Both the position numbers and the translations under genes were made by a program. This document shows, piece after piece, positions 1-64,000 of a stretch of 64,000 nt of DNA (its first letter is position 1; every line of letters begins with the position of its first letter). Source of the DNA: Actinotalea sp. Marseille-Q4924 (GTDB lineage Bacteria; Actinomycetota; Actinomycetes; Actinomycetales; Cellulomonadaceae); NCBI RefSeq assembly GCF_916618755.1, contig NZ_CAKAKB010000006.1, positions 62,001 to 126,000 on the forward strand, read 5' to 3'. The notes under the pieces are model-generated. The model did no database searches, was not told the DNA's origin, and was given only the letters and a program-made list of their open reading frames with translations.

Positions 1-1
1 C

Positions 2-205
2 ACCGTCGACCGCGACCGGCTCAACGTCACCGGGTCCTCGCTCGCCGCCGGCCACCCGTTCGCCGCGACCGGCGGGCGCATCGTGGCGACGACCGCGAAG
101 CTCCTCGCCGAGCGCAAGGCGGCCGACGGCGGCACGCCGCGTGCCCTCATCTCCGTGTGCGCCGCGGGCGGCCAGGCCATCACCATGATCATGGAGGCAG
201 CGTGA
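2..205 (+). CDS. Thiolase / acetyl-CoA acyltransferase, C-terminal fragment
   Basis: This is the 3' end of a thiolase gene that begins left of the window; 67 residues are visible. The residues GHPFAATGGR and the closing CAAGGQ are the C-terminal catalytic His and Cys motifs of the thiolase family (FadA/FadI type). Its TGA stop overlaps the GTG start of the long FabG as GTGA, so the two are translationally coupled. The order thiolase, long FabG, MaoC resembles fadA2-fabG4-htdX of mycobacteria, though in Mycobacterium tuberculosis fadA2 is, from memory, divergent. The likely role is thiolytic cleavage or condensation of 3-ketoacyl-CoA. Substrate chain length cannot be judged from this fragment. 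Confidence 0.85.
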   Translation, partial: TVDRDRLNVTGSSLAAGHPFAATGGRIVATTAKLLAERKAADGGTPRALISVCAAGGQAITMIMEAA

Positions 206-1551
206 CCGACACGTACCTGAACCTCGTCAACGCCGGGTTCACGAAGAAGCTCGCGAAGCAGCTGGGCCTGCCGCGGCCGGCGGTCCTGCGCCGGTACCGG
301 CCGGGGGCCCCCCTGGTGCCCGGGCCGGTCCTCGTCCTGCACGACGACGCCTCGTCCTCCGACGCCGACGCGCTGGCCGCGCAGCTGCTCGACTGGGACC
401 TCGACGTCCGCCGGCACGCCCCGGGCGACGAGCGGTACGGCGCCGTCGTCGTGGTGCTGACGGAGGTGGGCGGCCCCGAGGCCCTGAGCACGCCCCTGCT
501 CGCGCTGGGTCCCGTGCTCAAGCGGCTCACCCCGGGGGGACGCGTCGTCACGGTGTCGCGCCCGGCGTCGTCGGCCGCCTCGCCCGCGGTCGCCGCGGCC
601 CGGCAGGGCGTCGACGGCGTCCTGCGCTCGGTCGCCAAGGAGCTGCGCGGCGGCGCCACGGGCAACGGCGTCGTCGTCGCGGAGGGCGTGCCGGTGGGGG
701 CGCCGTCGGTGGTGGGCGCGCTGCACTTCCTGCTGTCGGGACGCTCCGCGTTCGTGGACGGCCAGCTCGTCCAGGTGACGTCCGGCGCCGGCGCGCTGCC
801 CGGGGACTGGGACCGGCCCCTGGAGGGCACCGTCGCCGTGGTGACCGGCGCGGCGCGCGGGATCGGGGCGGCCATCGCCCGGGTGCTCGCGCGCGACGGC
901 GCGACCGTGGTCGCCGTCGACGTGCCGGCCGCCGGGGACGCGCTGGCCAAGGTCGCGAACGAGGTGCGCGGCAGCGCGCTCCAGCTGGACATCACCGCCG
1001 ACGACGCCGCGGCGCGCATCCTGGAGCACGTGCGCTCCCGGCACGGGCGGCTGGACGTCGTGGTGCACAACGCCGGCATCACCCGCGACAAGCTGCTCGC
1101 GAACATGACCGCCGAGAAGTGGGACCCGGTCGTCGCGGTCAACGTCGGTGCACCGCTGCGGATCACGGAGGAGCTGCTCGCCGCAGGGGCGCTCGGCGAG
1201 GGCTCGCGCGTCGTGTGCCTGGCGTCCACGAGCGGCATCGCGGGCAACCGCGGGCAGACGAACTACGCGGCGTCGAAGGCCGGCGTGGTGGGGTTCGTGG
1301 CGGCGTCCGCGCCGGCCCTCGCGGAGGTCGGCGGCACCATCAACGCCGTCGCGCCGGGCTTCATCGAGACGGACATGACCGCCCGCATCCCGTTCGCCAC
1401 GCGCGAGCTCGCGCGGCGGTTCAACTCCCTGCAGCAGGGTGGTCAGCCCGTCGACGTCGCGGAGACCATCGCGTTCCTCGCGTCGCCGCAGGCGGCCGGG
1501 ATCAGCGGCGAGACGCTGCGCGTCTGCGGGCAGAACATGGTGGGCCGATGA
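202..1551 (+). CDS. High-molecular-weight 3-oxoacyl reductase (FabG4-like SDR)
   Basis: The product has 449 residues, about 200 longer than ordinary FabG, which fits the HMW-FabG (FabG4) group of Actinobacteria. Residues 1 to about 205 form a degenerate N-terminal Rossmann-like domain. The C-terminal half is a complete short-chain dehydrogenase with the nucleotide loop TGAARGIGAA, the NNAG-type motif HNAGITRD and the catalytic YAASK. The family reduces 3-ketoacyl-CoA or -ACP with NAD(P)H in the cytoplasm. The GTG at 202 was chosen because it overlaps the upstream TGA; an in-frame ATG at 157 lies inside the thiolase gene. The stop overlaps the MaoC start (ATGA). The three genes look like one operon for fatty-acyl processing. 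Confidence 0.88.
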   Translation: MTDTYLNLVNAGFTKKLAKQLGLPRPAVLRRYRPGAPLVPGPVLVLHDDASSSDADALAAQLLDWDLDVRRHAPGDERYGAVVVVLTEVGGPEALSTPLLALGPVLKRLTPGGRVVTVSRPASSAASPAVAAARQGVDGVLRSVAKELRGGATGNGVVVAEGVPVGAPSVVGALHFLLSGRSAFVDGQLVQVTSGAGALPGDWDRPLEGTVAVVTGAARGIGAAIARVLARDGATVVAVDVPAAGDALAKVANEVRGSALQLDITADDAAARILEHVRSRHGRLDVVVHNAGITRDKLLANMTAEKWDPVVAVNVGAPLRITEELLAAGALGEGSRVVCLASTSGIAGNRGQTNYAASKAGVVGFVAASAPALAEVGGTINAVAPGFIETDMTARIPFATRELARRFNSLQQGGQPVDVAETIAFLASPQAAGISGETLRVCGQNMVGR

Positions 1552-2546
1552 CGGGCGGCGCGCCGGGGCGGGTCGTCGAGCTGCCGGCCGTCCCGGCGCT
1601 CGGCGGGCTGTACGGGCGCGGCGTCGTCGGGTCCGTGCGGGCGGCGGCGTCCCGGCGGTCGGGTGTCCGGGCCGACGACCTCCCCGGCACGCGGCTCGTC
1701 GTGCGCGGCGTCCAGGCGGACGCGGCCCACCTCACGGCGTACCAGCACCTCCTCGGCGAGCGCGCCGACGACGTGCTGCCCGCCGGCTTCGTGCACGTGC
1801 TCGCCTTCCCGGTCGCGACGGCGCTCCTCGTGCGCCCGGAGTTCCCGCTGCCGCTGCTGGGCATGGTGCACGTCGCCAACCGCGTCGAGCAGCGGCGCGC
1901 CCTGCGGCTGGGCGACGCGCTCGACGTCGAGGTGCACGTGCGCGCGCTGCGGTCCCACCGGGCGGGAGTGATGGTGGACGTGGTCGCGGAGGTGTCCGTG
2001 GACGGCGAGCGCGCGTGGGAGGGCGTCTCGACGTACCTGGCGAAAGGCGTCCGTCTCGACGGTGCCGGCACGGATGAGGGTGTCGCGGGAGGGCGCGCCT
2101 CGGGTGACGGCGTGACGGCTGACGGGGCGTCGGGTGCAGGTGCGTCCGGTGCAGGTGCGTCCGGTGCTGGCACGTCGGGTGAACGGCCGTCGTTCGTCCC
2201 GCCGGTCCCGACCGCCCAGTGGCGGCTGGCCGCGGACGAGGGGCGGACGTACGCCGCGGTGTCGGGCGACCGCAACCCCATCCACACGAACCGGCTCGCC
2301 GCCAAGGCGTTCGGCTTCCCCCGGACGATCGCCCACGGCATGGACACCGCCGCGCGGGCCCTGGCCGCCGTCGGGCCGGCACGCGGGGACGCCTTCCGGT
2401 GGGACGTCGCCTTCGCGAAGCCGGTCCTGCTGCCGTCGACCGTCGCCGTGCGCGTCGCCCGCGAGGGCGCCGGGTTCGCGTACGCGGCGTGGAACCCGCG
2501 CACGGGCACGCCGCACCTGACGGGCACGGTGACCCCGCTCCCCTGA
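1548..2546 (+). CDS. MaoC-family (R)-specific enoyl-CoA hydratase/dehydratase
   Basis: The product has 332 residues in two hot-dog halves. The C-terminal half carries the hydratase-2 signature: SGDRNPIH followed by AFGFPRTIAHGMDT. The N-terminal half (to about residue 170) lacks that signature, as in HtdX/HtdZ-type double hot-dog proteins. Between the halves, at about residues 185-208, lies a low-complexity linker of GASGAG repeats encoded by near-identical 15-bp DNA units. The ATG at 1548 overlaps the fabG stop. The enzyme would hydrate or dehydrate enoyl-CoA/3-hydroxyacyl-CoA and complete the thiolase-FabG-MaoC set. Chain-length preference is unknown. Confidence 0.85.
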   Translation: MTGGAPGRVVELPAVPALGGLYGRGVVGSVRAAASRRSGVRADDLPGTRLVVRGVQADAAHLTAYQHLLGERADDVLPAGFVHVLAFPVATALLVRPEFPLPLLGMVHVANRVEQRRALRLGDALDVEVHVRALRSHRAGVMVDVVAEVSVDGERAWEGVSTYLAKGVRLDGAGTDEGVAGGRASGDGVTADGASGAGASGAGASGAGTSGERPSFVPPVPTAQWRLAADEGRTYAAVSGDRNPIHTNRLAAKAFGFPRTIAHGMDTAARALAAVGPARGDAFRWDVAFAKPVLLPSTVAVRVAREGAGFAYAAWNPRTGTPHLTGTVTPLP

Positions 2547-2590
2547 CTGCCGGCCCATCGCCGGCCCTCCCTCCTCGCCCCTCTCGCCGT

Positions 2591-2658
2591 CGAGATAGCG
2601 GGTGGCACGCGAGACAGCGGGCAAGAGCCCGCTACCTGGCGCGGGACCCGCTATCTCG
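2591..2658. repeat. Nested intergenic inverted repeat built from four AGCGGG units
   Basis: The outer arms are a perfect 13-bp inverted repeat, CGAGATAGCGGGT at 2591-2603 and its complement at 2646-2658. Inside is a second perfect hairpin, AGCGGGC at 2616-2622 and GCCCGCT at 2627-2633, with an AAGA loop. All four arms are variants of GA(T/C)AGCGGG(T/C). It lies between maoC and a same-strand pentapeptide gene, so it may terminate the fab operon, act as a protein-binding site, or be one copy of a dispersed REP-like element. No T-tract follows the outer stem. Confidence 0.75.
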
Positions 2659-2722
2659 CCGCCGGTGGGTGGGGCGGGCGGAACCGATGTCCGGTGGGGT
2701 GGAGGGGTGGGAGAGTCCTCGC

Positions 2723-3337
2723 ATGGAGCTGACCGACGTCGCCGGACCGCTCGAGCCCGGCGGGGACCACGACCTCGAGCGGTTCGCGGGTCTCGACCTC
2801 AGCGGGCAGGACTCGTCGGACGCCCGGTTCACCGAGTGCGTCCTCGAGGACTGCACCGTCGACGACGTCCACCTGGACGACGCCCGCCTCGTCGACTGCA
2901 CCCTCACCCGGCTGCATGCGGGGACGCTGCACGCGCCTGCCTCGACGTGGCAGGACGTCGTCGTCCGCGACTGCCGGCTGGGCGCCGTGCCGTGGTTCGG
3001 CGCGGAGCTGACGCGGGTCGAGGTGCACGGCGGCAAGCTCGACTACGTCAACCTCCGGGACGCCGAGCTCACCGACGTCGGGCTCGACGGGTGCGTCGTC
3101 GGGGAGCTGGACCTGGCCGGAGCACGCGTCACGCGGCTCGTGCTGCGCGGCTGCACGGTGCGCCGTCTCGACGTCACGCGGGCGACCCTGCGGGACGTCG
3201 ACCTGCGCGGCGCCGACCTGTCCCGGGTGGACGGGATCGGTGGGCTCGCGGGCGCGACGATCACCGAGGAGCAGCTGCTCGACCTGGCTCCCGCCCTCGC
3301 CGGTCACCTCGGCCTCACGGTGGGCCCGCCGCGCTGA
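2723..3337 (+). CDS. Pentapeptide-repeat protein
   Basis: The product has 204 residues. From about residue 28 to 185 it follows the A(D/N)LXX five-residue periodicity with Leu or Val at the centre (for example LRGADLSRV, LDGCVVGELDLAGA). This predicts a right-handed quadrilateral beta-helix. Several turns carry Cys or Val instead of Ala. The gene starts at the ATG at 2723, beyond the nested inverted repeat, and ends 31 bp before a convergent acetyltransferase gene. Some family members (MfpA, Qnr) mimic DNA and protect gyrase, but most have no known function and nothing here assigns one. There is no signal peptide, so it is probably cytoplasmic. Confidence 0.8.
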   Translation: MELTDVAGPLEPGGDHDLERFAGLDLSGQDSSDARFTECVLEDCTVDDVHLDDARLVDCTLTRLHAGTLHAPASTWQDVVVRDCRLGAVPWFGAELTRVEVHGGKLDYVNLRDAELTDVGLDGCVVGELDLAGARVTRLVLRGCTVRRLDVTRATLRDVDLRGADLSRVDGIGGLAGATITEEQLLDLAPALAGHLGLTVGPPR

Positions 3338-3368
3338 CGCAGGATCGCGGTCGTCGTCGTCGAACGCC

Positions 3369-3944
3369 TCAGCCGGTGGCGGTGAGCCGCTCCTCCAGCC
3401 GCGTCCGGACCACAGGCCACTCGGGCGCGAGGACGGAGAAGTACACCGTGTCGCCGCGGGACCCGTCCGCCGCGACGCGGTGACCGCGGAGCACGCCCTC
3501 CTCCACGGCGCCGAGGCGGCGCATCGCCGCGACGCTGCGGGCGTTGCGGGTGTCGGCACGCAGCGCCACCCGGTGCACGCCCCACTCCTCGAACGCGTGG
3601 CCCAGGAGAGCCAGCTTGCAGGCCGGGTTGGTCGCGCCGCCCCACCAGGCGCGCCCGTAGAACGTGTTGCCCACCTCGCACCGCCCCATCGCCGGGTCGA
3701 CGTCGTAGTAGGAGGTGGCACCGCGCACCTCCCCGTCGGGCCCGAGGACGGCGAAGGCGTACCGGGCCGGCGTGCCGTGCGCCGCCTCGACCCACGCCGC
3801 CATGTCGGCGGTGTGCCGGGGCGTGGGCGACGTCATACCGAACCACAGCCTGTCGTCGACGAGCCGGTGGAGGCCGGGTGCGTGGGCGACGGTCAGCGGG
3901 ACGAGGGTGACGTCACCCGCCGTCAGCGTGAGGTCGTGCTGCAC
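3369..3944 (-). CDS. GNAT N-acetyltransferase, RimJ/RimL-like
   Basis: The product has 191 residues with the layout of ribosomal-protein or small-molecule GNAT enzymes. GATSYYDVDPA forms the beta4 region, an EVGNTFYGRAWWG stretch precedes the acetyl-CoA loop, and RADTRNARSVAAMRRLGAVEEG is the typical C-terminal segment of this subfamily. The start is a GTG at 3944, three bases after the stop of the preceding GNAT gene, so its ribosome binding site lies in that gene and it is almost certainly co-transcribed with purS-purQ. It would transfer acetyl from acetyl-CoA to an unknown amine, perhaps a protein N-terminus. Confidence 0.8.
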   Translation of the reverse strand: MQHDLTLTAGDVTLVPLTVAHAPGLHRLVDDRLWFGMTSPTPRHTADMAAWVEAAHGTPARYAFAVLGPDGEVRGATSYYDVDPAMGRCEVGNTFYGRAWWGGATNPACKLALLGHAFEEWGVHRVALRADTRNARSVAAMRRLGAVEEGVLRGHRVAADGSRGDTVYFSVLAPEWPVVRTRLEERLTATG

Positions 3945-3947
3945 GGC

Positions 3948-4556
3948 TCAGGCGTCGCCGCGCAGGTCGATCGCGAAGCAGAAGGACGACGGCTCGTCGG
4001 CGTACGGACCGTAGTTGGGGATCCGGTCGTACCCGCGCGAGGAGTACAGGGCGATGGCCGCGGTCAGCCGGTCCCCCGTCTCCAGGACGATCCGCTCGAT
4101 CCCGAGAGCCCGCGCGACCCGCTCGAGCTCGCCGACGACGACGCCCGACAGCCCGCGCCCACGGAACGCGGGCCGGACGAACAGCCGCTTGAGCTCGGCG
4201 GTACCGGCACCGTAGGTCGAGCCGTCGCGCAGGGCGGCGCATCCGGCGACCTGCCCGTCGACGTGCACCAGCACCGTCGCCAGCATCTCCTCGTCCGGCA
4301 GGTGCTGGCAGACGTCGCCCTGGCCGTCGTAGATCGCGGCGATCTCCTGCTGCTGCTCGAGGCGGAGGGCCTGCGCCGTCGGGTGCGTCCACGGCATGTG
4401 GGTGATCGTGATGCCGGGCGCGACGAGGCGCGCCTCCCCGTGCGGGGTCGGGACGGACCCGGTGAGCCGCCCGGTCGCCGGGGACGACGCGGGCACGGGC
4501 GGGGTGACGGAAGCCTCAGCCGGGACCGGCGCGGTCGGCGTGGCGGCCGCCGTCAT
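3948..4556 (-). CDS. GNAT N-acetyltransferase
   Basis: The product has 202 residues. The acetyl-CoA binding motif A appears as [20 protein letters not shown], followed by [39 protein letters not shown]. The ending resembles YkkB/YybD-like small-substrate acetyltransferases. Residues 1 to about 40 are Ala/Pro/Thr-rich and probably disordered. The ATG start overlaps the purQ stop by 4 bp (ATGA). Sitting in a purine operon does not imply a purine substrate; the acceptor is unknown. With the next gene it forms a pair of unrelated-looking GNATs trailing purSQ. Confidence 0.82.
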
Positions 4557-5320
4557 GCGGCGGACCGCCGGACCAGCGTCGACAGGACGGAGGTGAAGAA
4601 GCGCAGGCCGTCCGTGCCCGTACGCGGACCGTGCGGGCCGTCGGGGCCGAAGCCTGGCTCGACGGCGTGCTCGGGGTGGGGCATGAGGCCGACGACGTTG
4701 CCGTCGGCGTTGCAGATGCCCGCGATGTCCCGGCGGGAGCCGTTGGGGTTCCAGCCCTGGTAGCGGAAGACCACGCGGCCCTCCCCCTCGAGCTCGTCGA
4801 GGGTGCGCTCGTCGGCGACGAACTGGCCGTCCTGGTTCTTCAGGGGGATGGTGATGCGCTCACCCTGCGCGAACTCGCGCGTCCACGCCGTGTCGACGTT
4901 CTCGACGGCGAGGACCTGCTCGCGGCAGAGGAACGCCCGGTGGTCGTTCTTGATCATCGCGCCGGGCAGCAGGTGCGCCTCGGCGAGGACCTGGAACCCG
5001 TTGCAGATGCCGAGGACCGGCATCCCCCCGCGCGCGGCGTCCACGACGCTGCCCATCACGGGCGCGAACCGGCTGATGGCGCCCGCGCGCAGGTAGTCCC
5101 CGTAGGAGAAGCCGCCGGGCAGGACGACGGCGTCCACGCCGTGCAGGTCGGCGTCGGCGTGCCACAGGGGCACCGCCGTGCCGCCGGCCAGCCGGACGGC
5201 GCGCGCCGCGTCCCGGTCGTCGAGCGTCCCGGGGAACGTCACGACACCGACCCGGGCGCCGCCGAGCCGGGTCGAGCCGTCGCCCGACGCGGAGGCAGCT
5301 GCTGGGGTCCCGCCGGTCAT
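4553..5320 (-). CDS. purQ: Phosphoribosylformylglycinamidine synthase, glutaminase subunit PurQ
   Basis: The product has 255 residues and is a class I glutamine amidotransferase. It supplies ammonia to PurL for FGAR to FGAM conversion in purine synthesis. The nucleophile elbow is [12 protein letters not shown] (Cys), and the catalytic His/Glu lie in [27 protein letters not shown] and [15 protein letters not shown] are diagnostic for PurQ. The first 20 or so residues form a short Ala/Ser-rich extension. The ATG at 5320 overlaps the purS stop by 4 bp. No purL follows; two acetyltransferase genes do. Confidence 0.97.
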
Positions 5321-5586
5321 GCCGGCGCCCCGTCGTGCTCGTCGGCCGGCCCGACGCGGACGACGTCCTCGATGACCGGGTTGGACAGGAGCGTCTCGGC
5401 GGCCTTGCGCACCTGCTCGAGGACCTCGTCGGTCACGGGGCCCTCGACCTCGAGCTCGAACCTCTTGCCCTGGCGCACCCCGGTGAACCCGTGGAAGCCG
5501 AGCCGCGGCAGCGCGGACGCGACCGCCTTGCCCTGCGGGTCGAGGATCTCGGGCTTCGGCATCACATCGACGACGACACGTCCCAC
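5317..5586 (-). CDS. purS: Phosphoribosylformylglycinamidine synthase subunit PurS
   Basis: The product has 89 residues, the normal PurS size. [17 protein letters not shown] and the [17 protein letters not shown] core are characteristic. PurS dimers bridge PurQ and the small PurL in the Gram-positive and archaeal FGAM synthase complex. The start is a GTG with an AGGAG placed five bases upstream, and it is the first gene of the purS-purQ-GNAT-GNAT unit. Confidence 0.96.
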
Positions 5587-5797
5587 GGAGACTCCTGTGC
5601 TGGATCTGTGCTGGAGGTCCAGCCGGGGCCGGACTCTGACGAGGCGCCCCGGGCAGCCCGCGTCGGCGTTCCCCCCGGATGCGGCGCCAGACTACCCGCC
5701 GGCCCGACGCGGGAGCCGGGGTGCCCACCCCTCGGCGGGTGGGGCGCGTCCCCGCAGCAGCGTCGGCCGGCTCACGCCCGCACAGCATCGGGTCGGG
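5587..5797 (-). promoter_or_regulatory. Leader and probable promoter region of the purS operon
   Basis: This 211-bp gap separates purS from the small lipoprotein gene, both read leftward. On the minus strand a -10-like TAGTCT occupies 5689-5694; I see no convincing -35. Between it and purS the sequence repeats CTGGA/TCCAG elements (5595-5625) that could fold into a short stem. I recognise no purine or other riboswitch. Confidence 0.3.
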
Positions 5798-6109
5798 TCA
5801 GCGGCGACCGCGCGCCGCGGCGCCGCCGGGCCCACCGAAGGTGATCGACAGCCCCGCGAGGAAGCCGAAGTCGTACCAGCCGCCCGTGTTGTGGATCTCG
5901 TAGACCCCGACGGTGTCGCTGAACAGGGAGACGACGAACGTCACCGGGGCGATGACGCCGTGCCACAGACCCCACCAGAAGCCGTAGGGGCCTGCGCCGG
6001 TCGGGTCGGCGCTCCCGGCGACGTCGTTGGCACCGGGAGCGCAGGCGGCGAGGAGGAGGACCACCCCGACGACGCCCGCGAGCGCGAGCACCTGTCGGCG
6101 TCGGGGCAC
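5798..6109 (-). CDS. Small predicted lipoprotein
   Basis: The product has about 103 residues, starting at the GTG at 6109, where a GGAGG sits seven bases upstream. Longer in-frame starts exist up to 6181. MPRRRQ is followed by a hydrophobic stretch and the lipobox LLAAC, so the mature Cys would be lipidated and the protein anchored outside the membrane. The rest is short and Gly/Trp-rich (PYGFWWGLWHG, YEIHNTGGWYDFGFLAG), with one probable membrane-associated segment, and ends in GGAAARGRR. Similar short lipoproteins are common in Actinobacteria, but I cannot assign a function. Confidence 0.7.
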   Translation of the reverse strand: MPRRRQVLALAGVVGVVLLLAACAPGANDVAGSADPTGAGPYGFWWGLWHGVIAPVTFVVSLFSDTVGVYEIHNTGGWYDFGFLAGLSITFGGPGGAAARGRR

Positions 6110-6202
6110 CGCCACCACCTCCGCTCCCAGGCAAGCGGGCCGCGCCGTCGTCGGCCAGGGACGGACGTCCCGCCGGGACACTGGACCGGGACTCGCGTCA
6201 GG

Positions 6203-7288
6203 TCAGGGGACGACGACGGTCATCCCGGCACCGGCGGCACCGTCGCCCATCGCCGCGAGGGCGGCGGGCACCTCGTCCAGGCCGATCTCCCGCGTCACCA
6301 GGCGGTCCGGCCGCAGCACCCCGGCGGCGACGGCCTCGAGCATCGCCGGGTACTCGTGCGCGGCCATGCCGTGGCTGCCGTAGAGCTCGAGCTCCCAGGC
6401 GATGACGCGGTCCATCGGCAGGGGGGTGCGCTCGTCGCCCGCCAGCAGCAGGCCGACCTGGACGTGGCGACCGCGTCGCCGCAGGCCGAGCACCGACGCG
6501 ACGGCGGTCGCCCGGGAGCCGAGCGCGTCGACCGAGACGTGCGCACCGCCGTCGGTCGTCGCGACGACGCGCGCCGCGACCTCCTCGGGCGTCAGGCCCG
6601 TGGCGTCCACGACGTCCTCCGCCCCGGCGTCGCGGGCGGCTTCGAGGGCCGCCGCCGAGACGTCCACCGCCACGACGCGCGCCCCGCCGGCCGCGGCGAT
6701 CATCACCGCCGACAGCCCCACGCCACCGCACCCGTGCACGACGACGCGGTCGTTCGCGCGGATCCGCCCGTGGACCATGAGCGCCCGGTACGCCGTGGCG
6801 AACCGGCACCCGAGGGAGGCCGCCGTGACCGCGGACATCGCGTCCGGCAGCCGCACGAGGTTGACGTCGGCGTGGTGCAGCGCGACCCGCTCGGCGAACG
6901 AGCCGGCGTGCGTGAACCCCGGCTGCTCCTGCCGCTCGCAGACCTGCTGCTCCCCCGCCCGGCACGCGTCGCAGGTCCCGCACGCGCACACGAACGGGAC
7001 GGTGACGCGGTCGCCCTCGCGCCAGGACCGCACCTCCCGGCCCACCTCGACGACGGTCCCGGCCAGCTCGTGCCCCGGCACGTGCGGCAGCGTCACGCCG
7101 TCGTCGTGCCCCATCCAGGCGTGCCAGTCGCTGCGGCACAGCCCCGTCGCCTCGACGCGGACGACGACGCCGTCGGCCGGGCACGCCGGGACCGGCACGT
7201 CGACCACGCGCCCGGTCCCGCCGAACCGCTCGACGACGACGGCGCGCATGGTCGCGCGCGCGCCGTCCGCCGAGGGCGCCAGAGGCAT
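6203..7288 (-). CDS. Zinc-dependent alcohol dehydrogenase (MDR family)
   Basis: The product has 361 residues and a full zinc MDR fold. Catalytic zinc ligands appear in GLCRSDWH and GHELAGTVVE. The structural zinc is bound by four cysteines in CACGTCDACRAGEQQVC, and the NAD(P) loop is HGCGGVGLSAVMIA. The start at 7288 shares its A with the stop of the preceding dehydrogenase gene (TGATG); a second ATG at 7249 matches the usual family start, so the first 13 residues are uncertain. It would oxidise an alcohol or reduce an aldehyde or ketone in the cytoplasm. The substrate is unknown. Confidence 0.88.
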   Translation of the reverse strand: MPLAPSADGARATMRAVVVERFGGTGRVVDVPVPACPADGVVVRVEATGLCRSDWHAWMGHDDGVTLPHVPGHELAGTVVEVGREVRSWREGDRVTVPFVCACGTCDACRAGEQQVCERQEQPGFTHAGSFAERVALHHADVNLVRLPDAMSAVTAASLGCRFATAYRALMVHGRIRANDRVVVHGCGGVGLSAVMIAAAGGARVVAVDVSAAALEAARDAGAEDVVDATGLTPEEVAARVVATTDGGAHVSVDALGSRATAVASVLGLRRRGRHVQVGLLLAGDERTPLPMDRVIAWELELYGSHGMAAHEYPAMLEAVAAGVLRPDRLVTREIGLDEVPAALAAMGDGAAGAGMTVVVP

Positions 7289-8325
7289 CACGGGCGCAGC
7301 AGGGTCTTGATCGCGCGCCGCTCGTCCATCGCGGCGTACCCCTCGGGAGCGCCGTCCAGCGGCAGCTCGAGGTCGAAGACGGGCGACGGGTCGATCGTGC
7401 CGGCGAGGACGTCCGCGAGGAGCTCGGGCAGGTAGGCGCGCACGGGCGCGACACCGCCGCGGACGGCGACGTTGTTGCTGAACATCGCGCGGATCGGCAG
7501 GCCGTCGTCGAGCCCGTTCGGCACCCCGACGTAGCCCACGGTGCCGCCGGGCCGCGCGATCGCCACCGCGGTGTCCCAGGACGACTGCATCCCGACGCAC
7601 TCCATGACGTGCGGCAGGCCGATGCCGTCCGTGAGCTCCTGGACGCGCGCGACGGCGTCGTCGCCCCGCTCGGGCACCACGTCGGTCGCGCCGAACCGAC
7701 GGCCGATCGCGATGCGGTCCTCGTGCCGCCCGAGCAGGACGATGCGCTCCGCGCCGAGGCGGTGCGCGGCGAGCACCCCGCACAGCCCGACGGCACCGTC
7801 GCCGATCACCGCGACGTGCGAGCCGGGCCCGACACCCGCCGCGAGCGCAGCGTGGTGCCCCGTGCCCATGACGTCGGAGAGCGCCAGCAGCGCGGTCAGC
7901 CGCTCGTCGTCGGGGCCGACGGGCGCGGCCACGAGGGTGCCGTCCGCGTACGGCACCCGGACGGCCTCGCCCTGGCCGCCGTCGGTGCCGTTCCCCCAGA
8001 TCCCGCCATGCACGCAGGACGTGTGCACGCCCGCCCGGCAGTGCACGCAGGTGCCGTCGCTCCAGGTGAACGGGGCGATGACGACGTCGCCGGGCCGGAC
8101 GGTCGTGACGTCGGCGCCGACCTCCTCGACCACGCCGAGGAACTCGTGACCGATGCGCGCAGGCCCGCCCTCACGCGGGCCGGGACGCCGGTACCCCCAC
8201 AGGTCGCTGCCGCAGATGCAGGAGAGGAGGACGCGGACGACGGCGTCGGTGCGCTCGGACAGGACCGGGTCCGGCACCTCCTCGACGCGGATGTCGGAGC
8301 CGCCGTGGATGAGGGTCGCCTTCAT
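7288..8325 (-). CDS. Zinc-dependent alcohol dehydrogenase, variant structural-zinc site
   Basis: The product has 345 residues. Catalytic-zinc motifs CICGSD and IGHEFLGVVEE are present, as is a nucleotide loop, IGDGAVGLCGVL. The structural zinc lobe reads SDGTCVHCRAGVHTSC, so only three of the usual four cysteines are kept and the first position is Asp or Ser. HGGIWGNGTDGGQGEAVRVPYAD is typical of a subgroup of actinobacterial MDR proteins often annotated as alcohol or threonine dehydrogenases. The ATG at 8325 begins the conserved MKATLIHGG. It is the first gene of a two-gene dehydrogenase operon. The substrate is unknown. Confidence 0.87.
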   Translation of the reverse strand: MKATLIHGGSDIRVEEVPDPVLSERTDAVVRVLLSCICGSDLWGYRRPGPREGGPARIGHEFLGVVEEVGADVTTVRPGDVVIAPFTWSDGTCVHCRAGVHTSCVHGGIWGNGTDGGQGEAVRVPYADGTLVAAPVGPDDERLTALLALSDVMGTGHHAALAAGVGPGSHVAVIGDGAVGLCGVLAAHRLGAERIVLLGRHEDRIAIGRRFGATDVVPERGDDAVARVQELTDGIGLPHVMECVGMQSSWDTAVAIARPGGTVGYVGVPNGLDDGLPIRAMFSNNVAVRGGVAPVRAYLPELLADVLAGTIDPSPVFDLELPLDGAPEGYAAMDERRAIKTLLRP

Positions 8326-8434
8326 GGTTGCCCATCCTGCGGCCCGGGACCGGTCCGCGCGAAACCGGCCCTGCCCTCCCGGCCGCCGGCCCCGGTCGAC
8401 GGTCACAGGTCGTCAGCGATCGGGCCCCGGCTCG

Positions 8435-10006
8435 TCAGAAGGTGCGGTGGGTCCAGCGGCCGGCGAGCAGCGTCGCCGCGACGGGCATGGCCCGCAACGC
8501 GGCGCCGCGGGTCGTCAGCGGGTCCGCGTCGAGCACCGCCAGGTCCGCGGGCTCCCCGACGGCGACGCGCGACCGGACGCTCGCCGCGAGCGCGACCCCG
8601 ACGGGCAGCGCCTCCTGGGGCTGCCACGGCTCCCGGCCGTCACGGGCGCGGTCCACGGCCGCGGACACGGCCAGCCACGGGTCCAGCGGCGCCACCGGTG
8701 CGTCTGACCCGAACGCGAGCCGCACGCCCGCCTCGTGCAGCCGCCGCAGCGGGAAGGTGCGCTGGGCACGGTCGCCCCAGTAGCGCTCGACGACGTCCCG
8801 GTCGTCCATCGCGTGCTCGGGCTGCACCGAGGCGACGACGCCGAGCCGGGCGAAGCGGGCGACGTCGTCGTCCGCGAGGAGCTGCGCGTGCTCCACCGAG
8901 CCGCGGGCCCGCGTCGCCTCGAAGGCGTCCAGCGCGAGGGCGTTCGCACGGTCGCCGATGGCGTGGATCGCGCAGTGGATGTCGTGGCGGGTCGCGTACG
9001 CCATGAGCGGCACGAGCTCGTCACCGGCCACGTTGAGGATGCCGTGGGCGTCGGGGCCGTGCAGCCCGTCGTAGGGGTCGTGGCAGTACGCGGTGCGGGT
9101 GTTGAGCGACCCGTCGCTGATCACCTTGAACGGCCCCAGCGTGACCAGCCCGTGCGTCCCGCCGACGACGTCGCCCGTGGCCAGCTCCCGCGCGACGGCA
9201 CGGTCGAGGTGGTCGCGCCAGATGCCCGCGGCGACGCGCAGCTGCGTCATGCCGCCCGCGACCCGGCGCTCCCAGACGGAGACGTTGTCGGCCATCTCCA
9301 GGTCGACGACCCCGACGACCCCCCGGGCGGCGGCCGCGGCGGCCGCGTCGCCGACCCACCGGTCGAGCTGGTCCGTCGGCACCTCCTGCAGGGCCGCGAG
9401 GAGCGGGAACCAGTCCTCCTCCCGCAGCACGCCGTCGTCGTGCCCGACGACGCCGAACCGGCGCAGCGCGGCCGTGCTCAGCCACGCGCTGTGCAGGTCG
9501 CCGCACACGACGACGACCGGCGTGGGCCGCAGACCGGCCGCGGCGAGCGCGTCGTCGAGCACGGACGCCGTCGGCGGCTCGGGCCACAGGCCGTCGCGGA
9601 AGCCCACGGCCATGAGGAGGGAGTCGTCGTCGGCGCCGCGCTCCCGCAGGCGGCCGACGAGGAGCGCCGCCGCCTCGGGCGCGGACGTCGCCGCGGACAC
9701 GTCGAAGCGCTGCCGGGCGAGCGCCCACTGGCCCATGTGGACGTGGTGGTCCCACAGGCCGGGCAGGACCCACCGCCCGTCGAGGTCGACGACGACGTCC
9801 CACGGCCGGGGGTCGAGGCGCTCGCCGGGTGCGGAGACGGCGGCGACGACGCCGTCCTCGAGGCGCACGTCGACCGGGTCGTGCGGTCCGTCGGGGTGGT
9901 CGCCGGAGGTGCCCGTGACGGAGGGGGCCGCGCCGGGCCCGTCGGGCAGCGGGACGACCCTGGCGTGGCGCAGCAGCGTGCTGCCGGTCGGGAGCGTGCT
10001 CGTCAC
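8435..10006 (-). CDS. YtcJ-like metal-dependent amidohydrolase
   Basis: The product has 523 residues and belongs to the amidohydrolase superfamily. The metal motif HxH appears in GLWDHHVHMGQ. Further motifs are the lysine-bearing LGPFKVISDGSLNTRTA, AIHAIGDRANALALDAFE, EHAQLL and FGSDAPVAPLDPW. These match the YtcJ/NfdA (N-substituted formamide deformylase-like) group. Near residues 30-45 there is a Gly/Asp/Pro-rich insert in the N-terminal beta-sandwich. The protein appears cytoplasmic. It lies 31 bp downstream of purC on the same strand, so it may be read from the purD-purC transcript. The natural substrate is unknown. Confidence 0.85.
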   Translation of the reverse strand: MTSTLPTGSTLLRHARVVPLPDGPGAAPSVTGTSGDHPDGPHDPVDVRLEDGVVAAVSAPGERLDPRPWDVVVDLDGRWVLPGLWDHHVHMGQWALARQRFDVSAATSAPEAAALLVGRLRERGADDDSLLMAVGFRDGLWPEPPTASVLDDALAAAGLRPTPVVVVCGDLHSAWLSTAALRRFGVVGHDDGVLREEDWFPLLAALQEVPTDQLDRWVGDAAAAAAARGVVGVVDLEMADNVSVWERRVAGGMTQLRVAAGIWRDHLDRAVARELATGDVVGGTHGLVTLGPFKVISDGSLNTRTAYCHDPYDGLHGPDAHGILNVAGDELVPLMAYATRHDIHCAIHAIGDRANALALDAFEATRARGSVEHAQLLADDDVARFARLGVVASVQPEHAMDDRDVVERYWGDRAQRTFPLRRLHEAGVRLAFGSDAPVAPLDPWLAVSAAVDRARDGREPWQPQEALPVGVALAASVRSRVAVGEPADLAVLDADPLTTRGAALRAMPVAATLLAGRWTHRTF

Positions 10007-10037
10007 GCGCGCAGCGTACGGCGCCGAGCAGCCCCGG

Positions 10038-11012
10038 TCAGACGGTGAGGTCGCGGCCGGTGAGCCGCCGGAACGCGTCGAGGTAGCGCTCCTGGGTGCG
10101 AGTGACGACGTCGTCGGGCAGCGGGGGCGGCGGGGCGTCCGCCGCGCGGTCCCAGCCCGAGGCCGGGGACGTCAGCCAGTCCCGGACGTACTGCTTGTCG
10201 AACGACGGCTGCGCGCGCCCCGGGCGCCACTGGTCGGCGGGCCAGAACCGCGAGGAGTCCGGCGTGAGCACCTCGTCGCCGAGGACGACGGTGCCGGGGG
10301 CGATGGCGTCGGGCGCGTCGGGCTCGCCGGCGTCCTCCGCACCGAGGCGCTTCGCCGCGGTCCGCCCGAACTCCAGCTTGGTGTCCGCCAGGATGACGCC
10401 GCGCTCGCGGGCGAGGCCCTCCGCACGTCGGTACACCGCCAGCGTGAGGTCGCGCAGGAGGGCGGCGTCGTCGGCCCCGATCCTCGCGGCGACCGCCTCG
10501 AAGGTGACGTTCTCGTCGTGCTCGCCGACGGCGGCCTTGGTGGCCGGCGTGAAGATCGGTTCCGGCAGGCGTGACCCGTCCTCGAGACCGCCGGGCAGCG
10601 GCACGCCGCAGACGGCACCACCGGCGCGGTACTCCACGAGCCCCGAGCCGGTGAGGTACCCCCGCGCGACGCACTCGACGGGGAACATCTCCAGGCGCCG
10701 GCAGACCATCGCGCGGCCGGCGACGGCGTCCGGCACGCCGGCCGGCCCCGGCTCGGCGGTGACGACATGGTTGGGCACGAGGTCGGCCAGCTGCTCGAAC
10801 CACCAGAGGCTGAGCTGCGTGAGGACCGTGCCCTTGCCGGGGATCGGCGTCGCGAGGACGTGGTCGTACGCGCTGATGCGGTCGCTGGCGACGACGAGCA
10901 CGACGTCGCCGTGGGCCTGCGCCGCCGGGGAGCCCGGCTCGGGGACGTACAGGTCCCGGACCTTGCCGGAGTAGGTGTGCGTCCAGCCGGGCAGCTGCGG
11001 CGCCGTCGTCAC
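10038..11012 (-). CDS. purC: Phosphoribosylaminoimidazole-succinocarboxamide synthase (SAICAR synthetase)
   Basis: The product has 324 residues, the longer (yeast-like) PurC class. It joins CAIR and aspartate with ATP to form SAICAR. Diagnostic segments are YSGKVRDLY, SDRISAYDHVL, IPGKGTVLTQLS, VECVARGYLTGSG, ILADTKLEFG, and the C-terminal VLTPDSSRFW with SFDKQYVRDWL. The GTG start overlaps the purD stop (GTGA), so PurD and PurC are coupled. The C-terminus ends in RLTGRDLTV, a normal family ending. Confidence 0.97.
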   Translation of the reverse strand: MTTAPQLPGWTHTYSGKVRDLYVPEPGSPAAQAHGDVVLVVASDRISAYDHVLATPIPGKGTVLTQLSLWWFEQLADLVPNHVVTAEPGPAGVPDAVAGRAMVCRRLEMFPVECVARGYLTGSGLVEYRAGGAVCGVPLPGGLEDGSRLPEPIFTPATKAAVGEHDENVTFEAVAARIGADDAALLRDLTLAVYRRAEGLARERGVILADTKLEFGRTAAKRLGAEDAGEPDAPDAIAPGTVVLGDEVLTPDSSRFWPADQWRPGRAQPSFDKQYVRDWLTSPASGWDRAADAPPPPLPDDVVTRTQERYLDAFRRLTGRDLTV

Positions 11013-12373
11013 GACGCGTCCTCGTCGAGCACGGGCATGCGCGACGCGATGTCGGTGCGGTGGTGGGAGCCGCGCAGGCTGATGTGGGCGACGCCCTCGT
11101 ACGCCGTGGCGCGGGCCGCCGCGAGGTCCGCGCCGACGCCGACGACGGACAGCACCCGGCCGCCCGAGGAGACCAGGGCGCCGTCGTCGGTCGCGGTGCC
11201 CGCATGCAGGACGTGGACGCCGGGGACCGCCTCGGCGTCCGCGACGCCGTCGACCGGGTCGCCCGCCCGGACGGACCCCGGGTACCCGTGCGCGGCGACG
11301 ACGACGGTCACCGCCGCCTCGTCGCGCCAGCGCAGCGGCGGGAGGTCGTCCAGACGCCCCTGCGCGGCGGCGAGCAGCACCTCCGCCAGCGGCGTCGCCA
11401 GGCGAGGGAGCACCACCTGCGTCTCCGGGTCCCCGAAGCGGGCGTTGAACTCGATGACCCGCACGCCGCGCGACGTGAGCGCGAGGCCGCAGTACAGGAC
11501 GCCGGCGAACGGCGTTCCGCGGTGCCGCATCTCGTCGACGGTCGGCTGGGCGACCCGGGCGACGACCTCGTCGACCAGCCCGTCCGGGGACCACGGCAGC
11601 GGCGAGTACGCGCCCATGCCGCCGGTGTTCGGTCCCTCGTCGCCGTCGAGTGCGCGCTTGAAGTCCTGCGCGGGGGCGAGCGGCACGACCGTGGTCCCGT
11701 CGCTGAGGCAGAAGAGCGACACCTCCGGACCGTCCAGGTACTCCTCGACGACGACGGCACCGCCCGGCTTGGCCAGGCAGGCGGCGGCGTGCTCGAGGGC
11801 CGCGTCACGGTCGTCGGTGACGACGACGCCCTTCCCGGCGGCCAGGCCGTCGTCCTTGACGACGTGCGGGGCGCCGAACGCGTCGAGCGCCGTGGCGACC
11901 TCGTCGACGGTCGTGCAGACGTGGGCCATGGCGGTCGGCACGCCCGCCGCGGCCATGACCTCCTTGGCGAACGCCTTGGAGCCCTCGAGCGCGGCCGCCT
12001 CGGCGCTCGGCCCGAAGCAGGGGACCCCGGCGGCGCGGACGGCGTCGGCGACCCCCGCGACGAGCGGTGCCTCGGGGCCGACGACGACGAGGTCCACGCC
12101 GAGGCGCGTGGCGAGGTCCGCGACCGCCGCGCCGTCGACGGGGTCGACGGGGTGCAGGGTGGCGAGCTGCCCGATGCCGGGGTTGCCGGGTGCGGCGTGG
12201 AGCTCGTGGTCGGTGGGGGTGGGCGCGGCGGTGTGTGCGGCAGTGTGGTCGGTGGCGTGCAGGGCTGGGTGCCCGGCGGCGTGACCGGTGGCATGTCCCC
12301 CGGCGGTCGCCAGCGCGAGGGCTCGGGTGATGGCGTGCTCGCGGGCACCGGATCCGACGACGAGGATCTTCAC
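11009..12373 (-). CDS. purD: Phosphoribosylamine-glycine ligase (GAR synthetase) with His-periodic insertion
   Basis: The product has 454 residues and carries out the second step of purine synthesis, ligating glycine to phosphoribosylamine with ATP. The start motif VKILVVGSGAREHA and the ATP-grasp segments VVVEEYLDGPEVSLF, DFKRALDGDEGPNTGGMGAYSP and FNARFGDPETQ are all present. The start is the GTG at 12373. It is odd that about 35 extra residues (22-57) interrupt the N-domain between helix 1 and the expected APGN motif. Within them His recurs exactly every fourth residue (27, 31, 35, 39, 43, 47). The rest of the enzyme looks intact, so it is probably active. Confidence 0.96.
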   Translation of the reverse strand: MKILVVGSGAREHAITRALALATAGGHATGHAAGHPALHATDHTAAHTAAPTPTDHELHAAPGNPGIGQLATLHPVDPVDGAAVADLATRLGVDLVVVGPEAPLVAGVADAVRAAGVPCFGPSAEAAALEGSKAFAKEVMAAAGVPTAMAHVCTTVDEVATALDAFGAPHVVKDDGLAAGKGVVVTDDRDAALEHAAACLAKPGGAVVVEEYLDGPEVSLFCLSDGTTVVPLAPAQDFKRALDGDEGPNTGGMGAYSPLPWSPDGLVDEVVARVAQPTVDEMRHRGTPFAGVLYCGLALTSRGVRVIEFNARFGDPETQVVLPRLATPLAEVLLAAAQGRLDDLPPLRWRDEAAVTVVVAAHGYPGSVRAGDPVDGVADAEAVPGVHVLHAGTATDDGALVSSGGRVLSVVGVGADLAAARATAYEGVAHISLRGSHHRTDIASRMPVLDEDAS

Positions 12374-12686
12374 GAGCGGTGAGCCTATCGACGCGGCGGC
12401 GCTCGGCGGGAGGAGGCCCGGGGTGCGGACGGGGCTGGGTGGCCCAGCGACTCGTCGTGCGGACGCATCGGTGACCCGGAGGACGGCGGACTTCCCCGGT
12501 CGACCGCTGGAACGCGAGTGCCGTCCGCGTCGGCACGCCGCGGGACGACGGAGCGCGCGATCGACCCTGGGCCCATGCTGTCGGCGTCGAGCCGGGCGCA
12601 CAGGTGAGCCGGTCGGGGGGCGCGTCAGCTCGCGCCGGTGCGCTCCGGAAGACCCCGTGTCACACCGTGGCACTAGCATCGAACAC
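12374..12686. promoter_or_regulatory. Divergent intergenic region between purD and the DUF222-HNH gene
   Basis: This 313-bp gap lies between two divergent genes and holds no convincing ORF. At its right end a -10-like TAGCAT (12674-12679) sits only seven bases before the ATG at 12687, which would give a leaderless or nearly leaderless transcript. It overlaps the SOS box listed separately. I could not identify the purD promoter. Confidence 0.4.
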
Positions 12687-12694
12687 ATGTTCGA
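12679..12694. promoter_or_regulatory. LexA (SOS) box overlapping the start codon
   Basis: The sequence is TCGAAC-ACAT-GTTCGA. It matches perfectly the mycobacterial/actinobacterial SOS consensus TCGAAC-N4-GTTCGA. The box covers the last base of the candidate -10 element and the ATG of the DUF222-HNH gene (12687-12689). Bound LexA would therefore block both promoter and start. Several 13E12-family (DUF222-HNH) genes of Mycobacterium tuberculosis are reported to be in the LexA regulon, which supports the assignment. Confidence 0.85.
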
Positions 12695-14213
12695 ACTGTC
12701 GAGCGAGGTGCGCACCGCGGACGACGACGTCGCCGCGGCGCTGGCCTACGCGCGGTCGGTCGCGGGCAGGTCCCACGTCGCCGAGGACCTGGCGATGCAC
12801 TGGGCGCTGGCGCACCCGGAAGCCGCGCGCCTGGCAGCCGCTCGCCCGGGCCCGGCGCTGACCTGGCGACTGACGGACCTCGCCGTCGCCGACGCCCCCA
12901 GCGAGGACCTCCTCGAGGCGCTCGGCGCCTGGGAGCGCACGGCGGCCTGGGTCGCCGCCGAGCAGGCCAGGGTGCTCCAGGAGCTGCAGCGTCGGGTCGC
13001 TGCATCGACCTGGGCGCAGAAGGGGCTCCGGGAGGACGTGGCCGGGACGCTGGCCGTGTCGGGCCGTGCCGCCGGCATCCTCTGCGACCGCGCGCGCGAG
13101 CTGACCGCGGCCCCCGAGGTGCACGACGCCCTGAGGGAGGGCGTCCTGTCCGTCCGGAAGGCCGACGTGCTCCTCCGGGACACCGGCTCCCTCCCCGCGT
13201 CCGAGGCGCGGCGCGTCCACGACGCGCTGATCGCGCAGGCCCCGCTCCTCACGGCTCCGCAGCTCGGCGCGGCCGCGCGTCGAGCCGTGCTGGAGCTGGA
13301 CCCGCACGCCGCGGAGGCACGACACCGACAGGCGCGCGAGGAGCGCTGCGTCGTGCTCGAGCCGGCGGCGGACTGCATGGCGACGATCCGCGCGTACCTC
13401 CCGGCGACGGACGCGGTCCGCGCGATGCGCGCCCTCGACGCGGTCGCAGCCGCCGCAGCGCCGGAGGACCCGCGTGGGATCGACGCCCGGCGCGCGGACG
13501 CGCTCGTGGACGTCCTCGCGGCGGTCCTGGACGCCGGCGTCAGCGTGCAGGCCACCAGTCCAGGGCGCCGCAGGCGCCGGACGCCGCGCCTCAACCTCAC
13601 GATCAGCACCGACGCGCTCGCCGGGGCGACCAGCACCGCCGGGTTCCTCGACGGGTACGGGCCCGTGCTGCCGAGCCTCGCCCGCCGCCTCGCCCATGAG
13701 GCCGCCTGGCACTTCGTGCGGACGGATCCCGCCACGGGTGAGGCGCTGGAGCAGCCCGGCAGCCGGTACCGCCCGCCCGAGGCTCTGCGGTCCGCGATCA
13801 TCGCCAGAGACGTGACGTGCACCTTCCCCGGCTGCCGCGTCTCGGCGCAGGTGTGCGATCTCGACCACACGGTCCCGTTCGACGACACGCGTGAGGCGGC
13901 CGAGCAGACCCGGCGCAGCAACCTCACCGCGCTCTGCCGCCACCACCACCGGCTCAAGACGCACGGGCGATGGACGCCGAGCCGTGACCCCGACTCGGGT
14001 GTCGTCGTGTGGACGTCCCCGGGCGGGAAGCCGTACACGCGGGATCCCGTCGAAGCGCCGGGCGAGCCGGACCGACGTCTCGCGCGCCGGGAGGCTGATC
14101 AGGGCGGCGGTGACGTCGGTGCCGGCCACCAAGGGGCCGGCCGGGACGGTGACGTCGGCGACGACCGGTCGTCGCTGACCGGAGCCGATCCACCGGACCC
14201 GGCGCCGTTCTGA
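12687..14213 (+). CDS. DUF222 / HNH endonuclease (13E12 repeat family), SOS-controlled
   Basis: The product has 508 residues. An alpha-helical DUF222 region spans roughly residues 40-330. A C-terminal HNH nuclease domain follows at about 370-425: CTFPGCRVSAQVCDLDHTVPF gives the zinc Cys pair and the DH of the active site, and LTALCRHHHRLKTHGRW completes HNH and the second zinc half. The last 65 residues or so are Gly/Asp/Pro-rich and probably disordered. The ATG at 12687 lies inside a perfect LexA box, so it should be induced by DNA damage. Family members are highly copied in some actinobacterial genomes and have no firmly established role; a DNA-damage-linked nuclease is the natural inference. 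Terminal inverted repeats of a mobile element are not visible. Confidence 0.9.
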   Translation: MFELSSEVRTADDDVAAALAYARSVAGRSHVAEDLAMHWALAHPEAARLAAARPGPALTWRLTDLAVADAPSEDLLEALGAWERTAAWVAAEQARVLQELQRRVAASTWAQKGLREDVAGTLAVSGRAAGILCDRARELTAAPEVHDALREGVLSVRKADVLLRDTGSLPASEARRVHDALIAQAPLLTAPQLGAAARRAVLELDPHAAEARHRQAREERCVVLEPAADCMATIRAYLPATDAVRAMRALDAVAAAAAPEDPRGIDARRADALVDVLAAVLDAGVSVQATSPGRRRRRTPRLNLTISTDALAGATSTAGFLDGYGPVLPSLARRLAHEAAWHFVRTDPATGEALEQPGSRYRPPEALRSAIIARDVTCTFPGCRVSAQVCDLDHTVPFDDTREAAEQTRRSNLTALCRHHHRLKTHGRWTPSRDPDSGVVVWTSPGGKPYTRDPVEAPGEPDRRLARREADQGGGDVGAGHQGAGRDGDVGDDRSSLTGADPPDPAPF

Positions 14214-14242
14214 CCGCGGGTAGGGCTCGAGCTCCGCGGTCA
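14211..14242. terminator. Stem-loop at the convergent DUF222 / phosphotransferase junction
   Basis: TGACCGCGG (14211-14219, including the stop codon) pairs perfectly with CCGCGGTCA (14234-14242). The loop itself contains the palindrome GCTCGAGC. No T-tract follows. It lies between convergent genes and could stop transcripts from the left. Confidence 0.45.
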
Positions 14243-14282
14243 CCCGTGCTCGTCATCGACGACCGTCACGCCGGCGTGCCCG

Positions 14283-15305
14283 TCAGGGCTGGAGCACCCG
14301 GTGCAGCGCCACGGCCGCCTCCTTGGCGAGCACCGCGTCCCCGTCTCCGATCGCGCTCTCGAGCAGGGCCGCGCACCCGTTCACGGCGACGGCTCGGGCG
14401 CGCGCGTCCGCGCCCGGCTCGACGGGACCGTACGCAGTGAGAAAGGCCTCGCGCGCAGCCCCGACGAATGCGGCGTAGCCGATCATGAGGTCGATGGCCG
14501 GGTCGCCCAGTCCGGTGTCGCCCCAGTCGATGACGCCGGTCACCGATCCGTCGGCAGCAACCAGGACGTGCCGCACGTGCAGGTCTCCGTGGAGCAGGAC
14601 CTGCGGCCCGACGCTCGGCCCCGCCGCGACGGCTGCGTCGAGGACGGCCAGCAGGCCGTCGTGGTCCAGGGCGCCGCGATCCAGGCCCTCGCGCTCCAGG
14701 GCGCCGCGATCCAGGCCCTCGCGCTCCAGGGCGCCGCGATCCAGGCCCTCGCGCTCCAGGGTGCCCTGAGCCAGGCGCACCAGCCGCCCGGCCGCCCTGT
14801 CGCGCAGGGTGACGGGCTCGCCGCGCCGGTTGGGATCGACCGGCACGGTGACGCCCTGTGCCCGCGCGGCGTCGACGACGTCCTGCGCCACCTCCGGCGC
14901 GTGCAGCGCCCGCAGGAACTCCCCGAGCGCGCGCGCCGCGTGGACCCGTGCGCCGTCGGGGAGGCCGGACATCGCGATCTCGGTTCCGGGGATCCGCGGG
15001 GCACCCCAGAACGGCCGGTCGAACTCCGGCACGGGCCGCCCGACGTACGTCGGCCGCGGGACGGGCAGCGGGAGCCGGCCGTCCACCACCCGGAGCACCA
15101 TGAGCTCACGCTCCGCCAGGGGCACGGCCACCGACCGGTGCACGAACCGGAACAGCAGGTCCGGCCCCACGGCGTAGACCGCGTTGTCCCAGCCGGCGGC
15201 GAACCACCGCACCGGCAGCCCGGCGAGATCCGGGAACTGCGTCCGCACCAGATGAGCCGCGAGCTCCTCGTCGACGACCCGGTCCGGCGCCCACGCGGGG
15301 GTGCT

Positions 15306-15308
<3 letters not shown>
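14283..15308 (-). CDS. Aminoglycoside/choline-kinase-like phosphotransferase (APH family) with internal repeats
   Basis: The product has 341 residues. The Brenner motif is LLHGDLHVRHVLV and the metal site is VIDWGDTGLGDPAIDL. The N-terminus (RWFAAGWDNAVYAVG, LLFRFVHRS) matches the nucleotide loop and lysine region. Together these indicate a phosphotransferase of the APH family, which also covers macrolide and small-metabolite kinases, so resistance should not be assumed. Residues about 184-213 are three perfect copies of LEREGLDRGA, from a 30-bp DNA repeat just before the catalytic loop. The start is a GTG at 15308, embedded in a 14-bp repeat array. Confidence 0.82.
14671..14760. repeat. Three perfect 30-bp tandem repeats inside the phosphotransferase gene
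   Basis: Units lie at 14671-14700, 14701-14730 and 14731-14760 and are identical. They keep the reading frame and add ten residues per copy (LEREGLDRGA). A degenerate half-unit flanks them at 14661-14670. Identity of the copies implies recent expansion and likely copy-number variation between strains. Confidence 0.95.
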
Positions 15309-16670
<1,362 letters not shown>

Positions 16671-16687
16671 TCAGGGCCGCACCGAGG

Positions 16688-17104
16688 CTACCGGAGGGCT
16701 GCCACCTCGTCCGGGGACGTCCCGCTGTCGAGCAGGAACGTCCGGCAGCGGTCCGCCTCCTCCGTCTCGCCGATCGCCGCGGCCGCCTCGGCGAGGGCGA
16801 GGAGCGCACGCAGGAAGCCCTGGTTCGCCTCGTGGTCCACGGGGACCGGTCCGGCGCCCCGCCAGCCGGCACGGCGCAGCGCGTCCAGGCCCCGGTGGTA
16901 GCCGGTGCGGGCGTAGGCGTACGCGGCGACCGGGTCCTGCCCGAGGGCCTCCTCGGCCAGCAGCGCCCACAGCAGGGACGACGCGGGGTGGTCCGGCACG
17001 ACGGCCCGCGGGTCGGCGCCGCCCGCCACGGCGGCACGCGCGGCCACGTCGGGGTGGTCGGCCGGGAGCAGGGTGGGCGCGGGGCCGCCGAGGAGGTTGT
17101 CCAT
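16688..17104 (-). CDS. DUF3151 family protein
   Basis: The product has 138 residues and belongs to the actinobacterial DUF3151 family. MDNLLGGPAPTLLPAD, the tetratricopeptide-like helical core with YAYARTGYHRGLDALRRAGWRG, and VPVDHEANQGFLRALLAL are typical. The gene is commonly found beside purA or fba in Actinobacteria, as here with both nearby. It has no assigned biochemical function and no signal peptide. The ATG at 17104 was chosen because the conserved MDNLL begins there. Confidence 0.85.
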   Translation of the reverse strand: MDNLLGGPAPTLLPADHPDVAARAAVAGGADPRAVVPDHPASSLLWALLAEEALGQDPVAAYAYARTGYHRGLDALRRAGWRGAGPVPVDHEANQGFLRALLALAEAAAAIGETEEADRCRTFLLDSGTSPDEVAALR

Positions 17105-17245
17105 GTGCCCATCCTGCACCGCGGGACGGACATGCCCTGAGGGCCGCGCCCCGCCCGACATGCACCGGTCCCGAGCCAGCACGTACAGTCGGATGCCGGG
17201 CCGCCAGGGACGGGGTGGTCCGCCGCAGCAGGGCGGGAGGCGTTG

Positions 17246-17638
17246 ATGATCGAGATCGCGATGTCGTCGGCGACGGCGACCCTGGTCATCTCCGGCGACC
17301 TCGACCTCGGCGCCCGTGACCAGTTCCCCGAGGTGACGGCGCGGGTGACCGGCCTGCGCCGGCAGCTCCTCGTCGTGGACATGTGCGCCGTGACCTTCAT
17401 GGACTCCACCGGCGCCGCGTTCCTCATCTCCCTCGCCGACGCCGGCCGTCGGCGGGGCGGCGCCACGGTGCTGCGCGGCTGCGACGAGCGCGACCTGTTC
17501 GTCCTCGAGGTGTGCGGCGCCCTGGACCTGTTCCGCATCGACCAGGACCACCGGTGCTCGGCGGAGGAGATCGCCGCGCGGGCCGAGACCGCAGAGGCCC
17601 TGCAGGTCAGCGACGACCCCGGCGACGAGCGCCTCTGA
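17246..17638 (+). CDS. STAS-domain anti-sigma-factor antagonist
   Basis: The product has 130 residues with a single STAS fold. The phosphorylation site lies in VTFMDSTGAAFLISL, where the Ser of the MDSTG motif is the usual target of a partner kinase. The ATG at 17246 is preferred over a TTG at 17243 because GGGAGG sits five bases before it. The gene is convergent with the SpoIIE-type phosphatase gene, separated by one base. In a partner-switching system the unphosphorylated STAS protein binds the HATPase kinase and frees a sigma factor; the partner is probably the neighbouring gene. Confidence 0.85.
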   Translation: MIEIAMSSATATLVISGDLDLGARDQFPEVTARVTGLRRQLLVVDMCAVTFMDSTGAAFLISLADAGRRRGGATVLRGCDERDLFVLEVCGALDLFRIDQDHRCSAEEIAARAETAEALQVSDDPGDERL

Positions 17639-17639
17639 C

Positions 17640-19760
17640 TCAGGCCCCGGGCTGCTCCTGCTGCATCGCAGCGGTGATCGGCAGCGGCCGCACCCGCGCC
17701 CACACGACCTTGCCGGTCCCGGCCGGGCGCCATCCCCAGTCGGCGAGCCGCTCGACGATCCGCATGCCGTACCCGCCGACGCGACCCACGTGCCCGTCGG
17801 TCGTCACCGGCGGCGTGGGGTTGGCGTCCTCGACCTCGATCCGCAGGCCGTCCCCCGTGTCGTACAGCCGCAGCTCGAGGTGGCCCCACCCGTGCAGCAC
17901 GGCGTTCGCGACGAGCTCCGACACCACGAGCTCCGCGCTCGACGCCCCGGGGATGCCCCAGGCCGCACACGTCCGCAGCACCGCCTGGCGGGCGCGGCCG
18001 ATCGACGACGGCTGGCTCGGCAGGGACCACCGCCGACGACGCAGCGCACCTCCCCCGTCCTGCCCGTCGGCCGCCGGGTCCGGCACGCGCACGACGACGA
18101 CGGCGACGTCGTCCTCGGGCTTGTCCGCGAGGCGCGAGAGCAGGTCCTCGCCGACGCCCGCGGCGTCCTGGCGGCCGAACAGCGCCGCGGCGTCGACCAG
18201 CGCCTCGAGGCCGTCGCGCATGCGGCGGTCGCGCCGCTCGATGAGCCCGTCCGTGTAGAGCACGAGGACGTCTCCGGGCCGCAGGTGGATCGACCCGGCG
18301 GTCCGCTCCCCCGTGCCGAACCCGATCATCGGCCCACCGGCGTCGTCCAGCCGCATGACCTCGCCGTCACGTGAGACCAGGGGCGGGAGGTGCCCGGCCC
18401 TCGAGTACCCCGCCGTCCACCCGCCGCCCTCGTCGTCGCGCCGGAGGGTCACGAGCACGAGGCTGGCGGCCCGGGGCACCTGCATGCCGGCCACGAGCTG
18501 GTCGACCTTGCGCAGGACCTCTGCGGGCTCGGGCATCCCGAACACGTAGGACCGGACGACCGAGCGCAGCTGCCCCATCGCGGCTGCCGCCTCGACGTCG
18601 TGGCCGACGACGTCGCCCACGACGAGCGCCACGTGCTGCGCGTCCGGCTCGAGCACGTCGAACCAGTCGCCTCCGACCTGGGCGTGCGCGGAGCTGGGTG
18701 CGTAGTAGGTCCAGACGTCCAGGTCCCTGACCTCGGCCTGCTGGGGCAGCATGGCCCGCTGCAGCGTCTCGGCGAGGCGGTGCTCCTGCGCGTAGAGCCT
18801 GACGTTGTCCGTGACCGTGCCGATGCGCCGGGCGACGAGCGGCAGGACGAGCTGCTCGTGCTCGTCGAGGTCCGCCAGACCCCGGCCGCCCAGCGGCACC
18901 GTGACCTGGACGCCGAGCGTCCGCCGCCGACCGGGGATCGCGTGGACCACGGCGACCGCCCGGTCCCGGCGCCCCAGGCGCTCGCGCACCTGGTCGACCA
19001 GCCATGCGGTCGTCTCCCCTGCGGCATCGGCGTCGAGGCGCACCTCGACCGGCCCCTCGACCGCGCCGTCCAGCAGCTGCTGGACGACGTCGGCCGCACC
19101 GCCCGCGTCGTCGTCGGGGCGGCGGTCGCGGTGCCGCCGCGTGGACCTGCCCTCGGGGACGGTCGCGGCGATGCCGTCGACGGCGCGCAACCCGCCCTCG
19201 TCGAGGAAGTACGCCGCGAGCTCGACGACGTCGTGCTCCAGGAGCCGCGCGACCTCGCGCAGCAGGTGCGGGTCGTCGACGTCGCCGAGCAGCCGCGACA
19301 CGTGCGCCACCACGGCGAGGCCGCGGCGGGCGCGGCGCTCCTCCTGCACCGAGCGCTCCAGCCCCCCGGCGTGCTCGACCCGCTCCGTCACGTCGACCTG
19401 GATGCCCACCCAGTGACGCACGACGCCGTCGTCGTCCGCGACCGGCGACAGGGAGACCTGGTTCCAGAACGGCGTGCCGTCCTTGCGGTAGTTGAGGATC
19501 GTCTCGGTCGCCGTGCGGCCCGCGGCGACGGCCGCCGCCATCCGGCGACCCACGGCCGGGTCGGTGTCCGGGCCGTGCAGGACGCTGGGTCGCCGACCGA
19601 CGATCTCCTCGAGGGTCCAGCCGGTCGTGCGGGTGAAGGCGTCGTTGACCCACACGACGGGGCTGCCCGGTCCGGCGCTCGTGAGCACGAAGGAGACGTC
19701 CGTGGCGCGCAGCGCGCGGTCACGGACTTCGGCCAGGTCGTCCGGCAGTGGATTGACCAT
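17640..19760 (-). CDS. PAS(LOV-like)-GAF-SpoIIE phosphatase-HATPase fusion
   Basis: The product has 706 residues. A PAS domain (about 15-125) is strikingly LOV-like: VNDAFTRTTGW, GPDTDP, LNYRKDGTPFWN and WVGIQVDVTER. The adduct-forming Cys of GxNCRFLQ is replaced by Pro58 (GRRPSVLHGP). A GAF-like region follows (about 150-310), then a PP2C/SpoIIE phosphatase (about 330-545) with GGDWFDV, VGDVVGHD, YTDGLIE and DDVAVVVVR. A C-terminal HATPase of the RsbW type (about 575-695) has the N-box ELVANAVLH and GGYGMRIVERL. It is thus kinase and phosphatase in one chain for the flanking STAS proteins. The start is ambiguous between ATG 19760 and GTG 19763. Confidence 0.9.
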   Translation of the reverse strand: MVNPLPDDLAEVRDRALRATDVSFVLTSAGPGSPVVWVNDAFTRTTGWTLEEIVGRRPSVLHGPDTDPAVGRRMAAAVAAGRTATETILNYRKDGTPFWNQVSLSPVADDDGVVRHWVGIQVDVTERVEHAGGLERSVQEERRARRGLAVVAHVSRLLGDVDDPHLLREVARLLEHDVVELAAYFLDEGGLRAVDGIAATVPEGRSTRRHRDRRPDDDAGGAADVVQQLLDGAVEGPVEVRLDADAAGETTAWLVDQVRERLGRRDRAVAVVHAIPGRRRTLGVQVTVPLGGRGLADLDEHEQLVLPLVARRIGTVTDNVRLYAQEHRLAETLQRAMLPQQAEVRDLDVWTYYAPSSAHAQVGGDWFDVLEPDAQHVALVVGDVVGHDVEAAAAMGQLRSVVRSYVFGMPEPAEVLRKVDQLVAGMQVPRAASLVLVTLRRDDEGGGWTAGYSRAGHLPPLVSRDGEVMRLDDAGGPMIGFGTGERTAGSIHLRPGDVLVLYTDGLIERRDRRMRDGLEALVDAAALFGRQDAAGVGEDLLSRLADKPEDDVAVVVVRVPDPAADGQDGGGALRRRRWSLPSQPSSIGRARQAVLRTCAAWGIPGASSAELVVSELVANAVLHGWGHLELRLYDTGDGLRIEVEDANPTPPVTTDGHVGRVGGYGMRIVERLADWGWRPAGTGKVVWARVRPLPITAAMQQEQPGA

Positions 19761-19863
19761 CACCCTCTACGATCGTCTAGCGTTCGACTGGACGCCACCT
19801 GCGACGACGGGTCGCGGTGAGCCGTGGCCCGACTCGTGACGGCCGCAAGACGAGGGGAGCGCC

Positions 19864-20352
19864 GTGCAGGAAGGTAGCGGTCAGTCGCCGGACGAGCGCG
19901 TCGACGCCCCCGAGCTCGTGGACAGCACGCGTCCGGGTCCCGTCGCGGAGTCCCAGCCGGGCTCGGTCCAGGTCATCGTCCAGGGCGGACGCACGCGGAT
20001 CGTCCTGTCGGGCGAGATCGACGCCGACCTCGGGCCGGACCTGCAGGAGGCGACGACGGACGCCGAGTCGACGGGTCTGCCGATCGACATCGACACCGAG
20101 CACGTGACGTTCATGGACTCGTCCGGCATCGCGTTCCTCGCCCGGATCGCGACCCGGACGGGCAGCCGGACGCGGGTCATCCGCCCGCCCGAGACGGTGC
20201 GGTTCCTCCTGGAGGTCACGCGCATCGGCGAGCTCCTCGAGGTCGTCACCGACGCGACCCCCGACGACGACGGGCCCGATCACGGCCTGCCCACCATCGG
20301 CCCCGCCGGCCGCGGTGGACGGCTCGCGCCCACGCCCGACGACGTCGCCTGA
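19864..20352 (+). CDS. Second STAS-domain protein
   Basis: The product has 162 residues. A variable N-terminal 30 residues precede a STAS domain with VTFMDSSGIAFLARI, so the phosphoacceptor is one of the two Ser in MDSSG. The C-terminal 40 residues are Asp/Pro/Gly-rich and probably disordered. The start is a GTG with GAGGGGAG four bases upstream. It is divergent from the PAS-SpoIIE-HATPase gene (103-bp gap), so the module has two STAS substrates on either side of one regulator. Confidence 0.83.
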   Translation: MQEGSGQSPDERVDAPELVDSTRPGPVAESQPGSVQVIVQGGRTRIVLSGEIDADLGPDLQEATTDAESTGLPIDIDTEHVTFMDSSGIAFLARIATRTGSRTRVIRPPETVRFLLEVTRIGELLEVVTDATPDDDGPDHGLPTIGPAGRGGRLAPTPDDVA

Positions 20353-20368
20353 GCGCGACCCTCTCCGG

Positions 20369-20403
20369 ACCGGCACAGCGCGACGTACCGGCACAGCGCG
20401 ACG
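20369..20403. repeat. Two 17-bp direct repeats next to the terminator
   Basis: The 17-mer ACCGGCACAGCGCGACG occurs at 20369-20385 and at 20387-20403, one base apart. The second copy runs into the terminator stem. Their role is unknown; they may be a simple duplication. Confidence 0.85.
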
Positions 20404-20434
20404 CCGCCGCACCCCGTGGGGTGCGGCGGCGTCG
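20399..20434. terminator. Bidirectional terminator: 36-bp perfect palindrome
   Basis: A 17-bp perfect stem spans 20399-20415 and 20418-20434 around a two-base centre (GT). It sits between the convergent STAS and fba genes, so it can terminate from either side. The stem is almost all G:C and has no long T-tract, as is usual in high-GC actinobacteria. Confidence 0.85.
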
Positions 20435-20464
20435 TCGTGCTGCGGGACGTCAGCCCGTCGGACG

Positions 20465-21487
<1,023 letters not shown>

Positions 21488-21628
21488 GAAGACTCCTGCT
21501 CGATGAGGGGTGGGTTTTCCACGCCCATCCTGGCACGACCGCACCTGGGCACGCCGGGACCTCTCTCCCGTGGACGCGCCCGCACGACGTGCTCGCCCGG
21601 CACCTCGTCCGGATCCGTGGTGCGCCGC

Positions 21629-22945
21629 TCAGAGCTCCAGGAGGAGCGCCTCCCCCTGGCCGCCGCCGCCGCAGAGCCCCACGGCGGCACGGCCGCCCCC
21701 GCGGGCGTGGAGTGCGTGCGCGGCGTGCACGAGGAGCCTGGCCCCGGACGCGCCGATCGGGTGGCCGAGGGCGATGCCACCGCCGTCGGTGTTCACGGCC
21801 GACACGGGCACGCCCAGGTCCGCCGCCGACTGCGCCACGACCGCCCCGAACGCCTCGTTGATCTCGATGACGTCGAGATCGCCCACGTCCCAGCCCTGCC
21901 GCTCGAGCGCCGTCCGGATCGCCGCCGACGGCTGCGAGTGCAGCGCGGTGTCCGGCCCGGCCACCTGGCCCGCGGCCCGCACGGTCGCCAGCACCGTCCA
22001 CCCGGACTCCTCCGCGCGCCGGCGGGTCGTGACGACGAGCGCCGCGGCACCGTCGGAGATCGGCGAGGAGTTGCCGGCGGTGATCTGGCCGTCGGGGACG
22101 AAGGCGGGCCGCAGCCTCGCGAGCGTCTCCACCGTCGTCTCCGGCCGGATGCCCTCGTCGCGGTCGACGACCGTGTCGCCCTTGCGTCCCGGCACCGTCA
22201 CGGGCACGACGAAGGCCTTGAAGCGTCCCTCCTCCCACGCCGCGGCCGCACGCTGGTGCGACAGCGCCGCGACCTCGTCCTGCTGCTCGCGCGTGAGGCC
22301 GTACCGCTCCTGCGTCGTGCGGTCGGTGCACGTGCCCATCGACTCGCCCTCGTAGGCGTCGGTCAGACCGTCGTGGGCCATGTGGTCGAGCATCTGGATC
22401 GCGCCGTAGGCGGTCCCGGTGCGCGACCCGGGCAGCAGGTGGGGCGCGAGGGACATCGACTCCATGCCCCCCGCCACGACCACCTCGGCCTCGCCGGAGC
22501 GCAGCAGCCGGGCCGCGTCGATGACCGCGGTGAGCCCGGACAGGCAGACCTTGTTCACCGTGGTGGTGTGCGCGCGCATGCCGATGCCCGCCGCGAGCGA
22601 CGCCTGGCGGGCCGGGTTCTGACCGGCGCCGGCCTGGAGCACCTGCCCCAGGATCACCGCGTCGACCGCCTCGGCGGGCACGCCGGACTGCTCCAGCGCC
22701 CCGCGGATGGCGGTCGCGGCGAGCTGCGTGGCCGGGACCGTGGACAGGGCCCCGCGCAGCCGCCCCTGCGGCGTCCGCACCGCGCCGACGACGACGACGT
22801 CGTCCGGGCCGGCCGCCGACGTGGGCGTCCAGTGGGGTGTCGCCGCCTCCTCGACGTCGACCAGGGGGATCGAGCCGGTGGGCGGCGCGCCCTCGGGGAC
22901 GCCGCCCTCGTCGCGGCGGCCCTCGGGGCCGGTGGAGCTGCTCAT
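21629..22945 (-). CDS. Acetyl-CoA C-acetyltransferase (thiolase), last gene of the catabolic operon
   Basis: The product has 438 residues. Thiolase motifs: nucleophile Cys in [46 protein letters not shown] and [14 protein letters not shown]. The first 50 residues are a Gly/Glu/Pro-rich extension before [13 protein letters not shown]; the ATG at 22945 is supported by its 4-bp overlap with the CoA-transferase stop. In this operon it would split acetoacetyl-CoA into two acetyl-CoA. Closely related thiolases can work in either direction. Confidence 0.92.
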
Positions 22946-23604
22946 GCCGTCACCTCCACGGTCTCGACCGATCCCTCGACCCGGACCGGCGCACCGGTCC
23001 GCTCCACGACCTCGTCCGGCGTCACCCCCGGGGCCGTCTCGACGAGCGTCAGCCCGTCCGGCCCGACGTCCAGCACCGCGATGTCCGTGATGATCCGGTC
23101 GACGACGCCCCGACCGGTCAGCGGCAGCGCGCACTCGCGCACGACCTTCGGCGACCCGTCCTTCGCGTTGTGGGTCATGAGCACGACGACGCGCCGCGCG
23201 CCGTGGACGAGGTCCATGGCGCCGCCGGGGCCCTTGACCATCGCCCCCGGGATCATCCAGTTGGCGAGGTCGCCGTGCTCGGACACCTCCATGCCGCCCA
23301 GCACGGCGACGTCGATCTTGCCGCCGCGGATCATCCCGAAGCTCAGGGCGGAGTCGAAGAACGCCGCACCAGGCAGGACCGTGACGGTCTCCTTGCCGGC
23401 GTTGATGAGGTCCGGGTCGACCTCGTCCTCGGTCGGGTACGGCCCGACGCCGAGGATGCCGTTCTCGGACTGGAGCATCACGTGCCTGCCCTCGGGCAGG
23501 TAGTTCGGCACGAGCGTCGGCAGGCCGATGCCGAGGTTGACGTACGCGCCGTCGGGCAGCTCGAGCGCCGCCCGCGCCGCCATCTCCTCCCTGGTCAGCG
23601 CCAT
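22942..23604 (-). CDS. scoB: 3-oxoacid CoA-transferase, subunit B
   Basis: The product has 220 residues. The catalytic Glu lies in the conserved [10 protein letters not shown] segment. [47 protein letters not shown] and ERTGAPVRV are hallmark B-subunit sequences. With subunit A it moves CoA from succinyl-CoA to acetoacetate (or another 3-oxoacid). The ATG at 23604 is one base after the subunit A stop, and its own stop overlaps the thiolase start. PcaJ (3-oxoadipate) is a possible alternative, but the neighbouring 3-hydroxybutyrate dehydrogenase favours acetoacetate. Confidence 0.92.
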
Positions 23605-23605
23605 G

Positions 23606-24400
23606 TCAGGCCCCCTCTCCGCCGGGCGCGCCCGCGCGCACCGTCCGTCGCTCGATGCGCTTCTCGATGTCGCTGCCGACCTCGACCACCCGGTGCACGA
23701 AGACCCCGGGCAGGTGGACCTCGTCCGGGTCGAGCGCGCCCGGCTCCACCAGCTGCTCGACCTGGGCGATGCAGAGGCGCCCTGCCATCGCGGCCAGGGG
23801 CGAGAAGTTCCGGGCCGAGCGGTGGAAGACGAGGTTGCCGTAGCGGTCACCCACCTCGGCGTGGACGAGGGAGACGTCCGTCGTGACCGCCTCCTCGAGC
23901 ACGAACTCCCGCTCCTCGCCGTCGACGACGAACGTGCGCACCTCCTTGGGCGCGGAGGCGAGCGCGACGCCGCCGTCGGCGTCGTAGCGCTGCGGCAGGC
24001 CACCCTCCGCGACCTGGGTCCCCACGCCCGTCTGCGTGAAGAACGCCGCGATCCCGGACCCCCCGGCGCGCAGCTTCTCGGCGAGCGTGCCCTGCGGGGT
24101 CAGCTCGACCTCGAGCTCTCCGGCGAGGTAGCGGCGCGCGAACTCCTTGTTCTCCCCCACGTACGACGCGGTGATCCTCCGGATGCGGTCGGCGGCGAGC
24201 AGGACGCCCAGCCCCCAGTCGTCCACGCCGCAGTTGTTCGAGACGACGTGCAGGTCGCGCGTGCCCTGCTCCAGCAGCGCCGTGATGAGCGCCACGGGGT
24301 TGCCGCAGAGCCCGAAGCCGCCGACGGCGACGCTCGCTCCGTCCGGCACGTCCGCGACCGCGACCGCGGCGCTCGGGACGACCTTGTCCAACCGGGTCAC
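23606..24400 (-). CDS. scoA: 3-oxoacid CoA-transferase, subunit A
   Basis: The product has 264 residues. [23 protein letters not shown] is the CoA-binding N-terminus, and [58 protein letters not shown] are near-signature for the A subunit. The GTG at 24400 has GGAGG seven bases upstream and overlaps the stop of the hydrolase gene (GTGA). It functions as a dimer with subunit B in ketone-body use. Confidence 0.92.
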
Positions 24401-25467
24401 CGGTCCACCTCCGACGTCAGGTCGACGGTGTGCGGGGTCTCCGGCTCCGTCGACGGGTGACGCACCACCGAGCGACGCTGCTCGGGGTGCTGCTGGGCAT
24501 TCTCGTCGTCCCGGCGGCCGGAAGCGAACCGGCCGCCGTCGTCCACCGCCCCGCCGCCCGGGCGGCGCACGTGGTCGGCGACCGCGGCGGCACCGTGCGG
24601 TGCCATGACGACCGTGTAGTGGTTGACGCCCGGGACGTCGTGCACCTCGAGCCGCGGGAGCCGCTCCGACCACCCGGCGACGTGCCCCGGCGCGTAGAGC
24701 GGCTCGGCACCGAGCAGCCCCGCGGGCGCCCGCAGGAACGTCGTCGGCACGGCCAGCGCCTCGAGCGCGGGCAGGAGCGAGACCCCCGTGAAGAGCTCCG
24801 CCTGGTCCTCGCTCAGCGCCTCGATCCGCGCGGCGGGGCGCAGGCCGCCCGGCACGGGATCGACGTCGTGGTCGAAGTAGGCGCCGAGCCGTTCGGTCCA
24901 GTCGGCGGTGAACGCGGGGTGCGCCCGCCAGAACGCCCGGTACGCCTCGTGGTCCGCGAACGTCATCGACAGCCGCTGCGCGGCCGGTCCGAGGACCGCG
25001 GCCATCGCCGCGTCGAGGTCCACGCCCGCCGGCAGGGCCAGCGGGAGGCCGCCGTCGACGAGCACCAGCCGCTCCACGAGCACCGGATGACGGTGGGCCA
25101 GCACCACGGACACGAAGCCGCCCATCGAGTGGCCGACGACGACCGCGCGGCGGACCCCGAGGGCGGCCGCGAGCGCGGCGACGTCGTCGGCGTGCCGGGG
25201 CATGCCGTACGGGCCGGGCAGGACGTTGCTGCGCCCGCGGCCCCGCAGGTCCGGCGCGACGACGCGGACGCCCGGCAGCCGGGCGGCCAGCTCGCAGAAG
25301 GCCAGGTGGTGGGCCGTGACGCCGTGGATCGCGAGCACGGTGCCGACGGCCCCGGCCCCGGTGGGCCCCAGCGGCTCCCACACGCCGGCGTGGAGGAGCC
25401 CGCCGTCGACGGGCACGTCGACGGATCGGTAGACGTGCGTGGTGGTGGCGGTGAGGTCCGCGGTCAT
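24397..25467 (-). CDS. Alpha/beta-fold hydrolase
   Basis: The product has 356 residues. The oxyanion region is AIHGVTAHH, the nucleophile elbow GHSMGGFVS (Ser), and the catalytic His is probably in VPGVNHYTVV. DLRGRGRS is the usual strand-4 segment. There is no signal peptide, so it acts inside the cell. The last 50 residues (from about 308) form a charged, low-complexity tail that such hydrolases normally lack. Embedded between bdhA and scoA, it may hydrolyse a hydroxyacyl ester, dimer or lactone imported by the transporter; this is inference. The start at 25467 overlaps the bdhA stop. Confidence 0.83.
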   Translation of the reverse strand: MTADLTATTTHVYRSVDVPVDGGLLHAGVWEPLGPTGAGAVGTVLAIHGVTAHHLAFCELAARLPGVRVVAPDLRGRGRSNVLPGPYGMPRHADDVAALAAALGVRRAVVVGHSMGGFVSVVLAHRHPVLVERLVLVDGGLPLALPAGVDLDAAMAAVLGPAAQRLSMTFADHEAYRAFWRAHPAFTADWTERLGAYFDHDVDPVPGGLRPAARIEALSEDQAELFTGVSLLPALEALAVPTTFLRAPAGLLGAEPLYAPGHVAGWSERLPRLEVHDVPGVNHYTVVMAPHGAAAVADHVRRPGGGAVDDGGRFASGRRDDENAQQHPEQRRSVVRHPSTEPETPHTVDLTSEVDR

Positions 25468-26231
25468 CGGGCCGACCACCCGCCGTCGAGCGTGTACGAG
25501 GCGCCGGTGGCCATCGCCCCGGCCGGCCCCACGAGCCACAGCACCAGCGAGGCGACCTCCTCCGGCTCGACCATGCGCTTGACGGCCTGCTCCGTGAGCA
25601 GGACCTTCTCCAGCACCTCCTCCTCGGTGATGCCGTGCACGCGCGCCTGGTCGGCGAGCTGGTGCTGCACGAGCGCGGTCCGCACGTAGGCGGGGTTGAC
25701 GCAGGTGCTGGTCACGCCGTGCGCAGCACCCTCCAGCGCCGTGACCTTGCTCAGGCCCTCCAGCCCGTGCTTGGCCGCCACGTACGCGGACTTGTACGCG
25801 GACGCCACGAGGCCGTGCACCGAGGAGATGTTGACGACGCGCCCCCACCCGCGGGCGTACATGTGCGGCAGGGCGGCCCGGACCAGGAGGAACGGCGCCT
25901 CCAGCATGATGCGCTGGATGCGCCGGAAGTCCTCCGGGTCGAAGTCCTCGATCGGGCTGACCTTCTGCAGGCCCGCGTTGTTGACGAGGACGTCGACCTC
26001 CAGGCGCAGGTCGTCGAGCGCACGCGTGTCGTCGAGGTCCACGACCCAGGCCTCGCCCCCGACCTCGCGCGCGACGACCCCCGCCGCCTCGGCGTCCCGG
26101 TCCGCGACGACGACGTCGGCGCCGGCTGCGGCCAGGGCGCGCACGCACGCGGCGCCGATGCCCGCTCCCCCGCCCGTGACGAGCGCGCGCCGGCCCGCGA
26201 GGTCGCGACCGCCCGGCGGCGTGGTCGTCAT
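25464..26231 (-). CDS. bdhA: 3-hydroxybutyrate dehydrogenase (SDR)
   Basis: The product has 255 residues. The cofactor loop is VTGGGAGIGAACV, NNAGLQKVSPIEDF is characteristic of D-3-hydroxybutyrate dehydrogenases, and the catalytic set is SSVHGLV with SAYVAAKHG (Ser, Tyr, Lys). NPAYVRTALVQHQLADQA also matches that family. It would oxidise (R)-3-hydroxybutyrate to acetoacetate with NAD+. Start and stop both overlap their neighbours by 4 bp (TetR and hydrolase). The assignment relies on family motifs and on the adjoining CoA-transferase and thiolase. Confidence 0.88.
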   Translation of the reverse strand: MTTTPPGGRDLAGRRALVTGGGAGIGAACVRALAAAGADVVVADRDAEAAGVVAREVGGEAWVVDLDDTRALDDLRLEVDVLVNNAGLQKVSPIEDFDPEDFRRIQRIMLEAPFLLVRAALPHMYARGWGRVVNISSVHGLVASAYKSAYVAAKHGLEGLSKVTALEGAAHGVTSTCVNPAYVRTALVQHQLADQARVHGITEEEVLEKVLLTEQAVKRMVEPEEVASLVLWLVGPAGAMATGASYTLDGGWSAR

Positions 26232-27004
26232 GACTGCTCCTCCTGGGTGGCGGGAACGGGGGTGGTGTCGCCCGGACCGGTGGATTCGGGCGCGAGGGCC
26301 CGCTCGATGAGACGCATGGTCGCCTCGAAGATCAGCGGCGGGACGCCGTCGGGCCGGTCGTCGGCGCCGTCCCGGTTCGGCTCGGCCGGGTCCGCGTCGC
26401 CCCACAGCGCCCAGCGCATCCCGACGATCTCCCCGATGCCCATGAGCGCCCAGGCGAGGACCTCGGGGTCGATGGGGGCCAGCTCGCCGCGGGCCTGGGC
26501 GGCCCGCAGGCCGTCGACGTAGCCCTCGGCGATCCGTTCGTAGTGCCAGCGCAGCATCTGCGGCGCGACGAACTCCGCCTGCCGCACGATCCGGTACAGC
26601 GCCGGGTTCTGCGCCGCGAACCGGAAGAAGGCCCGGAAGCCCGCACGCTCCGCGGCGATGCGGTCCGACTCGGCGCTCGACGCCTCGAACATCGCGTGGC
26701 GGACCTGGGAGTTCAGGTCCCGCACGACCTCCTCGAACACCTCCTGCTTGGAGGAGAAGTAGAGGTAGAACGTGCCCTGCCCGACCTCGGCCGCCTCGGT
26801 GATCTTGACGATGGACGCGTCGTGGTAGCCGTGGTCGGCGAAGACCTGCGCGGCCACCCGCAGGAGGCGGGCACGGGTGCGCGTGCCCTTCGTCGTCCGC
26901 GGCGCGGCGGCGCGTGAGCCGGTCGCGGCGGCCCCGTCCGGGTGCCGGTCCGGGTCCGGGTCCGGGGGAGCCCCGGTAGGGCGGTTCGTGTCCGGTGCGG
27001 TCAT
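26228..27004 (-). CDS. TetR-family regulator of the hydroxyacid operon
   Basis: The product has 258 residues. The helix-turn-helix spans about residues 42-88: TRARLLRVAAQVFADHGYHDASI, then EVGQGTFYLYFSSKQEVFEEV. Residues 1-40 are a Pro/Asp-rich tail. The C-terminal ligand domain is helical and ends in a disordered segment. It lies inside the operon, overlapping the acyl-CoA ligase stop and the bdhA start by 4 bp each. It is the obvious candidate to bind the inverted repeat within the promoter at 33572-33600. The inducer might be an acyl-CoA or hydroxy acid. Confidence 0.88.
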   Translation of the reverse strand: MTAPDTNRPTGAPPDPDPDRHPDGAAATGSRAAAPRTTKGTRTRARLLRVAAQVFADHGYHDASIVKITEAAEVGQGTFYLYFSSKQEVFEEVVRDLNSQVRHAMFEASSAESDRIAAERAGFRAFFRFAAQNPALYRIVRQAEFVAPQMLRWHYERIAEGYVDGLRAAQARGELAPIDPEVLAWALMGIGEIVGMRWALWGDADPAEPNRDGADDRPDGVPPLIFEATMRLIERALAPESTGPGDTTPVPATQEEQS

Positions 27005-28599
27005 CGGAGGCTCCCGTCGTCGTCGCTCGTCAGGGCGGAGCGGCGCAGCTTGTGCAGGGCGGTGCGCGGCAGCGCGTCCACGACGGTGACGTGGCGCGGG
27101 GCCTTGAACGCCGCGAGGTGTGCGCGGCAGTGGGCGACGACGTCGTCGGTGGTGACCGACGCGCCGGGCTCGAGGACGACGTAGGCGTGGCCGACCTGAC
27201 CCCAGCGCGGGTCGGGCACGCCGACGACGGCGGCCTCGGCGATCGCGGGGTGCTGGGTGAGCACAGCCTCGACCTGGGCCGGGGAGATGTTCTCCCCGCC
27301 GGAGATGTACATGTCGTCGAGCCGGTCGACGACGCGGAACCAGCCTTCGGCGTCGCGCTCGACGTAGTCGCCGGTGTGCAGCCAGCCGTCCCGGCGGGCG
27401 GCACGGGTGCTCTCCGGGTCCCGGAAGTACTCGGCGAAGACCGCCGGCCCGCGGACCAGCAGCTCGCCGCGCGCCGGGCCGTGCAGCGGCCGACCGGTCA
27501 GCGGGTCCCGCACGGCGACGTCGACGTACGGGTACGGCTTGCCGACGGAGCCGACGTGCTTCTCCGCGTCCGCCGGCGGGAGCCCCAGCACGTTGGGGCC
27601 GGCCTCGGTGAGCCCGTAGCCCTGCAGGATCCGCACGCCGCGGCCGTGCCACGTCCGCAGCAGGTCCTCCTCCATGGGCGCCCCGCCGACGACGGCGTAG
27701 CGCAGGCTCGAGAGGTCCGCGTCGGCGAAGGCCGGGTGGTCGGCCATGAGGCGGTACGTCGCGGGGACGCCCATGAGCGTCGTCACGCCGTGGCGCGCCA
27801 GGAGCCCCAGCGCGCGACCGGCGTCGAACTCGCTCTCGAGGACGACGGTCGCCCCGGTCCACCACGCGAGCAGCGGCTGGACGTTCCAGCCGCCGACGTG
27901 GAACTGCGGCAGGACGGCCAGGACGACGTCGTCGGTCCCGAGCGGCGCGACGCCGTTGAGGGACAGGTTCGTCCAGAAGCAGTTGGCGTGCGTGAGGACC
28001 ACGCCCTTGGGCGAGCGGGAGGTGCCCGACGTGTAGATCTGGAGCAGGGCGTCGTCGTCGTGGACAGCCCGCCGGCCGGCGTCGGGGGGCGCCTCGAGAC
28101 GCACCGGACCGGGGACGTGCTGCTCGACGCCGTCCGGCCCGAGGAGCTCCACCGCGGGCGCGGGGGACGACGACCCCACGGCGTCCTGCGCCGCCGCCAC
28201 GAGCGGACGCTCCGCGAGCAGCAGGACGGCGCGGCTGTGCCGCAGCTGGTGCTCCAGCTCCTCCGGCGCGAGCCGCCAGGACAGCGGGACGAGCACGAGG
28301 CCGGTCCGGGCGCACGCCATGAAGAGGACGACGTGGTCGGTGCTGTTCCGGGTCAGCGTCGCGACCCGGTCGCCGACGAGGTAGCCCGCGCGCTGCAGCC
28401 GGCGGGCCAGCGCCTCGGCGCGCGCGTCGAGCTCCGCGTAGGTCGTGGTCCGGCCGTCCTCGACGACGGCGGCGTGGTCGGGAGCGAGGCGTGCGCGGTC
28501 GCAGACCCAGCGGCCGAGCGTGTGCAGCCCGTCCGCCGACCGGTCCTCGTGGCGTGCCGCGCCGATGCCGGGCTCCGTGGGCACGGTCGGGGGGATCAC
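27001..28599 (-). CDS. Acyl-CoA synthetase / AMP-dependent ligase
   Basis: The product has 532 residues and belongs to the ANL superfamily. The P-loop is YTSGTSRSPKGVVLTHAN. A5 is GYGLTEAG, A7/A8 is GWLHTGDYVERDAEGWFRVVDR, and the core is DDMYISGGENISP. The A10 Lys is near LPRTALHKLRR, where the usual Gly is His. Length and motifs fit medium- or long-chain-type acid:CoA ligases, not acetoacetyl-CoA synthetase, which is longer. The GTG start overlaps the permease stop (GTGA). It would activate the imported acid as its CoA thioester. Confidence 0.9.
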   Translation of the reverse strand: MIPPTVPTEPGIGAARHEDRSADGLHTLGRWVCDRARLAPDHAAVVEDGRTTTYAELDARAEALARRLQRAGYLVGDRVATLTRNSTDHVVLFMACARTGLVLVPLSWRLAPEELEHQLRHSRAVLLLAERPLVAAAQDAVGSSSPAPAVELLGPDGVEQHVPGPVRLEAPPDAGRRAVHDDDALLQIYTSGTSRSPKGVVLTHANCFWTNLSLNGVAPLGTDDVVLAVLPQFHVGGWNVQPLLAWWTGATVVLESEFDAGRALGLLARHGVTTLMGVPATYRLMADHPAFADADLSSLRYAVVGGAPMEEDLLRTWHGRGVRILQGYGLTEAGPNVLGLPPADAEKHVGSVGKPYPYVDVAVRDPLTGRPLHGPARGELLVRGPAVFAEYFRDPESTRAARRDGWLHTGDYVERDAEGWFRVVDRLDDMYISGGENISPAQVEAVLTQHPAIAEAAVVGVPDPRWGQVGHAYVVLEPGASVTTDDVVAHCRAHLAAFKAPRHVTVVDALPRTALHKLRRSALTSDDDGSLR

Positions 28600-29771
28600 G
28601 CGCGCCCCCGGCCGTCACGCCCGGGTCGCAGGCGGGCGGCGGCGCCCGCCAGGCCACCCGGCATGAAGAGGACGACGAGCACGAACAGCGTCCCCAGCGT
28701 GAAGAGCGGCTCGGACAGCGGCACGTGCAGCACGGCGGGGAGGCCGTCCACGAGGTCGGACGACGCGAAGACCGAGAGCCGCTGGTCGAGGAGCGTGTAG
28801 AGGACGGCCCCGACGACGGCGCCCCAGCGCGACCCGACCCCACCGAGCACCACCATGACGAGCAGGGTGATCGTGAGGTCGGCCGACGTGATCGTCGGCA
28901 CGGCCTGGGACTGCAGGAGCAGGTACGCCATGCCGACGACGGCGGCGAGGGCCCCGGCGACGGCGAACGTCAGCAGCCGGATGAGGTAGGGCTGCTGACC
29001 GATCACCCGGACGCGCAGCTCGTTCTCGCGGGTCGCCTCCACGACGTGGCCGGCGCGGGAGCGCTGGAACCACGTCACGACGACGTAGACGACGACGAGC
29101 ACCGCGAGCGCCAGCCAGTAGACGTTGCGGGTGTCGGCCACGCCCACGAGCCAGTCCGGGACGTGGGCGGTGCGGAGCCCGACGCCCTCCTCGCCCCCGG
29201 TCCAGCCGCCGAGGTCACGGCGCGCGACGACGTTCCCGGCCTGGGCGAAGGCGAGGGTCACCATCGCGAAGGACACCCCGGACACGCGCAGGGAGATCGC
29301 CCCGACGAGGTTCGCCAGCACCACGACACCCACGAGGACCAGCACGCCCGCGACGAGCAACGGCACGTCCGTGCGCTGCAGCACGACCGCGAGCCCGTAG
29401 GCCCCGGCGGCGAAGTACAGCGCGTGACCGAAGCTGAGCATGCCGGCGACGCCGTAGAGCAGGTGGTAGCTCAGCGCGAGCGCGGCGTAGAGGAGGCAGA
29501 GCGCCATGAGGTGGAGCGCGCCCGGCGTGTAGGTGGGGCCGGGCAGCACCCCGGGCACGTGGAGGTTGAAGAGCGGCAGGCAGGCGAGGACCACCGCGGC
29601 GACGGCGGCCCCGACCCACGGCGCCGCGCCGCGTCGGCGCGACGGCGGGGCGGCCAGGCGGGCGGCGAGCCCCGCGCCGTCGGACGGGGCGCCGCCGTCG
29701 GCGCGCACGGCCTCGGGCCGGGAGTCGCTCGTCGGCGGGGTGCTCGTGGGCGTGCTCATGGGGGTGGTCAT
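28596..29771 (-). CDS. HAAT-family ABC permease (LivM type)
   Basis: The product has 391 residues with about 8-10 membrane segments. ALSYHLLYGVAGMLSFGHALYFAAGAYGLAV and VEATRENELRVRVIGQQPYLIRLLTFAVAGALAAVVGMAYLL are LivM signatures. A Ser/Thr/Pro-rich tail of about 45 residues precedes the first segment. It pairs with the LivH-type permease. The family mostly moves branched-chain amino acids, amides or small organic and aromatic acids; the local context favours an organic acid. The 4-bp overlap with livH supports the ATG at 29771. Confidence 0.9.
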   Translation of the reverse strand: MTTPMSTPTSTPPTSDSRPEAVRADGGAPSDGAGLAARLAAPPSRRRGAAPWVGAAVAAVVLACLPLFNLHVPGVLPGPTYTPGALHLMALCLLYAALALSYHLLYGVAGMLSFGHALYFAAGAYGLAVVLQRTDVPLLVAGVLVLVGVVVLANLVGAISLRVSGVSFAMVTLAFAQAGNVVARRDLGGWTGGEEGVGLRTAHVPDWLVGVADTRNVYWLALAVLVVVYVVVTWFQRSRAGHVVEATRENELRVRVIGQQPYLIRLLTFAVAGALAAVVGMAYLLLQSQAVPTITSADLTITLLVMVVLGGVGSRWGAVVGAVLYTLLDQRLSVFASSDLVDGLPAVLHVPLSEPLFTLGTLFVLVVLFMPGGLAGAAARLRPGRDGRGRA

Positions 29772-30643
29772 GCCGCCTTCGCTCCCATCAGGCCGGACGG
29801 ACGCACGAGGAGGACGAGGGCCAGCGCGAGCACCGCGATGAGGTCCCCGATGCCGAGGTAGTAGTTGGCGAACTGCTGCGGGACGGCCACGAGGACGGCC
29901 GCGAGGGCGGCACCGGTGAGCGACCCGAGCCCGCCGATGACGGTGACGATGAACGCGAAGATGAGCAGCGTGCCGCCGAGGTGCGCGGAGACGTACCCGA
30001 AGTACTGCGACGCGAGCACGCCGCCCAGGCCGGCTGCCGCGCCGCCGATCGTGAAGACGAGGGTGAAGGACTTCCGGACGTCGATCCCGAGGGCGGTCAC
30101 CATGGACCGGTTCTCCACGCCGGCCCGGATCACGAGCCCGTAGCGCGTGTGCTTGAGGAAGAGGACCAGCCCCACCAGCACCGCGACGGCGGCGCCGATC
30201 GCGAGGAACCGGTCGTTCGGGACGTTCGCGCCCAGGACCGCCGTGGTCCGGTCCAGCCACGCCGGACCGGAGATGAAGATCGGGTCCGTGCCCCACACGC
30301 CCTCGTAGAGGGCGACCGTCACGAGCCCGAGCCCGACGGTGATGAGCACCTGCTCGATGTGCCGCTCGTACAGCGGGCGGATGAGGAGCAGCTCGCTGAG
30401 GGCGGCGATCGCCGCGCCGGCGAGCGCCCCGACGACGACGGCCAGGGTGAAGCCGCCCCAGCTCGTCGCGCCCATGAGCCGCGAGACCTCGAACCCGACG
30501 AAGGCCCCGAGGGTGAGGAAGGCGCCGTGCGCGAAGTTGAGGACGCCCATGAGGCCGTAGATGAGGGACAGGCCCGACGCGACGAGGAAGTACAGCGCCC
30601 CGAGGCCGAGCCCGGTGATGAGCAGCAGGACGGTGATGCTCAC
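29768..30643 (-). CDS. HAAT-family ABC permease (LivH type)
   Basis: The product has 291 residues and about 8 membrane segments. GLSLIYGLMGVLNFAHGAFLTLGAF is the defining N-terminal motif, and ENRSMVTALGIDVRKSFTLVFTIGGAAAGLGGVL is the cytoplasmic coupling region for the ATPases. The start overlaps the LivF stop, the end overlaps the LivM start. It forms the pore with LivM. Confidence 0.92.
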   Translation of the reverse strand: MSITVLLLITGLGLGALYFLVASGLSLIYGLMGVLNFAHGAFLTLGAFVGFEVSRLMGATSWGGFTLAVVVGALAGAAIAALSELLLIRPLYERHIEQVLITVGLGLVTVALYEGVWGTDPIFISGPAWLDRTTAVLGANVPNDRFLAIGAAVAVLVGLVLFLKHTRYGLVIRAGVENRSMVTALGIDVRKSFTLVFTIGGAAAGLGGVLASQYFGYVSAHLGGTLLIFAFIVTVIGGLGSLTGAALAAVLVAVPQQFANYYLGIGDLIAVLALALVLLVRPSGLMGAKAA

Positions 30644-31392
30644 GGGCGGGCCTCCTCGGCGGTGCGGTGGGTGCGCGGGGGTGCGGCACCGGGCTCCTCG
30701 GCGTGGACGCCCAGGTAGCGCCTGACGGCCGCCTCGTCGCCGAGCAGGTCGGCAGCGGGACCGGCGTGCACGACCCGCCCGCCGTCGATGACGACGACGT
30801 CCTGCGCCAGGCGCTCGATCACCTGGAGGTTCTGCTCGACGAGCAGGATCGGCACGGTTCGTGCCGCCTCCTCCAGCGCCACCGCCAGCTCCGTGACGAT
30901 CTTCGGCGCGAGTCCCTTGGTCGGCTCGTCCACGAGGAGGAGCCGGTTGCGGTTGAGCAGGGCGCGGGCCATCGACAGCATCTGCTGCTGCCCGCCGGAC
31001 AACGTCCCCGCGCGCTGCGCCGAGCGTCGGACGAGGTCCGGGAACAGGGCCTCCACGAGGTCCCGCCGCGGCTCGCGGTCGCGGACGGCGAGCCGCAGGT
31101 TCTCCTCGACGGTGAGCCCCGTGAAGACCTCGCGGTCCTCGGGCACGTAGCCGACGCCGCGCCGGACGATCCGGTGGGTCGGCTCGCGGTCGATCGGCTC
31201 GCCGTCGAGCAGGACGGTGCCGGTGCGGTCGATGAGCCCCAGGACCGCCTTGATCGTGGAGGTCTTGCCGACGCCGTTGCGCCCCAGCACCGCCGTGACC
31301 CCGGTCGCCGGGACGGTGAACGAGACGTCCTCGACGACCTGCTGGCCGGCGATGGACGCGGACAGGTTCCGGACCTCCAGGACGGCGCTCAT
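30640..31392 (-). CDS. HAAT-family ABC ATPase (LivF type)
   Basis: The product has 250 residues. Walker A is GRNGVGKTSTIK, the signature is LSGGQQQMLSMARAL and Walker B is LLLVDEPTKGLAP. GVGYVPEDREVFTGLTVEENL is a LivF hallmark. It hydrolyses ATP with LivG to drive import. Its last 20 residues are a Pro/Arg-rich tail. The start overlaps the LivG stop by 4 bp. Confidence 0.92.
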   Translation of the reverse strand: MSAVLEVRNLSASIAGQQVVEDVSFTVPATGVTAVLGRNGVGKTSTIKAVLGLIDRTGTVLLDGEPIDREPTHRIVRRGVGYVPEDREVFTGLTVEENLRLAVRDREPRRDLVEALFPDLVRRSAQRAGTLSGGQQQMLSMARALLNRNRLLLVDEPTKGLAPKIVTELAVALEEAARTVPILLVEQNLQVIERLAQDVVVIDGGRVVHAGPAADLLGDEAAVRRYLGVHAEEPGAAPPRTHRTAEEARP

Positions 31393-32180
31393 GCGGCCGT
31401 GCCCAGATAGGCGCTCTGCACGCGCGGGTCGGCCATGATCGTCGCCGGGTCGTCGAACGCGAGCACGCGGCCCTGGTCCAGGACCGCGACGCGCTCCACG
31501 AGGCCCAGGACGACGTCGATGTGGTGCTCCACCATGAGGACGGTGCACGCGTGGTCGCGGTGCAGCCGCCGGATGACGTCGCTCAGGCCGGGGACGTCCG
31601 CGCGGGCGACGCCCGCCATGGGCTCGTCGAGCAGGATGACCGAGGGCTCCATGGCGAGCAGCACGGCGATCTCCAGCTTGCGCTTGTCGCCGTGCGAGAG
31701 GCCGCCGGCGAGGACGTCCGCACGGTGCGCCAGGTCCACGTCCTCGAGGTGACCCAGGGCCGTCGTCGTCGCCTCGTCGCCCCGGCGCGGGAAGCGCAGG
31801 AACGAGAGGTTCCCTCCGAGGCGGCGCTGCGCGGCGAGGCGGACGTTCTCGAGGACGCTCAGCCCGGCGAAGAGGCTCGACGTCTGGAACGTGCGGCCCA
31901 GCCCGGCCTGCGCGCGCCGGTGGATCGGCGCGTGGGTGATGTCCGCGCCGTCGAGCAGGACGCGGCCAGCCGTCGCCCGGTGCACGCCGGAGATCATGTT
32001 GAACAGCGTGGTCTTCCCCGCACCGTTCGGCCCGATGACGCCGATCATCTCGCCGGGGCGGACGTCGAGGTCGACGTCGCTGAGGATGTGGATGCCGCCG
32101 ACCTGGAACGACAGCTGCTCGACGACGAGCGCGCCGCCCGCGGTGCGGGTGCCGCCGGCCGACGACGAGGGGGTGGGCAT
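31389..32180 (-). CDS. HAAT-family ABC ATPase (LivG type)
   Basis: The product has 263 residues. Walker A is GPNGAGKTTLFN, the signature motif has the LivG form LSHGDKRKLEIAVLL, and Walker B is VILLDEPMAGV. The C-terminus VQSAYLG is a LivG ending. The ATG at 32180 follows GGGAGA on the minus strand. It lies 79 bp after the binding-protein gene, with a strong hairpin between them that probably lowers its expression relative to the binding protein. Confidence 0.92.
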   Translation of the reverse strand: MPTPSSSAGGTRTAGGALVVEQLSFQVGGIHILSDVDLDVRPGEMIGVIGPNGAGKTTLFNMISGVHRATAGRVLLDGADITHAPIHRRAQAGLGRTFQTSSLFAGLSVLENVRLAAQRRLGGNLSFLRFPRRGDEATTTALGHLEDVDLAHRADVLAGGLSHGDKRKLEIAVLLAMEPSVILLDEPMAGVARADVPGLSDVIRRLHRDHACTVLMVEHHIDVVLGLVERVAVLDQGRVLAFDDPATIMADPRVQSAYLGTAA

Positions 32181-32219
32181 GGGCTCTCCCGTTCGGAGGG
32201 TGCGGGTGCGTCGTGGAGG

Positions 32220-32256
32220 GGGTGCCGCGCCGGGGTGCGACCCCGGCGCGGCACCC
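32220..32256 (-). terminator. Intercistronic hairpin between the binding-protein gene and livG
   Basis: A perfect 16-bp G:C-rich stem (32220-32235 with 32241-32256) closes a five-base loop. It follows the binding-protein stop (32260) and precedes the LivG start (32180). Such hairpins usually act as partial terminators or 3'-stabilisers, keeping the periplasmic-type binding protein in excess over the membrane components. Confidence 0.8.
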
Positions 32257-32259
32257 GCG

Positions 32260-33504
32260 TCAGCTCGCCTCGGGCGGGGCGATGTCCTCGCCCGCGACCT
32301 CGGCGACGAGCTCGGGGGTCCAGCCGCCGTTGCCGTCGGACACGAGCCGCACCTGGTACATGGGCTGGATGAGGGCGTGGTCGGACGCGCGGATCTCGTA
32401 CGAGCCCTTGGGTCCGTCGAACTGCCAGCCCTCCAGGGCCGTGCGCATGGCGTCGACGTCGTCCGCGCCGCCCGCCTCCTCGATCGCCCGCACGATCATC
32501 TGCGCGGCGACGAAGCCGTCGGGGGTGAAGAGGTCGACGGTGCCGCCGGCGCCCTCGACGTGCTCGGCCATCGCCTGGGCGACCTCGTTGTCCGCCGCAC
32601 CGCCGAAGAAGTGGTTGAGGAAGTCGATCTTCTCCGACGCGGCCCCGAAGGCCCCGTAGGTGGCGACGTCACCGAGGCCGGTGACGACCGTGGTGCCGTC
32701 GAGGACACCCTGCTGGTCGAGCGCCTGCCACATCGCGCCCGACGTCGCCCCGGCCCACGCGACGAACACCATCTCCGGCTGGGCCTGGAGCACCTGCGCC
32801 GCGAACGGCGTGAACTCCGTGACGTCCTCCGGCACGAGGACGCTGCTGACCTCGGCGCCCTGCGCACCGAGCACGCCCTGGACGGCGGCGAGGTTGCCCT
32901 GGCCGAACGCGTTGTCCTGGGCGAAGACGACGACCTTCTTGCCCTCGGGCTCGATGAACGAGCCGGCGGTGGCGACGTCCTGCAGGGACTGGCGGCCGGA
33001 GCGGAACGTGTACTCGTTGACGCCGCTGATGGCGTCGGCGGCGGCCGGCCCGGAGATGTAGAGGACCTCGTTCTGCGCCGCCTGCTCGGCGAGCGCCAGC
33101 GCGACGCCCGACGACGCCGTGCCCGCGAGGATCGTGTAGCCCTGACCGATGAGGTCGCGGGCCTGCGCGACGGCGCGGTCGGTGTCGCCGCCGTCGTCGG
33201 TGATGGTGATGTTCAGCGGCCGGCCGTCGACCTCGCCCGTGCCGTCGGTGGCGAAGTCGAACCCCGCCTCGAGGCCGGCGAGGTACGCCTCGCCGTAGGT
33301 GGCCAGCGGGCCGGTGGTGGACGTGATGATGCCGACGTCGATCGGGTCCCCGCCCGCCGCCTCGTCGTCGGACTGCTCGGCGCCGTCGGCGGTGGCACCC
33401 GGTGCGGGGTCCTCCGAGGCGTCCGGGCTGGGGGCGCAGGCGCCCAGGGCGAGGGCCGTCGTCGTGACGACGGCCAGCGCGAGAGACCTCTTCGTGACGC
33501 GCAT
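32260..33504 (-). CDS. HAAT-family substrate-binding lipoprotein (LivK-like)
   Basis: The product has 414 residues. MRVTKRS plus a hydrophobic core ends in the lipobox LALGAC, so it is lipid-anchored outside the membrane. An acidic Asp/Glu/Ala linker of about 30 residues follows, then a type I periplasmic fold starting IDVGIITSTTGPLATYG. DDGGDTDRAVAQARDLI and YISGPAAADAI are typical of the family. The fold is used for branched-chain amino acids and also for amides, aromatic acids and other organic acids. It is the first gene of the long catabolic operon and has its own promoter immediately upstream. Confidence 0.92.
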   Translation of the reverse strand: MRVTKRSLALAVVTTTALALGACAPSPDASEDPAPGATADGAEQSDDEAAGGDPIDVGIITSTTGPLATYGEAYLAGLEAGFDFATDGTGEVDGRPLNITITDDGGDTDRAVAQARDLIGQGYTILAGTASSGVALALAEQAAQNEVLYISGPAAADAISGVNEYTFRSGRQSLQDVATAGSFIEPEGKKVVVFAQDNAFGQGNLAAVQGVLGAQGAEVSSVLVPEDVTEFTPFAAQVLQAQPEMVFVAWAGATSGAMWQALDQQGVLDGTTVVTGLGDVATYGAFGAASEKIDFLNHFFGGAADNEVAQAMAEHVEGAGGTVDLFTPDGFVAAQMIVRAIEEAGGADDVDAMRTALEGWQFDGPKGSYEIRASDHALIQPMYQVRLVSDGNGGWTPELVAEVAGEDIAPPEAS

Positions 33505-33571
33505 GAGCGGACCTTCCTGGTACGGCGACGCCGTCGTCGCCGAAAACTGAGAGGTGATTCAGGTCTTGGGA

Positions 33572-33600
33572 ACGATGCCGCGAGAACCTCTCGATGTCAA
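33572..33600 (-). promoter_or_regulatory. Promoter of the hydroxyacid operon
   Basis: On the minus strand a perfect -35 TTGACA (33595-33600) is followed by a 17-base spacer and CATCGT (33572-33577) as -10. The start point would fall near 33565, giving a leader of about 60 bases to the binding-protein ATG. A perfect inverted repeat lies inside the spacer. Confidence 0.65.
33581..33593. promoter_or_regulatory. Candidate TetR operator in the promoter spacer
   Basis: CGAGA-ACC-TCTCG is a perfect 5-bp inverted repeat with a three-base centre, located between the -35 and -10 boxes. A related AGAGGT element recurs on the other strand at 33550-33556, within a CTGA-N8-TCAG repeat just downstream of the promoter. 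The operon-encoded TetR protein is the likely binder; this is inferred from position. Confidence 0.5.
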
Positions 33601-33625
33601 GACACCGGGTTCCGTGCGCGGGTCG

Positions 33626-34303
33626 TCAGGCGTGCTGCGTGATCCACGCGTGCATCGCGATGGCCGCCGCCGCGCCCGCGTTGATGGACCGCGTCGAGCC
33701 GAACTGGCGGATGTGCAGCACCACGTCGCACGCCGCGACGGCCTCGTCCGACAGGCCCGCACCCTCCTGACCGAGCAGGAGCACGCACGCGCGCGGCAGG
33801 GCGTACCCCTCGAGCGGCACCGACCCCGCGACGTTGTCGAGGCCGACGAGCGGGAGCCCTGCCCCCGCCGCCCAGCCCGCGAGCGCCGCGACGTCCGGGT
33901 GGTGGCGCACGTGCTGGTACCGGTCCGTCACCATCGCCCCGCGCCGGTTCCACCGCCGACGCCCGACGACGTGCACCTGCGCCGCGAGGAACGCGTTCGC
34001 GGTCCGGACCACGGACCCGATGTTGAGGTCGTGCGCCCAGTTCTCGATCGCCACGTGGAAGTCGTGGCGGCGCGTGTCGAGGTCCGCGACCACCGCCTCC
34101 ACCGTCCAGTACCGGTACCGGTCCACGACGTTGCGGCGGTCGCCGTGGGCCAGCAGCTCGGGGTCGTAGCGCGGGTCGAGCGGGGCGTCGGTGCCCGCAC
34201 CGCTGCGCGGCCACGCGTCGGACCCCCCCGGCCACGGACCGACGCCGACCTCCCGCGCCGGCCGGGCGTCGTCGTCGGCGGTCAGCGCCCCACCCCGCGC
34301 CAC
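33626..34303 (-). CDS. TrmH/SpoU-family RNA 2'-O-methyltransferase
   Basis: The product has about 225 residues. SPOUT motifs: NIGSVVRTANAF (motif 1), LLLGQEGAGLS (motif 2) and IRQFGSTRSINAGAAAAIAM (motif 3). The family methylates ribose 2'-OH in tRNA or rRNA with S-adenosylmethionine through a trefoil-knot fold. The start is uncertain. The conserved part begins near DPRYDPELLAHGDRRNVVDRY; a GTG at 34303 lies within the ABC permease gene end, and a CTG at 34285 overlaps the permease stop. Either way it appears translationally coupled to the ABC exporter genes, which may be coincidental. Confidence 0.85.
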   Translation of the reverse strand: MARGGALTADDDARPAREVGVGPWPGGSDAWPRSGAGTDAPLDPRYDPELLAHGDRRNVVDRYRYWTVEAVVADLDTRRHDFHVAIENWAHDLNIGSVVRTANAFLAAQVHVVGRRRWNRRGAMVTDRYQHVRHHPDVAALAGWAAGAGLPLVGLDNVAGSVPLEGYALPRACVLLLGQEGAGLSDEAVAACDVVLHIRQFGSTRSINAGAAAAIAMHAWITQHA

Positions 34304-35583
34304 GCCTGCCGCGCCGGCAGCCGCGACGCCGTGTGCAGGACCGCGTTGCGGTACAGCCGCGCCCCCAGCGCGACGAACGCGACGCCCGTCGCGAGCACCA
34401 CCAGCGCCGCGACGAACGGCTCCCACGGGTCCGCGTTGCCCAGGACGATGCGCGCCGGCATGAGCAGCGGGGCGGTGAACGGCACGTAGGACAGGATCCG
34501 CTGCACGGGGCCCGGCTCGATCGCGAAGATCGCGGTGAAGAACGGCACGACGACGAGGACCTGCATGACGACGGTCGTCGCGTTGAGGTCCTCCACGCGG
34601 GACGCCAGCGCCCCGGCGGCCGCCCACAGGCACGCGAGCATGACGAACCCGAGCAGGAAGAAGACGACGAACCAGCCGGACGCCGCGAGGACCTGCCCGA
34701 GGAGGTCCCCCCGACCCATGAGCATCGCACCGACGAGCCCGGCCCCCACGATGACGACGATCTGGCCCACCGCCATGACGGTGTTGCCGAGGACCTTGCC
34801 GGCCAGCAGCCAGCGCACCGGCAGGGCCGCGACGAGCAGCTCCACGACCCGGGACTGCTTCTCCTCCACGACGCTCTGCGCGATGGACATGCCGAACGTC
34901 AGGACCGAGATGTAGAAGAGGAACGCGAAGACGAGGACGAGGAGCTCCGGGGGCACGGAACCGGTCGGCTGCGCGTCCAGGACCGTCGTCCGCGGCTGTG
35001 TCGGGTCGATGAGCGCCATGACGTCCGCGCGGCTGAGCCCGGCCTCCTCGGCGGCGCGGGCGACCTGCAGCTGCGCGGAGGCGGCGCCGACGAGCACGTC
35101 CACCTCGGGCGGCACGCCCTCGCGTCCGAGCACCTGCAGGGCGGCGAGGTCGTCACCGACGACGGCGGCCGCGACGTCCTCGTCGAGGACGAGCCGCCGG
35201 GGGTCGGCCTCGGGTTCGAGGACGACGAGCTCGAGGTCGGCGGCCGGCAGGCCGGCGGGCTCGAGGAGCGCGGTGACGGGCGGCACGTCGTCGTCGTCCT
35301 GCTGCGCCTGGCGACCCAGCTCGGCGGCGAGCTCGACCGTCTGCTGGGCGGCGTCGCCCTGGACGGCGACCCGGAGCACGGGGACCTGCTGGCTCAGCAG
35401 GACCGGCACGACCGTCGCGACGGCCACGAGGAGGAGGAGGAAGGCGGTCGTGACGAGGAACGCCTTGTCGCGGAGCTTGACGCGGATCTCCCGGCCGGCG
35501 ACGACCCGGACGGCCGACAGCGCGCTGAGGCCGTCGTCGCGACCGGGGCTCACGTGGGGGGTCGCGTCCGGGGTCGTGCTCAT
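34282..35583 (-). CDS. ABC-2 type exporter permease (NatB-like)
   Basis: The product has 433 residues. A first membrane segment (about 43-62, after REIRVKLRDKAFLVTTAF) is followed by a large extracytoplasmic domain (to about 210), then five further segments. FGMSIAQSVVEEKQSRVVELLVAALPVRWLLAGKVLGN is the ABC2 consensus region of NatB/YhaP-type proteins. It pairs with the preceding ATPase gene, overlapping by 4 bp. NatAB-type exporters are linked to sodium or drug extrusion; the substrate here is unknown. Confidence 0.88.
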   Translation of the reverse strand: MSTTPDATPHVSPGRDDGLSALSAVRVVAGREIRVKLRDKAFLVTTAFLLLLVAVATVVPVLLSQQVPVLRVAVQGDAAQQTVELAAELGRQAQQDDDDVPPVTALLEPAGLPAADLELVVLEPEADPRRLVLDEDVAAAVVGDDLAALQVLGREGVPPEVDVLVGAASAQLQVARAAEEAGLSRADVMALIDPTQPRTTVLDAQPTGSVPPELLVLVFAFLFYISVLTFGMSIAQSVVEEKQSRVVELLVAALPVRWLLAGKVLGNTVMAVGQIVVIVGAGLVGAMLMGRGDLLGQVLAASGWFVVFFLLGFVMLACLWAAAGALASRVEDLNATTVVMQVLVVVPFFTAIFAIEPGPVQRILSYVPFTAPLLMPARIVLGNADPWEPFVAALVVLATGVAFVALGARLYRNAVLHTASRLPARQAWRGVGR

Positions 35584-36503
35584 CGGACGACCTCCCGGAA
35601 GATCTCGGCGAGCGTCGGCACCACGGGGGCGAACTCGCGCACCGTGCCCGCGCGCTGGGCGGCCACCAGGACGTCCTGGTCGTCCGCGTCCTCGGTGAGG
35701 TCGGCGACCAGTCGACCGCGCTCCGCGCGCACCGCGACGACCCCCGGCACGCCGGCCAGGAGGTCCGGCCCCGCGGTGGTCACCGAGCCGGGCGCCCCAC
35801 CGGGCACCTCCACGCACACCCGCAGCCGGCGCGCGGTGTGCGCGGCGCGGACCTCGTCGGCCGAGCCCGCCGCGACGACCCGGCCGTGGTCGACGATCAC
35901 CACGTCGTCGCAGAGCCGCTCCACGAGCTCGAGCTGGTGGGAGGAGAAGAGCACGGGGACGCCGGTGCCCGAGCGCTCGCGCAGGAGCGTGGCCATCGCG
36001 TCGACGGCGAGGGGGTCCAGCCCGGAGAACGGCTCGTCGAGCACGAGCGCGACGGGGTCGTGCACGAGCGCCGCCGCGACCTGCACGCGCTGCTGGTTGC
36101 CGAGCGACAGGGTCTGCAGGGGCTCGCCGGCCCGGTCCTCGAGGCCCAGCTGCGCCAGCAGCGCCTCGGCGCGGCCGCGCGCCACCCCGGCGCGCAGTCC
36201 GTGCACGCGACCGAGGTACACGAGCTGCTCGAGGACCGGCATCTTGGGGTAGAGGCCCCGCTCCTCCGGCATGTAGCCGAAGCGCCGCCGGTCGGCCCGG
36301 GTCACGGGACGCTCGCCCCAGGTCACCGTGCCGGAGTCCGGCGCCAGCACCCCGACGACGATCCGCATCGCCGTCGTCTTGCCCGCGCCGTTGGCCCCGA
36401 TGAACCCCGTGACGCGTCCGGGTCGCACGGTGAACGTCACGTCGTCCAGCGCCCGCCGTTCGCCGAACGTGCGGGTGACGCCGGCCAGCCGCAGCTCGTG
36501 CAC
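35580..36503 (-). CDS. ABC exporter ATPase (NatA-like)
   Basis: The product has 307 residues. Walker A is GANGAGKTTAMR, the signature is LSLGNQQRVQVAAALV (with LSLGN in place of LSGGQ), Walker B is LVLDEPFSGLDP and the H-loop lies in LFSSHQ. GYMPEERGLYPKMPV is typical of the NatA/YhaQ group. The C-terminal 80 residues form a small accessory domain. The GTG at 36503 is chosen because AAGGGAG sits five bases upstream. The stop overlaps the permease start. Confidence 0.9.
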   Translation of the reverse strand: MHELRLAGVTRTFGERRALDDVTFTVRPGRVTGFIGANGAGKTTAMRIVVGVLAPDSGTVTWGERPVTRADRRRFGYMPEERGLYPKMPVLEQLVYLGRVHGLRAGVARGRAEALLAQLGLEDRAGEPLQTLSLGNQQRVQVAAALVHDPVALVLDEPFSGLDPLAVDAMATLLRERSGTGVPVLFSSHQLELVERLCDDVVIVDHGRVVAAGSADEVRAAHTARRLRVCVEVPGGAPGSVTTAGPDLLAGVPGVVAVRAERGRLVADLTEDADDQDVLVAAQRAGTVREFAPVVPTLAEIFREVVR

Positions 36504-36630
36504 CGTGACTCCCTTCTGCCCGGTCGACCCTATCGCCGCCGGAACCACCGGCCGCCGCGGCCCTCAGCCGCCCGGGTGGGCCGGCCGTCCCGGACCGGGA
36601 CCTTCGTCCCGGGTGCCCGCGGGCGCCCGG

Positions 36631-36647
36631 TGCCTACGGTCGCCGGA
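36631..36647 (+). promoter_or_regulatory. Probable leaderless promoter of the YwiC-like gene
   Basis: A -10-like TACGGT (36635-36640) ends six bases before the ATG at 36647, and no Shine-Dalgarno sequence intervenes. This spacing puts the transcription start at or next to the start codon. Confidence 0.45.
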
Positions 36648-37513
36648 TGCGCAGCCCCGCGACGCCGCACCTCACCGCGGGCAGGCCGTCGGCCCGCCCG
36701 TCGGACGGTCCTCGACGACGGCGCCGCGGGCCAGGGTGGGTCCCCCAGCAGCACGGCGCGTGGGCGATGCTCGTCGCCCCGCCGGTCGTCGGTGCCCTCG
36801 TCGCCGGGCCGCGGTGGCAGCACGCCCTGCTGCTGCTCGTGTGGCTCGTCGGCTTCTGCGCGTACAACGCCGCGGGTCTGTGGCTCAAGGCCCGACGCCG
36901 CCCGCGCTGGCTGCCACCGGTGCGGGCCTACGGGGCCGCGACCGTCGTCCTCGGGGGGCTGCTGGTCGCGACGGCACCGTCGCTGCTCACGTGGGCCCTC
37001 GCCTACGCCCCGCTGCTCGCGGCCAGCCTCGGCTACTCGGCACGCCGGGACGAGCGGTCGCTGGCGAACGACCTGCTGACGGTCGTCGCCGCGGGGCTCA
37101 TGGTCGTCGTCGCCGCGGGGGTGCCGGTCGCTGCGGGGCCCACGGGGGCCGGGACCTGGTTCCCCGGCGCCGACGACGCGCACGCGTGGGCCCTCGCCGC
37201 GACGTTCGTGGCGTACTTCGCCGGCACCGTCCTCTACGTCAAGACGATGATCCGCGAGCGCGGCAACCGCGCCATGCTGCGCAGCTCGGTGCTGTTCCAC
37301 GCCGCGCTGCCCGTCCTGCTGCTCGGCACCGCGGCACTCGTGCCGGCGGTGGGGCGGCTGCTGCCGGTCCCGACGCTGGCGGTGCTCCTGGCCCTGCTGG
37401 CCGTCCGCGCCGTCGTCGTCCCGCTGCGGTGGCCGACCGCCACGCCGAAGGCCGTGGGGATCGGGGAGATCGTCGCGACGACCGCGCTCGTCGTCGTCCT
37501 GCTGGCCGGCTGA
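36647..37513 (+). CDS. YwiC-like integral membrane protein
   Basis: The product has 288 residues and about 8 membrane segments. WVPQQHGAWAMLVAPPVVGAL near the N-terminus, YNAAGLWLKARRR, SLANDLLTVVAAGLMVV and TVLYVKTMIRERGN match the YwiC-like family. That family is named from Bacillus subtilis ywiC, near the nitrate reductase genes, but its function is unknown. Some sequence features recall UbiA-like prenyltransferases. A Pro/Arg-rich tail of about 30 residues precedes the first segment. It is divergent from the NatA-like gene and convergent with pyrE. Confidence 0.8.
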   Translation: MRSPATPHLTAGRPSARPSDGPRRRRRGPGWVPQQHGAWAMLVAPPVVGALVAGPRWQHALLLLVWLVGFCAYNAAGLWLKARRRPRWLPPVRAYGAATVVLGGLLVATAPSLLTWALAYAPLLAASLGYSARRDERSLANDLLTVVAAGLMVVVAAGVPVAAGPTGAGTWFPGADDAHAWALAATFVAYFAGTVLYVKTMIRERGNRAMLRSSVLFHAALPVLLLGTAALVPAVGRLLPVPTLAVLLALLAVRAVVVPLRWPTATPKAVGIGEIVATTALVVVLLAG

Positions 37514-37527
37514 CCCCGGGCGGTCAG
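37510..37527. terminator. Short inverted repeat at convergent stops of the YwiC-like gene and pyrE
   Basis: CTGACC and GGTCAG pair around a six-base loop (CCGGGC). The arms include both stop codons. At only 6 bp it is a weak terminator candidate. Confidence 0.3.
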
Positions 37528-38108
37528 GCCAGGCCGAGGTCCTCGAGGCCGAACACGGACACGTAGGGCAGGCCCTCCGCCTCCACGCGCTCCTTGGCAC
37601 CGGTCCCCCGGTCCACGATCACGGCGACGCCGACCACCTCCGCGCCCGCCTCGCGCAGCGCCTCGACGGCGGTGAGGACGGAGCCGCCCGTGGTGGAGGT
37701 GTCCTCGACGGCGACGACTCGGCGTCCGGCCACGTCCGGGCCCTCGATGCGGCGCTGCAGGCCGTGCGCCTTGCCCTCCTTGCGGACGACGAACGCGTCG
37801 AGGTCCTGCCCGCGGGCGGCCGCGGCGTGCAGCAGCGCGGCGGCCACGGGGTCCGCGCCCAGCGTCAGCCCTCCGACGGCCTCGACGTCCGCCGTGCCCA
37901 GCGCGTGCTCCTCGAGGACGTCGAGCAGCACGTGGCCCACCAGCGGAGCCGCCCGGTGGTGCAGCGTCACCCGGCGCAGGTCGACGTAGTAGTCGGCCTC
38001 CTTGCCGGAGGAGAGCGTCACGCGGCCGCGGACGACGGCGAGCTCGCGGATGAGGTCGCGCAGCTGCTCGCGCGGGGTGGGGCTGAGGACCAGGTCGTCG
38101 GTGCGCAC
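37524..38108 (-). CDS. pyrE: Orotate phosphoribosyltransferase
   Basis: The product has 194 residues. It condenses orotate with PRPP to form OMP in pyrimidine synthesis. The PRPP-binding motif is VVAVEDTSTTGGSVLTAVEALREAG; LSSGKEADYYVDLRRVTL and VGGLTLGADPVAAAL are typical of bacterial PyrE. The start is a GTG at 38108. The isochorismatase-family and SDR genes upstream (gaps of 31 and 23 bp) probably share its transcript. Confidence 0.95.
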   Translation of the reverse strand: MRTDDLVLSPTPREQLRDLIRELAVVRGRVTLSSGKEADYYVDLRRVTLHHRAAPLVGHVLLDVLEEHALGTADVEAVGGLTLGADPVAAALLHAAAARGQDLDAFVVRKEGKAHGLQRRIEGPDVAGRRVVAVEDTSTTGGSVLTAVEALREAGAEVVGVAVIVDRGTGAKERVEAEGLPYVSVFGLEDLGLA

Positions 38109-38139
38109 GCTCGCAGGTTAGTGGGCGGGGCCGACGCGT

Positions 38140-38706
38140 CTACCCGACGCCCACGACGTCGTCTGTCGTGACGACCGTGGCGAACTCGCCGTCGAGGTTG
38201 GTGGCCGTGACGTGGCGGAGCGTCTCGGCGGGCACGACGCTCCCGTCCGGCGCCACGCGGTCGAACGTGTGCGTCGCGTCGAGCACGAAGAGCGTGTCGA
38301 AGCCGAGGTTCCCCGCGACCCGCGCCGTCGTCTCGCAGCAGTGGTTGGTCGTGATGCCGCAGACGACGACGCCGGTGAGCCCCTGCGCCCGGAGCCACAC
38401 CTCGAGGTCGGGCGTGCCGTGGAAGGAGGAGTTGACGGTCTTGATGACGAGGAGGTCTGGCTCCGCCGGGACGAGCGGCAGCAGGTCGTTGCCGGGTTGG
38501 CCCGGCCGCAGCGGCGAGTCCGGGGACACGGAGTCGTGGCGGACGGCCACGACGGGACGGCCCGCCTCGCGCCACGCTCGCACCAGGCGCTCGACGTTCG
38601 CCTCGCACGCCGGGTTGTCCCGGCGCCCCCAGGACGGGTCGGCGAAGCCCCGCTGCACGTCGACGACGACGAGCGCGTGCCGGGACAGGTCCCTCGGTCG
38701 GTCCAT
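38140..38706 (-). CDS. Isochorismatase-family cysteine hydrolase
   Basis: The product has 188 residues. The catalytic triad is visible: Asp in LVVVDVQRGF, Lys in VIKTVNSSF and Cys in ITTNHCCETTAR (the cis-peptide precedes this Cys). The family includes nicotinamidases, ureidoacrylate and N-carbamoyl hydrolases and true isochorismatases. Neither a nicotinamidase metal site (DxHxxxH) nor an aryl-carrier domain is present. It lies between an SDR gene and pyrE. A role in pyrimidine breakdown (RutB-like) is conceivable but not supported by other rut genes here. Confidence 0.88.
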   Translation of the reverse strand: MDRPRDLSRHALVVVDVQRGFADPSWGRRDNPACEANVERLVRAWREAGRPVVAVRHDSVSPDSPLRPGQPGNDLLPLVPAEPDLLVIKTVNSSFHGTPDLEVWLRAQGLTGVVVCGITTNHCCETTARVAGNLGFDTLFVLDATHTFDRVAPDGSVVPAETLRHVTATNLDGEFATVVTTDDVVGVG

Positions 38707-38729
38707 GGCCGCACGCTAGCGCGGCCCGC

Positions 38730-39536
38730 TCACTCCGTCGTCTGCGGTTCCTTCGCCTCGTTCTCGCGGACCTTGGCGAGGAGCTTGCCCTCGCCGGACA
38801 GCGCCCGGATCACCGAGCGCGGCAGCAGCCGCGCGATGACCGCGACGGCCTCGTACCGCAGGCTGGGCACGGAGACGACGGCGCCGCGGCGGACGTCCGC
38901 GAGGGCCGTGGCCACGACCCGCTCGGCGTCGAGCCACGCGATGCCGGGCATGTTGTCCCGGTGCAGGCCCGCGCGCTGGTGGAACTCCGTGTGGACGAAG
39001 CCGGGGCACAGCGCCGTCGCGGTGACACCCGTGCCGGAGAGCTCGACGGCGAGCGCCTCGGTGAAGACCTTCACCCAGGACTTGTGCGCCGAGTACGCGC
39101 CCATGGTGGCGAACGCCGACACCGACGAGACGTTGAGCACCGCACCGCGCCCGCGGGGGACCATCGCGTTGACCGCGGCGTGGCTGAGGACCAGCACCGC
39201 GCGCACCATCACCTCGAGCCCGTGCTCCTGCACGTCGAGGTCACCACCGACGAACTTCTGCCTGAGCCCGAAGCCGGCGTTGTTGACGAGCAGGCCGACC
39301 GGGCGCTCCGTCGAGCGCAGCCGCTCCGCGACCCGCTCGACGTCCTCGTGCACGGACAGGTCGGCCGGCAGCACCTCGACGTGGATGCCGGCGGCGGCGT
39401 GCAGCTGGCCGGCGACCCGCTCGAGGCGCTCGCGGTCGCGGGCGACGAGGACGAGGTCGTGACGAGCCGTGGCGAGCTGCCAGGCGAACTCCAGGCCTAG
39501 GCCCGCGCTCGCTCCGGTGATCAGTGCGGTACCCAT
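38730..39536 (-). CDS. Short-chain dehydrogenase/reductase (YqjQ/DltE-like)
   Basis: The product has 268 residues. The nucleotide loop is ITGASAGLGLEFA, then VNNAGFGLRQKF and the catalytic YSAHKSWVKVFTEAL. CPGFVHTEFHQRAG and a C-terminal amphipathic stretch (VIARLLPRSVIRALSG) match the acyl-reductase-like SDR subgroup. It is the first gene of the SDR-isochorismatase-pyrE unit and is divergent from xthA. The substrate is unknown. Confidence 0.86.
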   Translation of the reverse strand: MGTALITGASAGLGLEFAWQLATARHDLVLVARDRERLERVAGQLHAAAGIHVEVLPADLSVHEDVERVAERLRSTERPVGLLVNNAGFGLRQKFVGGDLDVQEHGLEVMVRAVLVLSHAAVNAMVPRGRGAVLNVSSVSAFATMGAYSAHKSWVKVFTEALAVELSGTGVTATALCPGFVHTEFHQRAGLHRDNMPGIAWLDAERVVATALADVRRGAVVSVPSLRYEAVAVIARLLPRSVIRALSGEGKLLAKVRENEAKEPQTTE

Positions 39537-39584
39537 GCGGCCAGCCTACGGGCGGACGCCGCGGGCCGTGTCGGTGCCGGACGG

Positions 39585-39601
39585 TAGCGTCCGGACCCAT
39601 G
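39585..39601 (+). promoter_or_regulatory. Probable leaderless promoter of xthA
   Basis: TAGCGT (39585-39590) lies eight bases before the ATG at 39599 with no ribosome binding site between them. The same arrangement precedes the DUF222, YwiC-like and DUF4190 genes. Confidence 0.5.
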
Positions 39602-40408
39602 CGGATCGCGACGTGGAACGTCAACTCGGTGCGCGCGCGGGCGGACCGTGCGGTGGCCTGGCTGGAGCGGACCGGGACGGACGTGCTGGCCCTGCAGGAG
39701 ACCAAGTGCCGGGACGAGCAGTTCCCGTACTCCGTGTTCGAGGCAGCCGGGTACGAGGTCGTCCACGCGGGGACGAGCCAGTGGAACGGCGTCGCGATCG
39801 TCTCGCGCGTGGGTCTGGCCGACGTCGAGGTCGGGTTCCCCGGGCAGCCCCCGTACGGGGACGAGGACCCGGTCGTCGAGGCCCGCGCGATCGGGGCCAC
39901 GTGCGGTGGGGTGCGGGTGTGGAGCCTGTACGTGCCGCACGGCCGGGAGCCCGGCCACCCGCACTACGCGTACAAGCTGCAGTGGCTGGAGCAGCTGCGG
40001 CTCGCGGCCCGCTCCTGGCTCGACGGGGCGACGGGCGACCCGCGGGCGCCGATCGCCCTCGTCGGGGACTGGAACGTCATCCCCTACGACACGGACGTCT
40101 ACGACGCCTCGGCGTTCGAGGGGCACACGCACGTCACGGAGCCGGAGCGGCGGGCCTTCTTCGCCTTCGAGGAGGCCGGCTACACCGAGGTGTCGCGGCG
40201 GCACGTGCCCACGGAGCACACCTACACCTACTGGGACTACCAGCAGCTGTGCTTCCCGAAGAACAAGGGTCTGCGCATCGACTTCACGTGGACGTCCCCC
40301 GCCCTGACCGCTCGTGTCGGCGGCGTCTCGATCGACCGGGAGGAGCGCAAGGGCAAGGGCGCGTCGGACCACGTCCCCGTCGTGGTCGACCTGGTGCCGG
40401 AGCCCTGA
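39599..40408 (+). CDS. xthA: Exodeoxyribonuclease III / AP endonuclease
   Basis: The product has 269 residues. MRIATWNVNSVRAR, LQETKC, WNGVAIVSR, VGDWNVIPYDTDVYD, RIDFTW and GASDHVPVVVDL trace the exonuclease III family with its metal-binding and catalytic residues. It cleaves DNA at abasic sites and degrades 3' ends during base-excision repair. The ATG at 39599 starts exactly at the conserved motif. A terminator-like hairpin starts at its stop codon. Confidence 0.95.
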   Translation: MRIATWNVNSVRARADRAVAWLERTGTDVLALQETKCRDEQFPYSVFEAAGYEVVHAGTSQWNGVAIVSRVGLADVEVGFPGQPPYGDEDPVVEARAIGATCGGVRVWSLYVPHGREPGHPHYAYKLQWLEQLRLAARSWLDGATGDPRAPIALVGDWNVIPYDTDVYDASAFEGHTHVTEPERRAFFAFEEAGYTEVSRRHVPTEHTYTYWDYQQLCFPKNKGLRIDFTWTSPALTARVGGVSIDREERKGKGASDHVPVVVDLVPEP

Positions 40409-40440
40409 CGGCGCCGTGCGGACGGGCTCGACGGCGCCGT
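40408..40440 (+). terminator. Hairpin downstream of xthA
   Basis: The palindrome ACGGCGCCGT occurs at 40408-40417 and again at 40431-40440. Each half can fold alone, or the two can pair as a 10-bp stem with a 13-base loop. It follows the xthA stop and precedes the next gene's promoter. Confidence 0.4.
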
Positions 40441-40473
40441 GTCGGATGCCTGATCGTGCCGTGCCCCTGCCGC

Positions 40474-40489
40474 TAGCGTTGACCGTGTG
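40474..40489 (+). promoter_or_regulatory. Probable leaderless promoter of the DUF4190 gene
   Basis: TAGCGT (40474-40479) ends seven bases before the GTG at 40487; no Shine-Dalgarno sequence is present. Confidence 0.45.
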
Positions 40490-41107
40490 AGCACGCCGCA
40501 GGGGACAGGGTGGACGCCGGAGCCGGTGCCGCCGTGGCAGGGTCCGGGCACCGCGCCGCCGCCGCCTCCGGGGCCCGCGGGCGACGCCGCGCCTCCCCCG
40601 CCGCCCTGGCAGTCGTCACAGCCGGCCCCCGTGTGGGCGCCCGGCACCGGCGCACCCCTCGGCCCCGGCGCCGCGGCGCCGTCGGTGACGACCTCCACCT
40701 GGGGGTCCTCCGCCGCGCCGGCCGCCGACCCCTATGCCGGGATCGACCCCTTCCGCACCGACGGGACCAGTCTGCTGCGCCCCCCGCCGACGGTCCCGGG
40801 AGCGCAGTACCGCCTCGACGCACCGACCGGCGCGTGGGGCCCGCCGCCCGTCTGGGCACCCCCGCCGCGGACGGACGGGCTGGCCGTCGCCTCCCTCGTC
40901 CTCGGCATCCTCGGTCTGCTGGTCTTCCCGCTGGTGCTCTCGCAGGTGGCACTCGTCCTGGGGATCGTCGGGATGCGGCGCGTCCGGCGCAGCGGCGACC
41001 AGGGCTTCGGCATGGCCGTCGCCGGGATCGTGCTCGGCTCCCTGGGGACGCTCGGCGTCCTGCTGCTGCTCGGCTTCTTCGCCTCGATCGCCTGGTGGGG
41101 CGTGTGA
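40487..41107 (+). CDS. DUF4190 membrane protein with Pro-rich cytoplasmic tail
   Basis: The product has 206 residues. The first 125 are extremely Pro/Gly/Ala-rich and disordered. Two membrane segments follow (about 130-155 and 172-200). They carry the DUF4190 pattern: DGLAVASLVLGILGLL, VLGIVGMRRVRRSGDQGFGMAVAGIVLGSLG. The start is a GTG. The next gene overlaps it as GTGA. DUF4190 proteins are widespread in Actinobacteria, of unknown function; the pairing with a septum-formation protein hints at cell-envelope work. Confidence 0.82.
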   Translation: MSTPQGTGWTPEPVPPWQGPGTAPPPPPGPAGDAAPPPPPWQSSQPAPVWAPGTGAPLGPGAAAPSVTTSTWGSSAAPAADPYAGIDPFRTDGTSLLRPPPTVPGAQYRLDAPTGAWGPPPVWAPPPRTDGLAVASLVLGILGLLVFPLVLSQVALVLGIVGMRRVRRSGDQGFGMAVAGIVLGSLGTLGVLLLLGFFASIAWWGV

Positions 41108-41685
41108 CGACGTCCCCGTCCGGCGGGCCGCCGCCGGGCTACTACCCGCAGGACGCGTACTACGCCCCCGGCTGGTCGGCACCGGTCGACGCGCCTCCCC
41201 CTCCCCGGGGACACCGCGGCGCCCGGACGGTCGTGCGGGTGCTGGCGGTCCTCGGCGTGGTGGCCCTCGTGGGTGTCGTGGGCGTGGGCGCGCGCACCTG
41301 GGCCGACTCCCGCCCGCTCGGAACGGTCTCGGGCGACGTCTCGGCGCATCCTCGCCAGCTCGTCGCCGGGCACTGCGTGCAGACGCTCCCGCCGGACGGC
41401 ACGGTGCGCCGGACGACCCTCGTCCCGTGCGACCGACCGCACGAGGCCGAGGTCCTGGCGACCCACCGCCACGCCGACGGTCCCTGGCCGGGGGACGCTC
41501 AGGTGCGCCGCGAGGCCGAGGCCGCCTGCGAGATGGACTCCGCCCAGCAGCAGGCGGGGGTCCAGCCGGTCGTGTGGGCACCGACCGAGGCGTCGTGGCG
41601 CCAGGGCGACCGCACGTCGCTCTGCCTCGCGTGGCTGCCCGGCCTGCGCGGCTCCTGGACCGAGGGGGACGTGCGGCTGCCCTGA
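41104..41685 (+). CDS. Membrane-anchored septum-formation (Septum_form) domain protein
   Basis: The product has 193 residues. A short Pro/Tyr-rich cytoplasmic part precedes one membrane segment (about 40-62). The extracytoplasmic domain has GHCVQTLP and LVPCDRPHEAEVLATH, then EAACEMDS and SLCLAWLP. These paired cysteines and the C-x-x-PHEAEV motif define the Septum_form domain. The GTG start overlaps the upstream stop by 4 bp. The family is inferred from actinobacterial septation studies; a direct role here is not shown. A second copy of the domain sits at 59073-59570. Confidence 0.78.
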   Translation: MTTSPSGGPPPGYYPQDAYYAPGWSAPVDAPPPPRGHRGARTVVRVLAVLGVVALVGVVGVGARTWADSRPLGTVSGDVSAHPRQLVAGHCVQTLPPDGTVRRTTLVPCDRPHEAEVLATHRHADGPWPGDAQVRREAEAACEMDSAQQQAGVQPVVWAPTEASWRQGDRTSLCLAWLPGLRGSWTEGDVRLP

Positions 41686-41703
41686 GCGCCGGCCGCGCGA
41701 CCG

Positions 41704-42297
41704 TCAGCCGTCGAGGTCCACGAGCAGCCGCAGCGCCGCCTCCAGCCCCGCCGCCACGTCGACCGAGTCCCGGTCGTGGAGCCACTGCACCTGAAGCCCG
41801 TCCCAGCAGGCGGTGAGGAGCACCGCGGCGGACACCGGGTCGACACCGGGACGCAGCAGCCCGTCCTCGGCCGCCTCGCGGAACGCCGTCGTCAGCTCGG
41901 CGCGCAGGCGCGCGTAGCGCCGGACGAAGAAGTCGTGGGCCGGGTGATCCGGTGCACCGGCCTCCGCGGACAGCACCGCGAACAGCTCCACCAGGCCGGG
42001 TGCCGCGGCGCTGGCGCGCGCGATCCGCAGGAGCGCCCGCAGGTGCGCGACCCCCGTGGCACCGACCGCGCCGGCCCGGGCGCCCTCGACGACGTCGCGC
42101 TCCTCGAGGACGGCCTGCAGGAGCGCCGCCTTGCTCGGGAAGTGGTGCAGCAGCCCCGGGTGGGACAGCCCGCAGCGCGCGGCGAGCTCGCGGAGGGTGG
42201 CCGAGCGATAGCCGACCTCGCCGAAGAGCCGGAGCGCCTCCGCCAGCACGACCTGCCGCGTCGCGCGTCCGCGTGCGTACCCGCCGTTCCTCTCCAT
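41704..42297 (-). CDS. TetR-family regulator next to the GH3 gene
   Basis: The product has 197 residues. The helix-turn-helix is RQVVLAEALRLFGEVGYRSATLRELAARCGLSHPGLLHHF (about residues 14-53). The C-terminal domain is helical with LRPGVDPVSAAVLLTACWDGLQ. It is divergent from the beta-glucosidase gene with 97 bp between them, so it probably controls that gene and itself. Some relatives control beta-glucoside use in Actinobacteria. The ligand is unknown. Confidence 0.88.
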   Translation of the reverse strand: MERNGGYARGRATRQVVLAEALRLFGEVGYRSATLRELAARCGLSHPGLLHHFPSKAALLQAVLEERDVVEGARAGAVGATGVAHLRALLRIARASAAAPGLVELFAVLSAEAGAPDHPAHDFFVRRYARLRAELTTAFREAAEDGLLRPGVDPVSAAVLLTACWDGLQVQWLHDRDSVDVAAGLEAALRLLVDLDG

Positions 42298-42330
42298 GCT
42301 GAATGCCTACCACTCGGTCGGGATCCGGTC

Positions 42331-42362
42331 TAGCCTGGTGCTCCCGCCGTCGGCAGCCGACG
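42331..42362 (+). promoter_or_regulatory. Promoter and candidate operator of the GH3 gene
   Basis: A -10-like TAGCCT lies at 42331-42336. It is followed by a perfect inverted repeat, CGTCGGC-A-GCCGACG (42348-42362), positioned over the expected transcription start. The repeat is the best operator candidate for the divergent TetR protein; no -35 is obvious. Confidence 0.45.
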
Positions 42363-42394
42363 CCGCGCGGCGGTCCGTCGTCCAGGGAGCCCGC

Positions 42395-44743
42395 ATGACC
42401 ACCGACACGCCCCGCCCGACCCGCCTCGACGTCCCGGCCGTCCTCGCCGCCCTGACGCTGGAGGAGAAGGCCGCGCTCCTGGACGGCTCCGACGCCTGGC
42501 GGACGGAGCCGGTCCAGCGCACGGACGGGTCGGTGCGGGTGCCCGCGGTCATGGTCGCCGACGGCCCGCACGGCCTGCGCAAGGAGCCGGAGGACAGCGA
42601 GACCATGGGGCTGGGCGACTCCGTCCCGGCGACCTGCTTCCCGCCCGCCGCCGGTCTGGCCTCCACGTGGGACCCCGACCTCGTGCAGGCCGTCGGCGCC
42701 GCGATCGCCGACGAGTGCCGCGCGCAGGGCGTGTCCGTGCTGCTGGGCCCGGGCGTCAACATGAAGCGCAGCCCGCTGTGCGGCCGGAACTTCGAGTACC
42801 TCTCCGAGGACCCGTTCCTGGCCGGCGTGCTCGCGGCCGCCCTCGTCCGGGGCACGCAGGGCCGCGGCGTCGGCACGTCGCTCAAGCACTTCGCCGCGAA
42901 CAACCAGGAGACCCAGCGCATGACGATCTCCGCGGACGTCGACGACCGGACGCTCCGCGAGATCTACCTGCCCGCGTTCGAGCGCGTGGTGCGGCAGGAG
43001 CAGCCCTGGACGGTGATGTGCGCCTACAACAAGGTCAACGGCGTCTACGCGTCGCAGAACCACTGGCTCCTCACCGAGGTGCTCCGCGAGCAGTGGGGCT
43101 TCGAGGGCCTCGTCGTGTCCGACTGGGGCGCCGTCGACGACCGGCCCGCCGGCGTCGCCGCGGGGCTCGACCTGGAGATGCCGTCGTCCGGCGGGAACGG
43201 CACGCGCAAGGTCGTCGACGCCGTCCGCGCCGGCACCCTCGACGAGGCGGACGTCGACCGCGCCGCCGAGCGGGTCCTGCGCCTGGTGGACCGCTCGCAG
43301 CCGGCGCTCGCCGAGGGCGGGAGCGCCGACCTCGACGCCCACCACGATCTCGCGCGCCGTGCCGCGGTCGCCGCCGCCGTGCTGCTCAAGAACGAGGACG
43401 GCATCCTCCCCCTCGACCCGGCGAGCCGCGTCGCCGTCGTCGGGGAGCTGGCCCGCACGCCCCGGTACCAGGGCTCGGGGAGCTCGCAGGTGAACCCGAC
43501 GCGCCTCGAGGACGCGCTGGGCGCGCTGCGCGAGCGGCTGTCCGGCGACGTGCCGTTCGCCCCCGGGTACGTCCTGGAGCCCGCGGCGGACGACGACGCC
43601 GACGTCGCGGCGGCGCTGCGCCAGGAGGCGGTCGACGTGGCACGCGAGGCCGGCATCGTCGTCGTGTTCCTGGGGCTGCCGCCGTCGTACGAGGCCGAGG
43701 GGTACGACCGAGCGCACATGGACCTGCCGCCCGAGCAGGTCGCGCTCCTCGACGCGGTCGCGGCCGTGAACCGCGACGTCGTCGTCGTCCTGTCGAACGG
43801 CGCCGCGGTGACCGTGCACCCGTGGCAGCGGCACGCGCGCGCCGTGCTCGAGGGCTGGCTCCTCGGGCAGGCGGGCGGCAGCGCGGTCGCGGACCTGCTC
43901 ACGGGCCGCGCGGCGCCGTCGGGCCGGCTCGCGGAGACCATCCCGCTGCGCGCCACGGACACCCCGACGGTCGGCGCGTTCCCCGGCGAGCACGGGCACG
44001 TCCGCTACGGCGAGGGCCTCCTCATCGGCTACCGCTGGTACGACGCCCACGCGCTGCCCGTCGCGTACCCGTTCGGCCACGGGCTGACGTACACGCGCTT
44101 CACCTGGTCCGACGTCGAGGTCGTCGTGCGGCGGGACACCCCGGCGGCGCCCGGCGCGTCGACCCACACCGCCGACGACGACGCCCGGGTGCAGGTCCAG
44201 GTGCAGGTCACCGTGACGAACGCCGGCGACCGCGTGGGACGCGAGACCGTGCAGGTCTACGTCGCCGACCCGGAGGCGTCCGTGCACCGCCCCGAGCAGG
44301 AGCTGCGGGGGTTCGCGGGCGTCGCGCTCGAGCCCGGGGAGAGCCGCCGGGTGACGGTGGACCTCGACGCCCGCGCGTTCGCCTTCTGGCACGTCCCGAT
44401 GCAGCGGTGGGTCGTCGAGGCGGGGGCCTTCGAGGTGCGGCTCGGGGCGTCGTCGCGCGACCTGCGCGGTCGCGCCGTCGTCCAGCTCGCGGGGGACGGG
44501 GTGACGGAGCCCCTCAGCCCGGAGCAGCCGACGTCCGCGTGGCTCGAGCACCCCGTCGCGGGGCCGGTGCTGCGCGAGCGCCTCGCCGGGTCGACCATGC
44601 TGCGGATGTTCGAGGACCCGCAGCACGGGCCCATGCTCCGCGCCATCCCGCTGCGTCGCCTCACCCGGTTCCCCGACGTCCCGGTGCGCGAGGAGCAGCT
44701 CGACGACCTGCTCGCCGAGGTCGCGGACCGGCCGACCGCCTGA
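42395..44743 (+). CDS. Glycoside hydrolase family 3 beta-glucosidase
   Basis: The product has 782 residues with no signal peptide, so it is cytoplasmic. The N-terminal TIM barrel carries SLKHFAANNQETQR and the nucleophile Asp243 in VVSDWGA. The alpha/beta sandwich holds GSGSSQVNPT and LGLPPSYEAEGYDR. The C-terminal fibronectin type III-like domain (about 610-720) has VTNAGDRVGRETVQVYV. It would release glucose from beta-glucosides or cellobiose taken up by the cell. After the FnIII domain there is an extra tail of about 70 residues, also seen in some actinobacterial homologues. Confidence 0.94.
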   Translation: MTTDTPRPTRLDVPAVLAALTLEEKAALLDGSDAWRTEPVQRTDGSVRVPAVMVADGPHGLRKEPEDSETMGLGDSVPATCFPPAAGLASTWDPDLVQAVGAAIADECRAQGVSVLLGPGVNMKRSPLCGRNFEYLSEDPFLAGVLAAALVRGTQGRGVGTSLKHFAANNQETQRMTISADVDDRTLREIYLPAFERVVRQEQPWTVMCAYNKVNGVYASQNHWLLTEVLREQWGFEGLVVSDWGAVDDRPAGVAAGLDLEMPSSGGNGTRKVVDAVRAGTLDEADVDRAAERVLRLVDRSQPALAEGGSADLDAHHDLARRAAVAAAVLLKNEDGILPLDPASRVAVVGELARTPRYQGSGSSQVNPTRLEDALGALRERLSGDVPFAPGYVLEPAADDDADVAAALRQEAVDVAREAGIVVVFLGLPPSYEAEGYDRAHMDLPPEQVALLDAVAAVNRDVVVVLSNGAAVTVHPWQRHARAVLEGWLLGQAGGSAVADLLTGRAAPSGRLAETIPLRATDTPTVGAFPGEHGHVRYGEGLLIGYRWYDAHALPVAYPFGHGLTYTRFTWSDVEVVVRRDTPAAPGASTHTADDDARVQVQVQVTVTNAGDRVGRETVQVYVADPEASVHRPEQELRGFAGVALEPGESRRVTVDLDARAFAFWHVPMQRWVVEAGAFEVRLGASSRDLRGRAVVQLAGDGVTEPLSPEQPTSAWLEHPVAGPVLRERLAGSTMLRMFEDPQHGPMLRAIPLRRLTRFPDVPVREEQLDDLLAEVADRPTA

Positions 44744-44767
44744 GGGGCCGGCGCGCCGGGCCGCGGC

Positions 44768-47518
44768 TCACCGCGCCTCCCACTCCTCGGCCTCGGTGGC
44801 CGCCGGCAGGGGCAGGTGCGGGATCGACGCCGTGATGAGGGTGCCGTCGGCGCGGAGGCTGCCACGCAGCGCCGACGCGTCCGGCGCGCCCGGCAGCCGG
44901 GGCCCCTGGCCGTCGATCGGGACGACGACGGTCTGGCGCCCCACCGTGACGCGCGTGCCGCGGACCACGACCTCCAAGGCGGTGCCGGTCTCGAGCGCCA
45001 GCTCGACGCAGTCCTGGCGGACGGTGACCCGCAGCCGGGCGTCGCGGACCGTCAGGCGGAAGGTGAGACCGGTCCACCCCTCCGGCAGGCGGGGGTCGAA
45101 CGTGAGCACGTCGTCGGGGTGGTGCATCCCGCCGAAGCCGTGCACGAGCGCGGCCCACGTCCCGGCGGCGGAGGCCACGTGCACGCCGTCGGCCGCGTTG
45201 TGGTGCAGGTCCGCCAGGTCGACGAAGAGCGCGTCGAGGAAGTAGCGCAGCGCGAGCTCGTGGTACCCGACCTCGGCCGCGACGATCGACTGGACGACCG
45301 CGGACAGGCTCGAGTCGCCCGTGGTGATCGGGTCGTAGTACTCGAAGTCCGCCTTCTTCTCCTCCGGCGTGAAGTGCTCGCCCTGCAGGAAGAGCGCCAG
45401 GACGACGTCGGCCTGCTTGAGCACCTGGAACCGGTAGATGACCAGCGGGTGGTAGTGCAGCAGCAGGGGACGCTTGTCGGCCGGCGTCTCGGCCAGGTCC
45501 CACACCTCGCGCTCGTGGAACTGGGAGTCCTGCGGGTGGATGCCGAGGTGCTCGTCGAAGGGGATGGCCATCGCGTCGGCCGCGCGCAGCCAGTCGCCGA
45601 CCTCCTCCTCGCGCAGCCCGAGCCGCGTCACCATCCGGGTGTGGTCGAGCGGCGCCCCGGTCTCGAGGGACCGGACCGCCTCGGCGGCCTTGCGCAGGTT
45701 GAACCGCGCCATGACGTTGGTGAAGAGGTTGTCGTTGACGACCGTCGTGTACTCGTCGGGACCCGTCACGCCGTAGATGTGGAAGGAGTCGCTGCCGTTG
45801 CCACGCCAGAAGCCGAGGTCGACCCACATCCGCGCGGTCTGCACCAGCACGTCGATGCCCTCGCGCGCGAGGAACTCCTCGTCCCCGCTGACCTGCACGT
45901 ACCTGCTCAGCGCATACGCGACGTCGGCGTCGATGTGGTACTGCGCCGTGCCCGCCGCGTAGTAGGCGGACGCCTCCTCGCCGTTGATCGTCCGCCACGG
46001 GAAGAGGGCGCCGTCCTCGTTGAGCTGGCGCGCGCGCCGCTGGGCCGCCGGGAGCATCGTGTAGCGGAACCGGACCGCGTTCCGCGCGACGACCGGCGAG
46101 GTGTAGACGAGGTACGGGACGACGTACACCTCGGTGTCCCAGAAGTAGTGGCCGCTGTAGCCCGACCCCGTCAGCCCCTTCGCGGCGATGCCGTTGCCCT
46201 CCGCGCGCGCGGCGGCCTGCGCGATCTGGAAGAGGTTCCAGCGGATCGCCTGCTGGACGGCCGGCTGGCCCTCGACGACGACGTCCGAGCGGTCCCAGTA
46301 CTCGTCCAGCCACGCACGCTGGTCCACGAACTGCCGCTCCACCCCCTCCTCGCGGACGCGGTCGAGCGTCCGGCGGCAGCGGTTGACCAGCTCGCGCGCG
46401 GGCACGCTGCGCGACGTGTGGTAGCTCACCGCCTTGGTGATGACGACCGGGACGCCCGGCTGCGCCGTCACCCGGTACACGTGCTTGGCGTAGTCCTCCT
46501 CGACCTGCGTGAGGAGCTCGACGACGTTCTCGCTCTCGACGTGGTGGTCGATCGCGACGCCCAGCGTCATGCCCGAGTTGGTGCAGCGGTACGCCAGCAC
46601 CGTCCGGGTGTCGTCCCCCCAGTGCACCTCCGGCTGCAGGACGCGGTGGTCGAACTGCGTCGCCCGACGCGGGTCCGCGCTCGTCGCCGACCCCGCCCGG
46701 GTGCGGTACTCGTCCAGGCCGTCCTGACGGTTGATGAGCCGGGACGAGACGACGACCGGCACCTCCCGGTCGAGCACCGTCACCTCGAAGGTCATCAGGG
46801 CCAGGTGTCTCTGGCGGAAGGAGACCATCCGCCGCGAGCGCACCCGGACCCGGTTGCCCGACGGCGTGCGCCACAGGATGTCCCGGTAGAGCACGCCGTC
46901 GCGCAGGTCGAGCGTGCGGTCGTAGGTGACGAGGTCGGCGACGGACAGCAGCAGGGGCTCGTCGTCGACGTAGAGGCGGATGACCTTGGGGTCCGGGACG
47001 TTGACGACGGTCTGACCGACCTCGGCGAACCCGAAGGCCTCCTCCGCGTGGCGGATCGGCCAGGTCTCGTGGAAGCCGTTGACGTACGTCCCGTGGGTGT
47101 GGAAGTCCCGGCCCTCCTCGAGGTTGCCGCGCATGCCGATGTACCCGTTGCCCAGGGCGAAGAGCGTCTCGACGGTGCCGTGGTCGTCAGGGTCGAAGAA
47201 GGACTCGGTCAGCCGCCACGGGTGGGTGGGGAACCGGGTGCGGTCCAGGTACGCGAGGGGGTCGCGGCGCACCGTCTCGGGGCGGCGGTGCGCGCCGCGG
47301 CCCGCGTGCGCGCCGCGCTCGCCCGGACGGTGCCCGGGGACGTCCTCGTGGTAGCGCTCGTGGCGCAGCGGCCCGCTCGGGTCCCGGCGCGGGCCGTCCA
47401 TGTGGTCCTCGGCGTAGCCCCCGATCGGACCGCTCGCTGGGCGCTGCGGCGAGGCACCGTCCGAGGTGCGGTCCGCGGGGCCGTTCGACGGACCTGTCGG
47501 GCCGTCCGGCCGGGTCAC
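44768..47518 (-). CDS. Glycoside hydrolase family 65 disaccharide phosphorylase
   Basis: The product has 916 residues. The N-terminal beta-sandwich begins near residue 90 (FPTHPWRLTESFFD, ALGNGYIGMRGN). The (alpha/alpha)6 barrel includes YFWDTEVYVVPYL and the catalytic acid Glu589 in GVTGPDEYTT. KQADVVLALFL and HHPDDVLTFDPRLPEGWTGL mark the C-terminal part. The family splits trehalose, maltose, kojibiose or nigerose with phosphate, giving beta-glucose 1-phosphate. About 85 residues at the N-terminus are hydrophilic and Arg/Gly/Asp-rich. The GTG start overlaps the beta-phosphoglucomutase stop, so the two form an operon. Which disaccharide is used cannot be told by eye. Confidence 0.93.
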   Translation of the reverse strand: MTRPDGPTGPSNGPADRTSDGASPQRPASGPIGGYAEDHMDGPRRDPSGPLRHERYHEDVPGHRPGERGAHAGRGAHRRPETVRRDPLAYLDRTRFPTHPWRLTESFFDPDDHGTVETLFALGNGYIGMRGNLEEGRDFHTHGTYVNGFHETWPIRHAEEAFGFAEVGQTVVNVPDPKVIRLYVDDEPLLLSVADLVTYDRTLDLRDGVLYRDILWRTPSGNRVRVRSRRMVSFRQRHLALMTFEVTVLDREVPVVVSSRLINRQDGLDEYRTRAGSATSADPRRATQFDHRVLQPEVHWGDDTRTVLAYRCTNSGMTLGVAIDHHVESENVVELLTQVEEDYAKHVYRVTAQPGVPVVITKAVSYHTSRSVPARELVNRCRRTLDRVREEGVERQFVDQRAWLDEYWDRSDVVVEGQPAVQQAIRWNLFQIAQAAARAEGNGIAAKGLTGSGYSGHYFWDTEVYVVPYLVYTSPVVARNAVRFRYTMLPAAQRRARQLNEDGALFPWRTINGEEASAYYAAGTAQYHIDADVAYALSRYVQVSGDEEFLAREGIDVLVQTARMWVDLGFWRGNGSDSFHIYGVTGPDEYTTVVNDNLFTNVMARFNLRKAAEAVRSLETGAPLDHTRMVTRLGLREEEVGDWLRAADAMAIPFDEHLGIHPQDSQFHEREVWDLAETPADKRPLLLHYHPLVIYRFQVLKQADVVLALFLQGEHFTPEEKKADFEYYDPITTGDSSLSAVVQSIVAAEVGYHELALRYFLDALFVDLADLHHNAADGVHVASAAGTWAALVHGFGGMHHPDDVLTFDPRLPEGWTGLTFRLTVRDARLRVTVRQDCVELALETGTALEVVVRGTRVTVGRQTVVVPIDGQGPRLPGAPDASALRGSLRADGTLITASIPHLPLPAATEAEEWEAR

Positions 47519-48231
47519 GACGGCACCAGCTCGGCCAGGTCGGTGACGACGACGTCCGCGCCCGCGTCCCGCAGCACCTGCTCACCTGCTCCCCGGTCCA
47601 CCCCGACGACGAGGCCGAAGCCACCCGCGCGCCCGGCGGCGACGCCGGACACCGCGTCCTCGATCACCACCGAGCGTGCCACCGTCGCGCCGAGCAGCTC
47701 GGCGGCGCGCCGGAACGTCTCAGGGTGGGGCTTGCCCGCGAGGCCCTCGGCCCGCGCCACGGCGCCGTCGACGACGACGGCGAAGCGGTCCGCGATCCTC
47801 GCCGCCTCGAGCACGCCGCGGGCGTTGCGCGAGCTCGACACGACGGCGACTCCCGTGCCGCGGGCCCGCAGCTCGTCCACCAGCCGCACCGAGCCCGGGT
47901 AGGGCGCCACCCCCTCGTCGGCGAGGATGCGGTTGAACATGGCGTTCTTGGCGTTGCCCAGCCCGCAGACCGTCTCGACGCCGGGCTCGTCCGTCGCGAG
48001 GCCCTCCGGCAGCGCGACGCCCCGCGACACGAGCACCGCGCGCACGCCGTCGTACCGCGGGCGGCCGTCGACGTGGAGGAAGTAGTCCTCGTCCGAGTAC
48101 GGCGGCGTGACCCCGTGCTGGTCGAAGAACTCGGTGAACATCGCCGCCCACGCGAGCATGTGGACGTCCGCCGTCGGGGTCAGGACCCCGTCGAGGTCGA
48201 AGAGGGCGGCGTCGTAGGGGGTCCAGTCCAT
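47515..48231 (-). CDS. Beta-phosphoglucomutase (HAD superfamily)
   Basis: The product has 238 residues. The nucleophile and acid/base are Asp12 and Asp14 in LFDLDGVLT. Motif 2 is VVSSSRNA, the Lys is in GLAGKPHPETF, and motif 4 is VIEDAVSGVAAGRAGGF. With the GH65 enzyme it converts beta-glucose 1-phosphate to glucose 6-phosphate. It is upstream of and overlaps GH65, as is common for this pair. Trehalose-phosphatase-like HADs are a less likely alternative. Confidence 0.92.
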   Translation of the reverse strand: MDWTPYDAALFDLDGVLTPTADVHMLAWAAMFTEFFDQHGVTPPYSDEDYFLHVDGRPRYDGVRAVLVSRGVALPEGLATDEPGVETVCGLGNAKNAMFNRILADEGVAPYPGSVRLVDELRARGTGVAVVSSSRNARGVLEAARIADRFAVVVDGAVARAEGLAGKPHPETFRRAAELLGATVARSVVIEDAVSGVAAGRAGGFGLVVGVDRGAGEQVLRDAGADVVVTDLAELVPS

Positions 48232-48283
48232 GGTTCGACGCTACGGGTCGGGCGCCCCGACGTCGTGCCGAGCCTGCCCGGCG

Positions 48284-50893
<2,610 letters not shown>

Positions 50894-50948
50894 CGGTGTG
50901 CTTCCTCCGTGGGCGTCTTGGGGGACTGCTCGGGGCAACCGGTCCGAA

Positions 50949-50969
50949 GTTGAGTCTATTCCGCTCAAG
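50949..50969. promoter_or_regulatory. HAIR element (HspR operator) upstream of clpB
   Basis: On the plus strand it reads GTTGAGT-N7-GCTCAAG. The HspR-associated inverted repeat consensus is CTTGAGT-N7-ACTCAAG, so 12 of 14 arm bases match and the seven-base spacing is exact. It lies 56 bases before the clpB ATG on the minus strand. HspR would repress clpB outside heat shock. Confidence 0.8.
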
Positions 50970-51094
50970 TCTGCGTCGCGAGGGGCAGCGGGCCGTCGGT
51001 TTACCTGCAGGGACGCACCGAGGACCGCCTCCGCGGGGCGGGTGACCTCGATCATCGGACGATTTCAGTGGTTGAGACATTCCACGGCGACCCT

Positions 51095-51108
51095 TTGCAA
51101 CGTTGCAA
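51095..51108. promoter_or_regulatory. LacI-type operator upstream of the arabinoside operon
   Basis: TTGCAACGTTGCAA is a perfect 14-bp palindrome with a central CG, the classic shape of a LacI/GalR-family operator. It lies 80 bases before the GH51 start. The lacI gene at the end of the same locus is the likely source of the repressor. Confidence 0.75.
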
Positions 51109-51187
51109 GTCTTCGCTAGGAAGATCACACGGCCCCCCACCCCAGCGGAGCGACCCGGGCCGTCGGACCGGCGAAGGAGCCCTCACG

Positions 51188-52705
51188 ATGCAGGCCAGAT
51201 TCACGGCGAGCGCCGACTTCACCATCGGGGTCGTCGACCGCCGGCTGTTCGGGTCCTTCGTGGAGCACATGGGCCGGTGCGTCTACACCGGCATCTACGA
51301 GCCCGGCCACCCCGAGGCCGACGAGGCCGGCCTTCGCAAGGACGTGCTGGAGCTGACCCGCGAGATGGGCGTGACCCTGGTGCGCTACCCGGGCGGCAAC
51401 TTCGTCTCGGGCTACCGGTGGGAGGACGGCGTCGGCCCGGTCGAGCAGCGACCGAGCCGCCTCGACCTCGCCTGGCGCTCCGTGGAGAGCAACGCCTTCG
51501 GCCTGCACGAGTTCATCGGCTGGGCCCGCAAGGCGCAGGTCGAGCCGATGATGGCGGTCAACCTCGGCACCCGCGGGCCGCAGGAGGCCGCCGACCTGCT
51601 CGAGTACGCCAACCACCCCGGCGGCACCCGGCTGTCCGACCTCCGCCGGGCGCACGGCTCCCCGGACCCGTTCGGCATCAGGCTGTGGTGCCTGGGCAAC
51701 GAGATGGACGGTCCCTGGCAGCTCGGTGCGAAGACCGCCGACGAGTACGGCCGGCTGGCCAACGAGACCGCCAAGGTGATGCGGCTCGTCGACCCGACCG
51801 TGGAGCTCGTCGCCTGCGGGAGCTCCATGCGCAGCATGGCGACGTTCGGCAGCTGGGAGGCCACGGTCCTCGACCACTGCTTCGAGCAGGTCGACCTCCT
51901 GTCTCTTCACGCCTACTACGAGGAGCACGACCAGGACCTCGCCGGCTTCCTCGCGACCGCGCTGGACATGGACGCCTTCATCGACGAGGTGGTCGCGACC
52001 GTCGACCACGTCGCGGCGAAGAAGCGGAGTCCCAAGCGGCTCCGGCTGTCCTTCGACGAGTGGAACGTGTGGTTCCAGCGGGCGTTCGCCGGCCCGGAGG
52101 CGCAGACGTGGGAGGACGAGCCCCGCCTCATCGAGGACACCTACGACGTCGCCGCAGCCGTCGTCGTCGGCACGTACCTCATGACGCTGCTGCGGCACGC
52201 CGACCGCGTCTCCGTGGCGTGCCAGGCGCAGCTGGCCAACGTCATCGCGCCGATCCGCACGGAGCCGGGCGGCCCCGCGTGGCGCCAGACGATCTTCCAC
52301 CCCTTCGCGCACGCCGCCCGGTTCGCCCGCGGCGACGTGCTGCGCCTCGCCGTCTCCTCGCCCACCTACGCCGCCGAGCCCTACGGCGACGTCCCTGTCC
52401 TGGACACCGTGGCGACCCGCGACGGCGAGACGGGAGAGGTCACGGTCTTCGCCGTGAACCGGGACCTGACCGAGCCGCTCTCCCTCACCGGCGCCCTGCA
52501 CGGGCTCGGTCGTCTGGACCTCGTGGAGCACGTGACCCTCGCGGCCGACGGCGACGCCCGCCGCGTCAACACCCGTGAGCAGCCCGACGCCGTCCGCCCC
52601 CGCCGCGCCGACGGCGCGCGCGTGGTCGACGGGGTGCTCCACGCCACGCTGCCGCCGCTGTCGTGGAACGTCCTGCGCCTCGCCCCCGTGCGCCGCGGCG
52701 CCTGA
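51188..52705 (+). CDS. Alpha-L-arabinofuranosidase, glycoside hydrolase family 51
   Basis: The product has 505 residues, normal for intracellular GH51, with no signal peptide. The acid/base Glu172 lies in LWCLGNEMDGPW, the nucleophile Glu291 in LSFDEWNVWF. FGSFVEHMGRCVYTGIYEPGHP and VRYPGGNFVSGYRWEDGVGP are family signatures. It removes terminal arabinofuranose from arabino-oligosaccharides brought in by the neighbouring transporter. GAAGGAG lies eight bases before the ATG at 51188. It is the first gene of the operon, under a LacI-type operator. Confidence 0.96.
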   Translation: MQARFTASADFTIGVVDRRLFGSFVEHMGRCVYTGIYEPGHPEADEAGLRKDVLELTREMGVTLVRYPGGNFVSGYRWEDGVGPVEQRPSRLDLAWRSVESNAFGLHEFIGWARKAQVEPMMAVNLGTRGPQEAADLLEYANHPGGTRLSDLRRAHGSPDPFGIRLWCLGNEMDGPWQLGAKTADEYGRLANETAKVMRLVDPTVELVACGSSMRSMATFGSWEATVLDHCFEQVDLLSLHAYYEEHDQDLAGFLATALDMDAFIDEVVATVDHVAAKKRSPKRLRLSFDEWNVWFQRAFAGPEAQTWEDEPRLIEDTYDVAAAVVVGTYLMTLLRHADRVSVACQAQLANVIAPIRTEPGGPAWRQTIFHPFAHAARFARGDVLRLAVSSPTYAAEPYGDVPVLDTVATRDGETGEVTVFAVNRDLTEPLSLTGALHGLGRLDLVEHVTLAADGDARRVNTREQPDAVRPRRADGARVVDGVLHATLPPLSWNVLRLAPVRRGA

Positions 52706-52776
52706 CCGCCCCGGCACCTCCCGACGCCTCCCACCCGACCCCGACCGGCACGACCCCACCTCGACCGGAGGACGAC

Positions 52777-53913
52777 ATGGTCAGCTCGACGACGAGCAGC
52801 CCGCGCCTCGAGGCGCGCCCCACGCTGCCGGACCCGCCCGGCACGACCCGCGCCGGCGCCCGCCGGGACGCGAGGACCGCCGCCGTCTTCCTGGCGCCGT
52901 TCCTCCTCCTGTTCGTCGTGTTCATCCTCTACCCGGTCGTCCAGGCCGTGGCGATGAGCCTCTTCGACTGGGACCTCCTGACCCAGTCCGCGACGGACTT
53001 CGGCCTGGACAACTACGCCCGGATGCTCGGCGGGACGGGCCTCACCTGGTCCGTCACCGCGATGCTCTCGTGGCGCCTCGTCCTGCTCGCCGTCGTGGCC
53101 GGCCTGGCCGTGGCCCCTCGGCACGGACGCATCGGCACGCGGGCGGCCGTCACGGCCGCCGTCCCGCTGCTCCTCCTGGTGCTCGCCCTCGGGATCCACC
53201 CCGGTCCGGGTGGGCAGTGGAACGACCCGCGCTTCTGGGCCGCCCTGCAGCACACCGTCGAGTTCACCGTGGTCGCCACACCGCTGCTCGTCGTCGGCGG
53301 CCTCGCGATGGCGCTGCTGGTCAACCGCAAGGGCCGCAGCTCGGCGTTCTACCGCACGGCGTTCTTCCTGCCGTACGTGCTGCCCGTCTCGGTCGTGACG
53401 CTCATCTGGATCTACCTCCTCAACCCCGACCGCGGCCTGGTGGCCTGGGCGACCCAGCGGCTGGGCCTCGGCACCGTCGACTACCTCAACGAGCCGACGA
53501 CGGCGCTGCCCGCGGTGATCCTCACGACCGTCTGGTGGACCGTCGGCTTCACGATGATCCTGTTCCTCGCCGGCCTGCAGGACATCGACCCGTCCCTGTA
53601 CGAGGCGGCCTCGCTCGACGGCGCCGGACGGTGGGAGTCCTTCCGCGCCATCACGGTTCCCGGGCTCCGGCGCGTCACCGTGCTGGTCGTCGTGTCCCAG
53701 GTGATCGCGTCGTTCCAGATCTTCGGCCAGGTGTACCTCATGACCCGGGGAGGGCCGGGCGACTCCTCCCTCGTGCTCATCCAGCACGTCTACGAGTCCG
53801 GGATCCGCGACTCCGCCCTGGGCTACGCCTCCGCCCTGTCCCTGGTGCTCCTCGTCATCATCCTCGCCGTCTCGCTCGCGCAGCTGAAGCTGCTCCGTAC
53901 GGAGGACTCCTGA
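52777..53913 (+). CDS. Sugar ABC transporter permease (MalF-like) with an extra membrane hairpin
   Basis: The product has 378 residues; typical actinobacterial partners have about 300. After TM1 (about 35-58), two additional hydrophobic segments (about 95-113 and 123-140) precede the usual core. The ABC coupling motif is EAASLDGAGRWESFRAITVP. NRKGRSSAFYRTAFFLPYVLPVSVV is typical of CUT1 permeases. GGAGG sits five bases before the ATG at 52777. It is likely to import arabino-oligosaccharides with the next two genes. No ATPase is encoded here; CUT1 systems in Actinobacteria usually share MsiK. Confidence 0.92.
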   Translation: MVSSTTSSPRLEARPTLPDPPGTTRAGARRDARTAAVFLAPFLLLFVVFILYPVVQAVAMSLFDWDLLTQSATDFGLDNYARMLGGTGLTWSVTAMLSWRLVLLAVVAGLAVAPRHGRIGTRAAVTAAVPLLLLVLALGIHPGPGGQWNDPRFWAALQHTVEFTVVATPLLVVGGLAMALLVNRKGRSSAFYRTAFFLPYVLPVSVVTLIWIYLLNPDRGLVAWATQRLGLGTVDYLNEPTTALPAVILTTVWWTVGFTMILFLAGLQDIDPSLYEAASLDGAGRWESFRAITVPGLRRVTVLVVVSQVIASFQIFGQVYLMTRGGPGDSSLVLIQHVYESGIRDSALGYASALSLVLLVIILAVSLAQLKLLRTEDS

Positions 53914-53915
53914 TC

Positions 53916-54818
53916 ATGGCCGTCCTGACCTCCCCCGCGCCCACGCCCACGCCCCCCACCGTCACCGCACCCGCAGCGAGCGCGCCACGCCGCCGGCGGC
54001 ACGGGTCGCGGATCGCCTTCCACGTGACCGTGGGCGTCGTCGTCGTGCTCTGGCTGCTGCCGGTGCTCTGGATGGCCGTCCTCGCCGTCTCGGACAACGA
54101 GGCCCTCCAGCGCAACAGCCAGACCCTGGTCCCCCTCGGCCTGACGTTCGACAACATCGTCGGCGAGCTCAGCACGTCGCTGATCCCGCGCTGGTTCCTC
54201 AACAGCGTCGTCGTCACCGGCATCACGACCGCGGGCACCGTCCTGACGTCCGCCCTCGCGGGCTACGCCTTCGGCAGGCTGCACTTCCGGTTCAAGAAGA
54301 GCCTGTTCGTGCTGACGCTGGCAGGCCTCATGGTCCCGCGCGAGGCGATGTTCATCCCGCTGTACCTGATGTTCGCGACGACGGACCAGCTCAACAGCTA
54401 CCAGGCGCTCTCCATGCCCCGGATCGCCCTCCCGCTGGGCGTCTTCATCATGACCCAGTTCTTCAAGGCCGTCCCCGCCGAGATGGAGGAGGCCGCCCGG
54501 CTCGACGGCGCCGGCCACTGGCGCACGTTCTTCCAGATCATGCTGCCGCTGGCCAAGCCCGCCATGGCCGCACTCGCCATCTTCGCGTTCGTCCAGTCCT
54601 GGAACGACTACCTCTGGCCGCTCGTCGTCGGCACGAACCCGCAGTTCTACACCCTGACCGTCGGGCTGGCCCAGCAGCAGGCCTCCTTCGAGGCCGCCCG
54701 CAGCCTCGGCGACCTCATGGCTCGCGGGGTCCTGGGCAGCCTGCCCCTGGTCGTCGTCTTCCTCGTCTTCCAGCGCCACCTCGTCCGGGGCATCGCCCTG
54801 GGCAGCGGCGAGAAGTGA
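53916..54818 (+). CDS. Sugar ABC transporter permease (MalG-like)
   Basis: The product has 300 residues and six membrane segments. The coupling motif is EEAARLDGAGHWRTFFQIMLP. ALAGYAFGRLHFRFKKSLFVLTLAGLMVPREAMFIPLYLMF and FVQSWNDYLWPLVV are CUT1 MalG hallmarks. A Pro/Thr/Ala-rich tail of 30 residues precedes TM1. It begins two bases after the preceding stop codon. Confidence 0.93.
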   Translation: MAVLTSPAPTPTPPTVTAPAASAPRRRRHGSRIAFHVTVGVVVVLWLLPVLWMAVLAVSDNEALQRNSQTLVPLGLTFDNIVGELSTSLIPRWFLNSVVVTGITTAGTVLTSALAGYAFGRLHFRFKKSLFVLTLAGLMVPREAMFIPLYLMFATTDQLNSYQALSMPRIALPLGVFIMTQFFKAVPAEMEEAARLDGAGHWRTFFQIMLPLAKPAMAALAIFAFVQSWNDYLWPLVVGTNPQFYTLTVGLAQQQASFEAARSLGDLMARGVLGSLPLVVVFLVFQRHLVRGIALGSGEK

Positions 54819-54877
54819 CAGCCCACCTCAGCCCGCACGACCCACCTCTCCCACCCCCCGGATCGAAGGAGATCGCC

Positions 54878-56245
54878 ATGTCCCGTCCCCTCCCCCGTTC
54901 CCCGCTGGCGCGATGGTCCGCGCTGTCGGTGGCCGCGCTGGCCCTCAGCGCCTGCGGCGGCTCGGCCGTCGGCTCAGCCGAGGCGGTCGACCTCGCGGCG
55001 GTCACCGACGACGACCTCGAGGGCCTCACGATCACGGTCGGTGACTTCTTCGGCGACTGCGTGGACGCGGTCGGCGACGAGACCGACCCCGCCGTGGGCA
55101 CCACGGAGTGCGAGACGATGCGGATCCTCAACAACAAGTTCAACGCCGAGAACCCCTGGGGCATCACGGTCGCACGCGAGGCCGGCTCGGAGTGGTCCGT
55201 GTACTACGACGCGGTGAACTCCGCGTTCGCCGCGGACACGGCGCCGGACGTCCTCTTCATGCACGCCGCGAACATCCCCGACTACTCCGGCCGCGGGCTG
55301 CTCCTCCCGCTCGACGACGGGCTGGAGGCCGTGGGCATCGACGCCGCCGACCTCACGGAGCCCGCCCTCGCCGGTGTGACCGACCGCGACGGCGTGGTGC
55401 ACGGCGTCCCGCACGACCTGCACGGCAACCTCGTGCACCTCAACACCGACCTCATGGCCGAGGCCGGGCTGGTCGCCGACGACGGCGCGCCCGTCCTGCC
55501 GACGAGCCCGGAGGAGCTGGTCGAGCACGCCCGGCAGTTCGAGGAGGCGACCGGGAAGCAGTACATCGCGTGGGCGAACGACTTCAACATCCCGTTCCGC
55601 ATGTTCTGGACCCTCGTCGCCCAGCAGGGCGAGACGGTCATCTCCGCCGACGGCGAGGCGACCGTCGACACCGACGCCGGTCGCGAGGCGCTGGGCCTCA
55701 TCGCCGAGCTCTACTCGAGCGGTACCGCAGACCCGGCGCAGACCTACGACTCGTCCCAGCAGGGGTGGCTCAACGGCGAGGTCGGCATGCTGGTGAACGG
55801 CACGTGGGTCGTCAACGAGTACTCGCGCTCCGCGGGCTTCGACTACCAGGCGGTCGACTTCCCGACCCTGTACGACGAGCCCGGGGTCTGGGCGAACTCC
55901 CACACCTGGGTGGTCCCGGCGCAGCCTGACGCCGACCCGGCGCGCTATCGCGCCGCCCTGGAGTACGCCGCGTTCATGCTCGAGCACAACGAGGCGTGGG
56001 CGCTCAACACGGGGCACCTGTCGCCGCTGACGTCGGTGCTCGAGAGCGACTCGTACCAGCAGGCCGACCAGCGGGCCGGTTACGCCACCACCGCCGACGT
56101 CGCGAGCCTCGTCCCGCAGGTCGACGGCTGGCAGGGGGCGGAGGACGCCCTCGCCCGCGCGCTGGAGACCGTCTGGCTGACCGGCGCCGACGTCGACGAC
56201 GCGCTCGCCGCGGCGCAGTCCCAGGTCGCCGCCCAGCTCGACTGA
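54878..56245 (+). CDS. Sugar ABC transporter substrate-binding lipoprotein
   Basis: The product has 455 residues. The signal peptide ends in the lipobox LALSAC. The mature part is a CUT1 extracellular binding protein: ITVGDFFGDC, TAPDVLFMHAANIPDYS, GVPHDLHGNLVHLNTDLM, and QGWLNGEVGMLVNGTWVVNEY. Two Cys residues (GDCVDAVGDETDP and TTECET) lie unusually close to the N-terminus and may form a disulfide. GAAGGAG precedes the ATG at 54878. It is the last gene before a strong terminator, whereas most such operons place it first. Confidence 0.92.
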   Translation: MSRPLPRSPLARWSALSVAALALSACGGSAVGSAEAVDLAAVTDDDLEGLTITVGDFFGDCVDAVGDETDPAVGTTECETMRILNNKFNAENPWGITVAREAGSEWSVYYDAVNSAFAADTAPDVLFMHAANIPDYSGRGLLLPLDDGLEAVGIDAADLTEPALAGVTDRDGVVHGVPHDLHGNLVHLNTDLMAEAGLVADDGAPVLPTSPEELVEHARQFEEATGKQYIAWANDFNIPFRMFWTLVAQQGETVISADGEATVDTDAGREALGLIAELYSSGTADPAQTYDSSQQGWLNGEVGMLVNGTWVVNEYSRSAGFDYQAVDFPTLYDEPGVWANSHTWVVPAQPDADPARYRAALEYAAFMLEHNEAWALNTGHLSPLTSVLESDSYQQADQRAGYATTADVASLVPQVDGWQGAEDALARALETVWLTGADVDDALAAAQSQVAAQLD

Positions 56246-56314
56246 CGGCGCAGTCCCCGCGTCGCCCCTGTCGACGCGGCCGGCACGGACCGCCTCCGGT
56301 GCGGTCGGTGCCTC

Positions 56315-56352
56315 GGCCCCCGTCCTGCGCTCCCCCTCGCAGGACGGGGGCC
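56315..56352 (+). terminator. Terminator after the arabinoside transporter operon
   Basis: A perfect 15-bp stem (56315-56329 with 56338-56352) closes an eight-base C-rich loop. It separates the transport operon from the lacI gene, which has its own -10 box downstream. Confidence 0.85.
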
Positions 56353-56386
56353 GTCCCTGTCGGCGGCACGGCCGGGACACCCGACC

Positions 56387-56392
56387 TAGACT
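56387..56392 (+). promoter_or_regulatory. -10 box of the LacI-family gene
   Basis: TAGACT lies 30 bases before the ATG at 56422, with a GGGAGAGGA ribosome binding site between. No clear -35. Confidence 0.45.
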
Positions 56393-56421
56393 CGACGAAG
56401 CCCTGGGAGAGGAACGACGCC

Positions 56422-57447
56422 ATGGCAGCACGCCTTCAGGACGTCGCGGAGCGCGCCGGCGTCTCCGTCCGCACCGTCTCCAACGTCGTCAACGACTTCC
56501 CGCACGTCCGCCCCGCCGTCCGGGAGCGGGTGCAGCAGGCGATCGCCGACCTCGGGTACACGCCGAACATGACGGCCCGGTTCCTGCGCGGCGGCCGGAC
56601 CGGGATGATCGCGCTCGCGGTGCCGGACCTGTCCGTCCCCTACTTCGCCGAGCTCGCCGGCTACATGATGCGAGCCGCCCACCAGCACGGCCTGACGCTC
56701 CTCATCGAGGAGACCGACGGCGACCGGGAGCGCGAGGTGCTCTTCGCCACCGGACCGCGCTCGAGCACCATCGACGGTCTCATCCTCAGCCCCCTGAGCG
56801 CGGAGGCGGAGGACCTCAGCGACCCCCGCCGGGCGGTCCCCGTCGTGCTGCTGGGCGAACGCACCTACGACGAGCCCATCGACCACATCGCGATCGACAA
56901 CGTGCGTGCCGCGCGCGACGCCACCACGCACCTCATCCACCTGGGACGTCGCCGGGTCGCCGCGATCGGCGCGCGGCCGGGTCACGACAGCCGCATGGCG
57001 GACCTCCGGCTCGACGGGTACCACCAGGCGCTGGCCGGCGCCGGCGTCGCGCGCGACGAGCGCCTCGTCGTCGCCACGCCGTGGTTCACCCGCCAGGACG
57101 GGTACGACGCCGTCGTGCAGCTGGTGCGCGCGGACGCCCGTCCCGATGCGCTCTTCTGCTTCAACGACCTCCTCGCGCTGGGTGCGATCCGGGCCCTCGC
57201 CGACCACGACCTCAGGTGCCCGGAGGACGTCGCCGTCGTCGGCATCGACGGCATCGAGGAGGGCGCCTTCTCGGTCCCCACCCTGACGACGATCGCGCCG
57301 GACATGGCGGGCATCGCCTCCCGCGCCGTCGACCTCCTCGTGGCGCGGATCGGCGGTCGTGAGGTCGAGCCCGCCGTCGACGACGTCGCGGGGTTCACGC
57401 TCGTGGTGCGGGGGAGCACGGGCGGTGGTGGCCGGTCGGCGCGCTGA
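56422..57447 (+). CDS. LacI-family transcriptional regulator
   Basis: The product has 341 residues. The N-terminal helix-turn-helix and hinge are ARLQDVAERAGVSVRTVSNVVNDFPHVRPAVRERVQQAI. The sugar-binding core includes HIAIDNVRAARDATTHLIHLGRRRVAAIG and FCFNDLLALGAIRAL. It is transcribed separately from the arabinoside operon, after a terminator. The palindrome at 51095-51108 is its probable site, with arabinose or an arabino-oligosaccharide as inducer by analogy. Confidence 0.93.
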   Translation: MAARLQDVAERAGVSVRTVSNVVNDFPHVRPAVRERVQQAIADLGYTPNMTARFLRGGRTGMIALAVPDLSVPYFAELAGYMMRAAHQHGLTLLIEETDGDREREVLFATGPRSSTIDGLILSPLSAEAEDLSDPRRAVPVVLLGERTYDEPIDHIAIDNVRAARDATTHLIHLGRRRVAAIGARPGHDSRMADLRLDGYHQALAGAGVARDERLVVATPWFTRQDGYDAVVQLVRADARPDALFCFNDLLALGAIRALADHDLRCPEDVAVVGIDGIEEGAFSVPTLTTIAPDMAGIASRAVDLLVARIGGREVEPAVDDVAGFTLVVRGSTGGGGRSAR

Positions 57448-57504
57448 CCTGCGATGATCGAGCCGCCGGGTCGACGGAGACCCGGGAGGAGGAGATGAGG
57501 CGTC

Positions 57505-57918
57505 GTGACGATCATCGTCGGCTACACCCCCACGCCCGAGGGCGAGGCAGCCCTCGAGCACTCCGTGAAGGAGGCGCACAACCACGGGGACGAGCTCCTG
57601 GTGGTCAACGTGTCGGCACGGTCCGACCCGCCCGAGTCGACCTTCGCGACCGACACCGAGCTCGAGGCGGTCCGCGAACGGCTCGACGCCGAGGGCGTCC
57701 GGTACACGCTGCGGCAGCTCGTGCGCGGCAAGGACCCGGCCGACGAGATCCTCGGGCTGGCCGAGGAGATGGACGTCAGGGGCATCGTCATCGGCGTCCG
57801 GCACCGCACCCCGGTGGGCAAGCTGCTCCTTGGCAGCAACTCCCAGCGGATCCTGCTCGAGGCGGCGTGCCCGGTCATCGCGGTCAAGGCCCGCCGCAAG
57901 GACCGCCAGCGGGGCTGA
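57505..57918 (+). CDS. Universal stress protein (UspA family)
   Basis: The product has 137 residues and a single Usp domain. The ATP-binding class motif G-x2-G-x9-G(S/T) appears as GVRHRTPVGKLLLGSNSQRIL. IIVGYTPTPEGEAALEHSV is the first strand and helix. The start is a GTG at 57505 in a purine-rich leader. Nothing nearby suggests a specific partner. Confidence 0.88.
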   Translation: MTIIVGYTPTPEGEAALEHSVKEAHNHGDELLVVNVSARSDPPESTFATDTELEAVRERLDAEGVRYTLRQLVRGKDPADEILGLAEEMDVRGIVIGVRHRTPVGKLLLGSNSQRILLEAACPVIAVKARRKDRQRG

Positions 57919-58045
57919 GCCGGCGGCGCGCCCTGCGTCGCCGCTCCCTCCATGCCTCTCCGTGCCTGTCCGGCTTGTCCGTGCCTCGCCGTGCCTCCCC
58001 TGCTTTCTCCGAGCCGGCTCAGGCCGGCACTGACATGATCGGCGC

Positions 58046-59050
58046 ATGGCCGCACCGGAGCGCGAGAGCTGGCAGCCCGACGTCCTCGGCGAGGGCTGGG
58101 AGGCCCGGACCCTGCCCCTGCGGCCCGACGGGCAGGGCGACGGGGCCGTCGCGACCCTCGTGCGTCGCGCCCCGGCGGACGACGGCGCCCCGGCGGCCGG
58201 TGCCGAGCCGCGCCGGCGGGCGGTGCTCTACGTCCACGGGTACGTCGACTACTTCTTCCAGACGCACCTCGCCGACGCCTGGGCCGAGGCGGGGTACGAC
58301 TTCTACGCGATCGACCTGCGGGACCACGGACGGTCCATCCGCGACGGACGCCTGGCCAACTACACCGCGCGCCTCGCCGACTACACCGAGGAGCTGGACG
58401 GCGCGGCACGGATCCTCCGCGAGGAGGACGGGCACGACGTCGTCGTCGTCAACGGGCACTCCACCGGCGGGCTCGTCGCGGCGCTCTGGGCGCACGGGCG
58501 CCGGGGGCGGGGCGAGCGGCCGATGGACGCGCTCGTGCTCAACTCCCCCTGGCTCGACCTCAACCGCCCGTGGTGGGACCGCGTGGTCACCACCCACCTC
58601 GTCGACCTGGTCGTGGCGCGGGTGGCGCCGACCGCCGTCGTCGGGAGCCTGAGCCCCGCCTACGGCCAGTGGCTGGCGCGCGGGGACGGCGGCGCGTGGG
58701 AGTACGACCTCACCTGGAAGCCGCACGAGGGCTTCGGGGCGCGAGCCGGCTGGCTGCGCACGATCCGCCGCGCGCACGAGGCCGTCGCCCGGGGGCTGGA
58801 GATCGACGTGCCGGTCCTCGTATGCACCTCGGACGCGAGCGGACCGGCCAAGGGCGTGCACGACGCGCTCGACCGCACCGACTCGGTCCTCGCCGTGGAG
58901 CACATGTGGCAGCGTGCGCCGCGCCTGGGGGCGGACGTCACGGTCGTCCGCATCCCTGGTGGGGTGCACGACCTCGCGCTGTCACCGGAGCCGGCGCGGA
59001 CGGCCTACCTGGACGCCGTCCGCGACTGGGTGCAGCGCCGCGTGCCGTGA
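58046..59050 (+). CDS. Alpha/beta hydrolase (lysophospholipase-like)
   Basis: The product has 334 residues. The oxyanion region is YVHGYVDYFFQTHLAD, the nucleophile Ser is in NGHSTGGLVAALWA, and DLRDHGRS forms the helper loop. The catalytic His is probably in IPGGVHDLALS. NSPWLDLNRPWW and the overall length match the monoacylglycerol-lipase/lysophospholipase-like (Hydrolase_4) group of Actinobacteria. There is no signal peptide. The substrate is unknown. Confidence 0.87.
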   Translation: MAAPERESWQPDVLGEGWEARTLPLRPDGQGDGAVATLVRRAPADDGAPAAGAEPRRRAVLYVHGYVDYFFQTHLADAWAEAGYDFYAIDLRDHGRSIRDGRLANYTARLADYTEELDGAARILREEDGHDVVVVNGHSTGGLVAALWAHGRRGRGERPMDALVLNSPWLDLNRPWWDRVVTTHLVDLVVARVAPTAVVGSLSPAYGQWLARGDGGAWEYDLTWKPHEGFGARAGWLRTIRRAHEAVARGLEIDVPVLVCTSDASGPAKGVHDALDRTDSVLAVEHMWQRAPRLGADVTVVRIPGGVHDLALSPEPARTAYLDAVRDWVQRRVP

Positions 59051-59072
59051 CGCGGCTGCGGCTGCGACTGCG

Positions 59073-59570
59073 TCAGCGCGCCACGCCCTTCAGCGACCCG
59101 GTCACACCGCCCTCGCCGTCGACGACGATGCAGAGGATCTCGCGGTCCTCCATGTCGTCCCAGCTCTGCTGCGTCGGGAAGAGCGTCGTGAAGTCCAGCG
59201 CCGACTCCTCGTAGGCCATCCCGACGAACCCCTCGAAGGCGCCGTAGCACAGCTCGTCCGCCATGACCCCCGCGGCCTCCTCGCCCGGGTACTCGGCGTC
59301 CGTGATCTGCTCGGCGAGGTAGACCTCGCTGTCGTGGGGCTCGGTGCAGGGGACGGTGGGGAGGGAGTCGACCTCGGCCGCACCCTCGGCCTCGCTGCCG
59401 AGCAGCGTGAGGCAGTCGCCCACGCGCACGGAGAACGCGTCCGCGTCGGCCGCCTCCGTGATCTCGCCGGACTCGCCGTCCCGGACGGCGTCGGCCGGGC
59501 CGAGCAGGGAGCAGCCGGACAGGAGCAGGGCGGCGCCGGCGAACGCGGGCAGGCAGCGGGAGATACGCAT
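59073..59570 (-). CDS. Septum-formation-domain lipoprotein
   Basis: The product has 165 residues. The signal ends in the lipobox LLLSGC. The mature domain has VRVGDCLTLLG, TVPCTEPHDSEVYLAEQ, ADELCYGAFEGFVG and EILCIVVDGEGG. This Cys pattern and the PC-x-x-PH-xxEV core define the Septum_form domain, so it is a paralogue of the protein at 41104-41685. It would be lipid-anchored on the outer face of the membrane. It is convergent with the hydrolase gene and divergent from the small ORF and secDF. Confidence 0.82.
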   Translation of the reverse strand: MRISRCLPAFAGAALLLSGCSLLGPADAVRDGESGEITEAADADAFSVRVGDCLTLLGSEAEGAAEVDSLPTVPCTEPHDSEVYLAEQITDAEYPGEEAAGVMADELCYGAFEGFVGMAYEESALDFTTLFPTQQSWDDMEDREILCIVVDGEGGVTGSLKGVAR

Positions 59571-59873
59571 GATGGTCCTCGGTGTGTGAGCGGACCGAGG
59601 AGGCCGTCCCCCGCGGCACGGGAACGCAAGCGCCGGCCGGGGGTGCCGATCCCGGGACTTGCCCGCACCTCACCCGGTCGGCCCAGCAGGTCGCTGTGTC
59701 ACGGCAGCGTCTCCGATCCGTGACCGTCCGGACGCTCATGCTGCACGGGCGACGTACCGACACAGGAGGCAGCCCCACCCGGGCCACGACCGCCGGCCCA
59801 CCCCGCCGGCCCCGCCGACCGCACCTGGCAGCGCGACCCGCTGAGCGACCCTCCGACGGACCCCGGAGACCTC
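59571..59873. other. Intergenic region without a convincing gene
   Basis: These 303 bases separate the septum-formation lipoprotein gene from a possible small ORF. I see short GC-rich palindromes but no riboswitch, tRNA or repeat that I can name. Open frames through it are long only because the GC content suppresses stop codons. Confidence 0.4.
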
Positions 59874-59999
59874 ATGAGCGCCACGCGCTGCACCTGCATC
59901 CTCGACGGCCTGCTCGCGCAGCTCGTCGTCGACCCGACGTGTCCCGCGACCCTCGTGCACCTGACGCGGCACGACGTCGCCGTGCGCCGCGCGCGCTGA
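59874..59999 (+). CDS. Possible small Cys/His protein, 41 residues
   Basis: The ATG at 59874 is preceded by GGAG at a five-base spacing. The predicted peptide has CTC near the N-terminus and DPTCPATLVH near the middle, so a C-x-C plus C-P-x4-H set could bind a metal. It ends in VAVRRAR. It is too short for domain recognition. It lies 117 bp upstream of secDF on the same strand, but secDF has its own -10-like TAGCCT at 60075. The coding assignment is tentative. Confidence 0.4.
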   Translation: MSATRCTCILDGLLAQLVVDPTCPATLVHLTRHDVAVRRAR

Positions 60000-60074
60000 G
60001 CGGACCGGCGCCCACGGCCGGCCCTGCCGCACCCGTCGGGACCATGGTGTTCGGGAGCGGGCAGCGCGCACGGG

Positions 60075-60080
60075 TAGCCT
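60075..60080 (+). promoter_or_regulatory. -10-like box of secDF
   Basis: TAGCCT lies 37 bases before the ATG at 60117; CGGAG forms the ribosome binding site. I do not see a clear -35. Confidence 0.4.
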
Positions 60081-60116
60081 GACGCGGCGCCACCCCTCTC
60101 ACCACCCGGAGTCCGC

Positions 60117-62492
60117 ATGTCCAGCCTCGCCCCGTCGTCCGGCCAGGGCCGGCCTCTGCTCGTCCGAGCGCTCCTGTCGCTCGCCGTGCTCGTCGGGGCG
60201 GTGGTGGTCGTCCTGACGCAGTCGCCGACCCTCGGCCTGGACCTGCGCGGCGGCACGCAGATCGTCCTCGAGGCGCAGGACGGTCCGACCGTCGTCGCCG
60301 ACGCGGAGTCGACCGACCGCGCGCTGGAGGTGCTGCGGCGCCGCGTCGACGCCCTCGGTGTCGCCGAGCCGACGATCGTCCGCTCCGGCGAGCGGCGCAT
60401 CATCGTCGAGCTGCCCGGTCTGCAGGACCCGGCCGAGGCGGTCGAGGTCATCGGCCGGACGGCGCAGCTCTCCTTCCACCCCGTGCTCGGGGTCGGGGAC
60501 CCCGCGAACCTCCCTGCGGGGAGCCCCGAGGCCGGGGCCGAGGGCGCCGAGGACCCGACCGACGCCGAGCCCCTGCCCGACGTCGACGTGACGCAGGAGG
60601 TCACGCTCGCGGACAGCTCCGGCATCCCCCTGCGGCTGGGCCCCGCGCAGCTCACCGGTGAGGCGGTCACCGGCGCGAACAACACGCTCGACACGCAGTC
60701 CGGGCGCGGCTGGTACGTCACCGTCGAGTTCACCGGCGAGGGTGGTCGCGCATGGGCGTCGCTCACCGGCGAGGCGGCGTGCGCCCCCCTGGGCGACCCG
60801 ACCCGCCGCGTGGCGATCGTCCTCGACGGCGGCATCATCACGTCGCCCGAGGTCAACTCGAGCGTCCCGTGCGGCACCGGCATCACCGGCGGGCAGACGG
60901 ACATCACCGGTGGCTTCGACCAGCAGTCCTCCCGCGAGCTCGCGGCCGTCATCCAGGGTGGCGCCCTGCCCGTCCCGGTCGAGGTCATCGAGCAGCGGAC
61001 GGTCGGCCCGAGCCTCGGCGCCGCGGCGATCGACGCGAGCGTCCAGGCCATCCTCCTCGGCGTCGCGATCACCGGCGTGTTCCTCGTCGTGGTCTACCGG
61101 CTCATGGGCCTCCTCGCCGTGATCGCCCTGGCCGGCTACGCCCTCATCGCCTACGCCGCGCTCATCGGGCTGGGCGCCACCATCACCCTGCCCGGCCTCG
61201 CGGGCTTCGTCCTGGCGGTCGGCATGGCGGTGGACGCGAACGTCCTCGTGTACGAGCGGGCCCGCGAGGAGCGCGCCACCCGCAACCGCTCCCTGCCCAT
61301 GGCGGTCCGCGAGGGGTTCGCGAAGGCGCTGCCCGCCATCGCCGACACCAACATCACGACCCTCATCTCGGCCGGCCTGCTGTTCTTCCTGGCGTCCGGT
61401 CCGGTCCGCGGCTTCGGCGTCACGCTGACCGTCGGTGTGCTCGCCTCCTTCTTCTCCGCGCTCGTCATCACCCGCGTGCTGGCGGAGTCGGCCGCCCGGA
61501 TGGGCGCCGTCCAGCGCAAGCCCGGGATCACGGGCATCGACACGCTGGGGCGCGTGCGCGAGCGCCTCACCGCGATGGACCCCAGGTTCCTGGACCACCC
61601 GCGGGCCTGGCTCGCCGGGTCGCTCGCCCTGGTGCTCCTCACCGGACTGGGTCTCGCCGTCCGCGGCGTCGACCTCGGCGTCGAGTTCACCGGCGGGCGG
61701 AGCATCCAGTACGAGGTGGCCGAGCCGGTCTCGGCCGACGAGGCCCGGGACGCCGTGTCCGCCGCCGGATACCCGGCGGCCGTGGTGCAGGAGACGGGCG
61801 ACGGCGGCATCGCGGTCCGCACGAGCCCGATCGACGACCGGCAGCAGCAGGAGATCCGGGACGCGATCGGCGAGATCTCCGGCGGTGCGACCGTCGTCAG
61901 CGACGAGCTCATCGGCCCGACCCTGGGCGACGAGCTGCGGCGCAACGCGCTCATCGCCCTCGGCATCGCCCTGGCCGCCCAGCTGGCGTACCTCGCGATC
62001 CGGTTCCACTGGACGTTCTCGACGGGTGCGGTCGCGGCCCTGGCCACCAACGTGCTGGTGGTCCTCGGGACGTTCGCGTGGCTCGGCAAGCCCCTCGACG
62101 GCGTCTTCCTCGCGGCGCTGCTGACGATCATCGGCTACTCCGTCAACGACTCCGTGGTCGTGTTCGACCGCATCCGCGAGATGTGGCGCGCCAAGCCCGA
62201 CGAGCCGTTCCACCGGCTCGCCGGCTCGGCCGTGCTGCAGACGCTCCCGCGCACGATCAACACCGGTGCCAGCACGCTGTTCGTGCTCCTCGCCCTGCTG
62301 TTCCTGGGTGGCTCCTCGCTGCGTGACTTCGCGCTCGCGCTCGTCCTCGGCATCGTGGTCGGCACCGCCTCCACCATCTCCATGGCCGTACCGCTGACGG
62401 TCGCGCTGCAGCGCAGGTGGCCGTCGCGCCCGCGCATCAAGGAGGAGAAGAAGCCGGTGGCGGGCGCCCGGACGGACGGCGCCGTCGTCTGA
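60117..62492 (+). CDS. secDF: SecDF fusion protein (protein-export membrane protein)
   Basis: The product has 791 residues and holds both SecD and SecF in one chain. The SecD half has TM1, LGLDLRGGTQIVLEA, the P1 periplasmic domain (about 60-290), and a five-TM block with VIQGGALPVPVEVIEQRTVGPSLG and VGMAVDANVLVYERAREE. The SecF half has VDLGVEFTGGRSIQYEV, then IIGYSVNDSVVVFDRIRE. It uses the proton gradient to pull translocating preproteins. Most actinobacteria also carry separate secD and secF beside yajC; none of those neighbours is here, so this could be a second SecDF or the only one. Confidence 0.93.
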   Translation: MSSLAPSSGQGRPLLVRALLSLAVLVGAVVVVLTQSPTLGLDLRGGTQIVLEAQDGPTVVADAESTDRALEVLRRRVDALGVAEPTIVRSGERRIIVELPGLQDPAEAVEVIGRTAQLSFHPVLGVGDPANLPAGSPEAGAEGAEDPTDAEPLPDVDVTQEVTLADSSGIPLRLGPAQLTGEAVTGANNTLDTQSGRGWYVTVEFTGEGGRAWASLTGEAACAPLGDPTRRVAIVLDGGIITSPEVNSSVPCGTGITGGQTDITGGFDQQSSRELAAVIQGGALPVPVEVIEQRTVGPSLGAAAIDASVQAILLGVAITGVFLVVVYRLMGLLAVIALAGYALIAYAALIGLGATITLPGLAGFVLAVGMAVDANVLVYERAREERATRNRSLPMAVREGFAKALPAIADTNITTLISAGLLFFLASGPVRGFGVTLTVGVLASFFSALVITRVLAESAARMGAVQRKPGITGIDTLGRVRERLTAMDPRFLDHPRAWLAGSLALVLLTGLGLAVRGVDLGVEFTGGRSIQYEVAEPVSADEARDAVSAAGYPAAVVQETGDGGIAVRTSPIDDRQQQEIRDAIGEISGGATVVSDELIGPTLGDELRRNALIALGIALAAQLAYLAIRFHWTFSTGAVAALATNVLVVLGTFAWLGKPLDGVFLAALLTIIGYSVNDSVVVFDRIREMWRAKPDEPFHRLAGSAVLQTLPRTINTGASTLFVLLALLFLGGSSLRDFALALVLGIVVGTASTISMAVPLTVALQRRWPSRPRIKEEKKPVAGARTDGAVV

Positions 62493-62558
62493 GGCAGTGG
62501 GCCGGGAACACCGCGGCCGCGGCGGGCGCTGCACCCCTCGGACGATCGAGGAGGAGCC

Positions 62559-64000
62559 ATGACCGACTACGGCCACGACCTGCTGCTCGGGTCCTTCGTG
62601 ACCCCGAGCGCGCAGGACCCGGACGCCGTCGTCGGCCTGGCGGTCGCCTCGGAGGAGGCGGGGCTGGACCTCGTCACCTTCCAGGACCACCCGTACCAGG
62701 CCGGCTTCCTGGACACGTGGACGCTGCTCACGTGGGTCGCCGCGCGCACCGACCGGGTCCAGCTCGCCGGCAACGTGCTCAACCTGCCGCTGCGGCAGCC
62801 CGCCGTCCTCGCGCGGTCGGCGGCGAGCCTGGACCTGCTGTCCGGCGGGCGGGTCGCCCTCGGCCTCGGGGCCGGCGGGTTCTGGGACGCGATCGAGGCG
62901 ATGGGGGGCGCGAGGCTCACGCCGGGCGAGTCCGTCGTCGCGCTCGAGGAGGCGCTGGAGATCATCCGCGGGATCTGGGCGACGGAGGACCGCGCACCGC
63001 TGCGGGTGGACGGCACGCACCACCGGGTCCGCGGGGCCAAGCGCGGCCCGACGCCCGCACACGAGATCCCCGTCTGGGTCGGCGCGTACAAGCCACGGAT
63101 GCTCCGCCTCGTCGGCGCGCGCGCCGACGGCTGGCTCCCCTCGCTGCCCTACCTGCGCTCCCTCGACGACCTCGACCGCGGCAACGCGGTCATCGACGCC
63201 GCCGCGCTCGAGGCGGGGCGCGACCCGAGCGCCGTCCGGCGTCTGCTCAACGTCACGCCGGCCGAGCTCGACGTCGAGGTCCTCACGCGGCTCGCGCTCG
63301 ACCACGGCGTGGCCGGGTTCATCGCCATGGGCGACGACCCGCGCGCGCTCACGCTCCTCGGCCGCGAGATCGCCCCCGCCGTCCGGGACGCCGTGGCGGT
63401 CGCACGCGCGAGCCGCGGCTCCGGTGCGGGCAGCGCCGAGCCCAGCAGCAGCGGCCCTTCCGACGGTGCCGCACCCCTCGCCCAGGCCCTCCGCTCGTCC
63501 CCGCGCGCCGGGGTGACCGCCCGGGTGGAGGCGGGCGGGCCGTCGTCCGCGTACGGGACGGGCAGCCCCACGTCGTCGTCCGCCGACGCGCCGGGCGGCT
63601 CGGCGCCGTCGGCGGCGAAGGCCGTAGCCGGGGTGACGCCCACCCCCGACGACGGCGTGCGGCACTCCTCCCGCGCGGTGTGGCGCGAGGACGACCGCCC
63701 GACGGCGCCGCCTCCGCCGCCCGGCACGACCCACTCACCCACCGGCCGGGCGGTCGCGCAGCACCTCGTCGACGTGCACGACCACCTCAGGTCGGAGCTC
63801 GCCGAGCTGCGGCGCGTGGCCGAGCAGGTGCTCGACGGCGGGCTCGATGCCGGCGCGGCACGGTCCGCGGTCAACGCCATGACGCTGCGGCAGAACGCCT
63901 GGGTGCTGGGGGCCTACTGCGCGACGTACTGCCGCACCGTCACCGGCCACCACACGCTCGAGGACCGGAGCATCCTGCCGTACCTCCGGCGCGTCGAGCC
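62559..64000 (+). CDS. LLM-class flavin oxidoreductase fused to a hemerythrin-like domain (3' end outside window)
   Basis: The frame starts at the ATG at 62559 after GAGGAGGAG and stays open to the window end: 480 residues so far. Residues 1 to about 285 are a luciferase-like (LLM) domain with LVTFQDHPYQ, LLSGGRVALGLGAGGFWDAI and IPVWVGAYKPRMLRLVGARADGWLPS; this group uses F420 or FMN. A Gly/Ala/Ser/Pro linker spans about 290-395. Then comes a helical bundle with VDVHDHLRSELAEL (His407, His409) and CRTVTGHHTLEDRSILPYL (His464, His465, Glu468), the spacing of hemerythrin-like di-iron or haem-associated bundles. The C-terminus is missing. Confidence 0.85.
   Translation, partial: MTDYGHDLLLGSFVTPSAQDPDAVVGLAVASEEAGLDLVTFQDHPYQAGFLDTWTLLTWVAARTDRVQLAGNVLNLPLRQPAVLARSAASLDLLSGGRVALGLGAGGFWDAIEAMGGARLTPGESVVALEEALEIIRGIWATEDRAPLRVDGTHHRVRGAKRGPTPAHEIPVWVGAYKPRMLRLVGARADGWLPSLPYLRSLDDLDRGNAVIDAAALEAGRDPSAVRRLLNVTPAELDVEVLTRLALDHGVAGFIAMGDDPRALTLLGREIAPAVRDAVAVARASRGSGAGSAEPSSSGPSDGAAPLAQALRSSPRAGVTARVEAGGPSSAYGTGSPTSSSADAPGGSAPSAAKAVAGVTPTPDDGVRHSSRAVWREDDRPTAPPPPPGTTHSPTGRAVAQHLVDVHDHLRSELAELRRVAEQVLDGGLDAGAARSAVNAMTLRQNAWVLGAYCATYCRTVTGHHTLEDRSILPYLRRVE

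Follow-up and report, generated by a model that had tools for sequence, protein, structure and literature searches.

What is carried by a HAAT-class ABC importer whose genes stand in one operon with the ketone-body route to acetyl-CoA? The question is raised by the window, a stretch of 64,000 nucleotides from Actinotalea sp. Marseille-Q4924, in which an operon at 21629–33504 of the minus strand holds 12 genes, with strand and order as given in the original prediction and all frames open. It begins with a substrate-binding protein (BP) of the Peripla_BP_6/HAAT class (414 aa, 32260–33504), the N-terminus of which looks lipoprotein-like by eye. This is followed by LivG- and LivF-type ATPases (263 aa, 31389–32180; 250 aa, 30640–31392), a LivH-type permease with a GTG start (291 aa, 29768–30643), a LivM-type permease (391 aa, 28596–29771), an AMP-forming acyl-CoA ligase (532 aa, 27001–28599), a TetR-family regulator (26228–27004), an (R)-3-hydroxybutyrate dehydrogenase (Bdh; 255 aa, 25464–26231), an alpha/beta hydrolase (356 aa, 24397–25467), subunits A and B of a SCOT-type 3-oxoacid CoA-transferase (264 aa, 23606–24400; 220 aa, 22942–23604) and an acetoacetyl-CoA thiolase-type acetyltransferase (438 aa, 21629–22945). 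BP and LivG are separated by 79 bp. From LivG on, nine of the ten junctions are 4-bp overlaps, as had been predicted (LivG/LivF, LivF/LivH, LivH/LivM, LivM/ligase, ligase/TetR, TetR/Bdh, Bdh/hydrolase, hydrolase/CoA-transferase A and CoA-transferase B/thiolase), and the remaining one, between CoA-transferase A and B, is a gap of 1 bp.

The assignment of Bdh, SCOT and thiolase to the ketone-body route is upheld by family models and by the nearest PDB sequences. Bdh scores above the cut-off of PRK12429 '3-hydroxybutyrate dehydrogenase' (261.6 vs. 258 bits) and just below that of TIGR01963 (301.8 vs. 307.05 bits), and all 13 PDB sequences matching it at under 1e-40 are named (3-)hydroxybutyrate dehydrogenase or a variant of it. 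The positions corresponding to the substrate residues of this enzyme (Gln94, Ser142, His144, Lys152, Tyr155 and Gln196) do not vary among the 12 proteins aligned, and the Trp187 position is occupied by Tyr in 10 of the 12. CoA-transferase A and B pass TIGR02429 and TIGR02428 (pcaI/scoA, pcaJ/scoB), models which cannot split Pca from Sco; the nearest PDB entries to subunit A are SCOT (succinyl-CoA:3-ketoacid transferase) chains, a ranking that favours SCOT. The thiolase passes TIGR01930 and has acetyl-CoA acetyltransferases/thiolases as its nearest solved proteins, scoring under the PRK08235 acetyl-CoA C-acetyltransferase equivalog (414.8 vs. 526). A beta-ketoadipate (Pca) reading was rejected, with the thiolase far short of the PcaF cut-off (287.6 vs. 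597), the hydrolase far short of that for PcaD (59.9 vs. 255.85) and the transferase ranking also opposed to it. On the intracellular scl-PHA depolymerase model i_nPHAscl, the hydrolase scores 42.3 against a cut-off of 300 bits.

Matches to BP (E <= 1e-40 or, for part, <= 1e-30) were found in 86 genomes, that of the window included, and the analysis took one locus from each of 71 other genomes: 24 of 27 from the same family, 29 of 39 from the rest of the order and 18 of 20 from the rest of the class. The 71 leave aside the window genome, two genomes with cut contigs (G130 and G150), ten at order level and two at class level. An additional sample of named loci, comprising the best 80 of a longer list and partly overlapping the 71, had both 10-kb flanks in 65 cases. 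Locus counts were made by tblastn, the gene caller serving only for spotting and picking neighbours, as it merged or missed genes and gave antisense frames in G+C-rich DNA. Because the loci are related by descent, counts across them, and Fisher values with them, do not stand for independent events.

Conservation of gene order in other genomes had been proposed as a check, and the association is kept in the 71-locus sample, partly in rearranged form. All five importer components accompany each other in 71 of 71 relatives, and BP with LivGFHM adjoins the alpha/beta hydrolase in 68 loci, across several rearrangements, and occurs with Bdh in 60, so that the hydrolase is the importer's most faithful partner. 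Among same-family loci with long flanks, the set of BP, LivGFHM, ligase, TetR, Bdh, thiolase and both CoA-transferase subunits is complete in 24 of 24, and the hydrolase occurs in 23, which exceeds what chance would give. Bdh was not seen in the stretch of 11 of the 71 loci, some of these stretches being short, and for two of the genomes concerned a search at E <= 1e-50 gave no Bdh. Across 200 same-family genomes, Bdh is found in all 27 with BP and in 13 of the 173 without it, and within the genus of the window both proteins occur in the same two of 19 genomes. More distant, plasmid-borne relatives of BP (31–45% identical; context seen for five of seven) have genes for enoyl-CoA hydratase/MaoC/ligase or others as neighbours, and not the Bdh-SCOT-thiolase set.

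From comparisons of this kind, the operon is likely to be a scavenging unit for PHB products made outside the cell, with the HAAT importer supplying the hydrolase and, through it, Bdh, SCOT and thiolase. Short oligomers or esters of (R)-3-hydroxybutyrate are the probable cargo; they are preferred over free 3-hydroxybutyrate because of the hydrolase's standing as top partner, the depolymerase-family esterases of relatives and the MHS carriers of sets that lack the importer. The window genome has no PHB synthase (PhaC) and no depolymerase of the PHB-depolymerase family, so the substrate is probably not the cell's own PHB. Several points tell against the scavenging reading: this lack of a depolymerase in the window genome, the presence of one in no more than 25 of the 71 loci, the loci where Bdh was not seen, the other neighbours of the plasmid-borne BP relatives, and the ligase, which has no assigned part in the scheme.

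It could be argued that free monomer, either (R)-3-hydroxybutyrate or acetoacetate, is what the importer brings in, and that hydrolase and ligase deal with side substrates. Bdh, SCOT and thiolase act on the monomer directly, and in one small-genome family, where the hydrolase and Bdh are divergent from BP in five of five loci, an acetoacetate--CoA ligase follows LivM in three of the five, with one other locus cut off there. Such a reading sits poorly with the constancy of the hydrolase, and also with the same-family genomes that have Bdh but no importer. Six loci were fetched from the 13 such genomes (L282–L287), and these MHS-Bdh-(AtoE)-SCOT A/B-thiolase sets have the same catabolic block as the window but differ in having secondary carriers in place of the HAAT importer (MHS-type in 6/6, AtoE-type also in 4/6) and in the lack of hydrolase, depolymerase and operator within the stretch. 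MHS-type carriers also occur alongside the importer in 8 of the 71 loci, and since they are found in both settings the monomer seems to be served otherwise. We consider monomer import unlikely.

Uptake of oligomers or esters is further suggested by the esterases of relatives, since 25 of the 71 loci contain a PHB-depolymerase-family esterase inside the stretch. Four representatives (L054, L034, L281 and L145) pass the cut-offs of TIGR01840 and NF050058 (scl-PHA depolymerase); the nearest PDB chain to that of L054 is 8daj, 'Esterase, PHB depolymerase family', and to that of L145 the feruloyl esterase 8iy8. By model cut-offs these secreted enzymes are predicted scl-PHA (PHB) depolymerases, with PHB, as opposed to plant esters, as their candidate substrate. 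Depolymerase-like esterases were also tried as a genome-wide marker and proved uninformative, with NF050058 matching at 1e-20 in 97 of 200 family genomes (67 over the cut-off), presumably including plant-polymer esterases.

Regulation appears to join the same elements. At the expected transcription start of the operon (33544–33565, minus strand) lies a putative TetR operator, GACCTGAATCACCTCTCAGTTT. All 48 loci that carry the TetR gene have the palindrome AACCTGAA-N6-TTCAGGTT ahead of the operon, and none of the 23 lacking the gene does. In the window genome the palindrome has this single match at up to 2 mismatches. A search of 41 whole genomes, 37 of which encode the importer, returned 34 sites in 33 genomes, with none for a reversed-pattern control; at 2 mismatches the pattern missed 4 of the 37 importer genomes. 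Of these sites, 33 stand in front of BP, and the sole other one, in genome G005, lies ~110 bp upstream of where an unlinked depolymerase-family gene on another contig probably starts. Where a depolymerase-family esterase is divergent from BP, a second, weaker copy lies between the two in 15 of 17 loci, and in 0 of the 31 other TetR loci. In a Tessaracoccus locus (L184) that begins with the SCOT genes, the operator is found ~25 bp before SCOT. An operator ahead of Bdh genes at unlinked loci was looked for and rejected (0/9 loci), so Bdh by itself is not what TetR goes with. The operator data, together with conservation and the phylogenetic profile, support the view that the HAAT importer is tied to the ketone-body route both physically, as originally predicted, and by a shared operator.

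The esterases and their operator bear also on the idea that the importer carries a different ester (of plant or lipid type) or hydroxy acid (such as a different 3-hydroxyacid), the breakdown of which yields 3-hydroxybutyrate or acetoacetate, the ligase activating the other part. This would account for the ligase, which is conserved in 53 of 71 loci and is unexplained by PHB, and the secreted esterases could be of feruloyl or acetylxylan type, as the depolymerase family also includes these and one of its two types is nearer to them in the PDB. Alphaproteobacterial relatives, moreover, pair the importer with hydrolase, ligase, enoyl-CoA hydratase and MaoC. However, in the window's own family the esterases divergent from the importer are of the type whose closest PDB chain is named 'Esterase, PHB depolymerase family'; this type passes the scl-PHA depolymerase model and goes with the second operator copy, and we regard a cargo of another kind as distinctly improbable.

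The importer itself is of the HAAT class, having a Peripla_BP_6 BP, two ATPases and LivH/LivM permeases, and BP passes Pfam PF13458 (199.9 vs. 31.7 bits; match at G000:C6:94329-95345, window 32329–33345). In 15 of 15 BP homologues, LivJ Tyr202 and Glu226, which we take to be ammonium-binding positions, are replaced by Ala/Ser and by Thr, respectively, in an alignment that is perhaps one residue off at such distance; some homologues, the window BP included, have an Asp within four residues of the equivalent sites, and Ser79 is kept in 15 of 15. An ordinary branched-chain amino acid importer placed beside the catabolic genes by chance is a reading that can be rejected as hardly credible, for although the nearest curated transporter models include LivG/F/H/M and LivJ/K-type ones, the amino-acid binding-protein model gives BP 49.5 against a cut-off of 477 bits, the LivJ residues are replaced and the gene linkage holds throughout the loci sampled from the class.

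The closest solved relatives of BP, by likeness of sequence, are 3n0x (E 1.8e-41) and 3nnd (E 1.6e-40), both presumably from R. palustris. The RPA3723-3725 ABC cluster of that species, which we assume to be HAAT class, likewise adjoins a CoA-dependent non-amino-acid catabolic operon, pimFABCDE. It differs in handling fatty and dicarboxylic acids, and no PHB genes are described with it in the available part of its report (PMC3223731). The premise that HAAT importers are usually for amino acids is weakened by the same portion of that report, in which the ligands of an R. palustris set of 22 include other amino acids and aromatic, fatty and dicarboxylic acids (PMC3223731). In the open-access literature, no HAAT importer for 3-hydroxybutyrate or PHB oligomers was found. 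The alphaproteobacterial SPO2571-2573 is comparable with the window operon, by the partial description available, as a dedicated route for PHB-monomer uptake; that description names neither a transporter class nor a tie to a depolymerase, hydrolase or TetR operator. The bhbP of Pseudomonas putida, annotated for monomer uptake in the corresponding excerpt as a D-beta-hydroxybutyrate permease, differs from the window importer in not being binding-protein-dependent (PMC6296734).

In the scavenging unit proposed here, BP would bind a short acidic fragment of the polymer for import by LivGFHM, an oligomer or ester of 3-hydroxybutyrate being the most likely one and the monomer a possible one. The hydrolase, acting in the cytoplasm, would release (R)-3-hydroxybutyrate, which Bdh would convert to acetoacetate, the SCOT-type transferase to acetoacetyl-CoA and the thiolase to acetyl-CoA. 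TetR, bound to the palindrome over the transcription start at 33544–33565, would repress the operon until an inducer arrives, and in relatives the same operator would also face the secreted depolymerase-family esterase. A wider proposal, which we hold to be evenly balanced, is that of a widespread actinobacterial polymer-to-acetyl-CoA regulon for exogenous PHB, with an amino-acid-class ABC importer dedicated to oligomers, not monomers, and one TetR/operator pair that also controls an oligomer hydrolase inside the cell and a PHB depolymerase outside it; some members, that of the window among them, may live only on oligomers freed by others. A conserved, regulated candidate importer, found in many actinobacterial genomes with a defined operator and a ligand that is easy to test, makes a little-known step of polymer recycling testable. 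It would correct the label 'branched-chain amino acid transporter' on such loci, and may serve to mark organisms that scavenge PHB, even where they have no depolymerase.

Between BP and LivG there is a G+C-rich hairpin (32220–32256, minus strand), which is strong (MFE of the 91-nt stretch -52.3, z -4.3). It was rejected as a terminator, as it has no T run and is mostly not conserved, with a perfect stem of at least 8 after the BP stop in 10 of 70 relatives. No terminator-like site was found in a scan of 21300–33900, which says little since shuffles give 1.3 on average. The single promoter of the original prediction is borne out in part: a strict sigma-70 scan of 21300–33900 returned none, but a putative TTGACA, followed after a 17-bp spacer by a weak -10 (CATCGT), is present at 33572–33600 of the minus strand, and a TTGAC hexamer is found within 200 bp upstream of the BP start in 24 of 24 same-family loci.

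The twelve genes of the operon lie on the minus strand of the window (33504 to 21629) with all frames open, in the order binding protein (BP) of a HAAT-class ABC importer, LivG, LivF, LivH, LivM, acyl-CoA ligase, TetR, 3-hydroxybutyrate dehydrogenase (Bdh), alpha/beta hydrolase, CoA-transferase A, CoA-transferase B and thiolase. From LivG onward, nine of the ten junctions are 4-bp overlaps and the other is a 1-bp gap, so the twelve-gene minus-strand chain of the original prediction was borne out, overlap counts included. BP and LivG are spaced by 79 bp. A highly stable G+C hairpin without a T run (32220–32256, minus strand) is found in this intergenic region and may raise the expression of BP over that of the remaining genes. 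A frame on the same strand 5′ of the operon (33626–34633) resembles, by eye, a SpoU/TrmH-type RNA methyltransferase in its C-terminal part, and a class II fructose-bisphosphate aldolase gene (20465–21544, minus strand) lies directly 3′. The window covers C6:62001–126000 of a genome measuring 3.64 Mb, and its G+C content is 74.5%.

Bdh passed the cut-off of PRK12429 (261.6 bits, cut-off 258) and scored slightly below that of TIGR01963 (301.8 bits, cut-off 307). Each of the 13 PDB sequences matching it below 1e-40 carries the name 3-hydroxybutyrate dehydrogenase or hydroxybutyrate dehydrogenase, and none of the 12 aligned proteins differs at the positions matching known substrate residues. SCOT chains rank closest to CoA-transferase A, as do acetyl-CoA acetyltransferases and thiolases to the thiolase. 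The ligase (AMP-forming acyl-CoA ligase) and the hydrolase (Abhydrolase_1/6) are both without clear type.

BP was used as query against genomes of the family Cellulomonadaceae (200), the order (396) and the class (394). This gave 71 loci for analysis, one per genome, with 15 further BP-matching genomes left out, among them the window genome, G130 and G150; BP of the congener G130 is 92% identical to that of the window. The partners of BP were LivGFHM (71/71), hydrolase (68/71), Bdh (60/71, counted by tblastn plus two motifs), ligase (53/71) and, more rarely, TetR (48/71), thiolase (37/71) and CoA-transferase A and B (35/71). The search for conserved gene order proposed with the original prediction recovered the full set in all 24 loci of the window's family, except for the hydrolase (23/24), but order and strand vary widely among the 71 loci. 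Bdh may stand 3′ of TetR, 3′ of an inserted MHS carrier or on the opposite strand with a PucR-type regulator, and the thiolase may be divergent. In a named set (the best 80 loci listed, partly shared with the first), the hydrolase was present in 64 of 65 loci with full 10-kb flanks and Bdh in 51, the 10 kb downstream being sometimes too short to include Bdh.

In a family with genomes of 1.4–1.9 Mb (L153–L156, L158), hydrolase and Bdh are divergent from BP (5/5). Acetoacetate–CoA ligase was found 3′ of LivM by tblastn in three of these five loci, and the one scanned passed TIGR01217 (692 vs 521 bits); a side reading is ketone-body scavenging in small genomes. Twelve of the 71 loci (L127, L131–L134, L144–L147, L149–L151) have a GAF/PucR-type regulator gene near Bdh, with neither TetR gene nor palindrome in any. 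Agromyces locus L205 keeps importer, Bdh, hydrolase, SCOT and a divergent thiolase; ligase, TetR and operator were not found there. On alphaproteobacterial plasmids (L085, L086, L088), a related importer is accompanied by alpha/beta hydrolase, TetR, enoyl-CoA hydratase, AMP ligase and MaoC; together they might form a route for (R)-3-hydroxyacids based on a hydratase.

Across the 200 family genomes, Bdh (E ≤ 1e-50) was present in 27 of 27 with BP vs 13 of 173 without, figures which relatedness inflates. Within the genus, both occur in the same 2 of 19 genomes. Where the BP stretch lacks Bdh (11 genomes), it was found elsewhere in nine and absent in two.

An esterase of the PHB-depolymerase family, which also takes in feruloyl and acetylxylan esterases, was found within 25 of the 71 loci. 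The first type (18 loci) is divergent from BP in 17 loci of the window's family and lies within the operon in one locus of another family; its closest chain is an "Esterase, PHB depolymerase family". The second (seven loci) is closest to a feruloyl esterase. Four representatives passed both TIGR01840 and NF050058, and the N-termini of representatives appear signal-like by eye. Profile searches of the window genome gave no match to PF10503, NF050058, TIGR01840 or PhaC_N, so this organism probably neither makes PHB nor secretes a depolymerase of this kind.

The predicted TetR operator, AACCTGAA-N6-TTCAGGTT or a near form, lies 5′ of BP directly past the putative -10. It was found within five mismatches of the reference in 48 of 48 TetR loci of the first set, and the best likeness in the 23 loci without TetR had at least 8 mismatches. 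Scored by a matrix built on the first set, it was present in 63 of 64 full-flank TetR loci among the best 80 listed; in the exception, Tessaracoccus L184, it lies at 7301, ~25 bp 5′ of the SCOT gene opening its operon. The sole full-flank locus without TetR also lacks the operator, and six cut loci in which TetR is not visible carry it. Whole-genome searches at ≤2 mismatches (37 genomes with the importer and four congeners without) located 34 sites spread over 33 genomes, and the reversed pattern had no hit; there were no sites in the four importer-less congeners, nor in 4 of the 37 importer genomes. All but one precede BP, the remaining site (G005) being on a different contig, ~110 bp 5′ of where an unlinked gene of the depolymerase family probably starts. 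A second, weaker copy was found in 15 of 17 loci with a divergent esterase vs 0 of 31 other TetR loci, with 0.4 hits expected by chance at that search's threshold (first-order random model of 1.37 Mb). Given operator sites before both BP and depolymerase-family genes, importer and depolymerase are probably under common TetR control. None of nine unlinked Bdh loci has an operator, which counts against a simpler story.

When BP was aligned with E. coli LivJ, Ser79 was kept and Tyr202 and Glu226, the ammonium ligands, were replaced in 15 of 15 homologs, a pattern that would fit an acid ligand lacking an amino group. Six of the 13 family genomes with importer-less Bdh loci were analyzed (L282–L287); these have MHS–Bdh–SCOT (6/6), AtoE (4/6) and thiolase (5/6), sets that are candidates for monomer uptake, and neither hydrolase nor depolymerase was found in these stretches. 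We therefore favor oligomers or esters as the cargo of the HAAT importer, and monomers as that of the secondary carriers MHS/AtoE, although we infer this division. HAAT binding proteins for ligands other than amino acids are already known (PMC3223731), and R. pomeroyi hbtABC is described as the sole confirmed bacterial 3-hydroxybutyrate uptake system (PMC10130141). A search of the open-access literature found no description of an ABC importer, of the HAAT class or otherwise, for PHB products.

The operon is present in 2 of 19 congeners, and its horizontal gain is possible. Among the best 80 loci listed, with two short MAG loci set aside, Georgenia (L163–L166) is closer than the best other locus to the window's ligase (68–72% vs 64% identity), hydrolase (64–69% vs 59%) and thiolase (71–76% vs 65%). 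Georgenia and the others are equal for BP (75% each), and the others are slightly closer for both CoA-transferase subunits.
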